This document shows positions 1-64,000 of a stretch of DNA of 64,000 bases, in pieces (the first letter of the stretch is position 1; every line of letters starts with the position of its first letter). This DNA comes from Pseudomonadota bacterium (GTDB lineage: Bacteria; Desulfobacterota; Desulfovibrionia; Desulfovibrionales; Desulfovibrionaceae), in contig JAHIUD010000030.1 of assembly GCA_018817515.1 (NCBI GenBank), positions 1 through 64,000 of the forward strand. Reading direction: 5' to 3'. The notes under the pieces are model-generated. The model was not told where the DNA came from. It worked only from the letters and a program-made list of their open reading frames with translations, and did not search any database. A program made the position numbers and the translations under genes.

Positions 1-267
1 ATGGCCACCATCGGCCAGGTGGGCAACATCCACCACGAAAAGATCACCCTGGGCAAGGCTGGCCGCAATCGCTGGAAGGGCCGTCGGCCTGAGGTGCGCG
101 GCGTGGCCATGAACCCGGTCGACCATCCTCTGGGCGGCGGCGAGGGCAGAAGCTCCGGCGGTCGGCATCCGTGTTCCCCGTGGGGCATGCCGAGCAAGGG
201 TTACAAGACCCGCAAGCCGAAGAAGTCGTCCTCCAAGCTTATCGTCAAGCGCCGCGGGCAGAAGTAG
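1..267 (+). CDS. rplB: 50S ribosomal protein L2, 3' part (cut by window start)
   Basis: C-terminal 88 residues of ribosomal protein L2, a core 23S rRNA-binding protein near the peptidyl transferase centre. The window begins inside the gene, so the ATG at base 1 is an internal Met. The signature [13 protein letters not shown] is present; the first His, which corresponds to E. coli His229, is kept, while the second His of the E. coli DHPHGGG motif is Leu here. The basic tail ends [10 protein letters not shown]. rpsS follows after 9 bases, the usual S10-operon order. Confidence 0.97.
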
Positions 268-276
268 GAGTAGAAC

Positions 277-555
277 ATGGCCAGATCAGTCAAAAAAGGT
301 CCCTTTGTGGACGGCCATCTGCAGAAGAAGGCCGATATCGCAAGCGAAAACAAGGACCGCCGCGTCATCAAGACCTGGTCGCGCAGGTCCACCATCCTTC
401 CCGAGATGGTCGGGCTCACGTTCGCGGTCCACAACGGACGCAAGTTCATTCCCGTGTTCGTGACGGAGAATATGGTCGGGCACAAGCTGGGTGAATTTTC
501 GCCCACCCGCACCTTCTTCGGACACGCTGCGGACAAGAAATCCAAGGGCAAGTAG
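277..555 (+). CDS. rpsS: 30S ribosomal protein S19
   Basis: S19, 92 residues, binds 16S rRNA in the 30S head next to S13. It starts with the family-typical [12 protein letters not shown] and contains the conserved block [20 protein letters not shown] around residues 50-70. ATG start, with a GGAGTAG-like Shine-Dalgarno in the gap after rplB. It lies between rplB and rplV as in the standard S10 operon, and translation is probably coupled to its neighbours. Confidence 0.98.
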
Positions 556-566
556 GGAGCGCAAGC

Positions 567-899
567 ATGGAAGCCAAAGCTATCGCCAAGTACCTGCGCA
601 TTTCAGCGCGCAAGGTGCGGATTGTGGCGGAGAACATTAAGGGCAAGCCGGTTGAGGATGCGCTCAACATCCTGAAGTTCACGCCCAAGAAATCGGCTCA
701 GCTGATCAGTAAGGTGCTGTACTCGGCCATCGCCAACGCCGGACAGATGCCCGGCTGCGACGTGGACGCTCTCGTTGTGGGGAATGTGATGGTGAACGAA
801 GGTCCGACCCAGAAGCGCATCATGCCTCGCGCCATGGGCCGTGCCTACCGCATCCTCAAGCGCACCAGCCACATAACCGTCATCGTGAAGGAAAAGTAG
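567..899 (+). CDS. rplV: 50S ribosomal protein L22
   Basis: L22, 110 residues, an assembly protein whose beta-hairpin lines the peptide exit tunnel. Diagnostic pieces are [16 protein letters not shown] near the N-terminus and the tunnel-loop region [15 protein letters not shown] around residues 82-96. Normal length for the family. Starts 11 bases after rpsS with a GGGAGCG Shine-Dalgarno; rpsC follows. Confidence 0.98.
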
Positions 900-907
900 G
901 GGGCGCC

Positions 908-1546
908 ATGGGTCAGAAAGTACATCCGATCGGGTTCCGCCTGGGGTATACCAAGAACTGGCTTTCCCGCTGGTTCAGCAAGAAGGACTATCCGGCCTTC
1001 GTTCTCCAGGACGACCAGCTCCGTAAATACGTCAAGAAGAAGCTCTACCACGCCGGTCTCGCCAAGATCGAGATCGAACGTGCCGGCGGCAAGGTGCGCC
1101 TCGTGCTGCACACTGCCCGTCCGGGCATCGTCATCGGCCGCAAGGGCGCTGAGATCGAGAAGCTGCGCGACGACCTCAAGAAGGAATTCGGCCAGGACAT
1201 CACCATCGAGGTGACCGAGATCCGCCGTCCTGAGGTTGAGGCCCAGCTTGTGGCCGAAAGCATCGCCACACAGTTGGAGCGCCGCGTGGCCTTCCGCCGC
1301 GCCATGAAACGCACCGTGGCCCTGTCCCGCAAGTTCGGGGCCGAGGGCATCAAGGTCGCCTGCGCAGGCCGCCTGGCCGGTGCTGAGATCGCCCGCTCCG
1401 AATGGTACCGTGACGGCCGCGTGCCCCTGCACACCCTGCGCGCCGACATCGACTACGGTTACGCCACCGCCAAGACCACCTATGGCATCATCGGCGTCCG
1501 TGTCTGGATCTTCAAGGGTGAGATTCTTGACAAGGTAGGAAAGTAA
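908..1546 (+). CDS. rpsC: 30S ribosomal protein S3
   Basis: S3, 212 residues, sits at the mRNA entry channel of the 30S subunit. N-terminal [13 protein letters not shown] is diagnostic. A type II KH domain carries the GxxG-type loop [11 protein letters not shown] (around residues 75-85), and the C-terminal domain has the [10 protein letters not shown] motif near residue 155. Shorter than the 233-residue E. coli protein, with no extended tail. Only one base separates its stop codon from the start of rplP, indicating translational coupling. Confidence 0.98.
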
Positions 1547-1547
1547 C

Positions 1548-1963
<416 letters not shown>

Positions 1964-1964
<1 letters not shown>

Positions 1965-2158
1965 TGGACGCCAAGGAACTGCGGGCCCTGGACGCGGCCG
2001 AACTCAGCAACAAGCTGGTCGACCTGCGCAAGGAGCTCTTCAACCTTCGTTTCCAGCATGCCACTGCGCAACTGGAGAACACTCAGCGCATCCCCGCTGT
2101 CAAGAAAGTCATCGCGCGCATTCTGACCATTCAGACTCAGCGCGCAATGGGAGCATAG
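1964..2158 (+). CDS. rpmC: 50S ribosomal protein L29
   Basis: L29, 64 residues, a two-helix coiled protein at the exit-tunnel rim where trigger factor and SRP dock. The pattern [19 protein letters not shown] is typical of the family. Its ATG shares a base with the L16 stop codon, so it is presumably translated by coupling. rpsQ follows after 3 bases. Confidence 0.97.
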
Positions 2159-2161
2159 GCC

Positions 2162-2428
2162 ATGTCCGAGACGACTCACGAAAGCAACAGGCGGACTCTC
2201 ACCGGCGTCGTGGTGAGCGACAAGTGCGACAAGACCATTGTGGTCAGCGTCGCCACGCTCATCAAACATCCGCTGTTCAAGAAATACATTCGCCGCCGCA
2301 AGAAGTTTATGGCCCATGATCCCAACAACGACTGCGGGATCGGGGACACGGTAACCATCGTTGAGCACCGCCCCCTGAGTGCTCGCAAGCGCTGGCACCT
2401 GTCCAAAATCGTTGAGAAAGCGGTGTAG
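2162..2428 (+). CDS. rpsQ: 30S ribosomal protein S17
   Basis: S17, 88 residues, an OB-fold primary 16S rRNA binder. Conserved segments are the [16 protein letters not shown] strand near the N-terminus, [14 protein letters not shown] in the middle, and [19 protein letters not shown] toward the C-terminus. Three-base gap after rpmC; last gene of the S10 block before rplN opens the spc block. Confidence 0.98.
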
Positions 2429-2436
2429 GTGCAGCC

Positions 2437-2805
2437 ATGATCCAGAGCGAAACCAATCTCGACGTCGCCGACAACTCCGGCGCCAAGCTGTTGTGCTGCA
2501 TCAAGGTGCTCGGCGGCTCCAAGCGCCGCTATGCCTCGGTGGGCGACATCATCGTCGTGTCTGTCAAGGAAGCCATGCCCCATTCCAAAGTGAAGAAGGG
2601 CGCTGTGATGAAGGCCGTTGTTGTCCGCACCAAGAAAGAAGTTGGCCGTCCTGACGGTTCCTTCATCCGGTTCGACACCAACTCCGCCGTTCTGCTGAAC
2701 AACGCAAACGAGCCGCTGGGAACCCGCATCTTCGGACCCGTTGCCCGCGAGCTGCGTCTGAAGAACTTCATGAAGATCGTCTCCCTGGCCCCGGAAGTCC
2801 TCTAG
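2437..2805 (+). CDS. rplN: 50S ribosomal protein L14
   Basis: L14, 122 residues, forms intersubunit bridge B8 with 16S helix 14 and is the docking site for RsfS. Begins [17 protein letters not shown] and contains the signature block around residues 60-90 with VRTKKE and GSFIRFD. No clear promoter is visible in the 8-base gap to rpsQ, so the S10 and spc groups look co-transcribed here. Confidence 0.98.
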
Positions 2806-2837
2806 GACGACCGTAACAGGGACGTAAGGACAAAGTC

Positions 2838-3158
2838 ATGAACTGCAAGATTCGTAAAGACGACAAGGTTATGATCCTTGCCGGCAAAGACAAGGGTAAG
2901 ATCGGCAAGGTGATCAAGATCCTTCGTAAGAAGGACCGTGTTCTTGTCGAGGGCGCCAACAAGGTCAGCCGCCACACCAAGGCTAACCCGTACGCCAATC
3001 AGCCCGGCGGCATCGTGGAAAAGGAAGCCCCCGTACATGTCTCCAACGTCGCCGTGGTGTGCAATGCATGCACCAAGGCCACGCGCGTCGGCTACCGGGT
3101 GAATGAAGACGGCAAGAAAGTTCGCTTCTGCAAGAAGTGTAACGAAACCATCCAGTAG
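2838..3158 (+). CDS. rplX: 50S ribosomal protein L24 with C-terminal zinc ribbon
   Basis: L24, 106 residues, an early 23S assembly initiator with an N-terminal KOW motif ([16 protein letters not shown], residues 10-25). The C-terminal part has two CxxC pairs, VCNACTK and FCKKCNE, spaced about 23 residues apart, as in the zinc-binding (C+) form of L24; E. coli L24 lacks these cysteines. Preceded by a 32-base gap, larger than its neighbours have. Confidence 0.97.
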
Positions 3159-3166
3159 GTTGCGCC

Positions 3167-3706
3167 ATGAGACGCCTTGAAACAGTTTACAATGAGAAGA
3201 TCGCAGGCGAACTCAAGAAAGAGTTCGGCTACAAGAGCAGCATGGAGATCCCTCGCATGGAGAAGATCTCCCTGAACATTGGCCTGGGCGAAGCCAGCCA
3301 GAACCCCAAGCTCATTGACGCAGCCGTCATTGAGCTGACAAAGCTCGCTGGTCAGAAAGCCGTTGTCACCCGCGCAAAGAAGTCCATCGCGGCCTTCAAA
3401 CTGCGCGAGGGACAGCCCGTAGGTTGCCGTGTGACCCTGCGCGGAGAGCGCATGTGGGACTTCTACGACAAGCTCGTGAGCTTCGCTCTGCCCCGTGTGC
3501 GCGACTTCCGCGGCGTCCCTGACCGTGGCTTTGATGGCCGTGGCAATTTCACCATGGGCATCAAGGAACACACGATCTTCTTTGAACTGGAGATCGACAA
3601 AGTTGAATTGGTCAAGGGCATGAACGTCACCATCTCCACCACCGCGAAGACGGACAAGGAAGGCAAGCTGCTGCTCGACCTCCTTGGCATGCCTTTTAAA
3701 AAATAG
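3167..3706 (+). CDS. rplE: 50S ribosomal protein L5
   Basis: L5, 179 residues, carries 5S rRNA into the central protuberance and contacts P-site tRNA. Recognised by [16 protein letters not shown], the [15 protein letters not shown] block around residues 77-91, and the [19 protein letters not shown] segment near residue 115. Length equals the family norm. An AGGAGGAAA Shine-Dalgarno for the next gene, rpsN, begins at its stop codon. Confidence 0.98.
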
Positions 3707-3718
3707 GAGGAAACCGGT

Positions 3719-3904
3719 TTGGCCAGGACAAGTCTCAGGGTGAAAGCCCAACGCAAGCCGAAGTTCAAGGTCCGGGCTTACAATCGCTGCCCCATTTGTG
3801 GACGCTCCAGGGCATACTTGCGCAAGTTCGGCTGCTGCCGCATTTGCTTCCGCAACAAGTCCCTGGCCGGTGAACTCCCCGGCGTGCGTAAATCCAGCTG
3901 GTAA
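3719..3904 (+). CDS. rpsN: 30S ribosomal protein S14, zinc-binding type (TTG start)
   Basis: S14 type Z, 61 residues, located in the 30S head. Two CxxC pairs, CPIC near residue 24 and CRIC near residue 40, form the zinc ribbon of the short C+ form; E. coli has a 101-residue zinc-free form. It starts at TTG, chosen because AGGAGGAAA sits 8 bases upstream and the protein then begins [15 protein letters not shown], which fits the family. Followed by rpsH after 19 bases. Confidence 0.96.
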
Positions 3905-3923
3905 GTCCCAAGGAGATCTGATT

Positions 3924-4307
3924 ATGTCTGTTTCTGATCCCATTGCCGACATGCTCGCCCGCATCCGCAACGCGCACAGCGCCTTCCACTCTAATGTGGA
4001 GATGCCCGCGTCCAAGATGAAGGCGTCCATTGCCGAAATCCTCAAGGCTGAGGGTTACATTTCCGACTGCGCCAGTGCTGAGGGCAAGCTGAAGCTGACC
4101 CTTAAGTACGCCGCTGGCAAGTCCGCAATCCGCGGGCTCAAGAAGGTCAGCACCCCCGGGCGTCGCGTTTACGTGGGCGTGGATGACATCCCCAAGGTCC
4201 AGAATGGACTGGGGATTTGCATCCTCTCCACCTCGCGCGGCCTGCTCGCTGGTGCCCAGGCCACCGCCGATAAGATCGGCGGCGAACTCCTTTGTGAAAT
4301 CTGGTAG
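3924..4307 (+). CDS. rpsH: 30S ribosomal protein S8
   Basis: S8, 127 residues, a primary binder of the 16S central domain; in E. coli it is also the translational repressor of the spc operon. Starts MSVSDPIADMLARIRNA with an AAGGAG Shine-Dalgarno 8 bases upstream; the open frame extends further 5' but only into the rpsN region. The C-terminal block GLGICILSTSRGLLAG with the usual catalytically unimportant but conserved STSRG is present at about residues 95-110. Confidence 0.98.
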   Translation: MSVSDPIADMLARIRNAHSAFHSNVEMPASKMKASIAEILKAEGYISDCASAEGKLKLTLKYAAGKSAIRGLKKVSTPGRRVYVGVDDIPKVQNGLGICILSTSRGLLAGAQATADKIGGELLCEIW

Positions 4308-4318
4308 AAGAGGTAAAC

Positions 4319-4858
4319 ATGTCTCGTATCGGGAAAAAACCTGTTCCCATCCCTGCCGGGGTGGAGGTGAAAGTCGGCGCTGACGCCGTGCAGATCAAGG
4401 GCCCCAAGGGTTCCTTGTCCACCCCCGTGCATCCTTCCGTCACGTACGCGTTGGAAGGAAATGAAATGTTGGTGTCCCGGGTCGATGAGTCCCGTGTAGC
4501 CTGCGCTCAGCACGGTCTTCGTCGCACCCTTCTGGCCAACTGCGTCGAGGGTGTGACTGTGGGCTTCAAGAAGACTCTTGAGGTCATCGGCGTTGGCTAC
4601 AAGGTGGCAGTGCAGGGCAAGAGCGTCGTGCTCACCGTCGGCTTCTCTCACCCGGTGGAGTATCCTCTGCCGCAGGGTGTTGATGCTGTGGTTGAGGGCA
4701 ACAAACTGCATCTCACCGGCATCGACAAACAGCTTTTGGGTGAAGTGGCCGCGCAGATCCGACGTGTGCGTCCGCCCGAGCCGTATAAGGGCAAGGGCAT
4801 CAAGTACATCGAAGAACACATCAGGCGTAAGGCCGGCAAGTCCGGTTCTAAAAAATAG
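4319..4858 (+). CDS. rplF: 50S ribosomal protein L6
   Basis: L6, 179 residues, two tandem alpha/beta domains near the GTPase-associated region and the sarcin-ricin loop. Begins MSRIGKKPVPIPAGVEV and carries the C-terminal signature RRVRPPEPYKGKGIKY around residues 149-164. Normal length. RBS AAGAGGTAA precedes the ATG. Confidence 0.98.
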   Translation: MSRIGKKPVPIPAGVEVKVGADAVQIKGPKGSLSTPVHPSVTYALEGNEMLVSRVDESRVACAQHGLRRTLLANCVEGVTVGFKKTLEVIGVGYKVAVQGKSVVLTVGFSHPVEYPLPQGVDAVVEGNKLHLTGIDKQLLGEVAAQIRRVRPPEPYKGKGIKYIEEHIRRKAGKSGSKK

Positions 4859-4870
4859 CGGAGTGCGGCT

Positions 4871-5230
4871 ATGAAGATGACCAAAGAACAGGCGCGGCAT
4901 CGCAGGAAGCTGCGCATCCGCAAGAAGGTGAACGGAACCGAGAACAAGCCCCGGCTTGTGGTTTTTCGCTCCAACATGCACATCTACGCCCAGCTCGTGG
5001 ACGACGAGACCGGTTGCACCCTTGTCAGCTCTTCCACGCTGACCATGACCCGCGGCGGCGACGCCATTCGGGCCAACCTCGAGGGCGCTGCCAGTGTGGG
5101 CAAGGACATAGCGGAGAAGGCCAAGGCCAAGGACATCTTGACCGTAGTCTTTGATCGCAACGGGTACCTTTACCACGGCCGAATCAAGGCCCTTGCCGAC
5201 GGCGCCCGCGAGGGCGGCCTCAAATTCTAG
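4871..5230 (+). CDS. rplR: 50S ribosomal protein L18
   Basis: L18, 119 residues, binds 5S rRNA with L5. Basic N-terminus with [12 protein letters not shown], then the conserved [19 protein letters not shown] and a C-terminal [24 protein letters not shown]. Length and order (rplF-rplR-rpsE) match the canonical spc operon. Confidence 0.98.
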
Positions 5231-5244
5231 GGGTGGGTCTAAAA

Positions 5245-5736
5245 ATGGAACAGAATGATTCCGGCTTCATCGAGAAGATTGTGTATCTCAACCGCGTGGC
5301 CAAGGTCGTCAAGGGCGGCCGCCGGTTCAGCTTCAGCTGCCTGGTCGTCGTCGGCGACGGACAGGGCAAGGTCGGCTTCGGCCTGGGCAAGGCCAACGAA
5401 GTGCCTGAGGCCATTCGCAAGGCCACGGATCGCGCCCGCAAGGACATGATCACCGTGCCCGTGCTGGACGGCACCCTGCCTTACGAGGTCCTGGGACGCT
5501 TCGGCGCCGGCCGCGTCATGCTCAAGCCCGCCAGCCGCGGCACCGGCATCATCGCCGGCGGCCCGGTGCGTGCGGTCATGGAGGCCGTGGGCGTCCACGA
5601 CATCCTGACCAAGGCCATCGGCACCTGCAATCCGCACAACGTCCTGCGTGCCACCATGTGCGGTCTGGCTTCTCTGCGCAGCGCCGAGAGCGTCTCTGAG
5701 GTGCTCGGCAAGACGGTCTCCACCCCCAGGAAGTAG
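5245..5736 (+). CDS. rpsE: 30S ribosomal protein S5
   Basis: S5, 163 residues, at the mRNA entry channel; mutations here affect fidelity and spectinomycin response in E. coli. The N-terminal double-stranded-RNA-binding-like domain has [30 protein letters not shown] and the C-terminal domain has [14 protein letters not shown] chose the ATG at 5245, with GGTGGG upstream, over the in-frame GTG at 5233, because [11 protein letters not shown] is the usual S5 start length. Confidence 0.96.
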
Positions 5737-5769
5737 ACCCCAACCAGGGTCAGATAAGCGAGGTCCACC

Positions 5770-5943
5770 GTGTTTAAGATCAAACTCGTCCGTAGCCGCA
5801 TCGGTTGCACGCCCAAACAGCGCCAGACTCTGGACGCACTGGGCCTGAAGCACATCCGGCAGGAAAAGTCCTTTGAGGAAGCCCCCGCCATCGCGGGCAT
5901 GATCGCGAAAGTGAATCACCTGATTGAGGTTACCAAGTCATGA
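5770..5943 (+). CDS. rpmD: 50S ribosomal protein L30 (GTG start)
   Basis: L30, 57 residues, a small peripheral 50S protein. Translation from the GTG gives [20 protein letters not shown] followed by the L30 pattern LDALGLKHI and a C-terminal helix ending in VTKS. The GTG is preceded by GCGAGG. The stop codon overlaps the rplO start by four bases (ATGA), which implies coupled translation. Its size and place between rpsE and rplO make the call secure. Confidence 0.94.
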
Positions 5944-6386
5944 GACTGCACGAACTGTATCCCTTCCCGGAAGAGTACGCCCAGCGCAAGCGCGTTGGCC
6001 GTGGCCCCGGTTCCGGCACTGGCTGCACCTCCGGTCGCGGCAACAAGGGCCAGAACTCCCGCTCCGGCGGTGGTCGTCCGGCTTGGTTTGAAGGCGGTCA
6101 GATGCCTTTGGCCCGCCGTCTGCCCAAGCGCGGCTTCAAGAACCCGCACCGCGTGGTCTACGAGGCCATCAACCTTGATCAGCTGCTGGCGGCCTTCCCC
6201 GGCGTCGAAGAGATCACCATGGAAGCGGTCTACGCCCGTGGCCTGTGCAAGGGCGGCATGCCGCTCAAGGTGCTCTCCCGTGGCGATGTCACCGTCAAGG
6301 TGACCATCGAGGCCCACCGCTTCAGCGCAGCTGCGGCGGAGAAGATCACCAAGGCTGGCGGAACCGTCAAAGCTCTGGAAGGATAG
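5940..6386 (+). CDS. rplO: 50S ribosomal protein L15
   Basis: L15, 148 residues, a late 50S assembly protein with a long extended N-terminus that penetrates the rRNA. Glycine/arginine-rich region KRVGRGPGSGTGCTSGRGNKGQ at residues 20-40 and the FEGGQMPLARRLPKRGF block are diagnostic. ATG overlaps the rpmD stop by four bases; secY begins 5 bases after its stop. Confidence 0.98.
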   Translation: MRLHELYPFPEEYAQRKRVGRGPGSGTGCTSGRGNKGQNSRSGGGRPAWFEGGQMPLARRLPKRGFKNPHRVVYEAINLDQLLAAFPGVEEITMEAVYARGLCKGGMPLKVLSRGDVTVKVTIEAHRFSAAAAEKITKAGGTVKALEG

Positions 6387-6391
6387 TATCT

Positions 6392-7705
6392 GTGGCACTC
6401 TCCGGTGTTGAAAATCTCGCCCGACTGCCTGAGCTGAAGAAGAAGCTCATCTGGACCTTCGTTCTTCTGGCCGTTTACCGCCTCGGGATCCATATCCCGG
6501 TGCCGGGCGTGGACAGCCACGCGCTTACGGAGTTCTTCAACAGCGCTTCGAACACCCTGTTCGGCCTGTTCGACATGTTCTCCGGCGGCGGCCTGAAGAA
6601 GCTGTCCATTTTCGCACTGGGCATCATGCCCTACATCTCGGCCTCCATCATCCTGCAGCTCTTGTCCGTGGTCAGCCCCGAGCTGAAGCGCCTGAGCAAG
6701 GATGAGGGCGCCGAGGGCCGTAAGAAGATCACCCAGTACACCCGGTACGGCACGGTGCTCATCACCTGCATCCAGGGCCTGGGCGTGGCCGTCGGCCTTG
6801 AGAGCATGTCCAGCCCCACGGGCGCGTCCCTCGTGCTCTTCTCGGGCTGGGGCTTCCGCCTGGTGACCATGGTCACCCTGACGGCAGGCACCGTGTTTCT
6901 CATGTGGCTGGGCGAGCAGATGACCGAAAAGGGCATCGGCAACGGCATCTCCATGATCATCTTCGCAGGTATCGTGGCCGGGTTGCCCTCGGCTGTGATG
7001 AACACCGTGCGGCTGATGACGGCTGGTGAGCTCTCGCTCATCATCCTGCTGCTCATCGGCGCGCTCATGGCCGCCACCCTGGCCTTCATCGTGTTCGTGG
7101 AGCGTGGCCAGCGCCGCATCCCCATCCACTACGCCAAGCGCATGCTCGGACGTAAGATGGTGGGCGGTCAGACCACGCACCTGCCCTTGCGCATCAACAC
7201 CGCAGGCGTCATCCCCCCGATCTTCGCGTCGAGCATCCTGCTCTTCCCGGCCACGCTGGCGAACTTCTCCAGTGTCGAATGGCTGCAGCAGATGTCGCAG
7301 TACATGAGCCCCTCGTCGGTCTTGTACAACGTGGCCTTCATCGGGCTGATCCTGTTCTTCTCCTACTTCTACACAGCCATTCTCTTTGACCCCAAGGGGA
7401 TCAGCGAGAACATCCAGAAGCAGGGCGGCTTCATTCCTGGAATTCGTCCCGGGGCAAAGACCCGCGAGTTCATCGACCGCGTCCTGTCGCGCATCACCCT
7501 GTGGGGCGCTCTGTACATGTCCCTCATCTGCGTACTGCCCATGATGCTCATCAGCCAGTTCAACATTCCCTTCTACTTTGGCGGCACAAGCCTGCTCATC
7601 GTGGTGGGCGTGGCCATGGACTTCATGGGCAAGATCGAGTCCTATCTGATTTCGCGTCAGTACGAAGGTCTCATGGGCAACAAAGCCCGCGTCAAGGGCA
7701 GGTAA
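6392..7705 (+). CDS. secY: Protein translocase subunit SecY (GTG start)
   Basis: SecY, 437 residues, the channel-forming subunit of the Sec translocon in the inner membrane. Ten hydrophobic segments are evident; the plug region FDMFSGGGLKKLSIFALGIMPYI lies near residues 50-75, and the cytoplasmic loop RRIPIHYAKR near residue 250 is a known ribosome/SecA contact. GTG start with AAGGA 9 bases upstream; the open frame extends upstream only into rplO. Terminal gene of the classical spc operon, here followed directly by map. Confidence 0.97.
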   Translation: MALSGVENLARLPELKKKLIWTFVLLAVYRLGIHIPVPGVDSHALTEFFNSASNTLFGLFDMFSGGGLKKLSIFALGIMPYISASIILQLLSVVSPELKRLSKDEGAEGRKKITQYTRYGTVLITCIQGLGVAVGLESMSSPTGASLVLFSGWGFRLVTMVTLTAGTVFLMWLGEQMTEKGIGNGISMIIFAGIVAGLPSAVMNTVRLMTAGELSLIILLLIGALMAATLAFIVFVERGQRRIPIHYAKRMLGRKMVGGQTTHLPLRINTAGVIPPIFASSILLFPATLANFSSVEWLQQMSQYMSPSSVLYNVAFIGLILFFSYFYTAILFDPKGISENIQKQGGFIPGIRPGAKTREFIDRVLSRITLWGALYMSLICVLPMMLISQFNIPFYFGGTSLLIVVGVAMDFMGKIESYLISRQYEGLMGNKARVKGR

Positions 7706-7709
7706 CGGG

Positions 7710-8480
7710 TTGAAGAAAGCCAGAGGGATCTTTCTCAAGAACGAGAAAGAGATCGGTCTCATGCGAGAGGCCGGTCGCATCGTCTCCCTGATATTGGATG
7801 AAATCGGCCAGGCCGTGAAACCCGGCGTGCCGACAATGCTCTTTGAAGACATTGCCCGCAAGATGTGCGATCAGTTCAAGGTACGCCCGGCGTTTCTTGG
7901 CTACCTGGGCTTCCCGTTCGCCATCTGCTGTTCGGTGAATGAAGTCATTGTTCACGGTTTCCCTTCCAAGGAGCATATCCTGAAGGAGGGCGACATCGTG
8001 AGCGTGGACATGGGGGTGGTCGCCGGAGGGTTCCATGGGGACTCGGCGCGCACCTTCGCCGTGGGTAATATCAGTCAGGACGCCAGACGTCTCATGGACG
8101 TGACGAAGGAATCCCTTGATCGGGGCATCGCCCAGGCCCTGAGCGGTAAGAATCTCTACGAGATCAGTGCTGCCGTGCAGGACTGTGTGGAGAAGGCCGG
8201 GTTCGGAGTGGTCAGGCGTTTTGTGGGCCATGGAATTGGGGTGAAACTGCACGAAAAGCCGGAGATTCCGAATTTCGTGCCCAAGGGTTTGTCCGGGGTA
8301 ACGCTCAGGCCCGGGATGGTTTTGGCCATCGAACCCATGGTCACTGAGGGCAGTTATGATGTTGAGGTTCTTGAGGATCGCTGGACGGCGGTGACCAAGG
8401 ACCGCAAGCTGGCAGCCCATTTTGAGCATACTGTGGCGGTGACGGCGGACGGTCCTTTAATTCTGACCCGGAGTGGTTAG
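7710..8480 (+). CDS. map: Methionine aminopeptidase, type I (TTG start)
   Basis: Removes N-terminal Met from nascent proteins; a cytosolic dimetal hydrolase with the pita-bread fold, 256 residues. The five metal ligands are seen as D in VSVDMGV, D in HGDSART, H in VGHGIGVKLHE, E in AIEPMVTEG and E in FEHTVAVT. TTG start, 4 bases after the secY stop, gives KKARGIFLKNEKEIGLMREA, the usual N-terminus. The secY-map-rpmJ order is common in bacteria that lack adk at this place. Confidence 0.96.
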   Translation: MKKARGIFLKNEKEIGLMREAGRIVSLILDEIGQAVKPGVPTMLFEDIARKMCDQFKVRPAFLGYLGFPFAICCSVNEVIVHGFPSKEHILKEGDIVSVDMGVVAGGFHGDSARTFAVGNISQDARRLMDVTKESLDRGIAQALSGKNLYEISAAVQDCVEKAGFGVVRRFVGHGIGVKLHEKPEIPNFVPKGLSGVTLRPGMVLAIEPMVTEGSYDVEVLEDRWTAVTKDRKLAAHFEHTVAVTADGPLILTRSG

Positions 8481-8615
8481 AAAATGCTTGCCTTTCTCTG
8501 ATAAGGCATATATTTTCCTCCGTCTCAAGTTTGTGTGTGAAACGCTTGGCCCAAGGCCAGGCATAATGCTGAAGATTGGCGCTGGTTCTCAGTGCCGAGC
8601 AAAGTGGAGTAGGGC

Positions 8616-8729
8616 ATGAAAGTTCGGCCTTCCGTAAAGAAGATGTGTCCCAAGTGCAAAATCATCCGTCGACGCGGCGTTTTGCGGGTTATCTGCGAAG
8701 ATCCCCGTCACAAGCAGCGTCAGGGTTAA
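8616..8729 (+). CDS. rpmJ: 50S ribosomal protein L36, zinc-binding form
   Basis: L36, 37 residues, the smallest 50S protein, near 23S helix 91/97. Reads [20 protein letters not shown] and keeps the full zinc set C11, C14, C27 and H33 (C+ form). It lies 135 bases after map, so that gap may hold a leader or promoter; a CATAAT sequence around 8562 could serve as a -10 element but lacks a good -35. rpsM follows after 15 bases. Confidence 0.96.
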
Positions 8730-8744
8730 GAGAGGGGTACGAGA

Positions 8745-9122
8745 GTGGCTCGCATTGCTGGCGTTGATCTGCCCAGAAACAAGCGGCTGGACATCGCGCT
8801 GACGTACATCTATGGCATCGGCCATACGACGGCGCTTAAGATCCTCGACACTGTCGGGATCGATTGGACAAAGAATACCGATAATCTCTCCAATGAGGAC
8901 GTAAACCTCATTCGCGTGGAGATCGAGGCCAACCACAAGGTCGAAGGTGACCTGCGCCGCGATGTGACGCAGAACATCAAACGGCTTATGGACATTGGCT
9001 GCTACCGTGGCTTGCGCCACCGCAAGGGCCTGCCCGTGCGCGGACAGCGCAGCCACACCAATGCCCGCACCCGCAAGGGTCCGCGCCGCACCGTGATGGG
9101 CAAGAAGAAGCCCACCAAGTAG
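8745..9122 (+). CDS. rpsM: 30S ribosomal protein S13 (GTG start)
   Basis: S13, 125 residues, in the 30S head, forming bridges to L5 and 23S helix 38 and touching the P-site tRNA through its C-terminal tail. [21 protein letters not shown] at the N-terminus and the basic tail [21 protein letters not shown] are diagnostic. GTG start with GAGAGGGG upstream. First gene of the alpha-operon portion. Confidence 0.97.
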
Positions 9123-9154
9123 TCTCGGCTCAAGGCCTGGGCTACGCTGGATGA

Positions 9155-9174
9155 CGCCATGAGCGATCATGGCG
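9155..9174 (+). promoter_or_regulatory. Hairpin with GCGA tetraloop in the rpsM-rpsK gap
   Basis: In the unusually long 108-base gap between rpsM and rpsK, CGCCATGA (9155-9162) and TCATGGCG (9167-9174) pair perfectly around a GCGA (GNRA) tetraloop. There is no T-run, so it does not look like a terminator. It may be a leader element for autogenous control of rpsK-rpsD-rpoA, or a processing site. Function is inference only. Confidence 0.45.
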
Positions 9175-9230
9175 CGTCCGCATTTCCTGAATGACGTACA
9201 TCATCGCCTGCGGGCGAAGCGAGGACAGAC

Positions 9231-9617
9231 ATGGCTAAACCCCGTCGCACTGGGAAAAAGAAAGAGAAGAAGAGCATTCCTGTGGGCTTGGTCCACGTGC
9301 ATGCCAGCTTCAACAACACCATCATCTCCTTCACTGACCTGAAGGGGAATGTGGTGAGCTGGGCAAGCGCCGGCGCCGCCTTCAAGGGCTCCCGCAAAAG
9401 CACCCCCTTTGCCGCGCAGATCGCTGCCGAGACTGCCGCCCGCAAGGCGCAGGATTGCGGAATGCGTCTGGTCGGCATCTTCGTCAAGGGTCCCGGCTCC
9501 GGTCGCGAGGCTGCCATGCGCGCCATCAACAACGTTGGCATGAAAGTTAGCTTCATCCGCGACGTGACCCCCATTCCGCACAACGGCTGCCGGCCTCCCA
9601 AACGCCGCCGCGTCTAA
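9231..9617 (+). CDS. rpsK: 30S ribosomal protein S11
   Basis: S11, 128 residues, on the 30S platform at the E-site. [27 protein letters not shown] and the C-terminal block [17 protein letters not shown] are canonical; the conserved Asn-Gly of HNGC is the position isomerised to isoaspartate in E. coli. RBS is GCGAGGACAG. Its upstream gap is 108 bases, far longer than others in the cluster, and includes a GNRA hairpin. Confidence 0.98.
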
Positions 9618-9635
9618 AATCAAGGAGGAATCAAC

Positions 9636-10262
9636 TTGGCTCGTTACACCGAAGCGAAATGCAGGCTCTGCCGCCGCGAAGGCCAGAAGCTTTTCCTCAA
9701 GGGCGACCGCTGCTTCACTGACAAGTGCGCCTACGAGCGCCGTCCGTACGCCCCCGGCTTTGCCGGCAAGCTGCGCAAGAAGCTCACCGACTACGCCGTG
9801 CAGCTGCGTGAAAAGCAGCGTGTGCGTCGCATGTACGGCATCCTCGAAGGTCAGTTCCGCAACTACTTCGAGCGTGCTGAAGCCCAGAAGGGCGTCACCG
9901 GCGCGAACCTGCTCATTTTGCTTGAGCGCCGCCTGGACAACGTGGTCTATCGCCTTGGCTTTGCCAACTCCCGCGACCAGGCCCGCCAGATGGTCCGCCA
10001 CGGCCTGTTCGTGCTCAACGGCCGCAAGGTCAACATCCCGTCCCTCATGGTGCGTCCTACCGACGTCATCGAGGTGCGCGAGAAGAGCCGCAAGGTTCCT
10101 GTCATTACCGAGGCCCAGCAGGTTGTTGCTCGTCGCGGATGCCCCTCCTGGCTCGAGAGCGACGGCGCGGCCTTCAAGGGCGTGGTAAAGGCGCTGCCGA
10201 CCCGTGAGGATATCCAGTTCCCGATCAACGAGCAGCTCATCGTCGAACTGTACTCCAAATAA
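9636..10262 (+). CDS. rpsD: 30S ribosomal protein S4, zinc-containing form (TTG start)
   Basis: S4, 208 residues, nucleates 16S 5'-domain assembly; in E. coli it represses the alpha operon. N-terminal cysteines CRLC, then C32-type and C-type residues in [15 protein letters not shown], form the zinc knuckle of the C+ form. The S4 RNA-binding domain with [23 protein letters not shown] lies near residues 90-110. TTG start is supported by AAGGAGGA 7 bases upstream and by [12 protein letters not shown] fitting family N-termini. Confidence 0.97.
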
Positions 10263-10274
10263 GCAGGGGTAAGC

Positions 10275-11315
10275 ATGCTTATTCAAAACGGTGACAAGCT
10301 TATCAACACACGCAACTGGTCCGAGCTGGTAAAGCCGGAACAGCTCGCGCGCGACCCCAAGTCCACCGAGATGTATGGTAAGTTTGTGTGTGAGCCCCTT
10401 GAGCGCGGATTTGCCACCACCATTGGCAACTCCCTGCGTCGGGTGCTCCTGTCCTCCCTCCAGGGCGCGGCCATTGTCGCCGCGCACATCGAGGGCGTGC
10501 AGCACGAGTTCACCACCGTCAAAGGTGTCCTTGAGGACGTGACCGAGATCGTCCTCAACCTGAAGCAGGTGCGCCTGGCCATGACCAGTGTCGAGCCCCA
10601 GAAGTTGGTCCTTGAGGCCAAGAAGAAGGGCCCGGTCACGGCTGGCAACATCAAAGAGAACCAGAACGTCCGCGTGCTCAACCCCGAGCAGCACATCGCC
10701 ACCCTGTCCGAGGACCGTGAGTTCCGCATGGAGCTTGAGATCCGCATGGGCAAGGGCTACGTGCCTTCGGAAATGCACGAGGGACTCGAAGACGAGATCG
10801 GGCTCATCACCCTGGACGCCAGCTTCTCGCCCGTGCGGAAGGTTGCCTACATGGTGGAGCAGGCCCGCGTTGGCCAGATGACCAACTACGACAAGCTCCT
10901 GCTCGAAGTCTGGACCGATGGTTCGCTGTCTCCCGAGGACGCCGTGGCCTACAGCGCCAAGATCCTCAAGGACCAGCTGTCCGTGTTCATCAACTTCGAC
11001 GAGACCTCCTCGGACAAGAAGAAGAGCGCCGACAACGACCTCGACCTCAATCCGAATCTGCTCAAAAGCATTGATGAGCTTGAGCTTTCCGTGCGCGCTA
11101 CCAATTGCCTCAAGGCCGCCAACATCGCCTACGTGGGCGAGCTGGTGCAGCGCACTGAAGCCGCCATGCTCAAGACCAAGAACTTTGGCCGCAAGTCCCT
11201 GGACGAGATCCGCCGCGTGCTCGAAAGCATGGACCTGCGCTTCGGCATGACCGACGAGACCTCCGAGAAGAAATTCCAGGAATTGCTCAAGAGGAAAGAA
11301 AGAAATGAGGCATAA
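10275..11315 (+). CDS. rpoA: DNA-directed RNA polymerase subunit alpha
   Basis: RNA polymerase alpha, 346 residues. The N-terminal dimerisation domain has the hallmark [19 protein letters not shown] (about residues 45-65); the C-terminal domain, which binds UP elements and activators, has [17 protein letters not shown] and [18 protein letters not shown]. The 3' end overlaps the rplQ start by 11 bases. Part of the alpha operon. Confidence 0.98.
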
Positions 11316-11889
11316 TAAGTCCGGAAGAAAGCTGAACCGGAACAGCTCGCACCGCAAGGCCATGTTCAAGAACATGGCGCGGGCGGTCATGGCCCACGAG
11401 ACCATCCGCACCACCGAGGCCAAGGCCAAGGAACTGCGCGCAGTCGTCGACGGCCTTATCACCCTGGCCCTGAAGGACGATTTGTCCGCTCGCCGCCAGG
11501 CCTTCAAGATCCTGGGCAACCACAAACTGGTGCAGCACCTGTTCGACAACGTCGGACCGCGCTACGCTGGCGGTCAGGGCGGCTACACGCGCATCGTGAA
11601 GCTCTCCACTGTGCGCCCTGGCGATGCGGCACCCATGGTCATCTTTGAGTTGACCAAGCTTGCCGAGAAGAAGGTCGAGGCTCCTGCTGAGGCTCCCAAG
11701 GCCGAAGCCAAGCCCACGGAGAATTCCGCGGACAAGGCTGAGGAGAAGGCTGAAAAGCCTGCCAAGGTCGCCAAGCCCAAGGCCGCAGCCAAGCCCAAGA
11801 CCGACAAGCCCAAGACCGACAAGCCCAAGGCTGAAAAGCCCAAGGCCGCACCGAAGACCACCAAGGTCCAGAAGAAAGCCACAGTCTAG
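11305..11889 (+). CDS. rplQ: 50S ribosomal protein L17 with long Lys/Ala/Pro-rich tail
   Basis: L17, 194 residues. The first ~115 residues are standard ([38 protein letters not shown]). The last ~75 residues are a low-complexity basic/acidic tail of KAE, KPK and PKTDKPK repeats ending KKATV, resembling histone H1-like tails and absent from the ~127-residue E. coli protein. The tail is in frame with no stop and keeps the host GC bias. The ATG lies within the 3' end of rpoA. Last gene of the ribosomal cluster, followed by a terminator. Confidence 0.96.
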
Positions 11890-11914
11890 TATCTACATTC
11901 AGTTGCAAGTAATT

Positions 11915-11944
11915 GAGGGGTGGCTATCGCCACCCCTCTTTTTT
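11915..11944 (+). terminator. Rho-independent terminator of the ribosomal cluster
   Basis: GAGGGGTGGC (11915-11924) pairs perfectly with GCCACCCCTC (11929-11938) around TATC, followed by six T. It lies 25 bases after the rplQ stop and closes the ~12 kb S10-spc-alpha transcription unit. Confidence 0.95.
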
Positions 11945-11999
11945 GTCTTGCGCCATCAGCTAAACTGATGTAATACGCTCCTCATATCGGAGGGTACCA

Positions 12000-12896
12000 A
12001 TGGACTTTCGCAAGCTAGAGGCCTTCTGCAAGGTCTACGAACTGAAAAGTTTTTCCAAGGCTGGACTTGAGTTGCAGCTCTCCCAGCCAACCATCAGCGC
12101 CCACGTGGCCAACCTTGAGGAGGAGCTGGGCGTTCCCCTCTTCGACCGTCTGGGACGCACCGTGCTGCCGACCCAAGCTGGTGAAGTTCTCTATAGGGGG
12201 GCGAAGCAGGTCTTTCAACAGGTGGGGCGCATCAACTCCGAAATCGGCCTTTTGCGCGACATGGTCGTTGGCGATCTGCTCCTTGGCGGCAGCACCATCC
12301 CGGCCAACTACATCCTGCCGAACCTGCTCAAGAGCTTTCTGGCGCTGTACCCCTCCCTGCGCGTGCACCTGACCATCGGCGACACGGATTCCATCATCTG
12401 CCAGGTGGGACAGGGACGCCTGGAGCTGGGCATTGTCGGTTCTCAGCCGGAGCAGCAGGGCATCGCCTTCTACCCCTTGCGCCGCGACGAACTCGTGCTC
12501 GTGGCCGCCGCAGACATCGCCTCGGCCAGGCCGGCCCCCAAGTCCCTCAAGGACCTGCGCCCCTGGCCCTGGATCCTGCGCGAGCGCGGCTCCGGCACGC
12601 GCCGCTATCTGGAGACCCTGCTCAAGGGCGCGGGCATGTCCATTGGCGAACTCAAGGTGTCCTTGTGGGTGGAAAGCACCGAGGCGGCCTTGCAGTGCTC
12701 CCGGGCGGGACTCGGCGTGAGCGTTGTCTCGCGCCTGGCGGCGCAGCCGTATCTTGACCGTGGCGAGCTGGTGGCCTTGGACGTCATGCCCCAGGTGCTG
12801 GAGCGCTCCTTCTACCTCATCCAGCGCCAGGGCCGGGAGCTTCTGCCTGCGGCGAACCTGTTCATCGAACACGTGCGCAATTCCGCTGGCGGCTAA
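12000..12896 (+). CDS. LysR family transcriptional regulator
   Basis: 298-residue LysR-type regulator. The winged helix-turn-helix covers residues 1-60 (MDFRKLEAFCKVYELKSFSKA, LSQPTISAHVANLEEELG) and the effector-binding domain about 88-295. The N-terminus resembles the LysR subgroup often annotated as associated with selenium metabolism, but no selenium genes are here, so I leave the target open. ATG start with GGAGGG just upstream. It stands alone between the ribosomal terminator and the convergent mqnA. Confidence 0.9.
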   Translation: MDFRKLEAFCKVYELKSFSKAGLELQLSQPTISAHVANLEEELGVPLFDRLGRTVLPTQAGEVLYRGAKQVFQQVGRINSEIGLLRDMVVGDLLLGGSTIPANYILPNLLKSFLALYPSLRVHLTIGDTDSIICQVGQGRLELGIVGSQPEQQGIAFYPLRRDELVLVAAADIASARPAPKSLKDLRPWPWILRERGSGTRRYLETLLKGAGMSIGELKVSLWVESTEAALQCSRAGLGVSVVSRLAAQPYLDRGELVALDVMPQVLERSFYLIQRQGRELLPAANLFIEHVRNSAGG

Positions 12897-12956
12897 ATTC
12901 GCTCGTAATCACTGATCTGGCGGCCGTCCCTCAGGCGGTCGCCAGACCTGTGATGT

Positions 12957-13835
12957 TCAGTCCAAAGCGAGAAATTCCAGCTTCGGCACAGACGCGATGA
13001 CTCCGGTCTCGGCCAGCATCGCGTAGAACAGCTTCAGCCCAGCCAGTTCCTCCGCCCCCAGGTCGTAGACCAGCCCATCGAAGTAGGAGCGCATCTCCAG
13101 CTCTGTGAGGATGCTGTCTCGCGCCGCCACGGCGGAGATTTCCGGAAGATTCGCCTGTCCCCATTTCTTGGCCTCGATGAGCAGCCGGGCCCCGGCCTGG
13201 ATCTCCCTCCGCCTCTTGTCCACTGCCTCCCTGCTGGCGATCCACAACCCGAAGATGAAGGGCTGGCCGGTCCATTGCCGCCAGGCCTCGCCCAGGTCCA
13301 TGCGCTGCGGGTAGTCCGGGTGCTTGCGCAGGTTGAGGGCCTCGTCACCGATGCACAGGATGGCCTCGGGCCGCTCGCCCGCCGCCAGGAACGCTGTGGC
13401 GTCGCCGGTTTGGTAGCGCGGGGTCACGCCGATGTGGCGCTTGAGCAGCAGGTCCACCAGGGCCGCCGAGGTGTGCGTCTGGGCGCTGACCAGGATGGTC
13501 TGGCCGTCCAGGTCCTCGGGCCTGTTGCGGCAGAGCAGCAGCACGCTCTGCACCGGGCCCCGGCTGCCGATGGCCAGGTCCGGCACGATGAGGTACTTTT
13601 CCGGGTGGCGCGCGTACTCGATGCACGAGCAGCCCGAAAGGTCCAGCCGCCCCTGGTCCATGAGGACGTTGAGCGCAGCGGGCGGGCCGGGCACCAGCTC
13701 GAAATCCCCGGTGAGCACGCCGGTCTCCAGCGGATAATGCAGGGGCAGCACGTTCAGGTAGCCGATGCGGCCCAGCCGGATGCGGCCCTGTTGGACGCGG
13801 CCCTGTTGGATCAATGCGTTGGCGGTGGTCGTCAT
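12957..13835 (-). CDS. mqnA: Chorismate dehydratase MqnA (futalosine pathway)
   Basis: 292 residues; dehydrates chorismate to 3-enolpyruvylbenzoate, the first committed step of the futalosine route to menaquinone. It belongs to the periplasmic-binding-like MqnA/MqnD family; RIGYLNVLPLHYPLE at the N-terminus, SGCSCIEYARHPE and ILVSAQTHTSAALVDLLL are typical. ATG at 13835 shares a base with the mqnC stop (TGATG), so I reject the longer upstream frame. N-terminal residues 9-20 hold a short repeat of QQGR. Last gene of a TetR-mqnE-mqnC-mqnA unit. Confidence 0.93.
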   Translation of the reverse strand: MTTTANALIQQGRVQQGRIRLGRIGYLNVLPLHYPLETGVLTGDFELVPGPPAALNVLMDQGRLDLSGCSCIEYARHPEKYLIVPDLAIGSRGPVQSVLLLCRNRPEDLDGQTILVSAQTHTSAALVDLLLKRHIGVTPRYQTGDATAFLAAGERPEAILCIGDEALNLRKHPDYPQRMDLGEAWRQWTGQPFIFGLWIASREAVDKRRREIQAGARLLIEAKKWGQANLPEISAVAARDSILTELEMRSYFDGLVYDLGAEELAGLKLFYAMLAETGVIASVPKLEFLALD

Positions 13836-14905
13836 CAGGCCTGGCCCACCAGCCGGTAATCCATGCGCCGTTGGCGCGGCTCGAACCCAGCGGCGCGCAC
13901 CAGCGTGTCGATCTCCGCCTGGGAGAGCCGGAAGCTCACCCCAGCGGCGCGCACCACGTTCTCCTCGATCATGGTCGAGCCGAAGTCGTTGCCGCCAAAA
14001 TACAGCGCCAGCTGCGCGATCTTTGGGCCCATGGTGACCCAGGACACCTGCACGTTGTCCACGTTGTCCAGCACCAGGCGCGCCAGCGCCAGCATGCGCA
14101 GATACTCCGGGCTGGTGAGCGGCCGGGCGACGATGTTGGTGTTGTCCGGCTGGAAGGTCCAGGGGATGAAGGCCGTGAAACCTCCTGTCCTGTCCTGGCT
14201 CTCGCGCACGGCGAACAGGTGCTCCAGGCGCTCCTCTGGTGTCTCCTCGTGCCCGAACATCATGGTTGCCGTGGTGCGCAGCCCCTGCGCGTGGGCCTCT
14301 TCCATGACGGCGAGCCACTGGCCTGACGGGCACTTGTTGGGCGAGACCTTGCTGCGCACGTTGTCCACCAGGATCTCGGCCCCGCCGCCGGGGATGGAGT
14401 CCAGTCCAGCGGCCTTCAGCCGTTCAATGACCTGCGCCGTGGTGAGCCCAGAAATCTTGGCGAAGTGTACGATCTCCGGGGGCGAGAAGGCGTGCACGTG
14501 GATGTCGTAGTTGGCCTTGATGTAAGCCAGCATGTCCTCGTACCAGGACAGCGGCAGGTCCGGGTGGTGCCCGCCCTGCATGAGGATCTGCGTCCCGCCA
14601 AGGGCGATGGTCTCCGCAATCTTCTCACCGATCGCCTCAAAGCTGAGCACGAAGCAGTCCTCGTGGCCGGGCGCGCGGAAATAGGCGCAGAAGCGGCAGG
14701 CGCAGACGCAGACGTTGCTGTAGTTGATGTTCCGGTCCACCACGTAGGTCACGATGGGCTGGGGATGCTTGCGCAGGCGCACGCGGTGCGCAGCAAAGCC
14801 GAGGTCGTGCAGGCCGGCTTCGCGCTGGAGCAGCCGGGCCTCGTCCAGGGTCAGCCTGCGGCCCTCGGCCGCCTCATCGAGAATCTGCTGGATGTTCTGG
14901 CTCAT
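13835..14905 (-). CDS. mqnC: Cyclic dehypoxanthine futalosine synthase MqnC (radical SAM)
   Basis: 356-residue radical SAM enzyme that cyclises dehypoxanthine futalosine in menaquinone synthesis. The [4Fe-4S] motif is CVCACRFC (CxxxCxxC) at about residues 66-73, preceded by the family-typical VDRNINYSNVC. Other marks are the QGGHHPDL and SIPGGGAEIL blocks. An AGGAGGCC Shine-Dalgarno lies inside the 3-base gap region after mqnE. It uses the product of MqnE after hydrolysis by a nucleosidase not found in this window. Confidence 0.95.
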   Translation of the reverse strand: MSQNIQQILDEAAEGRRLTLDEARLLQREAGLHDLGFAAHRVRLRKHPQPIVTYVVDRNINYSNVCVCACRFCAYFRAPGHEDCFVLSFEAIGEKIAETIALGGTQILMQGGHHPDLPLSWYEDMLAYIKANYDIHVHAFSPPEIVHFAKISGLTTAQVIERLKAAGLDSIPGGGAEILVDNVRSKVSPNKCPSGQWLAVMEEAHAQGLRTTATMMFGHEETPEERLEHLFAVRESQDRTGGFTAFIPWTFQPDNTNIVARPLTSPEYLRMLALARLVLDNVDNVQVSWVTMGPKIAQLALYFGGNDFGSTMIEENVVRAAGVSFRLSQAEIDTLVRAAGFEPRQRRMDYRLVGQA

Positions 14906-14908
14906 GCC

Positions 14909-16021
14909 TTAGGCCTCCTGCACGGGATTAAAGCGCGCGTCACGTTCCACGGGGGTGAGGCCCATGCCCCGGATCATGTCCTTGAGCTGGGCCTTGGTCA
15001 GGCCCTGTCTGCTGGTGGCCCCGGCCATGTGGCCGATCTTCTCCTCCACCACGGTGCCGTCCAGGTCGTCGGCCCCGAAGAACAGCGCGGCCTGGGCCTG
15101 TTTCACCGTGAGCATGACCCAGTAGGCCTTGAGGTGCGGGATGTTGTCCAGCATCAGCCGACTGATGGCGATGGTTCTAAGCTCGTCCAGGCCGGTGAGC
15201 GGGCGTTCGACCTTGATGGCGTTGTTCTCGGTCTGGAAGGGCAGGGGGATGAAGCAGGTGAAGCCGTCGCTCCCGTTTTGGCGAGACAGGTCCTGCTGCC
15301 TGCGCAACTGGTGCAGGTGGTCCAGGCGGTCGTCGATGCTCTCCAAGTGCCCGAAGAGCATGGTGCAGTTTGTGGCCAGGCCCAAAGCGTGCGCTTCCCC
15401 GTGGATGCGCAGCCATTCCACGGCGTTGCTCTTCTTCGGGCAGATGCGGCGGCGCACCTCGGGCGCGAAGATCTCCGCCCCGCCGCCCGGCAGCATGGCC
15501 AGTCCGGCGGCTTTGAGAGTCTGCAAAACTTCAATGGTGCTGATGCCCTCCAGCCTGGCGAAGTGCGCGATCTCCACCGCCGTGAAGCACTTGAGCGTCG
15601 CGTCCGGCAGGGCCTTCTGAACGGTGGAGAGCAGATCCACGAAGAACGCCAGGCGCAGGTCCGGGTGGCAGCCGCCCACGATGTGCACCTCGCGCGGGGG
15701 CAGGGGGGCTGCCAGCAGACGGTCCACGGCGTCCTGGATGGACAGCTCAAAGCCGCCTTCCTGGCCCTTTTCGCGCTGGTAGGCGCAGAAGGCGCAGGCG
15801 TTGACGCAGACGTTGGTGTAGTTGATGTGCCGGTTGACCACGTAGTAGGTGCGGTCGCCGTGCAGGGCAGTGCGGCGCAGGTGCGCCAGCGCGCCCACGG
15901 CGGTCACGTCCGGGCAGGCGAACAGCGCGCGGCCGTCCTCAAGGCTCAGGCGTTCCCCGGCCTCCACCTTGCGGGCGATGGAAGCAAGGCCCAGGGCCTC
16001 GTAGCGTTTGAGATCAGGCAT
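14909..16021 (-). CDS. mqnE: Aminofutalosine synthase MqnE (radical SAM)
   Basis: 370-residue radical SAM enzyme that joins 3-enolpyruvylbenzoate and S-adenosylmethionine-derived adenosine to give aminodeoxyfutalosine. CVNACAFC (CxxxCxxC) near residue 70 follows VVNRHINYTNVC; VGGCHPDLRL and MLPGGGAEIF are typical. I chose ATG 16021 (MPDLKRYEALG), which overlaps the TetR stop by 8 bases, rather than the longer frame. Paralogue of the next gene mqnC. Confidence 0.94.
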   Translation of the reverse strand: MPDLKRYEALGLASIARKVEAGERLSLEDGRALFACPDVTAVGALAHLRRTALHGDRTYYVVNRHINYTNVCVNACAFCAYQREKGQEGGFELSIQDAVDRLLAAPLPPREVHIVGGCHPDLRLAFFVDLLSTVQKALPDATLKCFTAVEIAHFARLEGISTIEVLQTLKAAGLAMLPGGGAEIFAPEVRRRICPKKSNAVEWLRIHGEAHALGLATNCTMLFGHLESIDDRLDHLHQLRRQQDLSRQNGSDGFTCFIPLPFQTENNAIKVERPLTGLDELRTIAISRLMLDNIPHLKAYWVMLTVKQAQAALFFGADDLDGTVVEEKIGHMAGATSRQGLTKAQLKDMIRGMGLTPVERDARFNPVQEA

Positions 16022-16709
16022 TGCAGTCTCCTTTGTGCGCTTCTGGAATCGAGAAACCCTGGCACAGGGCCTCGGCAAGGGCGTCCAGGCGGGCCTGGCG
16101 CGTATGCGGATCAGACGAGAGGCCCAGGCCTGCATCCAGCACGGGCGAGTCTTGGGCGGTGAGGGCGCGGTCCAGGGTGGCCTCGATGATGAAGGCGGCG
16201 GTGGCCGGGTCAAGCTCGGCGCGTACAAAGCCCTGTTGCTGGCCAAGCTCTATGAGCTCGCGGAAAAAGGTCAGGGCCTCGGCGCGCACCTCGGAGAGCA
16301 GGGTGGCGCGCAGCGGGAAGTCCTCCTGGGTCAGCATGCGCCGGTAGATGCCCCAGAGAAACGGGTGGGCCTTGGCAAAGGCCGCGCTGGCGGCAAAGAC
16401 GCGCTTCAGGCGCTGTGGGAAGGCCTCGGCGGTGTCAGCGTCGCGGATGGCCCGCAAGGGGGTCTTGATCTCGTCCACTGCGCGCCGGAAGAGGTGCTTG
16501 AACAGCCCCTCTTTGCTGCCGAAATACTGGAACAGCGAACCCTTGGCGATGTCCAGCCGCCCCACGATGCGGTTGATGCTGGCCTGGTTGTAACCCCGCT
16601 CGGCGAACTCGCGATAGGACTCATCCAGCACGCGCCGCTGCTTCTGCGGGTCAAGGTTGCTGAAGGTTAAGCCTGTGGCCTTGCCTGCGGCTGCCTGTGG
16701 ATCGTTCAT
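16014..16709 (-). CDS. TetR family regulator of the menaquinone genes
   Basis: 231-residue TetR repressor. The helix-turn-helix is at about residues 25-70 (RVLDESYREFAERGYNQASINRI, GSLFQYFGSKEGLFKHLF); the ligand-binding C-terminal half is unremarkable and its ligand cannot be predicted. It is the first gene of the mqnE-mqnC-mqnA unit and overlaps mqnE by 8 bases. A TTGACA promoter and a perfect palindrome lie upstream, so autoregulation and control of both mqn units is a reasonable inference. Confidence 0.9.
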   Translation of the reverse strand: MNDPQAAAGKATGLTFSNLDPQKQRRVLDESYREFAERGYNQASINRIVGRLDIAKGSLFQYFGSKEGLFKHLFRRAVDEIKTPLRAIRDADTAEAFPQRLKRVFAASAAFAKAHPFLWGIYRRMLTQEDFPLRATLLSEVRAEALTFFRELIELGQQQGFVRAELDPATAAFIIEATLDRALTAQDSPVLDAGLGLSSDPHTRQARLDALAEALCQGFSIPEAHKGDCNA

Positions 16710-16773
16710 GCACTGATTTCCCTCATTGAACGCGCTTGCCTCTCCGGCCTTGGCCGGTTACTCTGCCCGCAGA

Positions 16774-16791
16774 AATGACCGGGTGGTCATT
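16774..16791. promoter_or_regulatory. Palindromic operator between TetR-mqnECA and mqnD
   Basis: AATGACCGGGTGGTCATT is an inverted repeat with perfect 7-base arms (16774-16780, 16785-16791). Size and the TGACC/GGTCA half-sites match typical TetR-family operators. It overlaps the -10 end of the predicted promoter for the TetR gene and lies upstream of the divergent mqnD, so one repressor could control both units. Confidence 0.7.
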
Positions 16792-16818
16792 CCTATGCCT
16801 GCAAGCTTTCACTGTCAA
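16790..16818 (-). promoter_or_regulatory. Promoter of TetR-mqnE-mqnC-mqnA
   Basis: On the minus strand a perfect -35 TTGACA (16818-16813) is followed after 17 bases by TAGGAA (16795-16790), a moderate -10. The palindromic operator begins at the -10, a layout that would block transcription initiation. Start of the TetR gene is about 80 bases downstream. Confidence 0.55.
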
Positions 16819-16879
16819 CCGTCGACCTGGACTCCAGAGTCAACTGGCTGAAATGAAACATAAGTCTTGGAGTTTCGCC

Positions 16880-17722
16880 ATGCGTCTGTCGCTTCACTAT
16901 TCACCCTGCCCCAACGACACCTACATCTTCCATGCCCTGGCCACAGGGCTGGTGGAAGTACCGGGTGTCACCTTCGAGGTGACCTTGGCCGACGTGGAAC
17001 GCCTGAACGAGGCCGCCGCCGCCAGGCTGCCGGATGTTTGCAAGGTGTCTGTGGCCGCCGCCGCCGGTGTGCTGGACCAGTACCGCCTGCTGCGCGCGGG
17101 CGGGGCCCTGGGCCGGGGCGTGGGCCCGGTTCTGGTGTCACGCCAGGGAACCCGGCTGGAAGACCTGCACGGGCAAAAGGTGGCCATCCCGGGCCGCCGC
17201 ACCACGGCCAACCTCATCTTCGGGCTGCTCTGCAAAGAGCGCGGCATCACGCCTCACCTCGTCGAGCTGGTCTACGACCAGGTCATGCCCGCCGTCACCA
17301 GTGGCGACTGCACCGCTGGCGTTGTCATCCACGAGGGCCGCTTCACCTTCGCCGAACACGGCCTTTCGCGCCTGCTGGACCTTGGCGCTTGGTGGGAACA
17401 GGCGCGCAATCTGCCCATCCCGCTGGGCTGCATCGTCATGCGACGGTCACTCGGCCCAGACCTCGCCCACGCCGTCAACGCTGGAATCCGCGCCAGCCTG
17501 GAACACGCCCGCGCGCACCCCGAGGTCAGTCGCGACTACATCCGAAACCACGCCCAGGAAATGGATCCCACCGTCATCGCCCGGCATATCGAAACCTTCG
17601 TCACCGATGCCAGCCTCGACCTCGGACCCGAAGGCCAAGCCGCCACCCTGGCGCTCCTGGCCGAAGCCCGCCGCACTGAAGGCCTGGGCGCATTGCCTCA
17701 GGACGTGTTCCTGCCGGAATAG
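16880..17722 (+). CDS. mqnD: 1,4-dihydroxy-6-naphthoate synthase MqnD
   Basis: 280 residues; converts cyclic dehypoxanthine futalosine to 1,4-dihydroxy-6-naphthoate. N-terminus MRLSLHYSPCPNDTYIFHALATG is the family signature, with KVAIPGRRTTANLIFGLL and GVVIHEGRFTFAEHGL later. I chose ATG 16880, with GGAG 7 bases upstream; longer frames start upstream of the operator region and lack family sequence. Divergent from the TetR-mqnECA unit. MqnB (futalosine hydrolase) is not in the window. Confidence 0.94.
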   Translation: MRLSLHYSPCPNDTYIFHALATGLVEVPGVTFEVTLADVERLNEAAAARLPDVCKVSVAAAAGVLDQYRLLRAGGALGRGVGPVLVSRQGTRLEDLHGQKVAIPGRRTTANLIFGLLCKERGITPHLVELVYDQVMPAVTSGDCTAGVVIHEGRFTFAEHGLSRLLDLGAWWEQARNLPIPLGCIVMRRSLGPDLAHAVNAGIRASLEHARAHPEVSRDYIRNHAQEMDPTVIARHIETFVTDASLDLGPEGQAATLALLAEARRTEGLGALPQDVFLPE

Positions 17723-17907
17723 CCGCGTTGCTGCCCCTGGGCTCGGGATGTCTCCGATGGCCTGGGGCCTGAGGCCCATCTATGCTGTCGACAGCCGTAA
17801 GATTCGCGGAAAGACCGCTCATCATAACGGCTGACGCCTGGCCCCCCCATAGGGCCTGGGCCGGGGCGGCTTGGGCTGGTGCGTCGGCTTGGGCTGGCCT
17901 TGGCAAT

Positions 17908-17949
17908 GTGCGCGAGATTTTGAGCGGAGACGCTCAAAATCTCGCGCAC
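17908..17949. repeat. Perfect 19-base inverted repeat with GAGA loop
   Basis: Arms GTGCGCGAGATTTTGAGCG (17908-17926) and its exact complement (17931-17949) flank the loop GAGA. There is no T-run on either side, so it is not an ordinary terminator. It could be a miniature mobile element, an RNA-processing hairpin or a phage/plasmid protein site. Confidence 0.85.
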
Positions 17950-18022
17950 GGTTGGCCCTTTTAAGAGGGTTGGTGCCGAAGGCAAAATGAAAGACATTCT
18001 CCCGTGGCTCCCCCAAACAAAG

Positions 18023-18065
18023 CCGAAGGGGCTGTTTCAGGTTCCTCCTGAAGCAGCCCCTTCGG
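18023..18065. repeat. Long hairpin, 19-base arms with one G-T wobble
   Basis: CCGAAGGGGCTGTTTCAGG (18023-18041) pairs with 18047-18065 with a single wobble, loop TTCCT. It lies between the perfect inverted repeat and the REP-like stems and probably belongs to the same hairpin cluster. Confidence 0.8.
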
Positions 18066-18070
18066 CGCAA

Positions 18071-18129
18071 TGGGGATTCCAAAGGGCCTCAGGCCCTTTG
18101 GTGGGGGTCCAGGGGGCAACGCCCCCTGG
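18071..18129. repeat. REP-like double stem, copy 1
   Basis: TGGGGATTCCAAAGGGC opens a stem with arms 18079-18088 and 18092-18101 (CCAAAGGGCC, loop TCA), followed by a second stem with arms CCAGGGGGC (18109-18117) and GCCCCCTGG (18121-18129), loop AAC. The opening 17 bases recur exactly at 59620-59636, also next to a similar stem. Confidence 0.8.
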
Positions 18130-18137
18130 TAGCGCTA

Positions 18138-18869
18138 CTAAATGGGCACGTCGCGCAGGCGTTTGCGGCGGGCTTTCCAGTCAGGCATGATGGAGGCGAG
18201 CAGGCCGTAGAAACGTGCGTCGTGTCCGTGGTGGCACAGGTGGCAGAGCTCGTGCGCCACCACGTATTCCACGCAGGGCAGCGGCGCGCGCATGAGGTGC
18301 CGGTTCAGGGTGATGGTGCCGGAGCGGGAGCAGGTGCCCCAGCGTGTGGTCATGGCCCGGATCTTGAGCACGGCCGGGCGCGGCACGCCATGGGCCTCGA
18401 CCACTGGCTGCATCTGGCGCAGCAGGCGCAGGAACAGCTCGCGCGCCTGTTCCAGGTACCAGGCGTCCAGGAGTTTCTTCACCTTGTCCGGGCTGGGCGG
18501 GAACACGGTGGTCACCAGCAGGCTGTCTTCCTCCAGGCGCACGGCGTTTCGCTCGGCTTGGCGCGCCTCCAGGACGTACCCGCGTCCGAGGTAGGCGTGC
18601 GTCTCCCCGCTCAGGTAGGCCAGGGGCTGTGGCGCGGCCTCGCGCAGGGCGCGGAAGCGCTCCAGGTGCCGGAGTATCCACCCGGCCTTGCTCTCCACGT
18701 GCTCGCGGATGCGGGTCTGGCTGATCCTGCGGGGCGCGCGCACGAGCACCGTGCCCTCGGGCCGGACGGACAGGCGCAAGGAGCGGAAGCGGTCGTAGCT
18801 GACCTGCACCAGGATTCGTTGATCTTCGTGGGTGATTTCGAGCAGCTCAAGCATGTCCGCAACTCGCAC
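18138..18869 (-). CDS. YgjP-like M48-type metallopeptidase
   Basis: 243-residue protein of the YgjP/DUF45 metallopeptidase family. The zinc site HELCHLCHHGHD (HExxH plus a following His) is near residue 210, after the family motif RWGTCSRSGTITLNRHL. No signal peptide, so cytosolic. The frame opens at GTG 18869; ATG 18854 (MLELLEI) is an alternative with no better Shine-Dalgarno. Substrate unknown. The E. coli homologue is poorly characterised, so I give no symbol. Confidence 0.9.
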   Translation of the reverse strand: MRVADMLELLEITHEDQRILVQVSYDRFRSLRLSVRPEGTVLVRAPRRISQTRIREHVESKAGWILRHLERFRALREAAPQPLAYLSGETHAYLGRGYVLEARQAERNAVRLEEDSLLVTTVFPPSPDKVKKLLDAWYLEQARELFLRLLRQMQPVVEAHGVPRPAVLKIRAMTTRWGTCSRSGTITLNRHLMRAPLPCVEYVVAHELCHLCHHGHDARFYGLLASIMPDWKARRKRLRDVPI

Positions 18870-18926
18870 GGCGCAGGTCGTTTGTCTACAGGCTGGCCAG
18901 AGAGGGGCTGGGGGCTAGGCCACGAT

Positions 18927-19901
18927 TTAGGACTCTGCCGCAGCCTCTGCCTCTGTCGCAGCTTGGGCCGCAGCCTGGGCTGCGGCCTTTGCTTCGGCCC
19001 GCCGGGCCTTCTTGTCCTGGCTCACGAACACGCCCACCAGCACCAGTCCCGAGGCCAGATATTGGCCCAGGCCGAAGACCTCGCCCAGGGTGAAACGGGC
19101 CATGATGACCGTGGCCACTGGGATCAGGTTGACGAAGGCCGAAGCCTGGCTGGCGGGGATCTTGCTCACCCCGTAGCTATAGAGGCCGTAGGCCCCCAGC
19201 GTGATGGCCGCGCCCAGGTAGATGACCGAGAGCGCGGGCACCAGCACGAATTCCGTGGGCAGGCGCTGGCCGGGCAGAAACATCAGCGGCAGGAAGAACA
19301 GGCAGCCGATGAAGGCCTGACTGGCGGTGAGGAACAGTGGCGAGTAGCGCGCGGAGAGCTTCTTGAGCATGATGGTGTAGCCGGTGGCGCAGCACATGGC
19401 CAGGAATTCCAGAAAGTTGCCCAGGGCAGGGTGCGGGGCGTTCTCCGTGGCGCCGGACTGCACCGAGAGCAGCGCAGCCCCGGTGACGGCCAGGGCAAAG
19501 CCGATCCAGGTGCGCCGGGTCACCGTCTCCTTGAGCAGGAAGTGCGCGCCGATGGCCACGAGCAGCGGCAGCATGGCAACGATCATGCCTGCCTGGGCGG
19601 CCTCGGTGTTCTTGATGGCCGTGGTTTCAAAGAGAAAATACAGGCAGGGCTCGAACGCGCTCATGAGCAGGATGGGCTTCCAGTCGCCGCGCCGGTAGAC
19701 TTGGTTGCGGAAGCGCGCGGCCAGGGGCAGGAAGCACAGGCAGGCCACCAGCATGCGCGCGAAGAGCACGAACATGGGGTCGTAGGCCACGAAGGCCAGC
19801 TTGAAGGCGATGAAGGCGCTGGCCCAGAGAATGCTGGCTGCGGTGAGCGCCAGCACGGGCAGGAGCGCCGTGCGCCGCTGTTGGCGCTGCAAATCTGTCA
19901 T
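18927..19901 (-). CDS. EamA/DMT-family transporter
   Basis: 324-residue inner-membrane protein with ten predicted hydrophobic segments arranged as two EamA repeats, typical of the drug/metabolite transporter superfamily. Conserved features are ILWASAFIAFKLAF in the first helix and the EPCLYFLFETTAIKNTEAAQAGMI segment. The last ~30 residues are an Ala/Glu/Lys-rich tail of AAAQAA repeats. Start taken at ATG 19901 (MTDLQRQQRR) so that a short basic N-terminus precedes the first helix. Substrate cannot be inferred. Confidence 0.88.
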   Translation of the reverse strand: MTDLQRQQRRTALLPVLALTAASILWASAFIAFKLAFVAYDPMFVLFARMLVACLCFLPLAARFRNQVYRRGDWKPILLMSAFEPCLYFLFETTAIKNTEAAQAGMIVAMLPLLVAIGAHFLLKETVTRRTWIGFALAVTGAALLSVQSGATENAPHPALGNFLEFLAMCCATGYTIMLKKLSARYSPLFLTASQAFIGCLFFLPLMFLPGQRLPTEFVLVPALSVIYLGAAITLGAYGLYSYGVSKIPASQASAFVNLIPVATVIMARFTLGEVFGLGQYLASGLVLVGVFVSQDKKARRAEAKAAAQAAAQAATEAEAAAES

Positions 19902-20045
19902 GGATTCATCCCGTGTTGCCCAGCCGTTGCGCTGTCGTTGCTCAATTATTGTTGGCCGGGAAGGCAGGGGTATCACCCTTGCGGGCGGATGGGAATGGCT
20001 TCGTGCGGAGGAAATGGCGCGGGAGTCCTCACCCGCTGGAGTTCG

Positions 20046-21290
20046 CTACCTGGGGCCGAGTTCGCCGACCCGGCGGAAGTATTCGGCGCGGCAGAAGTGC
20101 TCCACGTCCATGAGGCTGGCGAAGGCGTCGCGGAAATCGACCGCGCCCAGGGTGAACAGCCCGTGGCCGTAGACGATGGCCCCGCGCTTCTCGCCGCTTG
20201 TGCCGGTGAGGGCCTGGGGCAGGGTGTTGCACAGGCCAAAGGGCCCGGTGCCCACCTCTCCGGGCACGATGGGCACGGCCATGCCGCAGGTGGCATCAAC
20301 AACGGCGCGCGCGGTGTCGCAGGCGCGGTGGCACTCGCCCAGCTTGGGGCAGTCCAGGCGCGGGCAGTCGAGGGACAGAATCACCGAGAAGCGCGGGTGG
20401 CCGTGCAGGATGGCCCGCGCCCCGTTTTGGGCCAGCTCGGCCTCGTACACGGCCTTGTGCGCCGAATACTCGCTGGAGGCCGTGAGCCCGGCGCAGGAGC
20501 TGCCGTCCATGCGGCAGGGATCGATGCACGCGCCCAGCTCGTCGAGCGAGCTGCCGGTCTGGCTGATGAGGATGGTGTCGCCGAGTCGATACGAAATGTT
20601 GCCGAAGTAGGAGTCGACCAGGCCGTACTCCACGGTGCTGCGACCGGCCTGGATCATGGCCTCGCGCGCGGCGTCCTCGTCCTCAAAGGGGCCGGGCAGC
20701 AGGTCCGGCCTGTCGCTGCGGTCGTCCTGCAGCAGGGCCGTGCTACGCGCAAAGGCGGCGCGGCGTTGGTCCGTCATGGCTCCGGCGCGCAGGGTGCGCA
20801 GGTGGTCCGCGAAATAGGCCACGAAGCTGGCGAAGCACATGGAGCTGAAGGTGACGTACGCCTGCTCCGGGCTCACGGAGCCGAAGGCGGCCACAAAGGC
20901 CTCGCCCTCATGCAAAATGACGCAGCCCTTGCGCTGGCGCAGGGCCTGGATGATGACGACTGCGTGCAGACTGTCTACCACGGGCAGGTCGTGCAGGAAG
21001 GTGCGCGTCTCGCAGTCGCCAGGGGTGATGGACCTGCTGCCGTCGGCCAGGGCCTGGCGGGCCAGCTCGGCCATGACGGCCTGGTACACGCCTGCGGGCC
21101 GCGCCAGGAGCAGCGCGCTGATGCTCATGCCCGCGAAAATCTCTTCCATGAGCCCTCGGCGCGGGTCGCTGCTCTCGACCACCTGGCTCCAGCCCAGCTC
21201 ATCGTCCAGGGCGGCCAGGAGCACGTCCCCGGGGGCGCACAGGCCGGTGGCGGTCAGCTTGGCGGCGTACTTGGCGAGCAGGGTGATCAT
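20046..21290 (-). CDS. Class II aldolase/adducin-fold protein with N-terminal extension
   Basis: 414 residues. The C-terminal ~220 residues form a class II aldolase domain: GNISYRLGD near residue 231, zinc ligands in LHGHPRF (near 296) and YGHGLFTLG (near 373). The N-terminal ~190 residues are unusual; the part HEGEAFVAAFGSVSPEQAYV looks like a degenerate second copy of the aldolase C-terminal half, but this is only by eye. ATG overlaps the AOR stop by 4 bases, so the two are one operon and may act on the same metabolite. Substrate unknown. Confidence 0.85.
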   Translation of the reverse strand: MITLLAKYAAKLTATGLCAPGDVLLAALDDELGWSQVVESSDPRRGLMEEIFAGMSISALLLARPAGVYQAVMAELARQALADGSRSITPGDCETRTFLHDLPVVDSLHAVVIIQALRQRKGCVILHEGEAFVAAFGSVSPEQAYVTFSSMCFASFVAYFADHLRTLRAGAMTDQRRAAFARSTALLQDDRSDRPDLLPGPFEDEDAAREAMIQAGRSTVEYGLVDSYFGNISYRLGDTILISQTGSSLDELGACIDPCRMDGSSCAGLTASSEYSAHKAVYEAELAQNGARAILHGHPRFSVILSLDCPRLDCPKLGECHRACDTARAVVDATCGMAVPIVPGEVGTGPFGLCNTLPQALTGTSGEKRGAIVYGHGLFTLGAVDFRDAFASLMDVEHFCRAEYFRRVGELGPR

Positions 21291-23077
21291 GCGCCTCCCA
21301 GGGAAGCGGGCCAGGGCAGCCCCAGTCGCTCGGCGGTCTCTCTGGTCGGCAGGCCGTCCGGGGTCAGGCCACGGATGCGGTAGTACGCCGCGCGGCAGGC
21401 CAGAAAGTCCTCGCGCGGGACGGGCGGGATGGGCAGGTTCGGGCCGCTGGTGCCTTCCTCGGCAAAGAAGCGCGGCGGCAGGTCGTCGTGCCTGGCCGCA
21501 AAGCCGTTACGGGCGTTCATGAGCCGCTCCTGGTAGTCCACACGCTCGCCGACGAGCAGCAGGTCGTGGGCCGTGGCAGCTACACCCGTGACCGCAGAAA
21601 AGGCGCGGGCGTATTCCTCCAGGCTGGCGGCGAAGAACAGGAATTTGCAGGCGATGAGCGAGTCCACGCAAGCGTTGGCGTCCTCGGCGATCTTCACGAT
21701 GCGCGCCTTGCCGGAGAAGCTGAAGCGGTCTGTGGCCACGGGCTTGCGCAGGATCTCGTGGCTGATGGGGTAGGCCCGCAAATGGCAGCCGCCGCGCGTG
21801 CTGGTGGCGTAGGCCAGGGCCATGCCGTAGGCCCCGCGCGGGTCGTAGGCCGGCAGCTCCAGGCCCTTGACGCTCATGGACAGCTCCGGGCGGCCCTGGG
21901 CGGCGGCGTACTTCGCCGAGCCGTTTGCCAGCTCCGCGCCCGGACCTGTGCCTGTGCCCATGCCTGTGAGCAGCTCCAGCACGCGCGCGCCGGAAAGCTC
22001 CTCACCGGAAATCTCCCGGTAACAGGCCAGGGTGGAGCCGGCGCTGATGGTGTCGAGCCCCAGGCGGCCGCACAGGTCGCCCGCCTGCATCACCAGCTCC
22101 AGGTCCGTGTTGCCGATGAGCGCGGTGAAGTGGCTCATGGTCTCGAATTCGGGCAAGGAGCGGCCATCGGCGGCGATCTTCTTGCACAAAACGTGGCAGC
22201 CCTGGCAGCCGTGGCGGCGCGGCTGGTAGCGCTGCTTGTAGGCGTGGGCGTTCAGGTTCTCGGCGCCAGGGAAGCGCGTGCGCGCGAAATTGTCCGTGGG
22301 CATCATGCGCCGGGAGTCCATGAGGTCGAAGATGCTGCCCGTGCCGAAGCAGGAGAACCCGTGCTGGCCCATGAGCGCGGGCGAGGCCGCAGTGAGCCGC
22401 AGGATGTCCTCGCGCGCGACCTTCAGGGTGGGCAGGTCGGCGACCTTGCGGCGGCCAGTGCCGTGCACGGCCAGGTACTTGAGGTTCTTCAGTCCGGCCA
22501 CGCGCCCCAGGCCGCAGCGTCCGGCGGCGTGGTGCGTGTCGACAATCAGGCTGGCGAAAAGGCAGCCGGTGTCTGCTGCTGGTCCTGTGGCGGCGATGGA
22601 GCCCTTGGGGCGGCGCAGGCGCAGGCGGGCGAAGACCTCATGCGTGTCGCAGCCTTGAAGCGCGCTGGCGTCCACCAGGCGCACGGTGTCGTTGTCTATC
22701 TCCAGGCCGGTGGGGCGCTCGGCCCGGCCCACGATGACCACGGCGTCCCAGCCTGCGCGGGCCAGCTCCGTGCCCAGGCGACCGCCCGCGCTGGAGTCGG
22801 CCACGGCCCCGGTGAGCGGCGAGCGGGTGGTCAGGTGGCAGCGGCCCGAGGTGGGCGCGATGGTTGCGTTCAGCGGGCCCACGGCGAGAATCAGCGGCAG
22901 GGCAGGGTCATCGGGAGAGAGTGTGGCGAAGTCTCGCAGCAGGTATCCGCCCAGGCCCTTGCCGCCAAGGTAGTCGCGGTACACGGCCTCGGGCAGGCGC
23001 AGCACGTCCTGGGCTCCTGTGCCCAGGTCGACGCGCAGGACCTTCCCTGTCCACCCGAAAAAATCCTGGCCGATCAT
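21287..23077 (-). CDS. Aldehyde:ferredoxin oxidoreductase (tungsten pterin enzyme)
   Basis: 596 residues, AOR family: oxidises aldehydes to acids with ferredoxin as acceptor, using a tungsten (or Mo) bis-pterin and one [4Fe-4S] cluster. Cluster ligands are CQGCHVLC (CxxCxxxC, near residue 290) and the distant Cys of SLIACKF near 475, matching the Pyrococcus furiosus spacing. N-terminal GWTGKVLRVDLG and YLGGKGLGGYLL bind pterin. I chose ATG 23077, with AAGGACGAG upstream. Operonic with the aldolase-like gene; the in vivo aldehyde is unknown. Confidence 0.93.
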   Translation of the reverse strand: MIGQDFFGWTGKVLRVDLGTGAQDVLRLPEAVYRDYLGGKGLGGYLLRDFATLSPDDPALPLILAVGPLNATIAPTSGRCHLTTRSPLTGAVADSSAGGRLGTELARAGWDAVVIVGRAERPTGLEIDNDTVRLVDASALQGCDTHEVFARLRLRRPKGSIAATGPAADTGCLFASLIVDTHHAAGRCGLGRVAGLKNLKYLAVHGTGRRKVADLPTLKVAREDILRLTAASPALMGQHGFSCFGTGSIFDLMDSRRMMPTDNFARTRFPGAENLNAHAYKQRYQPRRHGCQGCHVLCKKIAADGRSLPEFETMSHFTALIGNTDLELVMQAGDLCGRLGLDTISAGSTLACYREISGEELSGARVLELLTGMGTGTGPGAELANGSAKYAAAQGRPELSMSVKGLELPAYDPRGAYGMALAYATSTRGGCHLRAYPISHEILRKPVATDRFSFSGKARIVKIAEDANACVDSLIACKFLFFAASLEEYARAFSAVTGVAATAHDLLLVGERVDYQERLMNARNGFAARHDDLPPRFFAEEGTSGPNLPIPPVPREDFLACRAAYYRIRGLTPDGLPTRETAERLGLPWPASLGGA

Positions 23078-23199
23078 GCGTCTCGTCCTTGTGTCCTCTG
23101 AACTGGAGCCTTGACCCCGTGGCCGAAAGAAGTATGCTCTGCAGCCGGGAATCGCAAGGGCCAAGAGCTTCAAGACAGCAGTTCAGGAGGAGGGCGCAA

Positions 23200-23751
23200 G
23201 TGGGCAAGGAAGAGATCGACGTCAAGCGGCGCAGGCTGCTGTTCGGATTCGTGGACACCCTGCGCGGCAAAACAGAGGCCGTGCCCATGGCCGCCGCCTC
23301 GCAGACCGCGCCCATCCTGGCCGAGGCCAACGACGCCTTTGCAGCCGGGAGTTTTGAGGCCGCCATCCTCAAGTACCGAGAATTTTTGGAGTTCGAACGC
23401 GAGAACGCCGAGGCCCGCCAGCGCCTGGGCGAGAGCCTCTACGCGCTTGGCCGGTACATCCCGGCCAAGGTGGAGTTCGAGCGCATCATGCAGAAGAACC
23501 GCTCCAACAACCGGGCCATCGTCTACCTGGGGCTGGTCATGGCGCGGCTGGAGCGTGTGCAGAAGGCCGCCGTGGTCTGGAAGCTGCATTTTGATCCGCA
23601 CAATGTGGCCCTCCAACGCGAGCTGAATCTGCAGATCGCCCTGGTGGAGAGCGTGGTGGAGCAGACCGAGGACGGCGAGGCCGTGGACGAGTCGCAGCTG
23701 CCGGACCCAGTCAAGGTGGCCGAGGCTGTGGAGCGGGCGCTCTTGGCCTAG
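23200..23751 (+). CDS. Tetratricopeptide-repeat protein (GTG start)
   Basis: 183-residue protein. After a basic N-terminus (EEIDVKRRRLLFGF) residues ~45-150 form about three TPR units, for example EANDAFAAGSFEAAILKYREFL and QRLGESLYALGRYIPAKVEFERI. The C-terminus is acidic. Start chosen as GTG 23200 because AGGAGGAGGG lies 6-7 bases upstream. No signal peptide, so probably a cytosolic scaffold. Divergent from the AOR operon across 122 bases and followed by a terminator-like hairpin. Function unknown. Confidence 0.82.
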   Translation: MGKEEIDVKRRRLLFGFVDTLRGKTEAVPMAAASQTAPILAEANDAFAAGSFEAAILKYREFLEFERENAEARQRLGESLYALGRYIPAKVEFERIMQKNRSNNRAIVYLGLVMARLERVQKAAVVWKLHFDPHNVALQRELNLQIALVESVVEQTEDGEAVDESQLPDPVKVAEAVERALLA

Positions 23752-23794
23752 GACCTGCTTCTAAAAGTGTCTTTTGCCCCCTGGACATCGACAT

Positions 23795-23858
23795 GAGTCG
23801 CTTTGGCGCCAGGGCTGTACCGCATGAGTACTATCCCTGGCTCCAAAGCGGCTCTTTT
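23795..23858 (+). terminator. Terminator-like hairpin after the TPR gene
   Basis: A 20-base arm at 23795-23814 pairs with 23835-23854 with two mismatches, followed directly by TTTT. It sits about 45 bases after the TPR stop, between convergent genes. Confidence 0.7.
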
Positions 23859-23943
23859 CTCGCCAGGGAAACAAAATCCATCTTTTGGAAACAGGCTCTA
23901 CGTTCGTTTCAGGCGGTATTGGCCGGGCCTGGGCCAGAAATCC

Positions 23944-24411
23944 CTATTGCTTCTTCGCCTTTTCGGCCAGGACGCCCAGGCGCGCGCGGATATAGCTGGC
24001 GGCCATGTCGGCCAGGGCCGGGTCCTGGCCCTCTGCGGCTGCCCCTGCTCCCAGCGCGGCCATGTCTTCGTCTATCTGACGCTCCATGCGTGCGGACTCC
24101 AGAAACATCACATAGGCCAGGGTCAGAGCCGCGGCGTTTTCGGCGCTGCCGTCGCACACCAGTTCAATCTGTGCCAGGGGCACCGTCTCCAGCAGCCGGT
24201 CGGCGAACATGCCGATCCACTTGGCGTAGAGCGCGGGCATGAGCGCCGGAATCAGGCCCGCCAGGGCCTCGGACGTGGCCGGATCGGTGGAGGCCTGGGT
24301 CACGTCCAGGTAGTCGCGCAGGGCCTCCTTGCGCCGGGCCTCGTCCTGGGTGGTGCGCTCGATGAGCAGGCCGGTGATGTGGGCGCGGGCGCTTTCGGCG
24401 GTCATGGGCAT
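23944..24411 (-). CDS. Hypothetical protein, all-helical
   Basis: 155 residues, not recognised. It is Ala-rich, largely predicted helical, without signal peptide or membrane segment, and ends in KKQ. AGGAGGA 7 bases upstream of ATG 24411 supports the start. It lies convergent to the TPR gene and divergent from the DUF401 gene. No cysteines beyond one and no recognisable motif, so I propose no function. Confidence 0.75.
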   Translation of the reverse strand: MPMTAESARAHITGLLIERTTQDEARRKEALRDYLDVTQASTDPATSEALAGLIPALMPALYAKWIGMFADRLLETVPLAQIELVCDGSAENAAALTLAYVMFLESARMERQIDEDMAALGAGAAAEGQDPALADMAASYIRARLGVLAEKAKKQ

Positions 24412-24556
24412 TAAAGATCCTCCTGATGATGCAGTGGGTTGCGCGGCGGCCTGGCAATATAATAGGCAGGCGGGTGAATGCTTCGGGCTTTTCGTCCGCG
24501 CGCAAAGGGAGTATCACCCGCACTTGCCGCTGGCAACGCCCGGCCTGGAGCCTTTT

Positions 24557-25867
24557 GTGACCGACGTCCTGCTCTCGTTTCTGCCCCTGGCCAAGGTGCT
24601 CGCCGCCTTTGCCGTCATGCTGCTTGGCCTGCGACTGCGCCAACCCCTGTGGCTGTCCATCTTGGCCGGGGGGCTGGCTCTGGCGCTGATGTTCGGCATG
24701 ACCCCGCTGGTCTGGCTCCTGGTCTCGGCGGCGTCGACCATACAGCGCGGCACGATTTTCCTCGTCATCATCCTGGCCCTGATCCTGTTTCTTTCCGAGG
24801 TGCTGGACAAGAGCGGCCAGACCGCCCGGCTCATGCAGGCGGCCTCCGGCTATTTGCGAGATACGCGTCTGCGCCTGGCCTTTTTCCCGGCCCTGGTGGG
24901 CTTTTTGCCCATGCCCGGCGGGGCGGTGTTCTCCGCGCCCATGGTGCGCGACATGGCCCAGGACCTGGGCCTGACCCCGCGCGACACGGCCCTGGTGAAC
25001 TACTGGTTCCGGCATCTCTGGGAGCTGTGCTGGCCGCTGTATCCGGGCATCATCCTGGCCTCGTCCCTGGCCGGAATCCCCCTGGCGCGGCTGGTCCTGT
25101 ACACCCTGCCGAGCATCGGCCTGTGCATGGTGCTGGGCTGGGTGTTCGTCCTGCGCCCGGCCGTGGCGCACTTGCGCGGCGCTGGCGGGCTGGAGGTAGC
25201 TCCACGCGATGTTCGCGCCGTGCTCTCAAGCGGCCTGCCCATGCTGGTGGCCATCGTCGGCGGGTTGGGGCTGGAGGTGGGCATGACGCTTTTCGCGCCG
25301 GGCTGGCCGTTTGAGTTGGGCATCATCACCGCGCTGGCCCTGGCCATCCTCTGCGCCCTGGTGCAGAACCGAGTGGGGCCGCAGTTCGTGGCCGGGGTGC
25401 TGCGCAAGCCCGCGCTCTATGAGCTTGTGGGGCTGGTGGTGGCCATCTTGATGTTCAAGGACGTCATCGGGGCGTCCGGCGCGGTGGAGCAGCTCTCGCG
25501 CGTGGCCTCGGGCCCTGGCGCGCTCTTCACCCTGACGTTGCTCCTGCCCTTCCTGATGGGTGCCATTTCGGGCATCAGCGTGGCCTTCGTGGGATCAACG
25601 TTCCCCATCCTGCTCGGCATCCTCGGGGCTGGCACAGCCTCTGGCCTGCCAGCGGACAACCCCCAGTTCATTCCCTACCTGGTGCTCGGCCTGTTCGCCG
25701 GGTTCACCGGGGTCATGGTCTCGCCCCTGCACGTCTGCTTCATTCTGTCCTGCCAGTACTTCGGGGTCGACATGGCCCAGGTCTGGCGGCGGCTGCTCAT
25801 ACCCTGCACGCTGTTGCTGTGCTTCGGCATAGGCTGGTTCTGTGTGCTGAGCTCGTTAGCATCCTGA
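24557..25867 (+). CDS. DUF401 family integral membrane protein (GTG start)
   Basis: 436 residues with about ten to twelve hydrophobic segments, resembling the DUF401 family of membrane proteins. Conserved stretches include LGFLPMPGGAVFSAPMV-type sequence near residue 115, NYWFRHLWELCWPLYPG near 148, and GVMVSPLHVC near 390, which repeat in related families of anion transporters. GTG 24557 is chosen because GGAG lies 6 bases upstream and no good start lies closer to family length. Substrate unknown; a carboxylate or other anion transporter is possible. Confidence 0.82.
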   Translation: MTDVLLSFLPLAKVLAAFAVMLLGLRLRQPLWLSILAGGLALALMFGMTPLVWLLVSAASTIQRGTIFLVIILALILFLSEVLDKSGQTARLMQAASGYLRDTRLRLAFFPALVGFLPMPGGAVFSAPMVRDMAQDLGLTPRDTALVNYWFRHLWELCWPLYPGIILASSLAGIPLARLVLYTLPSIGLCMVLGWVFVLRPAVAHLRGAGGLEVAPRDVRAVLSSGLPMLVAIVGGLGLEVGMTLFAPGWPFELGIITALALAILCALVQNRVGPQFVAGVLRKPALYELVGLVVAILMFKDVIGASGAVEQLSRVASGPGALFTLTLLLPFLMGAISGISVAFVGSTFPILLGILGAGTASGLPADNPQFIPYLVLGLFAGFTGVMVSPLHVCFILSCQYFGVDMAQVWRRLLIPCTLLLCFGIGWFCVLSSLAS

Positions 25868-25874
25868 GACTATT

Positions 25875-26219
25875 CTAGTTCACCAGCCGGATTCCTTTTG
25901 ACGGAGAGGCTTCGCCGACGCGCTTGCCGTTCCTGAAGAATTCGATATCCCTGGCCTTTCCGGTGATGCAGGCGTCCGAGTTTGCAAACGCCTGTATGAG
26001 CCCCAGCCGCTGTATGCGAGTGGCGCCATCCCAATCATTCTTCCAGAGAAAAATGACTTTGCCCTGGCTCGTCGACCATTCGCCCATCTTTGACATGACG
26101 ACCAGCACATCCCGGGCGGATCCTTCATCGTAATCCAGCGCTTTGTCAGAGGCTGCCTGGGACGGTGTGCTCGCCACGAGGAGCAGAATGAAGAGAGTAA
26201 GAGAGGCAAGGCGTTTCAT
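25875..26219 (-). CDS. Small secreted hypothetical protein
   Basis: 114 residues with a clear Sec signal peptide (MKRLASLTLFILLLVASTPSQA, cleavage near residue 22). The mature part is about 92 residues, with no cysteine pair apart from one Cys, and no family I recognise. GGAGGTG upstream supports the ATG at 26219. It is convergent with the DUF401 gene and 7 bases from it. Probably periplasmic. Confidence 0.78.
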   Translation of the reverse strand: MKRLASLTLFILLLVASTPSQAASDKALDYDEGSARDVLVVMSKMGEWSTSQGKVIFLWKNDWDGATRIQRLGLIQAFANSDACITGKARDIEFFRNGKRVGEASPSKGIRLVN

Positions 26220-26342
26220 GCGCAACACCTCCAGTGAATTTTCGTGTTCAATATCAATGAAGGCGAGCAAAACGCAAGGGCAGGCGCGGCGTTACTGTTG
26301 CCCAGACGCTTGGGGAGCGCAAGGCTACATGACCGCCTGCCC

Positions 26343-27302
26343 CTAGGCCAGCAGCCAGTGCCACAGGGGCAGGGTGACGAAGGACAGCGCCGTGCCGATG
26401 CCCACCAGAAGCGCGGCCAGCTCCGGGTCCAGCCCGCTGTCCGTGGCCAGGATGGCCCCCAGGACCATGGGCGGCATGGCCGCCTCGAACACCGTCACCT
26501 GGGCCACGGGCCCGGTGTTGCCAAAGCCTTTTGCCGCCACCAGCCAGATGAGCGCCGGGGCCAGGATCAGTTTGTAGACCAGGCCCAGGGCCAGCGGTTT
26601 GGCCTTGGCCCCAGGCAGGCGCAGGCTCAGCCCGAAGCCCACGGTCAAGAGCGAAAGTGGCACCAGGGTAGCGCCGATGCGCGAAAGCCCGGCAAGAACC
26701 CAATCCGGCAGGGGTACGGGCCTGAGCAGCAAACCCAGCACCAGCGCCTGAAAGGGCGGGAAGAGCAGCATCCGCTTGAGCGCACCCGCCATGGCCGCGC
26801 CAGCGCTCTCCGCCTGGCCGTCCGTACGGCCATTCGCATGGCCATTCGCATGGCCATGCGAATGGTCAGTAAGGTGCGAGGCCAGGAGCACGCCCGGCAC
26901 GGCCAGCACGATGCTGGTGCCGGGATTGTCGCAGAGGAAGGCCACAAAGGAGTACTGCGGGCCGTAAAAGGCCTCGATCATGGGCAGGCCGATGAAGATG
27001 GTGTTGCTCATGCCCCCGGCCAGCATCAGGCAGCCGAAGGTCTGGCGCGACAGGCCGAGAACCCGCGCCCCGAGTCCGAAAAACAGCGCCCCCCCGGCGA
27101 AGATGATCCAGGCCATGCTGCCGGGCAGGAGGATTTCGGCGGTGAGGGGCATGTTGCGCGCGGCCAGGAAGGCCACGGGCGGCACGCAGAACTGGATGAC
27201 CACCCCGGCCATGACGCGATTGGAATGCTCCGGCAGCCGCCCGGACAGGCGCAACAGGATGCCGGCGATCAGGCTTGCGGCGGCGACGAAGAGGCTGTCC
27301 AC
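26343..27302 (-). CDS. AEC family (auxin efflux carrier type) transporter
   Basis: 319 residues with ten hydrophobic segments in two halves, typical of AEC permeases such as malonate or malate exporters (GGMSNTIFIGLPMIEAFYG near residue 95). The central cytoplasmic loop, about residues 145-170, carries an unusual His-rich stretch, HSHGHANGHANGRTDG, encoded by repeated and palindromic 12-mers. GTG start with GGGAG upstream. The substrate is likely an organic acid or amino acid, but it is not determined by the sequence. Confidence 0.87.
   Translation of the reverse strand: MDSLFVAAASLIAGILLRLSGRLPEHSNRVMAGVVIQFCVPPVAFLAARNMPLTAEILLPGSMAWIIFAGGALFFGLGARVLGLSRQTFGCLMLAGGMSNTIFIGLPMIEAFYGPQYSFVAFLCDNPGTSIVLAVPGVLLASHLTDHSHGHANGHANGRTDGQAESAGAAMAGALKRMLLFPPFQALVLGLLLRPVPLPDWVLAGLSRIGATLVPLSLLTVGFGLSLRLPGAKAKPLALGLVYKLILAPALIWLVAAKGFGNTGPVAQVTVFEAAMPPMVLGAILATDSGLDPELAALLVGIGTALSFVTLPLWHWLLA
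26830..26865. repeat. Tandem plus palindromic 12-mers inside the AEC gene
   Basis: CCATTCGCATGG occurs at 26830-26841 and again at 26842-26853, followed by its exact complement at 26854-26865, so 26842-26865 is a perfect 24-base palindrome. It encodes the His/Asn/Gly-rich loop of the transporter and looks like a recent repeat expansion. Confidence 0.9.
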
Positions 27303-27338
27303 GGGACTCCCGCGTTAGATTGATGCTGCCAGACCGGG

Positions 27339-28151
27339 CTAAACGAAGATCGTCCCGCGCAGGTACAGCGCTGCCCGGCCCGCGATGCGCACCCGGTCGC
27401 CCAGAAGCTCGCAGAACAAGCGCCCTCCGCGTGCAGACGCCTGGAAGGCGTCGAGCCGGGTCTTGCCCAGGCGCGCGGCCCAGAACGGCGTGAGCAGGCT
27501 GTGCGCCGAGCCGGTCACCGGGTCCTCGGGGATGCCCACCTCCGGGCAGAACACCCGCGACACGAAGTCGAACCCGCCGCCCGGGCGTCCCGGTGCGCTG
27601 GCGATGTTGCAGACGTACGGCAGTTCGTGGAAGGCGGCGAGGTCAGGGGTCAGGCCCCGCACCACGTCCTCATGGGCGAAGACGCACAAGAGATCGCGCA
27701 GGGCATAGGCCTCCAGCGGCTGCGCGCCAAAGGCCCGGCACATGGTCTCGGTGATGGCGATGGGCTCAGGCGGCCAGGACGGGAAGTCCAGGACCAGCAG
27801 GTCGCCGTCCTGGTTCGTCTCGCGCTCGACAAACAGCGGGCCGCTCTGGGACTCGAAGCGCAGGCGCGGCCCGGCAAAGCCCAGCTCGTTGAAAAGCACG
27901 AAGGCGGCGGCCAGGGTGGCGTGGCCGCAGAGGTCGATCTCAAAGGTCGGCGTGAACCAGCGCAGGTGATAGCCCCGGTCAGCGCCAAGGGGCACGAAGA
28001 AGGCCGTCTCCGAGAGGTTGTTCTCCGCCGCGATGGCGGAGAGGGTCTCGTCGGGCAGCCAGGACGTAAGGGGCACCACGGCGGCCGGGTTGCCGGAGAA
28101 CACGCCCTCGGCAAAGGCGTCGACCTGGTAGAGCGGGAAGGCTTGCGCCAT
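27339..28151 (-). CDS. PhzF-family isomerase-like protein
   Basis: 270 residues, PhzF/YddE fold of two similar halves. Recognised by YQVDAFAEGVFSGNPAAVVPL, the catalytic-Glu motif NNLSETAFF near residue 45, EIDLCGHATLAAAFVL, and GIPEDPVTGSAHS near residue 215. Family members isomerise or epimerise small carboxylic acids; the substrate here is unknown. ATG 28151 begins MAQAFPLYQVDAF. Lies downstream of the LysE-type exporter, perhaps in the same - strand run. Confidence 0.9.
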   Translation of the reverse strand: MAQAFPLYQVDAFAEGVFSGNPAAVVPLTSWLPDETLSAIAAENNLSETAFFVPLGADRGYHLRWFTPTFEIDLCGHATLAAAFVLFNELGFAGPRLRFESQSGPLFVERETNQDGDLLVLDFPSWPPEPIAITETMCRAFGAQPLEAYALRDLLCVFAHEDVVRGLTPDLAAFHELPYVCNIASAPGRPGGGFDFVSRVFCPEVGIPEDPVTGSAHSLLTPFWAARLGKTRLDAFQASARGGRLFCELLGDRVRIAGRAALYLRGTIFV

Positions 28152-28204
28152 GGCTGTGTCCTTGGTTTCGGACGAGGGCTGGCCCTCGCGGCAAGAGGTG
28201 CGCC

Positions 28205-28834
28205 TCAAGCCGGGCGCTTGGCCAAGAGCGCCCACACACCGGCGCTGGTGAGCAGCGTGCCGCCCGCGCGGTTGAAGCGCCGCTGGGCCTGGGGTGAGGC
28301 CAGCAGGCCGCGCGCCGAGGCCGCGAATACTGCGTAAAGGGCCGCGTTGATGCTCGCCAGGATCACGAAGGTGGTGGCGAGAATCCAGAGCTGGCGGGCG
28401 TGATCCGCGCCCGGGTTGAGAAACTGCGGCAGGAAGGCCACGAAGAAGGCGATGCTCTTGGGGTTGAGGGCCGTGACCATGTAGGTGTTGGCGAACAGCC
28501 GCCAGCGGGACACGGACGTCTTTGGCGCGGTGATTTCCGTGGTGGGGGAAGCGTCTGCGCGCAGCATGCGCAGGCCCAGGAAGAGCAGGTACAGACCGCC
28601 TACCCACTTGAGCACGGTGAACCACAGCGCCGAGGCGGCCAGAAGCGCGCCCAGGCCCAGGGTCGACATGGCCAGGGCCGTCGAGTCGCCCAGGGCCACG
28701 GCGGCGACCAGCGGGACGTTGGCCCGGCGGCCGTGGGTCAGGGAGTAGCTGATGACCGTGAGGATGGTCGGCCCCGGAAGGACGAGCAGCAACGCCGACG
28801 CAGCCGCAAAGGCGAGCCAGAGTTCGATGGTCAT
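28205..28834 (-). CDS. LysE/RhtB family amino-acid exporter
   Basis: 209 residues with six hydrophobic segments, LysE superfamily. N-terminal LWLAFAAASALLLVLPGPTILTVISYSLTHG includes the conserved PGP motif, and the second half has TALNPKSIAFFVAFLPQF, typical of RhtB-type homoserine/threonine exporters. ATG with GGGAGAAG upstream. 35 bases after mrcA on the same strand. Confidence 0.9.
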   Translation of the reverse strand: MTIELWLAFAAASALLLVLPGPTILTVISYSLTHGRRANVPLVAAVALGDSTALAMSTLGLGALLAASALWFTVLKWVGGLYLLFLGLRMLRADASPTTEITAPKTSVSRWRLFANTYMVTALNPKSIAFFVAFLPQFLNPGADHARQLWILATTFVILASINAALYAVFAASARGLLASPQAQRRFNRAGGTLLTSAGVWALLAKRPA

Positions 28835-28869
28835 GGGCTTCTCCCTCTTGCCTGCGGGGCTTCTCGCCC

Positions 28870-31278
28870 CTAGAACGCCTGCTTCATCAGATCCGCGTCC
28901 GAGGCGGCGGAGCCTTCCGCCGCGCCCACGTCGGTGACGCTGGGCTGGGTGCCCTCCATAAAGGGCAGGAAGTAGCTCTCGGTCACGTGCTCGCCCTTGG
29001 AGCTCACCGCCTGGCTGTTCTCCACGCGCGACCAGACGATGCCCTCGGGCGGGGTGAAGTCCTCGGGCGGGTAGCGGTCCTCGATGGCCTGGCGGTAGGC
29101 CAGCCAGATGGGCAGGGCCGATGACGCGCCGGTGCCGCCCCGGCCCATGCTCTGGAGCTGGTCGTAGCCCACGTACACGCCGGTCAAGAGGTACGGGGTG
29201 TAGCCCATGAACCAGGCGTCCTGTTCGTTGTTGGTGGTGCCGGTCTTGCCCGCCAGGGGGCGTCCGAGCACCTTGGCCGCGCCGCCGGTGCCCACGTTGA
29301 TGACCTCTTTCATCATGGAGACCATGATGAAGGCGGTCTGCGGGCTCATGGCCTCCACGAACTCCGGCTCGGACTTGTACAGGGTCTCGCCCCAGGCGCT
29401 GCGCACCGAGAGCACCATGCGCGGCTTCACGTAGGAGCCGCCGTTGGGGAAGGTGGTGTAGGCCTGGCAGAGGTTGATCAGGGTCAGGGCCGAGGACCCG
29501 AGCGCAATGGATAGGTTCTCGGGCAGCTCGCTATCGATGCCCATGGCCTTGGCGCGTTCGATGACGGTCCGGATGCCGATCTTCTGGGCCACGCGGATGG
29601 TCACGAGGTTGCGCGAGCGGGCCAGGGCGGTGGAGAGCAGGGTGGGCCCGTAGAAGATGTTCTCGTAGTTTTCCGGGCGCCAGATGGTGCCCTGCTCCAC
29701 GTTGGCGAAGACGATGGGCGCGTCCATGATCACCGAGGCGGGCGTGAAGCCGTTGTCCAGCGCCGCCGAATAGACGATGGGCTTGAAGGACGAGCCGGGC
29801 TGGCGCTTGGCCTGGGTGGCGCGGTTGAACTGGCTCTTCTCGAAGCTGAAGCCGCCGGAAAGCGCCACGACCTCGCCGGTGGACGGCATCATGGACACCA
29901 GCGCGCCCTCGGGGCCGGGCTCGCGTTCCAGGTTCAGGGTGAAGCGGTCGGCCTTGTTGTCGCGCACGGTGACCCAGACGATGTCGCCCTTGTGCAGGAT
30001 GCGCGAGGGGTCGCCGGGCACGGGCGCGGCCGCGCCGGTGAGGCCCTTGACGGCATTGCGGCACCAGGTGGTGGTGCTGGCCGGGATGTCGCCGGTGTGC
30101 TGACCGAAGCGGACCGTGGCCTTGTCCTTGGCGGTGTCGACCACCAGGGCGCGCAGCCAGGCGCCGGGCTTCAACACGTCGCCGCGTCCTTCCTCCAGGA
30201 AGCGGGCGTATTCCTCGGGCTTGAGGTGTCCGGCCGGACCTTCCCAGCCCTTGCGCTTGGCGATGTCGGCCAGGCCGCGATGCATGGCGTTGTCGGCGGC
30301 GACCTGGTGCGGAATCTCGCAGGCGGTCTCCACCGTGAGCCCGCCCTGATACACCTCGTCCTCGCCGTACTTGTCCACCAGGAAGCGGCGCACCTCTTCG
30401 AGGTAGTACGCGCCGATCTTCCAGGAATGGTCCTCCATGCTCCTGTACACGAGCTTCTGGGCCAGGGCCTGGTCGTGCTGGGGCTGGGTGATGAAGCCCT
30501 GGGAGAGCATCTGGTCGAGGACGTATTTCTGGCGGGCCTTGGCCGCGACAGGGTCGGAATAGGGGTTGTAGCGGCTGGGGGCCTGGGGCAGGCCTGCCAC
30601 GATGGCGCTTTCGGCCAGGGTCAGGTCCTTCACGTGCTTGCCGAAGTATTCCCGCGCCGCCGCCTCGACTCCATAGGCCTTGGAGCCCAGGTAGATCTGG
30701 TTCAGGTAGATGGTCAGGATCTCGTCTTTGGTCAGGTAGTTCTCCAGCTGGTAGGCCAGCATGGCTTCCTTGATCTTGCGCTCGAAGCTCTTTTCCGGCG
30801 TCAGGAGCAGCCGCTTCACCACCTGCTGGGTGATGGTGCTGCCGCCCTGCTTGATGCCCCCGGCCTTGAGGTTCATGAGCATGGCCCGGGCGATGGCCCA
30901 GGGGTCGATGCCGTCGTGCTTGTAGAAGCCGGAGTCCTCGGCGGCCAGGAAGGCCTTGGGCAGGTGCGCGGGCATGTCCTGCAGGCGCACCAGAAAGCGC
31001 TTCTCCTTGTAGAAATAGCCGAGCACCTGGTTGTCGCGCGCCAGTACCGTGGTCACCAGTGGCGGCTTGTAGTCGGTGATGGATCTGAAGCCGGGCAGGT
31101 CGTGGGACAGCCACCAGAACGCCAGGACCACCAGGGCGATTCCAATCAGGGGCAAGGATAAAAGGCTCCACAGAACCTTGCGTTTGAATCGTCTGCTGCG
31201 TCTCATGGCTGCGTTACTTCCGGGCTTCTTTTTCGTGTTTCGGCTCGTGCTCTTCGGCGGCATCTTCTTTGCGGGCAT
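28870..31278 (-). CDS. mrcA: Penicillin-binding protein 1A
   Basis: 802-residue bifunctional peptidoglycan synthase. Short basic cytoplasmic tail, one membrane anchor (about 35-57), a GT51 glycosyltransferase domain with catalytic Glu in AAEDSGFYKHDGID (near 113) and QGGSTITQQVVK, an OB-like insert, then the transpeptidase with SSFK (near 495), SRN (near 555) and KTGT (near 677). 802 residues is normal for PBP1A. It begins one base after the YkgJ-like gene stop, so the two are one transcription unit. Symbol by family, though ponA-type names are also used. Confidence 0.95.
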   Translation of the reverse strand: MPAKKMPPKSTSRNTKKKPGSNAAMRRSRRFKRKVLWSLLSLPLIGIALVVLAFWWLSHDLPGFRSITDYKPPLVTTVLARDNQVLGYFYKEKRFLVRLQDMPAHLPKAFLAAEDSGFYKHDGIDPWAIARAMLMNLKAGGIKQGGSTITQQVVKRLLLTPEKSFERKIKEAMLAYQLENYLTKDEILTIYLNQIYLGSKAYGVEAAAREYFGKHVKDLTLAESAIVAGLPQAPSRYNPYSDPVAAKARQKYVLDQMLSQGFITQPQHDQALAQKLVYRSMEDHSWKIGAYYLEEVRRFLVDKYGEDEVYQGGLTVETACEIPHQVAADNAMHRGLADIAKRKGWEGPAGHLKPEEYARFLEEGRGDVLKPGAWLRALVVDTAKDKATVRFGQHTGDIPASTTTWCRNAVKGLTGAAAPVPGDPSRILHKGDIVWVTVRDNKADRFTLNLEREPGPEGALVSMMPSTGEVVALSGGFSFEKSQFNRATQAKRQPGSSFKPIVYSAALDNGFTPASVIMDAPIVFANVEQGTIWRPENYENIFYGPTLLSTALARSRNLVTIRVAQKIGIRTVIERAKAMGIDSELPENLSIALGSSALTLINLCQAYTTFPNGGSYVKPRMVLSVRSAWGETLYKSEPEFVEAMSPQTAFIMVSMMKEVINVGTGGAAKVLGRPLAGKTGTTNNEQDAWFMGYTPYLLTGVYVGYDQLQSMGRGGTGASSALPIWLAYRQAIEDRYPPEDFTPPEGIVWSRVENSQAVSSKGEHVTESYFLPFMEGTQPSVTDVGAAEGSAASDADLMKQAF

Positions 31279-31818
31279 TTAGCGGCGCTCCGTGAGGCCC
31301 CAGGCCTCGCGCAATCGGTGGTACAGGTCGAAAACGCCCGTCTCGGTCATCCCCAGGCGTTTGAGCAGCCCGCCCCCGCCGCGACTCTCGCGCAGGGCCT
31401 GGCACTCCTTGAACTCGAAATACATCTGCCGGCCCGCGCGGATCCAGAACGGGAAGAGGCGGCAGTACAGGGGCCGGGCCTCACGCGGGAGGCTGCAACC
31501 CCGCGGCCCCAGGAGCAGGCATTCGCCGGTCAGGCTCACGGCCAGGCGGTCGTGGAAACCCTCGGTGGGGAACAGCGCGCGCACCTTTTCGCCCTCGCCC
31601 GGGAACAGGCGGCAGAGATTGTCCACAAAGCCCGCCGTGTTGGCCTGGCTGGAAAACATCTCCGGTGTGGCCCCGGCGGCCTGCATGGCAGTGCGCTCGC
31701 TGCCGGAGAGCGGGAAGCAGAACTCCTCCGAACCGGGCGAGAGGGTGCAGCAGGTGCCGGAGGATTGCGCGCAGCGGCTGCAGGCGTCTCCGGCGGGGGC
31801 AGGTGCTGCGAAGTTCAT
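31279..31818 (-). CDS. YkgJ-type Cys-rich zinc/iron-chelating domain protein
   Basis: 179 residues of the YkgJ/UPF0153 cysteine-cluster family. Cysteines occur at CSRC and TCCT near the N-terminus, CSLPREARPLYCRLFPFW in the middle and KECQAL, the pattern thought to bind zinc or iron. Cytosolic. Function of the family is not established. It is squeezed between kdsD (9-base gap) and mrcA (adjacent), which suggests a link with envelope synthesis or only co-transcription. Confidence 0.88.
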   Translation of the reverse strand: MNFAAPAPAGDACSRCAQSSGTCCTLSPGSEEFCFPLSGSERTAMQAAGATPEMFSSQANTAGFVDNLCRLFPGEGEKVRALFPTEGFHDRLAVSLTGECLLLGPRGCSLPREARPLYCRLFPFWIRAGRQMYFEFKECQALRESRGGGGLLKRLGMTETGVFDLYHRLREAWGLTERR

Positions 31819-31827
31819 GTTCAGGGG

Positions 31828-32841
31828 CTACTCCGGGGCGAAGCGGACGTGGCCCTTGCCCAGCAGGTCGTGCAGGTGCACGATCCCGGCCAGGCTGCCG
31901 TCCTCGGCCAGCACCGGCAGCACGGTGATCTGCCGGGCCTCCATGAGGTCCAGCACCTGGGCCGCGGTTGCCGTTGTGCTGGCGCTGCGCGGCTCGAGCG
32001 TCATGAAGGCGGACACCGGCCAGGTGGGGTTGTAGCCGTTTTCATGGAACAGCATGCGGCGCACGTCGCCATCGGTGAGCACGCCCGTCAGCCGTCCGGC
32101 ATCGTCCGTCACGGCCACAAGGCCGAAGCCCCCGGCGTTCAACGCGGCCAGCGCCTGGGAGACGGGGGCCGTCTGCGTCGTCACGGGCAGTTTTTGGGTG
32201 TGCATGAGCGCGGTCACGGGCTGCGAAAGGCGTGCGCCAAGAGCTCCGGCCGGGTGCACGCGCTTGAAGTCCTTGGTGCCGAAGTCCTTGATGCGCATGA
32301 GGCACACGGCCAGCGCGTCGCCCACGGCCAGGGCCGCAGTGGTGCTGGCCGTGGGGGCCAGGTTCATGGGGCAGGCCTCGCGCGGGACTTTGGCCTCGAT
32401 GACCACGTCGGAGAGGCGCGCCAGGGTGGAGTCCGCGCCGGAGGTGATGCCCACCACCGACACGCCAAGCGCGCGCAGGGCAGGCAGCAGGTTGTTCAGT
32501 TCGTCGGTCTCGCCGGAGTTGGACAGGGCCAGCACGACGTCCTCTTTGCGGATCATGCCCAGGTCGCCGTGGGCGCCCTCCACCGGATGCAGGAAGAAGG
32601 CCGGGGTGCCGGTGCTGGAGAGCGTGGCCGCGATCTTGCGGGCCACCAGCCCGGACTTGCCGATGCCCGTGACCACCACACGGCCTTTGCAGGCGGAGAG
32701 AAGGTCCAGAGCCTCAGTGAAGCCGCCATTGAGCTGGCCGCGCACGGCCAAAAGGCCCTCCACCTCGATGTCCAGGACCTCGCGGGCCAGCTCAAGCCAG
32801 CCGCCGACCGGCGGTGTGCCGTTATGTGGGCAGTCGCTCAT
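31828..32841 (-). CDS. kdsD: D-arabinose 5-phosphate isomerase (KdsD/KpsF)
   Basis: 337 residues; converts ribulose 5-phosphate to arabinose 5-phosphate, first step of Kdo synthesis for lipopolysaccharide. An N-terminal SIS domain holds VTGIGKSGLVARKIAATLSSTGTP and the catalytic-His region LHPVEGAHGDLGMI; two CBS domains lie at about 215-270 and 280-337 (GVLTDGDVRRML, GIVHLHDLLGKG). 8 bases downstream of purF. Confidence 0.94.
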   Translation of the reverse strand: MSDCPHNGTPPVGGWLELAREVLDIEVEGLLAVRGQLNGGFTEALDLLSACKGRVVVTGIGKSGLVARKIAATLSSTGTPAFFLHPVEGAHGDLGMIRKEDVVLALSNSGETDELNNLLPALRALGVSVVGITSGADSTLARLSDVVIEAKVPREACPMNLAPTASTTAALAVGDALAVCLMRIKDFGTKDFKRVHPAGALGARLSQPVTALMHTQKLPVTTQTAPVSQALAALNAGGFGLVAVTDDAGRLTGVLTDGDVRRMLFHENGYNPTWPVSAFMTLEPRSASTTATAAQVLDLMEARQITVLPVLAEDGSLAGIVHLHDLLGKGHVRFAPE

Positions 32842-32849
32842 GGCCTTGC

Positions 32850-34253
32850 CTAGCCGACCACCTTGGACTCGGCCTCAAGGCACATCTTGCCCATGTGCGC
32901 GCAGGGCGCAATGGGGTAGTTGCCGTCGAAGCAGGCCAGGCAGTGGGCGTCTTTTTCCACCACGGAGTCCAGCAGGCCGGGGATGGACAGGTAGTGCAGG
33001 CTGTCCAGGCCGATGAACCGGGCGATGTCGTTGACCGGAGTCGTGGCGGCGATGAGCTCGCCCTTGCTGGAGAAGTCGATGCCGTAGAAGCAGGGGAAGC
33101 GGATGGCCGGGCAGGACACGCGCATGTGGATCTCGCGCGCACCCATCTCGCGCAGCTTTTTCACGCGGGTTCGGATGGTGGTGCCGCGCACGATGGAGTC
33201 CTCGACGATCAAGATGCGCTTGCCCTCGATCATGCTGCGCACGGGGTTCAATTTCACGCGCACGCTGAAGTTGCGCATGTCCTGGCTGGGCTGGATGAAG
33301 GTGCGGCCCACATAGTGGTTGCGGATCATGGCCAGCTCCAGCGGCAGGCCCGAGGCCTGGGAATAGCCCACGGCGGCGTAGTTGCCGGAGTCCGGGAAGG
33401 GCATGACGAAGTCCGCTTCCACAGGGGCTTCCATGGCCAGCTTGGCGCCCATGGCCTTGCGGCGCTCGTACACGCCCTCGTCAAAGACCATGGAGTCGGG
33501 CCGGGCGAAGTAGATGAGTTCGAAGATGCACTGGCGCTTGGGGGCCGTTTCCAGCAGGCGGTGGCTGGTGAGCCGTCCGCCCTCGATGACGATCATCTCG
33601 CCGGGCTCCACCTGGCGGATGTACTCGGCCTCGATCAAGTCAAAGGCGCAGGTCTCGGAGGCGAAGACGTAGTTGTCGTTCAGGCGGCCCAGGCACAGGG
33701 GGCGCAGCCCGTGGGGATCGCGCACGGCGATGAGCTTGTTGTTGGCCAGGATCAGGAGCGAGTAAGCGCCCTTCACCCGGGAGCAGGCCTTGAGGATGGC
33801 GTCCTCGATGGTGCTGCCGTTCATGTGCTTGGCGATCAAGTGGACAAAGACCTCGGTGTCCATGGTGGTCTGGAAGATGGAGCCGTCGTGCTCCAGCTCC
33901 TGCCGCAACTCAAGGGTGTTCACCAGATTGCCGTTGTGGCCCACGCCGATGTGCCAGTCCTTGAAGCGCACCAGGAAGGGCTGGGCGTTTCTGATGAGCG
34001 AGACGCCGGTGGTGGAGTAGCGGACGTGGCCCAGGGCGATGGAGCCCTTGAGCTCCTTGCCCAGGTGGCGTTCGCTGAACACGTCGTGCACCAGGCCCAT
34101 GCCGCGCTGCTCGCGGATGCCCTGCCCGTCCCAGGTGACGATGCCGGCAGACTCCTGTCCGCGGTGCTGCAGGGCATAGAGCCCGAAATAGGCCATGCGC
34201 GCGGCCTCGGGGTGTCCGTAGATGCCGAATAGACCGCAATAATCACGCTTCAT
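32850..34253 (-). CDS. purF: Amidophosphoribosyltransferase
   Basis: 467 residues; first step of de novo purine synthesis, PRPP plus glutamine to phosphoribosylamine. Short propeptide MKRDY precedes the nucleophile Cys6 of CGLFGIYG, as in Bacillus-type enzymes. PRPP motif ILIVEDSIVRGTT lies near residue 360. Cysteines in QCIFEL, RFPCFYGIDF and HCLACFDGNYP match the [4Fe-4S] ligands of the B. subtilis enzyme, so it probably has an oxygen-sensitive cluster. ATG 34253 is chosen because the propeptide is then 5 residues long. Confidence 0.96.
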   Translation of the reverse strand: MKRDYCGLFGIYGHPEAARMAYFGLYALQHRGQESAGIVTWDGQGIREQRGMGLVHDVFSERHLGKELKGSIALGHVRYSTTGVSLIRNAQPFLVRFKDWHIGVGHNGNLVNTLELRQELEHDGSIFQTTMDTEVFVHLIAKHMNGSTIEDAILKACSRVKGAYSLLILANNKLIAVRDPHGLRPLCLGRLNDNYVFASETCAFDLIEAEYIRQVEPGEMIVIEGGRLTSHRLLETAPKRQCIFELIYFARPDSMVFDEGVYERRKAMGAKLAMEAPVEADFVMPFPDSGNYAAVGYSQASGLPLELAMIRNHYVGRTFIQPSQDMRNFSVRVKLNPVRSMIEGKRILIVEDSIVRGTTIRTRVKKLREMGAREIHMRVSCPAIRFPCFYGIDFSSKGELIAATTPVNDIARFIGLDSLHYLSIPGLLDSVVEKDAHCLACFDGNYPIAPCAHMGKMCLEAESKVVG

Positions 34254-34355
34254 TTGGTGTGTCCTGTCCGGTGCTTGTCCGCCGGTTGAGCAAATGACAT
34301 ATCCGCCGGAGGGCACTGCGCCCCCCGGTCTCTGCCTCGGTCCTGTGGCGGACCG

Positions 34356-37592
<3,237 letters not shown>

Positions 37593-37799
37593 TGATTCCG
37601 CCGGTGTGAGGTTTGAGTGGTTCTTGGCCGGGCGTTGAAACGGGAGTGATGTACGACATTCGCCGCCAGCAGGCAAGGGGCAAGCCTCCGCCGGTCCCGG
37701 CGCCCGGCAGCGGCGGCAGCGCCCGGTAGTTGACAGCATTGCCTTGATATCCTAGGTCGTTTAGACGTAGTAAAAATCAATCCGAGCTTGGGGGGAATC

Positions 37800-38285
37800 A
37801 TGGCGCGAGAAAAATCATTCCCGCTTCTGCTGTGCGCTTGCCTGGCCTGTGTTCTGCTCTTTGCCTGCGCTCCCAGAAATCCCGCAGCCGGGACCGCGCC
37901 CCTGAAAGACATCAAGTTCATGGACACCACGGGCTTCGACTACAAGCTCTCGGCCTCCCTTGAAGCCAAGCTGCCGAGCGTGGACGTGACCTTCCCGGCT
38001 GTCATCACCCTGAACAACATCCCCGCGCGCATCGACAAGTGGCTCTCCGTGGTCGAGAAGTTCGGCGGCAAGGTGGAAATCCAGGCCGAACCCGAACCGG
38101 GCCGCGGGCTGATCACCGAAATTTTCTCCATCTTCATCAAGGCCTTCGAGGCCGCCGAGGAAAAGCTCATCTACGCGCCCGCCAAGGACTACAACGTCCT
38201 TGTCTCCTACCAGGCCCAGACCGGCATCATCACCAGAATGGCCTTTACGCGCAAGACCGGGCCAGGCCAGGCTGCGGCAAAATAG
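37800..38285 (+). CDS. Putative lipoprotein
   Basis: 161 residues. Signal peptide with a lipobox, LLFAC, at about residues 23-27, so probably a lipid-anchored envelope protein. The mature part is about 135 residues and contains no other cysteine; FDYKLSASLEAKLPSVDVTF and NIPARIDKWLSVVEKFGG are not motifs I recognise. ATG with GGGGGGAATC immediately upstream. Divergent from carB across 207 bases. Function unknown. Confidence 0.82.
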   Translation: MAREKSFPLLLCACLACVLLFACAPRNPAAGTAPLKDIKFMDTTGFDYKLSASLEAKLPSVDVTFPAVITLNNIPARIDKWLSVVEKFGGKVEIQAEPEPGRGLITEIFSIFIKAFEAAEEKLIYAPAKDYNVLVSYQAQTGIITRMAFTRKTGPGQAAAK

Positions 38286-38382
38286 CGGCGAAATAACGGC
38301 GAAATTAGCCTAAAGGATCCGGCAAATCCGTCCGAAGAGATTGCAACTGACGAGATTGACCTCTCGAAAGAACATACCCTTG

Positions 38383-38429
38383 GCTCAAGGCCGCTGGCGG
38401 AAGATAGGCTTCTGTTGGCGGCCTTGAGC
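38383..38429. terminator. Convergent hairpin between lipoprotein and USP genes
   Basis: GCTCAAGGCCGC (38383-38394) pairs perfectly with GCGGCCTTGAGC (38418-38429), enclosing an inner stem of GGAAG/CTTC type. No clear T-run on either strand, so it could be a Rho-assisted end or an RNA-stability element for the converging genes. Confidence 0.55.
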
Positions 38430-38516
38430 TGTTCTGGGCGCGGGCGAAAACCAGCAGATGTTCAGGGCCCCACAGGCGTGAGTGCGGCCATGCAGCGCTT
38501 GAAGAAAGCCCCCGGC

Positions 38517-38972
38517 CTACTGCACCACCCACACCGCGCAGTTCTTGGCGTTGTGCACCAGCTTGTTTGACACGCTTCCGAAGAGGAACTCTTCGCCCTT
38601 GGTCAGACCCCGGCGGCCCACCACAAGGGTGCCGAAGCCGCCCTCCTGTTGCACGTCCAGGATGGTCTGGGCGATGCTCGGCTCGGCGCTGCACAAGACC
38701 GTGCGCTCGAACACCGCCGAGTCCGGGATACCTGCGGCCACAAGCCTGCCTCGCGCGGACTTGAGGAAGTCGAAGACGCGCTCATGGTCCAGCCTGCACT
38801 GGTTCAGCCAGGCAGCTTCGTCCTCGTACCTGTCGCGGTTGGGCGCGCGTTCGATGTACAAAAGGGTCACGCGTACACCCTGGGAGTTGGCCAGGATGGT
38901 TCCGGCGTAGTCCACGGCGCGCATGGCGTTGTCAGAGGAATCGACGCTGATGAGGATGTTCTTGAAGTCCAT
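38517..38972 (-). CDS. Universal stress protein, UspA family
   Basis: 151 residues, UspA fold. N-terminal ILISVDSSDNAMRAVDYA and the nucleotide-loop-like GTLVVGRRGLTKGEEFLFGSVS near the C-terminus (GxxG-9x-GS pattern) suggest an ATP-binding type. GGAGGAAATC upstream of the ATG. It lies 33 bases downstream of the kinase-like gene on the same strand, so the pair is probably co-transcribed and may be functionally linked. Confidence 0.92.
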   Translation of the reverse strand: MDFKNILISVDSSDNAMRAVDYAGTILANSQGVRVTLLYIERAPNRDRYEDEAAWLNQCRLDHERVFDFLKSARGRLVAAGIPDSAVFERTVLCSAEPSIAQTILDVQQEGGFGTLVVGRRGLTKGEEFLFGSVSNKLVHNAKNCAVWVVQ

Positions 38973-39005
38973 GATTTCCTCCGTTCTTGCTCGTGAAGCC
39001 GGGGG

Positions 39006-39953
39006 CTACGTCCGGCGCAGGTTGTCGAGGCAGGGCTCCAGGTCGGCCAGAAGCTCCGGCACCGTCTCGTAGAAGACCTCGGACTCGGCGGAGTAGTGCA
39101 TGAGCACGCGGTTCAAGTCCTCGGGGATGTAGGGGAAGAGCTTGCGCAGGTTCACCACGCGGTGACGGAAGAACAGGGCGCAGTCGGCCTCGGCGAGGCC
39201 GAGCGCGTCCGTGTCCACGTCCTGGATGGCGTGCACGCCCTTGCCGGTGATGAAGGACAAGATGTTGCCCAGGCCGAAGAGGTCCAGGCCGAAGGGGTTC
39301 TCCACCGAGTCGTAGCCGTAGTCGAAGTCGATCCAGCAGTAGTCCCCGGTTTTGTGGTCCACGTAGAGATGGTCGCGGCGGATGTCGCCGTGGGTCTCGC
39401 CATGCTGGTGCAGGTGGTGGATGGCCCGGCAGGCGGCCATGAATCGCCTGAGTATGTCGGGGTAGACATCAAAAAAATATTCTTGGTGGCTGCTGTGGAT
39501 GTCCTCGATGTTGAGATCCAGCCTGCGTCCGGCCACGCGCTCCAGCACGCGCACAATATTGCCTGCCGAGTCCTTGATGCCCTGGCCTTGCATGAAGCGC
39601 GGGTCGCCGGCCACCAGGCGCAGGATGCGCGCCTCCTTGGTGGCGCTGCGGTGGCAGGTGATGGTCAAGGGCCCGATGTGCTGGTCGAAGCTTTCCATGA
39701 ACTGGAGCTTCAGGATGCGGTACAGGCCGCACTCCAGTTCGATGCAGCGCTTGACCCAGAACTTCGGGTCCTCCATGCCGAAGCGGCGCTCGCTCTCGTC
39801 GCCCATGACAAGATAGTGCTTTCCGCCCAGGGCGATGACGTCCCCGTAGCCGATGTTCATGAACTCCGTGGTGTCGGTGAACACCGTGCCATAGTTGCGC
39901 ACGCTCACAGGGGGCTTAAAACGTTCGACAAGTGCTCGCACGGTTTCGGGCAT
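39006..39953 (-). CDS. Protein-kinase-like fold protein
   Basis: 315 residues. Catalytic-loop-like HGDIRRDHLYVD (about residue 195) keeps the HxD motif but has His where classical kinases have Asn, as in WaaP-type sugar kinases, and IDFDYG resembles DFG. FWVKRCI near residue 65 could supply the VAIK-like Lys. No membrane segment. AGGAGG 5 bases upstream supports the start. Co-oriented with a universal stress protein gene. Substrate unknown; a phosphotransferase acting on protein or small molecule is inferred. Confidence 0.7.
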   Translation of the reverse strand: MPETVRALVERFKPPVSVRNYGTVFTDTTEFMNIGYGDVIALGGKHYLVMGDESERRFGMEDPKFWVKRCIELECGLYRILKLQFMESFDQHIGPLTITCHRSATKEARILRLVAGDPRFMQGQGIKDSAGNIVRVLERVAGRRLDLNIEDIHSSHQEYFFDVYPDILRRFMAACRAIHHLHQHGETHGDIRRDHLYVDHKTGDYCWIDFDYGYDSVENPFGLDLFGLGNILSFITGKGVHAIQDVDTDALGLAEADCALFFRHRVVNLRKLFPYIPEDLNRVLMHYSAESEVFYETVPELLADLEPCLDNLRRT

Positions 39954-40194
39954 GTCGACCTCCTGGATGATCGTAGCTTTAAATAGATATATTCGTCCGT
40001 CCCGTCAAGGGGTTACAATCAAAAGAGCGCCCGCCGCAGCTGCGTTGCGATGTCCAATATCGGACTCAAGCGTCTCGCGCTGCATTGAAAGCCCTGCCTG
40101 GAAGCCTGCGAAGACAACTCCCTTCGCCGTCCCCCCTTGCCAATTTCAGCATTCGATGACATGCAGCGCATGGACAGCGCGCGTTGCGCGACCG

Positions 40195-40218
40195 TACCCC
40201 CTGCGGGCACGGGGGAGA
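40195..40218. promoter_or_regulatory. G-tract operator candidate upstream of the CsoR-family gene
   Basis: TACCCCC (40195-40201) and GGGGGAGA (40211-40218) flank TGCGGGCAC in the form expected of CsoR/RcnR/CstR-family operators, which are G/C tracts in a quasi-palindrome. It lies about 66 bases upstream of the repressor ATG, so autoregulation is likely. Confidence 0.55.
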
Positions 40219-40283
40219 CGGATGCCATATTCGGCGCGCTGCCCGACAAGCAGTCGCGCAGGCATAGCCCAGGAGGGACCGAC

Positions 40284-40571
40284 ATGGTCAAGCAGGTCAA
40301 GGACCAGGAAGCGCTGAAAAAAGATGTGCTGGCGCGCATGAAGCGCATTGAGGGCCAGGTGCGCGGCATCCAGCGTATGATCGACGAGGGCAAGGAGTGC
40401 GAAGACATCCTGGTGCAGGTGCGGGCCGTGCGCTCGGCCCTGCGCGCAGCCACTGGGCTTATCATGCGCCGCTATCTCATGCGTTGCCAGGAACAGTCCG
40501 TGGCCACGGGCGATCCAGTGGCCCAGTACGAAAAGCTCGTCAAGCTCATCGCAGATTTCATCGACGGCTAA
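40284..40571 (+). CDS. CsoR-family repressor, CstR-like
   Basis: 95 residues, four-helix DUF156 repressor that binds DNA as a tetramer. Helix 1 has RMKRIEGQVRGIQRMIDEGKEC. Of the CsoR copper ligands Cys, His, Cys, it keeps Cys39 and Cys68 but has Tyr64 in place of His. That Cys-x-Cys pattern matches CstR, the persulfide sensor, more than CsoR, RcnR or FrmR. AGGAGGGACC lies 3 bases upstream. No target gene is linked besides itself. Followed by a strong terminator. The sensor assignment is inference. Confidence 0.9.
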   Translation: MVKQVKDQEALKKDVLARMKRIEGQVRGIQRMIDEGKECEDILVQVRAVRSALRAATGLIMRRYLMRCQEQSVATGDPVAQYEKLVKLIADFIDG

Positions 40572-40595
40572 CGATCTCCTGCACTCCCATACGCG

Positions 40596-40636
40596 AAAGG
40601 TCCCTGTCGACACAAACACGTCGGCAGGGACCTTTT
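40596..40636 (+). terminator. Rho-independent terminator after the CsoR-family gene
   Basis: AAAGGTCCCTGTCGAC (40596-40611) pairs with GTCGGCAGGGACCTTT (40620-40635) with one internal mismatch, ending in TTTT. Loop ACAAACAC. Confidence 0.9.
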
Positions 40637-40693
40637 GCATTGGGCAAGTCCTGGGAAGTCACGGATGAGCGGGCATCGCTCCGCGACAGCTCC

Positions 40694-41392
40694 TCAAGAT
40701 TCTTGCGGAGAAGCTGACTGTTCGTGCCCGCTCGCCGCAGTGCCAGCGATCTGTGCGCAATGAGAGAAGTTTTTCAGAGCGCACAGGGAAAAGTGCGTGA
40801 TGTGATCGGCCAAGCCGCTGATTCCTGCTTCGTCGAAGCGCAGGTCCGGGGCCAGGACATCGATGATGGCCCTGGAGCGGAAGATATACTGGCATTGGCC
40901 TACGATGCTCATGGAGCACTGGCGGACCAGCTTGTCCTCCGGCGAGATGCCGTTGCCGAGTATCTCGGCGATGATGGAGCGCAGATACGCGGACAGCGGC
41001 AGGATGTGGCGCTCCACGACCTGGCTTAGGGCCTGGGTGGGCTCGAACATCTCCCTGGCCATGAGCTTGCCGCACCAGGCGCCCTTGCCATCGCCCAGCA
41101 TGCGCAGCAGGAAGGAGTGGATGAAGGCGTGCAGGCGCTCCTCGGCCGGGGCGTCTGCGGGCAGGCCCATGTCCGGCGGGTTGCGGCGCAGCCCGGTGAC
41201 AAAGGCCTCGGAGAGCAGGGCCGAATATAGCCCGTCCTTGCCGCCGAAATGATAGTGCACGGCGGCCACGTTGGCTCTGGCCATGCGGCAGATGGTGCGC
41301 ACCGTGGCGGCCTTGAAGCCCTGTTTGGAGAACACCTCCCCAGCCGCGGCAAGCAGCCGCTGCTTGGTGTCTTCACCGGAATCCTGCGTCAT
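40694..41392 (-). CDS. TetR family regulator with CerR-type C-terminal domain
   Basis: 232 residues. N-terminal helix-turn-helix (KQRLLAAAGEVFSKQGFKAATVRTI, VHYHFGGKDGLYSALL) and a C-terminal domain resembling CerR/YbiH (FIHSFLLRMLGDGKGAWCGKLMAREMFEPT). Members usually control an adjacent efflux system, here the divergent MFS gene. AAGGAGAG upstream of the ATG. A TTGACA promoter and an inverted repeat lie in the 111-base intergenic gap. Ligand unknown. Confidence 0.9.
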   Translation of the reverse strand: MTQDSGEDTKQRLLAAAGEVFSKQGFKAATVRTICRMARANVAAVHYHFGGKDGLYSALLSEAFVTGLRRNPPDMGLPADAPAEERLHAFIHSFLLRMLGDGKGAWCGKLMAREMFEPTQALSQVVERHILPLSAYLRSIIAEILGNGISPEDKLVRQCSMSIVGQCQYIFRSRAIIDVLAPDLRFDEAGISGLADHITHFSLCALKNFSHCAQIAGTAASGHEQSASPQES

Positions 41393-41421
41393 ACACTCTC
41401 CTTGGGGATCGTTGAAACACT

Positions 41422-41450
41422 AGATTAAAACGCTTGATTGAGACTGTCAA
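41422..41450 (-). promoter_or_regulatory. Promoter of the CerR-type TetR gene
   Basis: Minus-strand TTGACA (41450-41445), 17 bases, TAATCT (41427-41422). The -35 is perfect and overlaps the inverted repeat CTGTCA-10-TGACAG (41444-41465). Confidence 0.55.
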
Positions 41451-41465
41451 ATGGAATACTGACAG
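41444..41465. promoter_or_regulatory. Inverted repeat in the TetR-MFS intergenic gap
   Basis: CTGTCA (41444-41449) and TGACAG (41460-41465) are exact inverted half-sites separated by 10 bases and overlap the -35 of the TetR promoter. A plausible operator for the CerR-type repressor, controlling itself and the MFS pump. Confidence 0.5.
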
Positions 41466-41503
41466 CGCACCGCATTGTGCACAGCATTGTTGCGGGGAGG
41501 GAT

Positions 41504-42946
41504 ATGCAGCACAAAGGACAAAGCGAACCGGCCGGGGATTGGCGGGCCTTCAGCGTGGCCGCGTCCGGGACCTTCATGGCGACCCTGGACTCGGGCATCG
41601 TGAACACGGCTCTGCCCACGGTGGCGCAGGATTTCGGGGCCAGCCTGCAGGAAGTGCAGTGGTGCGTCTCCGGCTATTTTCTGGTTATCTCCTGCCTGCT
41701 GCCGCTTTTCGGGCGCATGGGCGACATGTATGGCCGCAGGCGCTTGTACTCCTATGGCTTTCTCATCTTCACTGCGTCCTCCATGCTCTGCGGCGCCTCA
41801 CCGAATTTGCTCACCATCATCGGCGCGCGCGTGCTCCAGGGGGTTGGCGCGGCCATGCTCATGGCCAACGGTCCGGCCATCATCATGGCGGCTTTTCCCG
41901 GCGCGACCCGCGGCCGGGCGCTGGGCATCGTCGGCATGACCGTGGCGCTGGGCGCGCTCACCGGTCCTGGCCTGGGCGGCCTGCTCATCCAGTCCTTCGG
42001 CTGGCGCAGCGTGTTCTATGTGAACCTGCCCATCGGCCTGGGCGGGCTGTGGCTCACCCGCCGTTTCCTGCCGCCGCTGGAGCGCCTGCGCGACGAGACC
42101 CTGGACCTGCTCGGCGCGGGCCTCTTCGCCGTGGCCATGACCGGCCTGCTGCTGGCCATGACCCATGGCCGCGACTGGGGCTGGTCCTCACCCCTGGTGC
42201 TTGCCTGCCTGGGGCTGGCGGCTGTGGCCTTCCCCTGCTTCGTGCTCTGGGAGCGCCGCACCAGCCATCCCATGATCGACCTTTCGCTCTTCCGCATCTG
42301 GCCGTTCTTGTCGGGCAACATTGTGGCCTTCCTGGCCTTCATGGCCATGTTCTCCAACGCCATCCTGCTGCCCTTCTACCTGCAAGGGCAGCTGCACCTC
42401 ACCCCGTTGATGATCGGGCTTGTGCTCTCCACTCTGCCGCTCGTCATGGCCGTGGTCTCCCCCATAAGCGGGTATTTGTCCGAACGCATGAACTTCGCCA
42501 CCCTGACCACCATCGGCCTGGCCGTCATCTGCACCGGGCTCCTGGGGCAGTCGCTGTTCAAGCCGGGCACCCCGCTGTGGCACGTGTTCCTGGGGCAAGT
42601 GGTCATCGGCCTGGGCGTGGGCATCTACATGTCGCCCAACAATAATTCCGTCTTGACCAGCGCGCCCCAGGACAAGATCGGCCTGGTGGGCGGTTTTTTG
42701 GCCCTGGTGCGCAACGTGGGCATGGTCTCGGGCATCGCCGCGGCCATCACCGTGTTCGGCGTGGCCCAGGGCCGGGCCGCGGCCTCTGGCCTGGACAGCC
42801 AGGAGGCCTTCATCAGCGGCTTCCGCGCTGCGCTTACCTCGGGGGCGCTGCTCTCCTTCCTGGCGGGCTGCGTGTCTTTCCACCGGCGCAGCATGTTCCG
42901 CGTGCGCAGGGACCAGGTGCACCTCGAGGTGCACAAGGACTCTTGA
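41504..42946 (+). CDS. MFS drug efflux transporter (DHA2 type)
   Basis: 480 residues with about 14 hydrophobic segments, typical of the EmrB/QacA (DHA2) family. The signature FMATLDSGIVNTALPTVAQDF of the first helix and the GRMGDMYGRRRLYSYG motif A in loop 2-3 are clear. ATG 41504 is chosen for the GGGGAGGGAT immediately upstream and the MQHKGQ start. Divergent from the CerR-type TetR gene, which probably regulates it. Export of toxic compounds inferred. Confidence 0.92.
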   Translation: MQHKGQSEPAGDWRAFSVAASGTFMATLDSGIVNTALPTVAQDFGASLQEVQWCVSGYFLVISCLLPLFGRMGDMYGRRRLYSYGFLIFTASSMLCGASPNLLTIIGARVLQGVGAAMLMANGPAIIMAAFPGATRGRALGIVGMTVALGALTGPGLGGLLIQSFGWRSVFYVNLPIGLGGLWLTRRFLPPLERLRDETLDLLGAGLFAVAMTGLLLAMTHGRDWGWSSPLVLACLGLAAVAFPCFVLWERRTSHPMIDLSLFRIWPFLSGNIVAFLAFMAMFSNAILLPFYLQGQLHLTPLMIGLVLSTLPLVMAVVSPISGYLSERMNFATLTTIGLAVICTGLLGQSLFKPGTPLWHVFLGQVVIGLGVGIYMSPNNNSVLTSAPQDKIGLVGGFLALVRNVGMVSGIAAAITVFGVAQGRAAASGLDSQEAFISGFRAALTSGALLSFLAGCVSFHRRSMFRVRRDQVHLEVHKDS

Positions 42947-42986
42947 ACTCGCCGCCAGCGATCGTCAGCCTATAGCCATTTCCGTC

Positions 42987-43014
42987 TTGCTTCCTGCGGA
43001 GCGTTTGATACACT
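42987..43014 (+). promoter_or_regulatory. Candidate promoter with dyad upstream of the channel gene
   Basis: TTGCTT (42987-42992), 16 bases, TACACT (43009-43014). The -10 is overlapped by the dyad TGATAC-11-GTATCA (43006-43011 and 43023-43028), an operator candidate about 30 bases upstream of the channel start. Confidence 0.4.
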
Positions 43015-43056
43015 GCGTATGAGTATCAGCCGTTTGCAAAGGAAGAACCCGGCATT

Positions 43057-44226
43057 GTGAACAAACTCCCGCTGCCTGACTGGATGCGGGGCGGCACCTT
43101 CAAGCTCGCCCTGGCCATAGTGGTGCTCCTTACCCTGAGCTCCATAGGCATCTATTTGCTCGAAAGCCGGACCACCGTGCCGGGACTGTTCGCGGCCCTG
43201 TGGTGGAGCGTGGTCACCATGACCACCGTGGGCTACGGCGACATCGTCCCCGCCACCAACTCCGGCAAGGTCATCGGCATCCTGGTCATGGCCAGCGGCA
43301 TTGGCCTGGTCTCCACCCTCACCGGCAACCTGGCCTCCCTCCTGGTGGAGCGCAAGGCCGCGAAACGCAAGGGGCTCCTGGAAGTGAAAATCAACGGGCA
43401 CGTCATCATCCTTGGCTGGAACTCCTCGGTCCCTGGCCTGGTGCGCGGCCTGCGCGAAAACGGCCTGCTTGAGCGCGACGGGCTGGTGCTGGTGACCGAC
43501 CTGCCCCAGGAGCGCCGCGACGAGATCGCCTTCCAACTCGACCTGGGCGAGCGGCTCTTCTTCGTGGCGGGCAAGATCGCCCAGGAGAACGTGGTGCACA
43601 AGGCCAGGCCGGACAACGCCTCGCTCGTCTACATCCTGCGTCAGGACAACATGTCTCCGCACGAATCCGACCAGCAGAGCATCTACGCGGCGCTCACCGT
43701 GCGCGGCATGGCGCCCAAGGTGCCCATCTACGCCGAGGCGGCCATGGCCGAGAACCGCGTGCACCTCCTGCGAGCCGGCGTCACCGACCTCATCGACCGG
43801 GGCGAGATCTCAAGCGGCGTGCTGGCCCTGCTGGGCACCGCGCCGCAGGCCTGGAGACTGCTCCAGTCCATGCTCGGGCTGCATGGCCGTCCGGGCCTGG
43901 CCCTGCGCCTGCTCACGGAGGCGGACAAGGCTTTGAGCTGGGGCGAGTTCTCCCAGAAGCTGCGCAAACAGGACGGCAGCCTTGCCCTGGCCCTGTGCCA
44001 GACCGCGCGCAGCCTGGCCCTGGAGGACATCCTGGACGCGGGCTCGGCGCTGGATCAGTTCATCCTGGAGCTGTTCCAGTCCCACGGGCGGGAGACCAAG
44101 CTCGGCAACCAGGGCGCAAGCGTGCTGGTGAATCCCCCGGACGGCCAGGCCCTGTCCAGTTACGATGGGGTGCTCATGCTGCGGGCTGATGCCAGCACAG
44201 GGGCCGGTGGAGGGGAGAAGCCATGA
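43057..44226 (+). CDS. Two-helix potassium channel with RCK (TrkA-N) domain
   Basis: 389 residues. Two membrane helices (about 17-37 and 68-92) frame the pore loop with the filter TTVGYGD. An RCK/TrkA-N type Rossmann domain follows, with HVIILGWNSSVPGLVRGL near residue 112, and a C-terminal regulatory part. No standard GxGxxG is obvious, so the nucleotide-binding role is uncertain. GTG start with GGAAG upstream. Its stop overlaps the next gene start by four bases, which links the two tightly. Confidence 0.88.
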   Translation: MNKLPLPDWMRGGTFKLALAIVVLLTLSSIGIYLLESRTTVPGLFAALWWSVVTMTTVGYGDIVPATNSGKVIGILVMASGIGLVSTLTGNLASLLVERKAAKRKGLLEVKINGHVIILGWNSSVPGLVRGLRENGLLERDGLVLVTDLPQERRDEIAFQLDLGERLFFVAGKIAQENVVHKARPDNASLVYILRQDNMSPHESDQQSIYAALTVRGMAPKVPIYAEAAMAENRVHLLRAGVTDLIDRGEISSGVLALLGTAPQAWRLLQSMLGLHGRPGLALRLLTEADKALSWGEFSQKLRKQDGSLALALCQTARSLALEDILDAGSALDQFILELFQSHGRETKLGNQGASVLVNPPDGQALSSYDGVLMLRADASTGAGGGEKP

Positions 44227-44741
44227 GCGGCATGGATTTTTCAGCCATCCCGGTGTTCCAAGGCCTGAACCCGGCCGAACTCGGCAAGGTCGAGTCCATT
44301 TTCCATGAGGAGACCCGCACCGCCGGGAGCGTTGTGGTCACCGAGGGACAGACCGGCGAGGAGATGTTCATCCTGGTGCACGGGCGGGTACAGATTTCAA
44401 AGGCCATGCTCCTGGCGGGCATGAGCGTGCCGCTCTTGAACATGGCCTCCCCGCGCAAGGTGCTGGCCACCCTGGACGATACCAGCCACCCGGTCTTCGG
44501 CGAGGTGGCCCTCATCGATTCGGACCTGCGCTCGGCTACGGTGACGGCCATCACCGACGCCACCTTCCTGGTCACCAGCCGGGAGCAGTTCTTCGACCTG
44601 GCGCGGCGCGAGCCGGAGCTGGGGGTGAAGCTGCTTTTGACCCTTGGCAAGCGCATGGCCGCCACCATCCGCCGCTCCAACGCCGAGGTGGTCAAGCTGA
44701 CCACTGCGCTGGCGCTGTCGCTACGCAAGAGTGTGAACTAG
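44223..44741 (+). CDS. Cyclic-nucleotide-binding domain protein
   Basis: 172 residues, essentially one CAP-type cNMP-binding domain. The phosphate cassette is VFGEVALIDSDLRSATVTA (about residues 95-115) with the conserved Glu, Arg and the following Ser/Ala. There is no helix-turn-helix, so it is not a CRP-like activator. ATG overlaps the channel stop (ATGA). It could be the separate ligand-sensing subunit of the preceding channel. Followed by a strong terminator. Confidence 0.9.
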   Translation: MSGMDFSAIPVFQGLNPAELGKVESIFHEETRTAGSVVVTEGQTGEEMFILVHGRVQISKAMLLAGMSVPLLNMASPRKVLATLDDTSHPVFGEVALIDSDLRSATVTAITDATFLVTSREQFFDLARREPELGVKLLLTLGKRMAATIRRSNAEVVKLTTALALSLRKSVN

Positions 44742-44784
44742 GTCCCGGCCAGCCGGGTCAGCCCATTGCTCCCGCGCCAAAAGC

Positions 44785-44823
44785 AAAAGGGCCGCCTCCG
44801 TTTGACGGAAGCGGCCCTTTTTG
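44785..44823. terminator. Bidirectional terminator between the cNBD gene and cydB
   Basis: AAAAGGGCCGC (44785-44795) pairs with GCGGCCCTTTT (44811-44821), with an inner CCGT/ACGG stem and A-run/T-run on either side. It serves the + strand cNBD gene and the - strand cydB, which ends 19 bases away. Confidence 0.9.
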
Positions 44824-44841
44824 TGCGGGTACGCGCGCGGC

Positions 44842-45858
44842 CTAGTATTCCAGGTCGTGCTCGGAGTTGATGGGCTTGCCGAAGGTCATGATGGACCAGG
44901 CCTGGTAGCCGATGACCAGGGGCACGAAGACCAGGGCCACGCCAAGCATGATCTTGAGCGTCAGGGTGGAGGACGAGGCGTTGTGGATGGTCAGGCTCCA
45001 GGCCGGGTTCAGGGTGGAGATGAGGATGGCCGGGTACAGGCCCACCACGCCGAACAGGGCCACGCAGGCGATGAACACCGCCGAGCCGCCCCACGCCTTC
45101 CAGGCCTGGCCCTGGGCCAGGTACACGCGGGCCATGACCAGCCCGGCAACCGCGGCCACCAGGATCAGGAACAGGTGCGGGTTGGCCAGGTAGTTGGTGA
45201 AGAGCTTGGTGTTGACGAAAGTGTAGGCCAAGAACGCCAGCACCAGCACCAAAACCGCAGGCCAGAGCTTGCAGGCCGTGGCCATGGCGCGGTCCTTCAA
45301 TTCGCCCGTGGCGCGGATGGACAGCCACAGCGCGCCGTGCAGGCAGAACATGGCCACGAAGAACACGCCGCCGAGCAGACCGTAGGGATTCAGCAGGTCA
45401 AAGAGACCGCCGGTGTTCACATGGGCCTCGTTGATGGGCAGGCCGTGGAACAGGTTGGCAAAGGCCACGCCCAGCAGCAGCGCGGGCAGGAAGCTTCCGG
45501 CGACCTGGCAGGCGTCCCAGACGCTCTTCCAGGTTGCGTTCTCCACCTTGCCTCTGAACTCGAAGGAGACGCCGCGCAGGATCAGCGCAAAGAGCAGCAG
45601 CATGAGCGCCGAGTAAAGCCCGCTGAACATGGTGGCATAGGCCTGGGGGAAGGCCGCGAAGGTCACGCCGCCAGCGGACAGGAGCCAGACTTCGTTGCCG
45701 TCCCAGAAGGGGCCGCCGGCATTGTACATGACGCGTTTTTCATACTCATTTTTGGCCAGGAAGGGCATGAGCGTGCCGATGCCCAGGTCGAATCCGTCCA
45801 GCACGAAGTAGACGGCCCAGAGCACTCCCCAGAGTAGAAACCATATTGTCTCAAGCAT
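44842..45858 (-). CDS. cydB: Cytochrome bd quinol oxidase subunit II
   Basis: 338 residues, membrane partner of CydA in a cytochrome bd-type quinol:oxygen oxidoreductase. N-terminal FLLWGVLWAVYFVLDGFDLGIG and the GGPFWDGNEVWLLSAGG loop are diagnostic. About eight membrane helices. No cydX-like small subunit was noticed. Operon cydA-cydB, 39 bases apart. In sulfate reducers bd oxidase usually works in oxygen defence rather than growth. Confidence 0.97.
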   Translation of the reverse strand: MLETIWFLLWGVLWAVYFVLDGFDLGIGTLMPFLAKNEYEKRVMYNAGGPFWDGNEVWLLSAGGVTFAAFPQAYATMFSGLYSALMLLLFALILRGVSFEFRGKVENATWKSVWDACQVAGSFLPALLLGVAFANLFHGLPINEAHVNTGGLFDLLNPYGLLGGVFFVAMFCLHGALWLSIRATGELKDRAMATACKLWPAVLVLVLAFLAYTFVNTKLFTNYLANPHLFLILVAAVAGLVMARVYLAQGQAWKAWGGSAVFIACVALFGVVGLYPAILISTLNPAWSLTIHNASSSTLTLKIMLGVALVFVPLVIGYQAWSIMTFGKPINSEHDLEY

Positions 45859-45897
45859 AGCAGACTCCCTTGTGTTGGCTTGCGGTGCGGACGGACT

Positions 45898-47202
45898 CTA
45901 TGCGTCCACAGGGCCCTTGCGGGCGAAGGTGAACATCAGATAGGCCCCAGCCGCACCCAGCAGGGTGTACAGGAGCACCATGGCCACCAGCGAGGCTCCG
46001 GCCTGGCTTGCGGCGATGGGCGACACGGCGTCGGAGGTGCGCATGAGCCCGTAGACGATCCAGGGCTGGCGGCCGACCTCGGTGACGGCCCAGCCCGCCT
46101 GCATGCCCAGGTAGGGCAGCGGCATGGCCCAGATCATGGCCTTGAGGTACAGCGGATAGCTGGTGAGCTCATCGCGCTTGAGCAAGCCAAAGAGCATCAG
46201 GAGCGGCATGAGGGTGCCGATGCCGACCATGACGCGGAAGGCCAGGAAGGTGATGCTCACGGGCGGGCGGTCGGCGGCGGGGAAGTCGCGCAGGCCCTTC
46301 ACTTCGGCGTTGAAGTCATTGTAGGCCAGGAAGCTCAGCAGGCCGGGCACGGGCAGGGCCTCAACCAGGTTCTTCTCGCCCTTTTCGTCGGGGATCTGCA
46401 AAAGGTACATGGGCGCGTTGGTCTGGGTTTCCCAGTGGGCCTCCATGGCCGCCAGCTTCGCGGGCTGGAGCTTGGCCACCAGGTTGCCGTGGATGTGTCC
46501 CTGGAGGACGACGATGGCCGTGGAGGCCATGCCCACGTAGAGCGCCAGGCGGAAGGATTTCTGGAAAAACTCCACGTTCTGCTTGCGCAAGAGGTGCCAG
46601 GCGCTGATGCCCATGATGAAGAAGGTGGCCACGCAGAAGGAGGCGGACACCGTGTGCACGAACTGGTTCCAGGCCCAGGGGTTTGTGATGACGGCCACGA
46701 AATCGGTCAGCTCGGCGCGCCCGTTTCTGATCTCATAGCCCAGGGGGTTCTGCATGAACCCGTTGGCGATGAGGATCCACACGGCGGAAAGATTGCTCGC
46801 CCCGGCCACCAGCCAGGCGGAGATGGCGTGGGCGCGGGGAGAAAGCTTGTCCCAGCCGAAGTGCCAGACGCCTATGAAGGTGGATTCGAGGAAGAAGGCC
46901 GCTGTGGCCTCGATGGCCAGAAGCGACCCGAAGATGTCGCCGACGTAGGCCGAGTAGCGCGACCAGTTGGTGCCGAACTGGAACTCCAGGGTGATGCCGG
47001 TGACGACGCCCAGGGTGAAATTGATGAGAAAGAGCTTGCCCCAGAACTTGGCCATGCGTTTGTACACGTCTTTGCCCGTGCGCGCGTAGGCCGTCTCCAT
47101 GCAGGCGATGAGCACCGAGATACCTAGCGTCAGCGGCACGAACAGGAAGTGAAACATGGTTGCGGCAGCGAATTGCAGCCGTGAGAGCATGAGAACGTCC
47201 AT
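45898..47202 (-). CDS. cydA: Cytochrome bd quinol oxidase subunit I
   Basis: 434 residues, binds hemes b558, b595 and d and oxidises quinol at the periplasmic Q-loop. N-terminal LSRLQFAAATMFHFLFVPLTLG carries the conserved His19-type ligand, and QFVHTVSASF near residue 180 and the GWAVTEVGRQPWIVYG segment near 375 are canonical. The Q-loop is short, as in bacteria outside the E. coli group. ATG with GGGGGAGACTA upstream. First gene of cydAB. Confidence 0.97.
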   Translation of the reverse strand: MDVLMLSRLQFAAATMFHFLFVPLTLGISVLIACMETAYARTGKDVYKRMAKFWGKLFLINFTLGVVTGITLEFQFGTNWSRYSAYVGDIFGSLLAIEATAAFFLESTFIGVWHFGWDKLSPRAHAISAWLVAGASNLSAVWILIANGFMQNPLGYEIRNGRAELTDFVAVITNPWAWNQFVHTVSASFCVATFFIMGISAWHLLRKQNVEFFQKSFRLALYVGMASTAIVVLQGHIHGNLVAKLQPAKLAAMEAHWETQTNAPMYLLQIPDEKGEKNLVEALPVPGLLSFLAYNDFNAEVKGLRDFPAADRPPVSITFLAFRVMVGIGTLMPLLMLFGLLKRDELTSYPLYLKAMIWAMPLPYLGMQAGWAVTEVGRQPWIVYGLMRTSDAVSPIAASQAGASLVAMVLLYTLLGAAGAYLMFTFARKGPVDA

Positions 47203-47317
47203 TAGTCTCCCCCTTTAATAAGAATAAGAATGATTCCTGATAAAGGTATCGGCTGTAAATTGCAATACAAAACTAGTAGCAAGACCACGAAAAATTGCAA
47301 CGCTTTTACAGGCGGAC

Positions 47318-47346
47318 TTGCAAGACTTCTCCGACTATCTTAATAT
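47318..47346 (+). promoter_or_regulatory. Promoter of hsp20
   Basis: TTGCAA (47318-47323), exactly 17 bases, TAATAT (47341-47346), each 4/6 of the sigma-70 consensus, 25 bases upstream of the hsp20 ATG. The -35 is part of CTTGCAA, which also resembles heat-shock sigma-32 -35 boxes, but the -10 is not sigma-32-like. Confidence 0.45.
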
Positions 47347-47371
47347 ATGGTATTGATTGAGGAGGCAGAAC

Positions 47372-47830
47372 ATGGCCAAAAGCCAATGGGTGCAGTGGGG
47401 CGGCTTGGATGAGTTTCGCGAACAGATGGACAGGATGCTGGACGCGGCAGGGCAGGGACCGGCTTTGGCCGGGGCTTCCTGTCCGGGCTATGTCTGGACG
47501 CCACTGGCCGACATCACCGAGACGGCCGAGGCGCTGACTGTACGCATCGAACTGCCGGGAGTGACGCCGGAGCAGTTGCTCGTGGAGGTGGCCGACGGCG
47601 CCCTGGTGGTGCGTGGCGAGCGCCCCTCTGATTGCGCCTGCGGCGAGGACGTCGAAACGGCCTACCATCTTATGGAGCGGGCCCACGGCCCCTTTGCCCG
47701 GCGCTTCCCACTGCCGGAAGATGCGGACGGGGAGAGCATTTGCGCGCAGCTTCGCGAGGGGCTTTTGACCGTCACCGTGCCCAAGCGCCGCGCAACGCTC
47801 CCCCTGCGCCGCACTCTGAAGCTGGACTAG
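47372..47830 (+). CDS. Small heat shock protein, Hsp20/alpha-crystallin
   Basis: 152 residues, ATP-independent holdase chaperone. The alpha-crystallin domain covers about residues 48-150 with ADITETAEALTVRIELPGVTPEQL at its start and the PLPEDADGESICAQLREGLLTVTVPKR block at its end. The N-terminal part is short. A Cys-x-Cys in SDCACGED near residue 90 is unusual in this family. ATG 47372 is chosen for GAGGAGG 5 bases upstream. Promoter elements are at 47318-47346. Confidence 0.93.
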   Translation: MAKSQWVQWGGLDEFREQMDRMLDAAGQGPALAGASCPGYVWTPLADITETAEALTVRIELPGVTPEQLLVEVADGALVVRGERPSDCACGEDVETAYHLMERAHGPFARRFPLPEDADGESICAQLREGLLTVTVPKRRATLPLRRTLKLD

Positions 47831-47851
47831 CCGGACAGCCATCACCTGCGT

Positions 47852-47890
47852 CTATTCCATCCATAAGCCGGGCCTTTGGGCCGGGAATAG
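47852..47890 (+). terminator. Imperfect hairpin after hsp20
   Basis: CTATTCC (47852-47858) and GGAATAG (47884-47890) are outer arms around CCGGGCC-TTT-GGGCCGG with a G-G mismatch. It sits 20 bases after the hsp20 stop but is not followed by a T-run, so its termination role is uncertain. Confidence 0.4.
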
Positions 47891-48449
47891 ATTTCGCCAA
47901 CCTCAGTTATGCCCGCCATTCCAGGCCTGCCGCCAGTCAGCCCGAAAATCCATTGCATTTACGACGGAAGATGGTGTTCCTTTTCAGTGTGCTGTAAGTG
48001 CCTACCCGCCTGTGACTTTCTGGCCGCAACCGTTGGTATGTGGGAAGCCGCACAAATCCGCCGGGATTGGCCTCATAGCGCCAAGCGTGAGCAGGCGCGG
48101 TGTTTGCGGCAGGTGCCGCGCACCCCTGAATGTTTCACAGGTTTCATGCACCCTCGAAAATTGCCCTGTGCTGAAATATGCTTTAATTTTTCGAAATACA
48201 TCGAAATTTGGACTTGACCATGTTTAAAATTCTTTACACAGGATTCCCGCAGGATCGCCACAGGGGGTATGTGAACCTAGGTGGAGCAAGCATTCCTGGT
48301 ACGTATACGTTTTTGCCACCATGCTATTTGTATCATATGAATGACGTAAAATCAGGTGGTTATGTTGTAGAGAAACGCGGCCAGTCCTGGACAGCTTCCG
48401 GCCTGCGTCAGCTTTGTTCGATCGATCCCCAAAGCGTAGACCTCGCTTC
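47891..48449. other. AT-rich gene-free region upstream of the dnaA paralogue
   Basis: About 560 bases without a convincing gene. From about 48150 to 48350 base composition shifts to AT-rich (for example AAATATGCTTTAATTTTTC), unlike the rest of the window. Contains a dyad at 48189-48206, TTGACC at 48215 and imperfect 9-mers with two mismatches to the DnaA box. A short open frame (48220-48453) is present but lacks a ribosome-binding site. Confidence 0.6.
48189..48206. promoter_or_regulatory. Dyad upstream of the dnaA paralogue
   Basis: TTTCGA (48189-48194) and TCGAAA (48201-48206) are exact inverted half-sites with a 6-base spacer in the AT-rich region, about 240 bases upstream of the dnaA-like start. 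A candidate regulator site; nothing confirms it. Confidence 0.4.
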
Positions 48450-49823
48450 ATGAATGCGGACCTTTGGCAAAAATTGCTCACCATCCTCGAAAATCGACTG
48501 GAACAGGGGTTATTCACCCTCTGGATCAAGCCGCTTGATGCCAAGGTCGAGGACAATGTCCTGCACCTTTCTGCCCCCAATGAGTTTGTGGCGGCCTGGG
48601 TGCGCGACCGCCTTCTGGAGACCATCCGCGAGGCCGCTCTGGAACTGACGGGCCGCCGCATCGAGATCATGGTCAGCGTGGGACAGCGCCGCCCCCCGGT
48701 GCTAGCGGCGCCTTCCCCGGTTGCTCTCCAGGCTTCCCCCCAGTCCCGAACCCGCCCCGCAGCAGAGCCCCTGGGCCTGCCGCTCGGCCATGCGCCGCGC
48801 ACCGAGTCCCTGAGCCGCTGGCGCTTCCGCTTCGACGACTTCGTGGTCGGCCCTTGCAACGAGCTGGCCTGCGCCGCAGCCAAGGGCCTGTGCAACAACT
48901 CACTGGATACGGACCACCTGTTCCTCAGCGCCGGGCCGGGCCTGGGCAAGACCCATCTGCTGCACGCCATTGGCCGCCACCTGGCCGAGCGCTCCAACCG
49001 CAGCCGGGTGTCCATCGCCTGCCTCTCGGCCGAGGAGTTCACCACGCGTCTGGTGCTGGCCATCAAGGCCAGGGAGGCCGCGCGCTTCAAGGCCGAGTTC
49101 CGCGAGTCCGTGGACGTGCTGCTCCTGGAGGACATCCACTTCTTCCAGGGCAAGGGCAAGCTCCAGGAGGAGCTCCTGCTGACCCTGAAGGCTCTGCAGC
49201 AGCGCGGCTGCAAGGTGGTGCTCACCAGCTCCTTCCTGCCCCGCGAGCTCTCCGACGTGGATCCGCAGCTGGTGTCCTGTTTCGCCTCGGGCTTCATGGC
49301 CCTGATGCAGGCCCCGGACTACGCCACACGCGAAGAGATCATCCGGCGCAAGGCCCGTTCGCTCCAGGTCCAGGTGCCGGACAACGTCACCGGGCTATTG
49401 GCCGAGCGCCTGACCACTGACATCCGCCAGTTGGAAAGCTGCCTGAACAACCTGGTGCTCAAGGCCCGGCTGCTCGGCCAGCAGATCACCGAGGAGTTGG
49501 CCTGGCAGGTGCTTGAGAACTACGCCGTGCAGGTCCCCATGCCGGGCGTGGAGCGCATCGTGGCCTTTGTCTGCAAGACCTACGGCATCGACGAGCGCGA
49601 GCTGAAATCGAAATCGCGCAGCCAGCAGACCGTCCTCGCCCGCAACACCGCCTTCTATCTTTGCCGCCGTCACACCGACCTCTCCCTCGCCGCCATCGGC
49701 GACCGCCTGGGCCGCAAGCATTCCACAGTGCTCAAGGGCATCATCCACGTGGAGCGCGAGATCGCCCACCAGACGCCGCTGGGCAGACAGCTCGGCAACA
49801 CCGTGGACCGCCTCCTGGCCTAG
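48450..49823 (+). CDS. DnaA-like protein with lost box VII arginines (paralogue)
   Basis: 457 residues with all DnaA domains: N-terminal domain (MNADLWQKLLTILENRLEQG), variable linker, AAA+ domain with Walker A GPGLGKTH near residue 161, Walker B LLLEDIHFF near 227, sensor II Arg in DIRQLES, and domain IV. Oddities: box VII reads VDPQLVSCF where E. coli has VEDRLKSRF, so both Arg281 and Arg285 equivalents are Gln and Cys; and the DNA-contact RDHTT motif is RKHST with one residue missing beside it. Not next to dnaN. ATG 48450 gives the natural start. Probably not the chromosomal initiator. Confidence 0.9.
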   Translation: MNADLWQKLLTILENRLEQGLFTLWIKPLDAKVEDNVLHLSAPNEFVAAWVRDRLLETIREAALELTGRRIEIMVSVGQRRPPVLAAPSPVALQASPQSRTRPAAEPLGLPLGHAPRTESLSRWRFRFDDFVVGPCNELACAAAKGLCNNSLDTDHLFLSAGPGLGKTHLLHAIGRHLAERSNRSRVSIACLSAEEFTTRLVLAIKAREAARFKAEFRESVDVLLLEDIHFFQGKGKLQEELLLTLKALQQRGCKVVLTSSFLPRELSDVDPQLVSCFASGFMALMQAPDYATREEIIRRKARSLQVQVPDNVTGLLAERLTTDIRQLESCLNNLVLKARLLGQQITEELAWQVLENYAVQVPMPGVERIVAFVCKTYGIDERELKSKSRSQQTVLARNTAFYLCRRHTDLSLAAIGDRLGRKHSTVLKGIIHVEREIAHQTPLGRQLGNTVDRLLA

Positions 49824-49869
49824 CCGCCCCGGTCTTCCTTCCACATCATCAGGTTTTTGGACGTGCGCT

Positions 49870-50694
49870 TCAGAGGGGGCGGCTGCCCCGGTCGAGGATG
49901 GTCTGGGCGTCGGCTTCGCTGAGGCCCCGCCCGGCGGCGATGGCCGCAAGGTTGTCCTCGGCGTCCGAGGCGCGCAGGTACACGGGCTCCAGGGTTTGCG
50001 CCGAGTAGCTGGCGCGGCTGGCAAGGTCGAGCAGGGCGGATGGGCGCGGGGCGTCCCAGTGGGCGGGCAGCAGGCGCAGGCCAGTGTCATGTCCGGCCAG
50101 CTCCTCGAAGAAGGGCAGGTTCCGGCGCAGGCCGCCGCCCAGCAGGCTCAGGGGCCGGGGCAGGGTGGCGAAGAATTCCGGCAGGGACGCGAGAGCCAGC
50201 ACCTGCGGCGGTCCGAGGGGCGCCGATTGGCTTTTGCCATGCTGGAAGGCCTGGACGTAGACCTGCCCCCGGCGCGACCAGACCAGGGCGGCTACGGCCC
50301 CAACGTTCTGCTCAAGGGTTTGCGCGGCCTCGCAGGCCAAAATCTCCAGATGGTTCAGCCCGGCCAGCTGCGCGCCGGTGGACGCGGCCAATCCTTCCGC
50401 CAGGGCCAGGGACATGCGCAGGCCCGTGAAGCTGCCGGGACCATCCACACAGGCGATGCGCCGGATGTCCTGGGCCGCCAGGCCCAGGGCCGCAAGCATC
50501 TGCTGGATGCCAGGGGCCAGGAAGCGCACGGCGGAGCCGGGCACGGTCCATTCCTGGGCCGCCAGGAACGAGACGCCCTGAACCCCGTCAGCCTCGCCGG
50601 GCGTGAGCGAACCCAGAGCCAGTTGCAGGCGCTCGTCGGCCCCGTTTACGGCCAGCAGGAGTCCAGCGTCACTGGAAGAGTCGGCGCAGGTCAT
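49870..50694 (-). CDS. tsaB: tRNA threonylcarbamoyladenosine synthesis protein TsaB
   Basis: 274 residues, ASKHA-fold partner of TsaD in t6A37 modification of tRNA. The signature VDGPGSFTGLRMSLALAEG lies near residues 84-102, with EGLAASTGAQLAGLNHLE following. The N-terminus (LLLAVNGADERLQLALG) lacks the usual D of LAIDTS-type starts, reading AVNG, which is a departure from the family. The gene overlaps rseP by 26 bases, so it is co-translated with it. Last gene of the cdsA-dxr-rseP-tsaB run. Confidence 0.85.
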   Translation of the reverse strand: MTCADSSSDAGLLLAVNGADERLQLALGSLTPGEADGVQGVSFLAAQEWTVPGSAVRFLAPGIQQMLAALGLAAQDIRRIACVDGPGSFTGLRMSLALAEGLAASTGAQLAGLNHLEILACEAAQTLEQNVGAVAALVWSRRGQVYVQAFQHGKSQSAPLGPPQVLALASLPEFFATLPRPLSLLGGGLRRNLPFFEELAGHDTGLRLLPAHWDAPRPSALLDLASRASYSAQTLEPVYLRASDAEDNLAAIAAGRGLSEADAQTILDRGSRPL

Positions 50695-51730
50695 TGTAGG
50701 TCGCCAGGAGCATGAGCGCCGCCAGCATGGCCAGGCCCACGCGGATGGCCACGGCCCTGGCGCGCAGGCTCAGCGGCTTGCGGGTCACGGCCTCCAGGCC
50801 GAAGATCACCAGATGCCCGCCGTCGAGCACCGGAATGGGCAGCAGATTCACAAAGCCCAGGTTGGCCGAGAGCGCGGCGGTGAGGGCGATGAGCCCGACC
50901 ATGCCGCTCTGGGCCTCCTTGCTGATGAGCTGGGCGATGAGGATGGGCCCGCCGATGGCGTCGGCCGGGATGACCCGCTCGATCATCTTGATCAGCGCGG
51001 TGACCATGTTCACGATGGCGCGCCAGGTCTCCTTGCCCGAAACCTTGAGGCTCTGGGCCGCATTCAGCTCGACGGTGACGATCTCCTTGGCCGCCACCAC
51101 GCCCATCATGGGCGAGGAAACGGTCTCGCCGAAGATGTTCTTGCGGGGCTTCAACTGCGGGGTCACGCCAAGGGTGATGCGCTCTTTGCCGCGCTTGAGC
51201 TCCAGTACCAGGGTTTGGCCGTTTGAGCCCTGGACAATCTCAGTCAACTCTTCCCAAAAGATGATGGGGTGGCCGTCCACGGAGAGCACGGTGTCGCCGG
51301 GGGCTAGGCCCGCCTGGGCAGCTGGGGTGTCCGGCAGCACCTGGTCGATGACCGGAGCCAGGCCCATCTGCCCCTGGGAGGCGAACAACGCCCAGAACAG
51401 GCCCCAGGCCAGCAGGAAGTTGGCCATGGGTCCGGAGGCCACAACGGCCATGCGCTGCCACACGGGCCGCGCGGAAAAAAGCAGGTGCTTGGGGATGGCC
51501 GGGTCTTCGTCGGCTTCCGGCGATTCGCCCGCCAGCATGACGTAGCCGCCCAGCGGCACGGCGCAGAGCCGGTACTCGGTCATGCCCCAGGAGAAGGAGA
51601 AGAGCCGGGGACCGAAGCCCAGGGCAAAGGCCTTGACCCCGATGCCCAGCGCGCGGGCCATGAGGAAGTGCCCAAGTTCATGGAAAAAGATAAGGCCCCC
51701 AAGGACCAGGATAACGGCTATGGCTCCCAC
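50669..51730 (-). CDS. rseP: Site-2 protease RseP (GTG start)
   Basis: 353 residues, inner-membrane zinc metalloprotease that cuts anti-sigma factors within the membrane. Catalytic HELGH at residues 18-22, a single PDZ domain at about 120-200, and the second metal site LDGGH near 300. The MAVVASGPMANFLLAW segment near 95 is also typical. One PDZ rather than the two of E. coli. GTG start at 51730. Between dxr and tsaB, as in many bacteria. Confidence 0.95.
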   Translation of the reverse strand: MGAIAVILVLGGLIFFHELGHFLMARALGIGVKAFALGFGPRLFSFSWGMTEYRLCAVPLGGYVMLAGESPEADEDPAIPKHLLFSARPVWQRMAVVASGPMANFLLAWGLFWALFASQGQMGLAPVIDQVLPDTPAAQAGLAPGDTVLSVDGHPIIFWEELTEIVQGSNGQTLVLELKRGKERITLGVTPQLKPRKNIFGETVSSPMMGVVAAKEIVTVELNAAQSLKVSGKETWRAIVNMVTALIKMIERVIPADAIGGPILIAQLISKEAQSGMVGLIALTAALSANLGFVNLLPIPVLDGGHLVIFGLEAVTRKPLSLRARAVAIRVGLAMLAALMLLATYNDLRRLFQ

Positions 51731-51775
51731 GTATTACTCCTCATGCGACCGTATGGGGCGCACTGCTCTCGTGAA

Positions 51776-52984
51776 TCAGTTGGCGGCGGCGAGCGTCTCG
51801 CGCCGCGTGTCGGAATCGGCGTTGATGAGTTCCGCCGCGCCGCAGTCTTGCGGCAAGGCCGCGTGCCGGGTGAGCGCGGCCTCGATGAGCCGGGGAATGT
51901 CCAGAAACTGGATGCGCCCTTGCAGGAACAGCTCCACGGCCACCTCGTTGGCGGCATTCAAGGCCACGGGATGGCTGTGGCTGGCTGCAAAGGCCGCCTT
52001 GGCCAGGCCCAGGCACGGGAACAGCGTCTCGTCCGGGGCTTCGAATGTCAAGTCCGATGCGCTGGCCAGGTTCAGCCGGGGCATGTTGAGGGCCACGCGG
52101 CGCGGGTAGCACAGGCTGTGCGCGATGGGGATGCGCATGTCCGGCACGCCCAGGTGCGCCAGTTGCGAACCGTCCACATACTCCACCAGGGAGTGTACGA
52201 TGCTCTGCGGGTGCACCAGCACGTCCACGCGCGACACGGGCAGGCCGTAAAGGTGGCAGGCCTCGATGACCTCCAGGCCCTTGTTCATCAGCGTGGCCGA
52301 GTCGATGGAGATCTTGGCGCCCATGCTCCAGTTGGGATGGTTCAGCGCCTGGGCCGGGGTGACCTTGGCTAGGAAACTCGCGTCCTTGCCGCGGAAGGGC
52401 CCGCCCGAGGCCGTGAGGATGAGCCGGGCCAGGTCCTCGTCGCCGTTATGACCGCACAGGGCCTGGAACAGCGCGTTGTGCTCGGAGTCCACGGGCAGGA
52501 TGATGGCGCCCGACTCCCGGCAGGCATTGCGGATGAGCCGCCCGCCGAGCACAAGGCTCTCCTTGTTGGCCAGGGCGATGTACTTGCCCGCCTTGGCCGC
52601 AGCCAGCGTGGGCAAAAAGCCCGCCGCGCCAACGATGGCCGAGAGCACGAGGTCGACGCCGGGCAGGGCCGCCACGGTCTCGTAGGCCCCAGGGCCGATG
52701 AGTATCTCTGGCGTGTAGCCTGCGGGCAAAAGCCCCTTGAGCTCCCGCGCCACGGTTTCGTCCAGCACGGCCAGCACACCAGGCCGGAAGATCGCCGCCT
52801 GCTCGGCCAGGCGGCGGGCGTTCCTGCCTCCGGCCAGGGCGGCCACGCGGAACAGGTCCGGGTGCTGGGCCACCACGTCCAGGGCGCTGACGCCGATGGA
52901 GCCGGTGGAGCCCAGGATGGCCAGGCTGCGCGGGAAGGGCAGCTGTGCAGCGTGCGCCGGCCAGAGGGAGATGTAGGACTTCAT
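51776..52984 (-). CDS. dxr: 1-deoxy-D-xylulose 5-phosphate reductoisomerase
   Basis: 402 residues; second step of the MEP isoprenoid pathway, NADPH-dependent. NADPH motif LGSTGSIGVSALDV (about 24-37), ALANKESLVLGG (about 137), metal and substrate motifs PVDSEHNAL (about 165) and GAKISIDSATLMNKGLEVIEA (about 223). The C-terminal end has the NAANEVAVELFL segment. In line with cdsA (9-base gap) and rseP (45-base gap). Confidence 0.97.
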   Translation of the reverse strand: MKSYISLWPAHAAQLPFPRSLAILGSTGSIGVSALDVVAQHPDLFRVAALAGGRNARRLAEQAAIFRPGVLAVLDETVARELKGLLPAGYTPEILIGPGAYETVAALPGVDLVLSAIVGAAGFLPTLAAAKAGKYIALANKESLVLGGRLIRNACRESGAIILPVDSEHNALFQALCGHNGDEDLARLILTASGGPFRGKDASFLAKVTPAQALNHPNWSMGAKISIDSATLMNKGLEVIEACHLYGLPVSRVDVLVHPQSIVHSLVEYVDGSQLAHLGVPDMRIPIAHSLCYPRRVALNMPRLNLASASDLTFEAPDETLFPCLGLAKAAFAASHSHPVALNAANEVAVELFLQGRIQFLDIPRLIEAALTRHAALPQDCGAAELINADSDTRRETLAAAN

Positions 52985-52993
52985 GGGCGCGCC

Positions 52994-53821
52994 TTACACG
53001 AAGTAGGGCTGGATGAGCCGCAGCAGCACGTAGCAGGGCAGGGCCAAGAGCAGGCTGTCGATGCGGTCGAGCAGGCCGCCGTGGCCGGGCAGAAGCGTGC
53101 CCGAGTCCTTTACCTCCAGGCTGCGCTTCAGCGCGGATTCGAAGAAGTCGCCCAGCTGGGCGGAGAGGTTCAACAGCGCGCCCAGGAGCAGCCAGGCTGC
53201 AAGCGGCGCCTGGCCGAGGCTCAGGCCGTAGGCTGTGATGACCAGGGTGCAGCCCACGAGCCCGCCGATGCTGCCGGCCCAGGACTTCTTGGGGCTCACC
53301 TGGGGCCAGATCTTGCGCTTGCCCCAGAGAGTCCCGGCGTAGAAGGCCGCCGTGTCGGACACGGTGGTGGAGAGCACCACCAGGATGATCTCGCGGGTGC
53401 TCAGGGCGAGCAGGAACTGGAGCATGAGCGGGATGTAGGCCAGGGAGCAGAGCAGGATGAGTTCGTCTGCGAATTGTGAGGAGTTTGCGCCCGCGCCCGC
53501 AAGCTTCTGCTCCCGGCTGAAGCGAAAGAGAAAACGCAGGGCCAGTATCCAGAAGCACGCGGCAAAGGCCCACAGGGCCGCGTTTGTGCCGCCAGCCTGG
53601 GCCGCCAGCACCAGCACGGCGCCCAGGCCCACACCGAAAATGCGCAGGTTCTTGTGCTCTGGTTCGGGCCGGAACATGGCCGTGAACTCCCACTGGCCAA
53701 GGCCGCACAGCACCAGGAGCAGCAGCGTGACCAGCACGCCGCCAAGCCAAAGGGCGAGGGTCACAAGCGCCACTGCCAGGCCTGCGGTGAGGATGCGTTG
53801 CTGATGGGGGGATGCCTGCAC
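52994..53821 (-). CDS. cdsA: Phosphatidate cytidylyltransferase (GTG start)
   Basis: 275 residues; makes CDP-diacylglycerol for phospholipids in the inner membrane. The CDS signature SAQLGDFFESALKRSLEVKD and the following GHGGLLDRIDSLL are complete near the C-terminus; SPKKSWAGSIGGLVG precedes them. About eight hydrophobic segments. GTG 53821 has AGGAG 6 bases upstream; the frame opens further out at a TTG with no Shine-Dalgarno. First gene of the run; uppS, its common partner, is not adjacent. Confidence 0.94.
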   Translation of the reverse strand: MQASPHQQRILTAGLAVALVTLALWLGGVLVTLLLLVLCGLGQWEFTAMFRPEPEHKNLRIFGVGLGAVLVLAAQAGGTNAALWAFAACFWILALRFLFRFSREQKLAGAGANSSQFADELILLCSLAYIPLMLQFLLALSTREIILVVLSTTVSDTAAFYAGTLWGKRKIWPQVSPKKSWAGSIGGLVGCTLVITAYGLSLGQAPLAAWLLLGALLNLSAQLGDFFESALKRSLEVKDSGTLLPGHGGLLDRIDSLLLALPCYVLLRLIQPYFV

Positions 53822-53993
53822 GTATGCTCCTGTTCGGGGATGAGCGCCTGAGCGCAAGTGTCGTTTACTCTATTCCGTTGCTGCGGGCAACCTGGGGCTT
53901 TCCTCTTTCCTTCCGCTGGTGGGCTGTGCTACGTATGAGCATGCGCGAGCTATGTTGCTGGCATTGTATTTCCTATGACTTTGTGGGGTGAGC

Positions 53994-55730
53994 ATGATTG
54001 AGGAACCCAAAGATCCCGCGGTCGCCTGCGCCGGACCTGCGAATGAGCCAGGGTCGGGCAGCATCGAGGAACTGCGCGAGCAGATCGCCCGGCTGAACCG
54101 GCAGATGCACCACCTCTCGGAGATCGGCCTGGCCCTCTCGGCCGAGCAGGACCGCAACCGGCTCCTGGAGATGATCGTGGAGCTGGCGCGCAGCCTCACC
54201 TTTGCAGACGCTGGCACCTTGTACATCGTGGACCCCACGGGCATGAAGCTTGAGTTCGTGGTGCTCCAGAACGACACCATGAACGTGCGCCTGGGCGGCA
54301 CCAGCGGCAACCCCGTGACCCTGCCCCCGGTATTGCTCTACAAGGATGGCGGCGTGCCCAACCACGCCAACGTCTCCTCCCACGTGGCCCTGACCCGCGA
54401 GTACGTCAACATCGACGATGTCTACTGCGCCGAGGGCTTCGACTTCACCGGCACGCGCGGCTACGACAAATCCACGGGCTACCGCTCCCAGTCCATGCTG
54501 GTCATGCCCATGGTCAACCACGAGCATGAGATCATCGGCGTGCTGCAACTGCTCAACGCCAAGGACCAGAACAGCGGCGAGGTGGTGGGCTTCTCCCAGG
54601 AACGCCTGGAGGCGGTGAGCTCCCTGGCCTCCCAGGCCGCCGTGGCCCTCACCAACACCCAGCTCATCAACGGCCTGAAGGAGCTCTTGTACTCCTTCAT
54701 GCAGAGCATCGCTGCGGCAATCGACGCCAAGAGCCCCTACACCAAGGGCCACATCGACCGCGTGGTGGACCTGACCATGCGCATCGCCGAGACCATCAAC
54801 GCCCAGGCCGACGGCCCCTACGCCGACGTCCATTTCAGCGAGAACGAGATGGAGGAGCTGAAGCTCGCGGCCTGGATGCACGACGTGGGCAAGATCACCA
54901 CCCCCGTGCACGTGGTGGACAAGTCCACCAAGCTTGAGGCCATCGTGGACCGCATCGAGTTCATCCGCACGCGCTTCAAGCTCATCGGCAAGTCCCTGCA
55001 GGTGGAACTGCTGGAAAAGCTTTTGGAAATGGCCGGACGCGGAGCCGCGCGCTCGGAGATGTTTTCCGTCACCGAGGAGATGGAGAAGCGCCGCCAGGAC
55101 CTGGAGGAGGACCTCGCCTTTGTGGAGTCCTGCAACAAGCCTGGCGAGTTCATGAGCGATGAGCGCATCGCGCGGGTGAAGGAGATCGCCGCCCGCACCT
55201 ACGTCGACAACGGCGAAGAGAAGCCCTGGCTCTCCGAGAACGAACTGCTGAACCTCTGCATCCGCAAGGGCTCGCTCACCGATGCCGAGCGCAAGATCAT
55301 CGAGGACCACACCGTGGTCACCTTCGACATGCTCGGTCGCCTGCCCTTCCCCAAGCGCCTGTCGCGCATCCCGGAGTTCGCGGGCAGCCACCACGAGAAG
55401 CTCGACGGCACGGGCTACCCCAATCACCTCACCGCCGAGGCCCTGTCGCTGCAGGCGCGCATTCTGGCCGTGGCCGACGTGTTCGAGGCCCTCACGGCCA
55501 AGGACCGGCCCTACAAGGAGCCCATGAAGCTCTCCCAGGCCATGAAGATCCTGGGCTTCATGTGCAAGGACAAGCACGTGGACCCGGACGTGTTCGGCCT
55601 GTTCCTGCAAAGCGGGGTGTACAAGGACTACGCCGAGCAGCACCTCAACGCCGAGCAGATCGACGAGGTGCCCATGCCGGGCAGCCCGCCGCCCGCGCCG
55701 GCAGGCGAGGCCGCCCCGGCCAAGGCCTAG
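53994..55730 (+). CDS. GAF/HD-GYP-type phosphohydrolase
   Basis: 578 residues. A coiled N-terminus (IEELREQIARLNRQMHHLSE) is followed by a GAF domain (about 60-220, e.g. LTFADAGTLYIVDPTG, MVNHEHEIIGVLQLLNA) and an HD-GYP-type domain with HDVGK near 296 and HHEKLDGTGYP near 466. The spacing between these, about 170 residues, is ~100 longer than usual; the extra part is helical and charged. Likely a c-di-GMP phosphodiesterase. ATG 53994 chosen, with GTG 53988 as alternative. Pro/Ala-rich C-terminus. Confidence 0.88.
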   Translation: MIEEPKDPAVACAGPANEPGSGSIEELREQIARLNRQMHHLSEIGLALSAEQDRNRLLEMIVELARSLTFADAGTLYIVDPTGMKLEFVVLQNDTMNVRLGGTSGNPVTLPPVLLYKDGGVPNHANVSSHVALTREYVNIDDVYCAEGFDFTGTRGYDKSTGYRSQSMLVMPMVNHEHEIIGVLQLLNAKDQNSGEVVGFSQERLEAVSSLASQAAVALTNTQLINGLKELLYSFMQSIAAAIDAKSPYTKGHIDRVVDLTMRIAETINAQADGPYADVHFSENEMEELKLAAWMHDVGKITTPVHVVDKSTKLEAIVDRIEFIRTRFKLIGKSLQVELLEKLLEMAGRGAARSEMFSVTEEMEKRRQDLEEDLAFVESCNKPGEFMSDERIARVKEIAARTYVDNGEEKPWLSENELLNLCIRKGSLTDAERKIIEDHTVVTFDMLGRLPFPKRLSRIPEFAGSHHEKLDGTGYPNHLTAEALSLQARILAVADVFEALTAKDRPYKEPMKLSQAMKILGFMCKDKHVDPDVFGLFLQSGVYKDYAEQHLNAEQIDEVPMPGSPPPAPAGEAAPAKA

Positions 55731-55777
55731 CAACGGGTTTTGCGCCAGCAGGCCAGCGCTCGCGCAGGCCGGAAACA

Positions 55778-55813
55778 TGAAAAAGCCAGCAGGTCGTCCG
55801 GCTGGCTTTTTCA
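55778..55813. terminator. Bidirectional terminator between the HD-GYP gene and the helicase gene
   Basis: TGAAAAAGCCAGC (55778-55790) pairs perfectly with GCTGGCTTTTTCA (55801-55813), loop AGGTCGTCCG, A-run and T-run on both sides. The genes converge here. Confidence 0.95.
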
Positions 55814-55834
55814 TTGGCGCAACGCCCGCAGGCG

Positions 55835-58090
55835 CTAGAGCAGCTTCAAATACGTCTTGACGATGACCTTGAGCCCGAAGCCGGGGAAGTTCACGCGGAA
55901 CTTGTCCGGCGGGATCTCGGCGATGATCTTGCCCTGGCCGAAGATCTTGTGCTCGCACAGGCCGAGCTTGGTGGTGGCGTCTTCCATGGCCGACCTTGGC
56001 GCCGGGGCGGCGGCGTAGGCCGTGTGCGGTGCGGCCGCTGCGCTGATGGGCCGCGCTCCGGGCTCGTAGGCCGGGCGCTGGGGCGGCGCGGGCAGCACCA
56101 CCGGGGCCAGGCGTTCGCCGGTCCTGTCGACGACCCTCTCCCCATCATTGGCCTCCAGCACAGCCAGCAGGCGCTCGTCCTTGCGGCGCAGCCCGCCGGT
56201 GAAGGTCTCCACCATGCGCTCGGCCACCTGGTCCGGAAGCTCTTGCACAAAGGGGCTCGGGGTGGCCGGTTCGCGGCAGTTGTTGAAGCGGTTGTAAAGC
56301 GTGCCGGGCACCAGCAGGGCCAATTCGTCCTTGGCGCGGGTGCAGGCCACGTACATCAGCCTGCGCTCCTCCTCCATGTCCTCCTGGCGCTGCATGGCCT
56401 TCTTGGACGGGAAGCGCTCCTCCACCAGGTCGATGAGGATCACCGCGCGCCATTCGAGCCCCTTGGCCGAGTGCACGGTGGAGAGCACCACGGCTCCGCG
56501 CGCGTCGTCGTCCTCCGTGGGCGAGCCGTCCAGGCACAGGTCGGCCAGAAATTCCTCGATGTCCTTGTAGTTCACCGCGATCTGGGCCAGCTGCTCCAGC
56601 CCTGCCTGGCGTTTGGGGTAGTCGTCCGGGTAGGCCTGGATGAGCAGCGGCGCATAGTGCGTCATGGCCCGGTCGAGCGCTGCGGCCGGCGCGTGGGTCA
56701 GGCGGCGCAGGGCGTCCAGCTCGGCGAGCAGGCCCGGCAGGTCCGGGAAGCGCTTGGCGTGCTTGTCCAGCGTCTTGCCCTCGCCCGCCAGCACGGCCTG
56801 GGCGATCTTGGCCGCGGTCTTGCCGCCCACGCCCTTGAGCAGGCCCAGCACGCGCTGCCAGGCCAGCATGTCCGCCCAGTTGGCGGCCAGGCGCAGGTAG
56901 CACAAAACGTCCTTGATGTGCGCGGCCTCGTGGAAGCGCACCCCGCCGTACTTGCGGTAGGGCAGGCCAGCCCGGGTCAGCGCCACTTCCAGCGGGTAGG
57001 ACTGGTACCCGGCGCGGAACAGCACGGCGATCTCGTGCAGCGGATGGCGGCTGGCCATGTCCGCGATGAGGCTCACGGCCTGGGCGGCCTGGGACTGGTC
57101 GCTCAGGGTCTGGATGATGCGCGGGCGGGCCCCGCCTTCGCGGGCGGCGTAGAGGTGCTTGTCGAACTTGTGCTCCGCCCCGGAGAGCACGCAGTTGGTC
57201 AAGTCCAGGATGGGCTGCACCGAGCGGTAGTTCTTTTCCAGGCGGATGAGCTTGGCGTCCTTGAAGATCTGCGGAAACTCCAGGATGTTGGCCACCACCG
57301 CGCCGCGGAAGGCGTAGATGGACTGGGCGTCGTCGCCCACGGCCATGACGTTGCCGCTGCGGCCTGCCAGCAGGCGCACCAGCCGGGCCTGCACCAGGTT
57401 GGTGTCCTGGTACTCATCGACCATGACAAAGGGATAGCGGCGGCGTAAGGAGTCCCTGATCTCCGGGTGCTCCACCAGGAGGCGCTCCAGGCCGAAGAGC
57501 AGGTCGTCGTAGTCCATGAGGCCCTGGCTGCGCTTGGCCTTCTCATATTCCCGGCCCAGGAGCTCGATGTCCGCCTGGTAGGGCAGCAGGTGGTAGGCCT
57601 CGCGGTCCAGGATGGCCGCGATGTCCAGCTCCTTGTTGCGGGACTTGGTGATGGTGTCGGCCAGGGTGGCGCGCTTGGGGTAGGAGCGGTCGCCCCGGCC
57701 CAGGTCCAGGTGGGCCTTGAGCTCGCCCAGGAGGTCCTCGCAGTCGCCCCGGTCCATCAGCGTCAAGCCCTGGGGATACCCGGCCTCAAGGGCGTGGCGG
57801 CGCAAAACGCCGTAGGCGAAGGAGTGGAAAGTGCCGCCGCTGGCCCCGGTGAGGGGGCGGCCCATGATGCTCCCGGCCCGGTGCAGCATTTCCTGGGAGG
57901 CGCGCCGGGTGAAGGTCAGAAGCAGGATGTTCTCCGGGGAGACGTGCTCCTGCACCAGCCGGGCCAGGCGGTAGACGATGGTGCGCGTCTTGCCGCTGCC
58001 TGCGCCCGCGATGCAGAGCACCGGGCCGTGGACGTGCATGACCGCTTCCAACTGGGCCGGGTTCAACTCGCGTTCGAAATTTATGGTCAT
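55835..58090 (-). CDS. UvrD/PcrA-type ATP-dependent DNA helicase
   Basis: 751-residue superfamily 1A helicase. Motif I GAGSGKTRT (about 29-37), motif II VDEYQDTN (about 222), motif III GDDAQSIYAFRGA (about 252), motif IV region NYRSVQPIL (about 288), motif V TVHSAKGLEW (about 535) and motif VI YVACTRAKDEL (about 580). The C-terminal ~110 residues, after the helicase core, end in a domain of CEHKIFGQGKIIAEI type, as in PcrA-like helicases. Exact orthology (uvrD, pcrA or rep) is not fixed. 38 bases downstream of the phosphatase-like gene. Confidence 0.92.
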   Translation of the reverse strand: MTINFERELNPAQLEAVMHVHGPVLCIAGAGSGKTRTIVYRLARLVQEHVSPENILLLTFTRRASQEMLHRAGSIMGRPLTGASGGTFHSFAYGVLRRHALEAGYPQGLTLMDRGDCEDLLGELKAHLDLGRGDRSYPKRATLADTITKSRNKELDIAAILDREAYHLLPYQADIELLGREYEKAKRSQGLMDYDDLLFGLERLLVEHPEIRDSLRRRYPFVMVDEYQDTNLVQARLVRLLAGRSGNVMAVGDDAQSIYAFRGAVVANILEFPQIFKDAKLIRLEKNYRSVQPILDLTNCVLSGAEHKFDKHLYAAREGGARPRIIQTLSDQSQAAQAVSLIADMASRHPLHEIAVLFRAGYQSYPLEVALTRAGLPYRKYGGVRFHEAAHIKDVLCYLRLAANWADMLAWQRVLGLLKGVGGKTAAKIAQAVLAGEGKTLDKHAKRFPDLPGLLAELDALRRLTHAPAAALDRAMTHYAPLLIQAYPDDYPKRQAGLEQLAQIAVNYKDIEEFLADLCLDGSPTEDDDARGAVVLSTVHSAKGLEWRAVILIDLVEERFPSKKAMQRQEDMEEERRLMYVACTRAKDELALLVPGTLYNRFNNCREPATPSPFVQELPDQVAERMVETFTGGLRRKDERLLAVLEANDGERVVDRTGERLAPVVLPAPPQRPAYEPGARPISAAAAPHTAYAAAPAPRSAMEDATTKLGLCEHKIFGQGKIIAEIPPDKFRVNFPGFGLKVIVKTYLKLL

Positions 58091-58128
58091 CAGTTGCGGC
58101 TCATATGTTGGGGCTCATGCGTTAGTGC

Positions 58129-59484
58129 TCATGAAAGGATTTCTGTGGCCCCGCAGTCTGGGGCGCCCAGGCCGAAATGTTCCAGCACGAGCCTGCCCAC
58201 GTCGCGCACGCGCACCGGTTTTTCGGCCAGCCCGGCCTCGCTGCTGTCGATGAAGAATGCGTCCTCGGGCCGGTGCATGCCGTGGCGTCCATAGAGGCCG
58301 AACACGCTCTCGCGATCGAACTTGGCCTTGAGGTCAAAGCCTGGCTCCGGCACGCAGACCAAATCCGGTTGCCCGTCCGGTTGTCCATTCAGCGCGTCGC
58401 CTGCTGCGCCCTCGCCGTATAGTTCGCGTGCGTCGAGCACCCTGTTCATGACCCGGCGGCCCTCCCAGGTCAACCCCAGGAGCAGGTCCGTGAGGTCGCG
58501 CAGCAATGCCGGGGCCTCGGCCTCGGCAACCCCTCCGCGCGCGAAACGGCCTTGGCGGTGCAGGTACACGCGGCCAGGATCCAGGGCAAAGGCGCGGGTC
58601 TCCGGGCTGATGACGCCCGCATCCCATTCGTCGCGGGCCGGGCGGCACAGGCTGAGGAACCCGGCCTGGCGCAGCACGCAGTTCAAATCAACCTCCTGCG
58701 TGAGCGCGCAGAAGCCGTGGTCGGCCAGAGCCAGCAGGCGTTTGGGCTCGGGCAGGGCATCAAAGCGCGCCAGCACCTCGCCCAGCAGCGCGTCCCACTC
58801 GGCCAGGAAGGCCAGGCAGGCCGCGTGCAGCGGATGGTCCAGCCGCTCCACCGCCGGGAACAGGAAGTGGAACAGGCGGTCGGTCTCGGTGAGCACGCAC
58901 ACGAACAGATCCCAGGCCAGGTCCGGCCAGAGGAGATCCAGCGCCGCCCGGCGTGCGGCAAGGGAGAGCCGCAACTGGTCGAGCAGGTAGCCGGGATCGG
59001 CTGCGCCGCGCGTGGTGTCGCCCTCAACGCGATACCCTGACGCCTTGAGCGGGCCCAGCAGAAACGGCGGGTACACGGCGGCCTCCAGGCTGGGGGCCAC
59101 GAATCCGGCCACGAGCATGCCGCGCAAAGGCCGCGCCGGGGCCATGTTCGGCAGGTTCAGCACCCGCGAGACCAGCCCGCGCTCACCCAGGCGGTCGAAG
59201 ATGGTCGGGCAGCGCACGTCGGTGAAGTTGGCGATGCGCAGAGCGTAGCTTGACGGGTCGAGGATGGTGAAGCCGTACACCCCGTGCTCGCCGGGTCCGA
59301 CCCCGGTGAAGAAGCTCGTCCAGTTGACGGGCGACAGCTCCGGCAGTTCGGCGCTGATGCTTCCAGCCTGGGCCGTGAGCCGCGCCAGGTTCGGCAAGCG
59401 CGGGCCGTTGGCCCGGACAAGCGCCTTGGCCAGAGTAAGAGGCAGGCCGTCCAGGCCGAGGACGACCAGGCGCGGGCGGGTCAT
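58129..59484 (-). CDS. Alkaline phosphatase superfamily (type I phosphodiesterase) protein
   Basis: 451 residues, nucleotide pyrophosphatase/phosphodiesterase fold. Metal and nucleophile pattern: LVVLGLDGLPL near residue 7, nucleophile Thr of SPVNWTSFFTG near 50, TETDRLFHFLF near 210 and ALADHGFCAL near 255, plus YGRHGMHRPED near 415. No signal peptide or membrane anchor. ATG 59484 is chosen over a longer GC-rich frame. Predicted hydrolase for nucleotide or phosphodiester; substrate unknown. Upstream are REP-like stems. Confidence 0.87.
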   Translation of the reverse strand: MTRPRLVVLGLDGLPLTLAKALVRANGPRLPNLARLTAQAGSISAELPELSPVNWTSFFTGVGPGEHGVYGFTILDPSSYALRIANFTDVRCPTIFDRLGERGLVSRVLNLPNMAPARPLRGMLVAGFVAPSLEAAVYPPFLLGPLKASGYRVEGDTTRGAADPGYLLDQLRLSLAARRAALDLLWPDLAWDLFVCVLTETDRLFHFLFPAVERLDHPLHAACLAFLAEWDALLGEVLARFDALPEPKRLLALADHGFCALTQEVDLNCVLRQAGFLSLCRPARDEWDAGVISPETRAFALDPGRVYLHRQGRFARGGVAEAEAPALLRDLTDLLLGLTWEGRRVMNRVLDARELYGEGAAGDALNGQPDGQPDLVCVPEPGFDLKAKFDRESVFGLYGRHGMHRPEDAFFIDSSEAGLAEKPVRVRDVGRLVLEHFGLGAPDCGATEILS

Positions 59485-59673
59485 GAGGTGGCGCGGGCGG
59501 TTTGAAGAGAGCCTCCGGCGGCCAAGGGGCCTGAGGCCCCCTGGAACCCCCCGTAGCGCGAAGCCAAGGGGCAAGACCCCTTGGCTTCGCGGAGATCCAG
59601 GCTGTCTTGCGCCTTCAGATGGGGATTCCAAAGGGCTTCAAGCCCTTTGGCCCCCGGAGGGATATTTTCCAAA
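59485..59673. repeat. REP-like multi-stem element, copy 2
   Basis: Three stems in the gap: GGGGCC/GGCCCC (59526-59531, 59535-59540), a perfect 14-base stem GCGAAGCCAAGGGG with 59577-59590 (loop CAAGA), and CCAAAGGGCTT/AAGCCCTTTGG (59628-59638, 59640-59650). The stretch TGGGGATTCCAAAGGGC at 59620-59636 is identical to 18071-18087. No gene. Confidence 0.85.
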
Positions 59674-60552
59674 TTACACAAGGTCGACTTCATGCTTTTT
59701 TAGAAACGACAAGGGGTTATAGGACATCTTGGCCTTGCGCAGGCCCTCGTCGCCCAGGTCCTGCTCGCGGTCCACCAGGCTGAAGCGGTCCTCCTGGGCG
59801 GCCAGGAAGTGCTTGTTGATGGCCTGGTACACGCCTTTGAAGCGGGTGTCGCCCTTCTCGAAGTGGATGACGATGGTGGAGGGGCTCAGGCATTCGCCCA
59901 CGGTGTAGGCGATGACCTTGCCGCCCACGCGGATGGTGCCGCCAATGAGGCTGCCCAGGCGGTCGAAGTTCTTGAGCACGCGGGAGATGGCCTGGTTCTC
60001 GGCCACCAGTGCTTCGGAGGGGTGCTCCTGCCAGCCGTGCCATTCGGCCTGCATGTCCAGCACCTCTTCCACGCAGTCGGCCTGCATGGGCGTGTACTCG
60101 AACATGTTGGACTTCTCGAACTGGTTCAGCAGGTTCTTTTTCTTATGGAACTTGTTGCCCTTGAGCTCGACCAGCTCCGGCACTGAGTAGATGTAGTCGA
60201 AGTGGTCGCGGGCCTCGGTGGCCTGAATGCGTTGGCCGAAGGCCCCCTGCCAGATGCTGAGCAGGGTCTCGGGCACGCGGGTGAAGCGCTGCGGACCGCC
60301 CAGGCAGGGGAGTGTGGCCCAGTCCACCTTTGTCCAATCGCCCACGGGCGCCCAGAAGATCTCCTGGGGCAGGGTCTGCTTGATCCATACGAGGCCGTTT
60401 TCGAAGCGCCATTTGAGACCGTAGTGTTCGGCCCAGCCGTAGAGGTTGGCGAAGGCGTAGTCCGAGGTCACCTCGGGACAGGCGCACAGGGCTTCCTTGA
60501 AGGCGTCCTGGTGCTTCAGACAGATGTCTTCGAATTTCTCGCAGGTGCTCAT
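59674..60552 (-). CDS. DUF2156 protein (LPG/aminoacyl-transferase-like GNAT fold)
   Basis: 292 residues with a DUF2156-like architecture, related to the C-terminal catalytic domain of bacterial lysylphosphatidylglycerol synthases (MprF) but without the membrane part. Recognisable blocks are DYIYSVPELVELKGNKFHKKKNLLNQF and VYQAINKHFLA. It has no obvious catalytic residue I can name. ATG overlaps the MATE stop by four bases, so it is co-expressed with that transporter. Confidence 0.82.
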   Translation of the reverse strand: MSTCEKFEDICLKHQDAFKEALCACPEVTSDYAFANLYGWAEHYGLKWRFENGLVWIKQTLPQEIFWAPVGDWTKVDWATLPCLGGPQRFTRVPETLLSIWQGAFGQRIQATEARDHFDYIYSVPELVELKGNKFHKKKNLLNQFEKSNMFEYTPMQADCVEEVLDMQAEWHGWQEHPSEALVAENQAISRVLKNFDRLGSLIGGTIRVGGKVIAYTVGECLSPSTIVIHFEKGDTRFKGVYQAINKHFLAAQEDRFSLVDREQDLGDEGLRKAKMSYNPLSFLKKHEVDLV

Positions 60553-61925
60553 CTGGTGTTTCCGTTGCGTTTGTTGGTCATGGCGAACCGCTGCCAGTCC
60601 CAACGTGTGAAGATATAGAGAAGGATGGCCGCCTGGCAAGCCTGGGAGACCAGCATGGAAATCCACACGCCCGTGGCCCGGCCCAGCACCAGGTGTCCCA
60701 GGACGAAGGCCAGGGGCAGGCGCACCAGCCAGGTGCCCGTGCCCATGCCGAGCAGGTTGTACAGCGTGGCGCCGGCCCCGCCAAGGGCCCCGGCCAGGAT
60801 CATGGTGGTCAGGGTGAAGGGGATGGCCAGCATATTCCAGATCAGGTAGTCCAGGGCCTGGGCCTTGACCTCGGGGTTGGGCGCCAGAAATCCGGTCATG
60901 GGGTCGAGCACGGTCCAGAGCAGCAGCGTGAGCACGCAGATGCCCACCAGCCCGATGCCCAGGATGCGCAGGCCCACGCGCCGCGCCTCGTCGGGCCTGC
61001 CCGCGCCCAGGAAGTGCCCCACCAGGATGCTGGCCGTGAGGTTCAGGGCAAAGGCGGGCAGAAAGAGGATGGACTCGATGCGCGTGCCCGCGGCCATGCC
61101 CGCCAGGGCCATGACGCTGCCCTCGGGCAGGCTCGCGGTGATTGCGAAGAGCACCAGGTAGCCTGAATGCCAGACGATTTGCATGAGTCCGGCGGGCCAG
61201 GCCACCTTGAAGAGATAAGGGTAGGCGCACCGCACCCAGCGCCAGGGCGCGAAGATCTGGCGGCGCAGGGTGCCGTCGCGGCGAAGCATGTACAGGCCGT
61301 AGAGCGCGCCAATGGTGATGGACCAGAAGGTTGACCAGACCACGCCCGTGACCCCCAGGCGCGGCAGGCCGAACCAGCCCAGGCCGAAGCCCAGGTCGCC
61401 CAGGGTGTTCACCAAGGTCACCAGCATCATGGAGTAGAGCGGCACCATGACATTCTGGCGCGAGCGGAACACGGCGTTCTGTACGATGAGCATGTAGTAG
61501 GGCGGCAGGGCGTACAAGAACACCTTGAGCACGTATTCGGTCAGGGGCGCGATGTTCTGGGGCACCTGGAGCAGGCTCACGAAGAGGCCCCGGGCGGGCA
61601 GGCCCACCAGCGGGAAGATGAGCCCGAAGACAACGGCCACCTGGAGGCACAGGCCGATGTAGCGCTCTGCGCGGAGCTTTTTGCCCGCCCCCAGCGACTG
61701 GCTGATGGCGGCCACGCCGCCGCCCGCCACGGCCGTGGCGATGACCAGGAAGAAGAACAGGGACTGGGTGATGATGCCCAGCGATGCCTGGAGGCGGTGG
61801 TCGATCTGCCCGGCCACCCAGACGTCCACAAACCCGATGAGGAAGTGGAAGACCATCATCAGCGTCTGCGGCCAGGACAGGCTCCAGATGAGGCGGGTGG
61901 TGCTTTGTGTGTGGGTGATCTGCAT
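60549..61925 (-). CDS. MATE family efflux transporter
   Basis: 458 residues with twelve hydrophobic segments in two halves, MATE family. Conserved parts are SWPQTLMMVFHFLIGFVDVWVAGQID at the N-terminus, QSLGAGK near residue 75, and SILVGHFLGAGRPDEA near residue 280. ATG 61925 (MQITHTQSTTR) is chosen over a longer frame. Drives cation-coupled export; substrate unknown. Forms an operon with the downstream DUF2156 gene. Confidence 0.92.
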   Translation of the reverse strand: MQITHTQSTTRLIWSLSWPQTLMMVFHFLIGFVDVWVAGQIDHRLQASLGIITQSLFFFLVIATAVAGGGVAAISQSLGAGKKLRAERYIGLCLQVAVVFGLIFPLVGLPARGLFVSLLQVPQNIAPLTEYVLKVFLYALPPYYMLIVQNAVFRSRQNVMVPLYSMMLVTLVNTLGDLGFGLGWFGLPRLGVTGVVWSTFWSITIGALYGLYMLRRDGTLRRQIFAPWRWVRCAYPYLFKVAWPAGLMQIVWHSGYLVLFAITASLPEGSVMALAGMAAGTRIESILFLPAFALNLTASILVGHFLGAGRPDEARRVGLRILGIGLVGICVLTLLLWTVLDPMTGFLAPNPEVKAQALDYLIWNMLAIPFTLTTMILAGALGGAGATLYNLLGMGTGTWLVRLPLAFVLGHLVLGRATGVWISMLVSQACQAAILLYIFTRWDWQRFAMTNKRNGNTR

Positions 61926-62094
61926 GGAGTCCAGTGGTTGCTGTGCAGTTGGGCGGCGCTCGCTCGCAAACGGGTATGGTAGGCACGAAACGCGGCCTGC
62001 CAAGGGGCAGGCGGGATTTTCTTTACCTTAATTTTGTTTTATGCCAGTAAATAGCGAACAACTCATGTCAGAGAGACACAGGTCTGGAGGGAGC

Positions 62095-62541
62095 ATGAAA
62101 ACCAAATCCGCAGAGCAGACGGAACAACCAGGCGGACAGGCCGGCGGACAGGCTGGCGGAAAACCCGGCACATCCATGCTGCGTGTCCACCTCTGGCTGG
62201 AGTCCGAGAGCGGCATGCTCTTTGGCCTTGGCCGGGTGCAGTTGCTTGAAATGGTGGCCCTGCATGGCTCCCTCAACCAGGCCGCCAAGGTTTTGGGCAT
62301 GAGTTACCGCGCGGCCTGGGGCCGCATCAAGCGCACCGAGGAGGCTCTGGGCGAAAAGCTTCTGGCCCAGGCCAGCGGCCGCAAGGGCTACGAGCTGACG
62401 CCTCTGGCCAGCGAACTGGTGCGCAATTTCACCGCCTGGCATCAGGAGGTGGAGGACTTCGCCCTGAAACGCGCCCGGCAGCGCCTGCCCTGGGATATCA
62501 AGGGCTTTGCCGCCGCGCCCGCCAAGGACCCAGACAGCTGA
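62095..62541 (+). CDS. ModE-type winged helix protein without TOBE domain
   Basis: 148 residues. A ModE-like N-terminal winged helix lies at about 30-115: LGRVQLLEMVALHGSLNQAAKVLGMSYRAAWGRI, then GRKGYELTPLASELV. The molybdate-binding TOBE/MOP domain of E. coli ModE is missing. Residues 8-27 are a low-complexity run of QPGG and GQAGG repeats. ATG 62095 is chosen for GGAGGGAGC 2-3 bases upstream; earlier ATGs at 62041 and 62065 lack a site. It may act with an AOR or a molybdate system elsewhere. Confidence 0.88.
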   Translation: MKTKSAEQTEQPGGQAGGQAGGKPGTSMLRVHLWLESESGMLFGLGRVQLLEMVALHGSLNQAAKVLGMSYRAAWGRIKRTEEALGEKLLAQASGRKGYELTPLASELVRNFTAWHQEVEDFALKRARQRLPWDIKGFAAAPAKDPDS

Positions 62542-62576
62542 CAGGCTTTTGAAATACGGCAAGCTGCTGCTTTGCC

Positions 62577-62634
62577 GCAAAAAGTTCAAATCCTCGCGTG
62601 CGAAAAGTGCGCTTCGGCTTTGAACTTTTTTTTG
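62577..62634 (+). terminator. Rho-independent terminator after the ModE-like gene
   Basis: AAAAAGTTCAAA (62579-62590) pairs with TTTGAACTTTTT (62619-62630), followed by further T residues to 62633. The loop carries an inner GC-rich hairpin. Confidence 0.9.
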
Positions 62635-62717
62635 CGCCAAGCCGCCCGCAACTTCTGAGCAGCCTGGGATTCCACCGTCTTTAACGGTCCGTTGAACCCA
62701 TCCTGCGGGGGGCAAAC

Positions 62718-62772
62718 AAAAAGGGCTGCCCCTGACGTCCGGCTTTACGCTGTTGGACGCCGGGGGCAGCCC
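62718..62772 (-). terminator. Rho-independent terminator of pnp
   Basis: On the minus strand GGGCTGCCCC (62772-62763) pairs with its complement at 62732-62723, with an inner GGACG-type stem, then TTTTT (62722-62718). It ends pnp 17 bases after the stop codon. Confidence 0.93.
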
Positions 62773-62788
62773 CGTCTAGTTCTGTGGT

Positions 62789-64000
62789 CTAGCGGCGGGG
62801 GCCACGGCCACGGTCACGGTCACCGCCACGGCCGCGGTCACGGTCGCGATCGCCTTCACGGGCGGGCGGACGGCGGAAGTCGTCGATGTTGACGGTCTCG
62901 CCAGCCTGCTCCATGAGCCAGGCCTTGCGGGACAGGCGGATGCGGCCATTGGCCTCAAGCTCGATGACCTTGACCCAGACTTCCTGGCCCAGCTGCAGCA
63001 GGTCTTCCACGCGCTCCACGCGCTCCATGTCCATCTGGGACACATGCAGCATGCCCTCGGCTCCGGGCAGGATCTCCACCAGGGCGCCGACTTCCAGGAT
63101 CTTGCGCACGGTGCCCAGGTAGTTTCGGCCCGGCTCCGGGGTCTGGTCGTAGTACTGCACCATGGCCTTGGCCTTCTTCAGGCTCTCGCTGGTGGGGGCG
63201 AAGATGGCCACCTTGCCGGAATCCTCGATGTCGATGGAAGCGCCGGTCTCTGCGGTGATGGCCTTGATGTTCTTGCCGCCGGGTCCGATGACGCTGCGGA
63301 TCTTCTCAGGATTGATGAACACGACCTCCATCTGCGGAGCCAGCTCGGAGAGCTGCGGACGGGGCGCGTCCAGGCACATGGCCATGTGCTCCAGGATGTG
63401 CTTGCGGGCGTCGCGGCTCTGGGCCAGGGCGCGGCGCAGCACGTCGTAGGGGATGCCGCTCATGATCTTGATGTCCATCTGGATGCCGGTGATGCCGCGG
63501 GCGCTGCCGGCCACCTTGAAGTCCATGTCGCCCAAGGCATCTTCATCACCAAGGATGTCGGTAAGCACGATGTACTCGTCGCCTTCCTTCATCAGGCCCA
63601 TGGCGATGCCGGCCACAGGCTCCTTGATGGGCACGCCCGCGTCCATGAGCGCGATGCTCGCGCCGCAGATGGTGGCCATGGAGGAGGAACCGTTGGAGTC
63701 CATGACCTCAGAGACCACGCGCAGGGTGAAGGGGAAGTCGTCGGGGTTGGGCAGCACCGGGATGATGGAGCGCTCGGCCAGGGCGCCGTGGCCGATGTCG
63801 CGGCGGCTGGGGCCGCGCAGGATGCGCACTTCGCCCACGCAGTAGGGCGGGAAGTTGTAGTGCAGCATGAAGCGCTTGGTGTCTTCGCCCACCAGGGTCT
63901 CGATGCGCTGCTCGTCGCGGCTGCTGCCAAGGGTGACGACGGCCAGGGCCGTGGTCTCGCCACGGGTGAACAGGGCCGAGCCGTGGGTCATGGGCAGGGT
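62789..64000 (-). CDS. pnp: Polyribonucleotide nucleotidyltransferase, 3' part (cut by window end)
   Basis: 404 codons of PNPase, the phosphorolytic 3'-5' exoribonuclease of the degradosome. The window end cuts the gene, so its start is outside. Present are the second RNase PH core (from [36 protein letters not shown]), the KH domain with [12 protein letters not shown], and an S1 domain ([19 protein letters not shown]). The last ~25 residues form a DRDRGRGG-type Arg/Asp-Gly tail. rpsO, its usual neighbour, would lie beyond the edge. Confidence 0.97.

Follow-up and report, generated by a model that had tools for sequence, protein, structure and literature searches.

In the textbook view, DnaA assembly depends on ATP through a switch formed by the contact between ATP and the arginine finger, and the dnaA gene considered here, located in a window of 64,000 nucleotides (the whole stretch of DNA analysed) from a Desulfovibrionaceae genome, encodes a protein lacking this residue, which raises the question of whether such a DnaA is still a replication initiator. 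A preliminary description of the window had read VDPQLVSCF where E. coli has VEDRLKSRF, and alignment to E. coli K-12 DnaA, whose numbering is used for residue equivalences unless stated otherwise, bore this out, with Gln273 of the window protein in place of Arg281 and Cys277 in place of the finger Arg285. The same alignment upheld the retention of Walker A and of the sensor II Arg (R326 in the window protein), as well as the altered domain IV motif, GRKHST for GGRDHTT, in which one residue is missing and Asp433 is replaced by Lys. The neighbours are likewise those described, namely an HSP20 protein on one side and a TsaB-like protein (Pfam TsaD match; TsaB/TsaD family) on the other, with no dnaN adjoining.

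The reading frame, from the ATG at 48450 to the stop codon at 49821-49823, encodes a full-length protein with the DnaA architecture of domain I, AAA+ and DnaA HTH, matching Pfam DnaA_N (4.2e-13), Bac_DnaA (6.4e-37) and Bac_DnaA_C (2.2e-22) and comprising domains I, III and IV (Table 1). The best structural matches of its AlphaFold2 model (mean pLDDT 89.5, pTM 0.58, residues 82-110 poor) were the DnaA structures 8btg, 1l8q and 2z4r, determined by crystallography and cryo-EM. Against the equivalog model TIGR00362 the protein scores 340.1 bits, just under the cut-off of 343.9; the dnaN-linked DnaA of the same genome reaches 299.8 and a sole DnaA of the sister family f82 333.2. The AAA+ fold is shared with Hda/HdaA, but Hda models cover the AAA+ and lid part only, whereas the window protein also has domains I and IV, and it scores 74 bits against Hda at a cut-off of 194.8.

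Table 1. Features of the dnaA locus in the window (positions of the window)
Feature	Position	Strand	Basis or conservation
DnaA-box-like site TGTTTCACAGG	48131..48141	.	identical in 13/13 aligned upstreams (own genome and 12 congeners)
Degenerate inverted box pair TGTTTAAAA...TTTACACAGG	48221..48242	.	conserved in part within the genus
Box-like site TGTAGAGAA (reverse complement TTCTCTACA)	48366..48374	.	in 12/13 aligned upstreams
Probable promoter TTGTTC, 17 bp, TAGACC	48414..48442	+	inferred; for the most part conserved within the genus
dnaA, short-loop subfamily (W type), 457 aa	48450..49823	+	ORF, Pfam and tree
Domain I (DnaA_N, residues 4-63), Trp6 present	48459..48638	+	Pfam and alignment
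AAA+ domain (Bac_DnaA, residues 125-283)	48822..49298	+	Pfam
Walker A GPGLGKT (residues 162-168)	48933..48953	+	alignment
Codon CAG, Gln273 in place of box VII Arg281	49266..49268	+	alignment
Codon TGT, Cys277 in place of arginine finger Arg285	49278..49280	+	alignment
Domain IV helix-turn-helix (residues 367-431), loop one residue shorter, Lys423 for Asp433	49548..49742	+	

The window protein shares with canonical DnaA (E. coli, B. subtilis; TIGR00362) the three domains I, III and IV, the Walker A, sensor II and H-motif, and the equivalents of Arg227, Lys243, Arg399 and His434, but differs in the replacement of Arg285 and Arg281, in Walker B (ED, E227-D228, for DD), in sensor I (Ser for Asp269), in the shorter HTH loop with its Asp433 to Lys exchange, and in not lying beside dnaN. 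Trp6, the Walker A Lys and Val211 are also retained. The residues of the single-strand-binding H/B motifs (Val211 and Arg245), Lys243 and the AID-1 residue Arg227, whose roles in E. coli are described in PMC5742627, are thus represented throughout, with Lys replacing Arg245.

In the genome of origin (114 contigs, 95% complete) the DnaA ATPase family and the DnaA HTH family each have two matches, and the other dnaA, which had been predicted to lie beside dnaN, was found there on contig C56 in a dnaA-dnaN-gyrB-gyrA cluster that contains the sole dnaN detected in this assembly; the gyrB and gyrA assignments are presumptive. The window type (W) and the dnaN-linked type of the order (N) score 72-115 bits against each other in BLAST, versus at least 534 within W and at least 222 (mostly >400) within N. 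Among 197 family genomes searched for the HTH domain, irrespective of copy type, 178 yielded a pair, 18 a single copy and 1 no copy, and the window protein had a strong match (E < 1e-70) in 188 of the 197. Throughout the window's genus (14/14 genomes) the W frame is open over nearly its entire length and contains no stops. Rechecking of 18 family genomes in which one type seemed to be missing recovered the full W in 9, of which G052, G116, G133, G156 and G006 are 96-100% complete and gave one HTH copy each. G168 carries part of W, at the end of a contig, and W was absent from the remaining 8; these include G011, G022 and G079, which contain N and are 98-99% complete. Such absences in draft genomes are weak evidence, because no DnaA was detected in G181, which is 99% complete, and in G037 the contig stops within N. 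D. vulgaris has two annotated dnaA genes. The main text of an RB-TnSeq paper on this species (PMC10102598) does not name dnaA.

Phylogenetic analysis of 98 DnaAs (LG+R4, 328 columns of domains III-IV; one G273 gene entered twice, as L252 and L387) united 62 sequences including W in a single clade with UFBoot 100, all of them with the short HTH loop, and placed the N type, also with UFBoot 100 and on a long stem, among canonical DnaAs. The conserved clade sharing the window protein's substitutions that had been foreseen does exist, and since Cys occupies the finger position in 15/15 distinct sequences of this clade, a sequencing error, raised at the outset as a possible refutation, is unlikely. 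The shortened loop is real as well, but not as a local loss, since it recurs in 142 of 143 distinct W sequences (the exception being L219) and is common to nearly the whole subfamily, which mostly has an altered Walker B too. As a sole marker of the subfamily the loop was rejected, because it also occurs in Thermotoga maritima and in L226 from Oligoflexia, which falls outside the 62-sequence clade, and is missing from the W-type L219. The HTH of T. maritima DnaA aligns with that of W without a gap (NRSHPVV), but this protein retains its finger, Arg251, a residue indispensable for unwinding (PMC10316083).

As part of the tree set had been picked for high W score, typing was carried out on 44 phylum genomes sampled separately, namely the own genome, one congener and 42 others, with G214 locus L453 (no typable protein) and weaker HTH matches (ORFs of 90-346 aa) set aside. 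Canonical DnaA alone was present in 23 genomes, short-loop DnaA alone in 15, both in 4 (including the own genome and the congener) and two canonical DnaAs in 2. Within the flanks examined, dnaN adjoins 29 of 31 canonical versus 0 of 19 short-loop genes. The W type is therefore not the odd one out that it had been taken for, its subfamily being the only typed DnaA in about a third of these genomes. Two canonical-type DnaAs, one without dnaN in the flank examined, were observed in G211 (L443, L449) and G247 (L384, L419). Two dnaA genes per genome are also described for Acidaminococcus fermentans (PMC4403523), but there both belong to the dnaN cluster, whereas here they are distant and represent two subfamilies. 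A search of titles and abstracts in open-access PMC gave no paper on a pair of DnaA subfamilies in these bacteria.

The two types retain different residues, as counted over distinct sequences of the order (143 for W, 79 for N). Trp6 is found in 140 W versus 0 N, Lys243 in 141 versus 0, Arg227 in 135 versus 3, Val or Ile at 211 in 136 versus 3, and Lys or Arg at 245 in 138 versus 16 (13 of them Arg), although single columns in the 211-245 region depend on the alignment because N has diverged there. Conversely, the box-contacting Asp433 is present in 0 W versus 73 N and Arg285 in 88 W versus 76 N, and the sensor II Arg and Walker A Lys are invariant in W (143/143). Contrary to the first impression, it is thus the dnaN-linked copy, not W, that is more degraded for initiator residues. 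Mean column identity is 52% over 33 W and 43% over 21 N sequences, the genus sets being not identical. The dnaN-linked protein of the own genome gave no Pfam DnaA_N match at E 0.001, and those of G191, G035, G400 and G412 (L288, L289, L295, L296) align over domains III-IV only, so that domain I seems, as judged from these alignments, to have been lost there. A separate ORF consisting of DnaA domain I only (TIGR00362 positions 1-76) lies ~110 bp downstream of W dnaA in G083 of genus g8 (L108:4909-5613) and is possibly a domain-I decoy or adaptor; as an Hda-like protein it was rejected, since the family search matched DnaA domain I and not Hda.

Loss of the finger is not confined to the window's clade. 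Position 285 in the 143 W sequences is occupied by Arg in 88, His in 18, Cys in 16, Gln in 9, Tyr in 7, Leu in 2, Ser in 2 and Asn in 1, and parsimony on a FastTree tree of 143 W and 4 outgroups, built with the position 285 column left out, required at least 5 Arg/non-Arg changes, losses and possible regain being pooled. Six clades of this tree are entirely non-Arg; the replacing residue is fixed in 4 of them and predominates in the other 2. Arg is found in all aligned short-loop proteins of other orders, and the W type keeps it in 27 of 32 sampled family genera. The sister family f82, represented by one genus with one single-contig genome (G394), has W as its only full-size DnaA in 7/7 genomes, all with Gln at 285; other HTH matches there (3 genomes) are ORFs of 64-93 aa below the cut-off, and no DnaA lies within ~1.5 kb of dnaN in the 5 genomes checked. 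Within the own family, G052, a 99% complete draft, had only W detected, with His at 285, and six f79 genomes with a single DnaA (G411, G395, G403, G415, G420, G424) keep Arg. Residue 144 of the window protein corresponds to Ser in 76% of the W sequences with Arg285, and 5 of the 6 finger-less clades have Ala or Cys as the most frequent residue there, possibly a compensation for finger loss.

In the literature consulted, the finger is needed for unwinding or for ATP-dependent oriC activation in five species: it is required at oriC in E. coli (PMC5742627), T. maritima finger mutants fail to unwind (PMC10316083), and mutation of the finger impairs the DnaA proteins of S. elongatus, H. pylori and D. 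radiodurans (PMC8287927). The absence of the finger alone nevertheless does not imply that a protein is not an initiator, because the only full-size DnaA found in f82 lacks it.

The position of the origin was approached by GC skew computed from sampled 20-kb stretches, which pointed to the dnaN-linked copy in 3 of the 4 family genomes examined, G061 being without a clear signal. In G106 the skew passes from -0.062 on one side of N to +0.102 on the other, and both flanks of W are positive, the left one being sampled only at 3.40 Mb of the 3.65-Mb contig; a flip at N with none at W was found in G044 (-0.023 to +0.039) and G120 (-0.033 to +0.048). An origin at the window gene was ruled out by these three genomes, and the window's own profile has no flip at 48 kb. 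The skew in G394, which is without N, rises across dnaN from -0.046 to +0.006 and on to +0.059, with positive values to the left and right of W; in the congener G027, where only W was sampled, it is negative on both W flanks, and G411 was noisy with no clear signal. As the origin is indicated at the dnaN-linked copy, the W type would therefore act in trans. Contig C1 begins at W dnaA (first 300 bases onward) in the complete or nearly complete genomes G106, G142, G185, G078, G046, G071 and G409, and the skew origin of G106 lies ~1.3 Mb round the circle from W dnaA; genomes of this group that are rotated to 'dnaA' do not have the origin at base 1. Positions 1-14000 of the window have lower G+C (0.59-0.63) and a skew near zero versus the remainder, and could be a genomic island.

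On balance, these sequence comparisons favour the reading that the window gene probably encodes a genuine replication initiator, one that belongs to a second DnaA subfamily and works without an arginine finger. Its protein would bind ATP, and its domain IV would bind DnaA-box-like sites; it would assemble in trans on the dnaN-side origin via domain I, Arg227 and Lys243, grip single-stranded DNA with the Val211/Lys245 surface and recruit the helicase through domain I, without reading the neighbour's ATP through Arg285. The dnaN-linked DnaA looks like a specialised origin-side partner, which would mark the origin or regulate rather than be a self-sufficient initiator. Several points speak against this reading: G011, G022 and G079, with only the dnaN-linked copy, would argue that N can initiate alone, although genes can go missing in drafts; 13 of 79 dnaN-linked proteins keep Arg245; the f82 evidence comes from a single genus; and the finger is required in every DnaA with published data in the sources consulted. 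The wider history is a plausible but still doubtful one, in which the second subfamily, spread across the phylum, replaced or joined the canonical initiator, the finger was given up on some five or more occasions, one of them in a lineage for which no other full-size DnaA was found, and the tasks were split where both types remain. A natural initiator with neither finger nor another DnaA found would make the dispensability of the ATP switch directly testable, and W and N would offer a natural two-protein system to separate box binding, ATP sensing and single-strand capture.

The nearly complementary residue sets retained by W and N, the two DnaA HTH domains of most family genomes (178/197) and the presence of Arg285 in nearly all dnaN-linked proteins (76/79) would also suit one mixed orisome, with N giving box recognition and the finger in trans and W giving domain I and single-strand binding. 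Such a division is unlikely, however, as W itself also keeps Arg285 in most sampled family genera and a partner cannot be required in f82, where the finger is lost and no partner DnaA was found. A finger supplied by the dnaN-linked partner is likewise weakened as a general rule by f82.

The proposal of a DnaA-derived transcription regulator or anti-initiator, with the dnaN-linked DnaA as the initiator, was the one made in the preliminary description, and it fares slightly worse again. It would account for the loss of both Arg281 and Arg285 in the window's genus, for the origin at the dnaN-linked gene and for the draft genomes in which that type stands alone, but it conflicts with the phylum genomes whose only typed DnaA is of the short-loop subfamily and with the single-strand and domain I residues kept in W and mostly lost in N; nothing was found that points to an anti-initiator, and a role as transcription factor is conceivable. 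Decay of the window gene after replacement by the dnaN-linked copy, with the box VII changes as neutral erosion, would agree with the varied residues at 285 among clades, but is highly improbable given the open, stop-free frame in the 14 genomes of the genus searched, the fixation of Cys in the own clade, the invariant Walker A Lys and sensor II Arg, and the higher conservation of W than of N.

Conserved blocks span ~350 bp upstream of W in the genus (13 aligned), and near-canonical inverted box pairs occur at a comparable place upstream of W in several other genera. No canonical TTATCCACA box, with up to one mismatch allowed, was found in the sequence preceding the window gene. Box-like sites, defined as TTWTNCACA with at most 1 mismatch, number 39 in the 13 upstreams of the genus versus 12.4 expected (maximum 22 in 60 shuffles), 44 versus 16.8 in g5, and 91 versus 25.5 in other genera, where 4 of 27 upstreams that were cut or had an unclear start were left out. 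Exact TTWTNCACA sites upstream of N amount to 18 in 9 upstreams of the genus versus 0.3 expected and 5 in 10 upstreams of other genera versus 0.2. The box-like sites upstream of W suggest that the window gene is autoregulated by DnaA. The -10 element of the predicted W promoter ends 7 bp ahead of the ATG, and the W dnaA mRNA may be leaderless.
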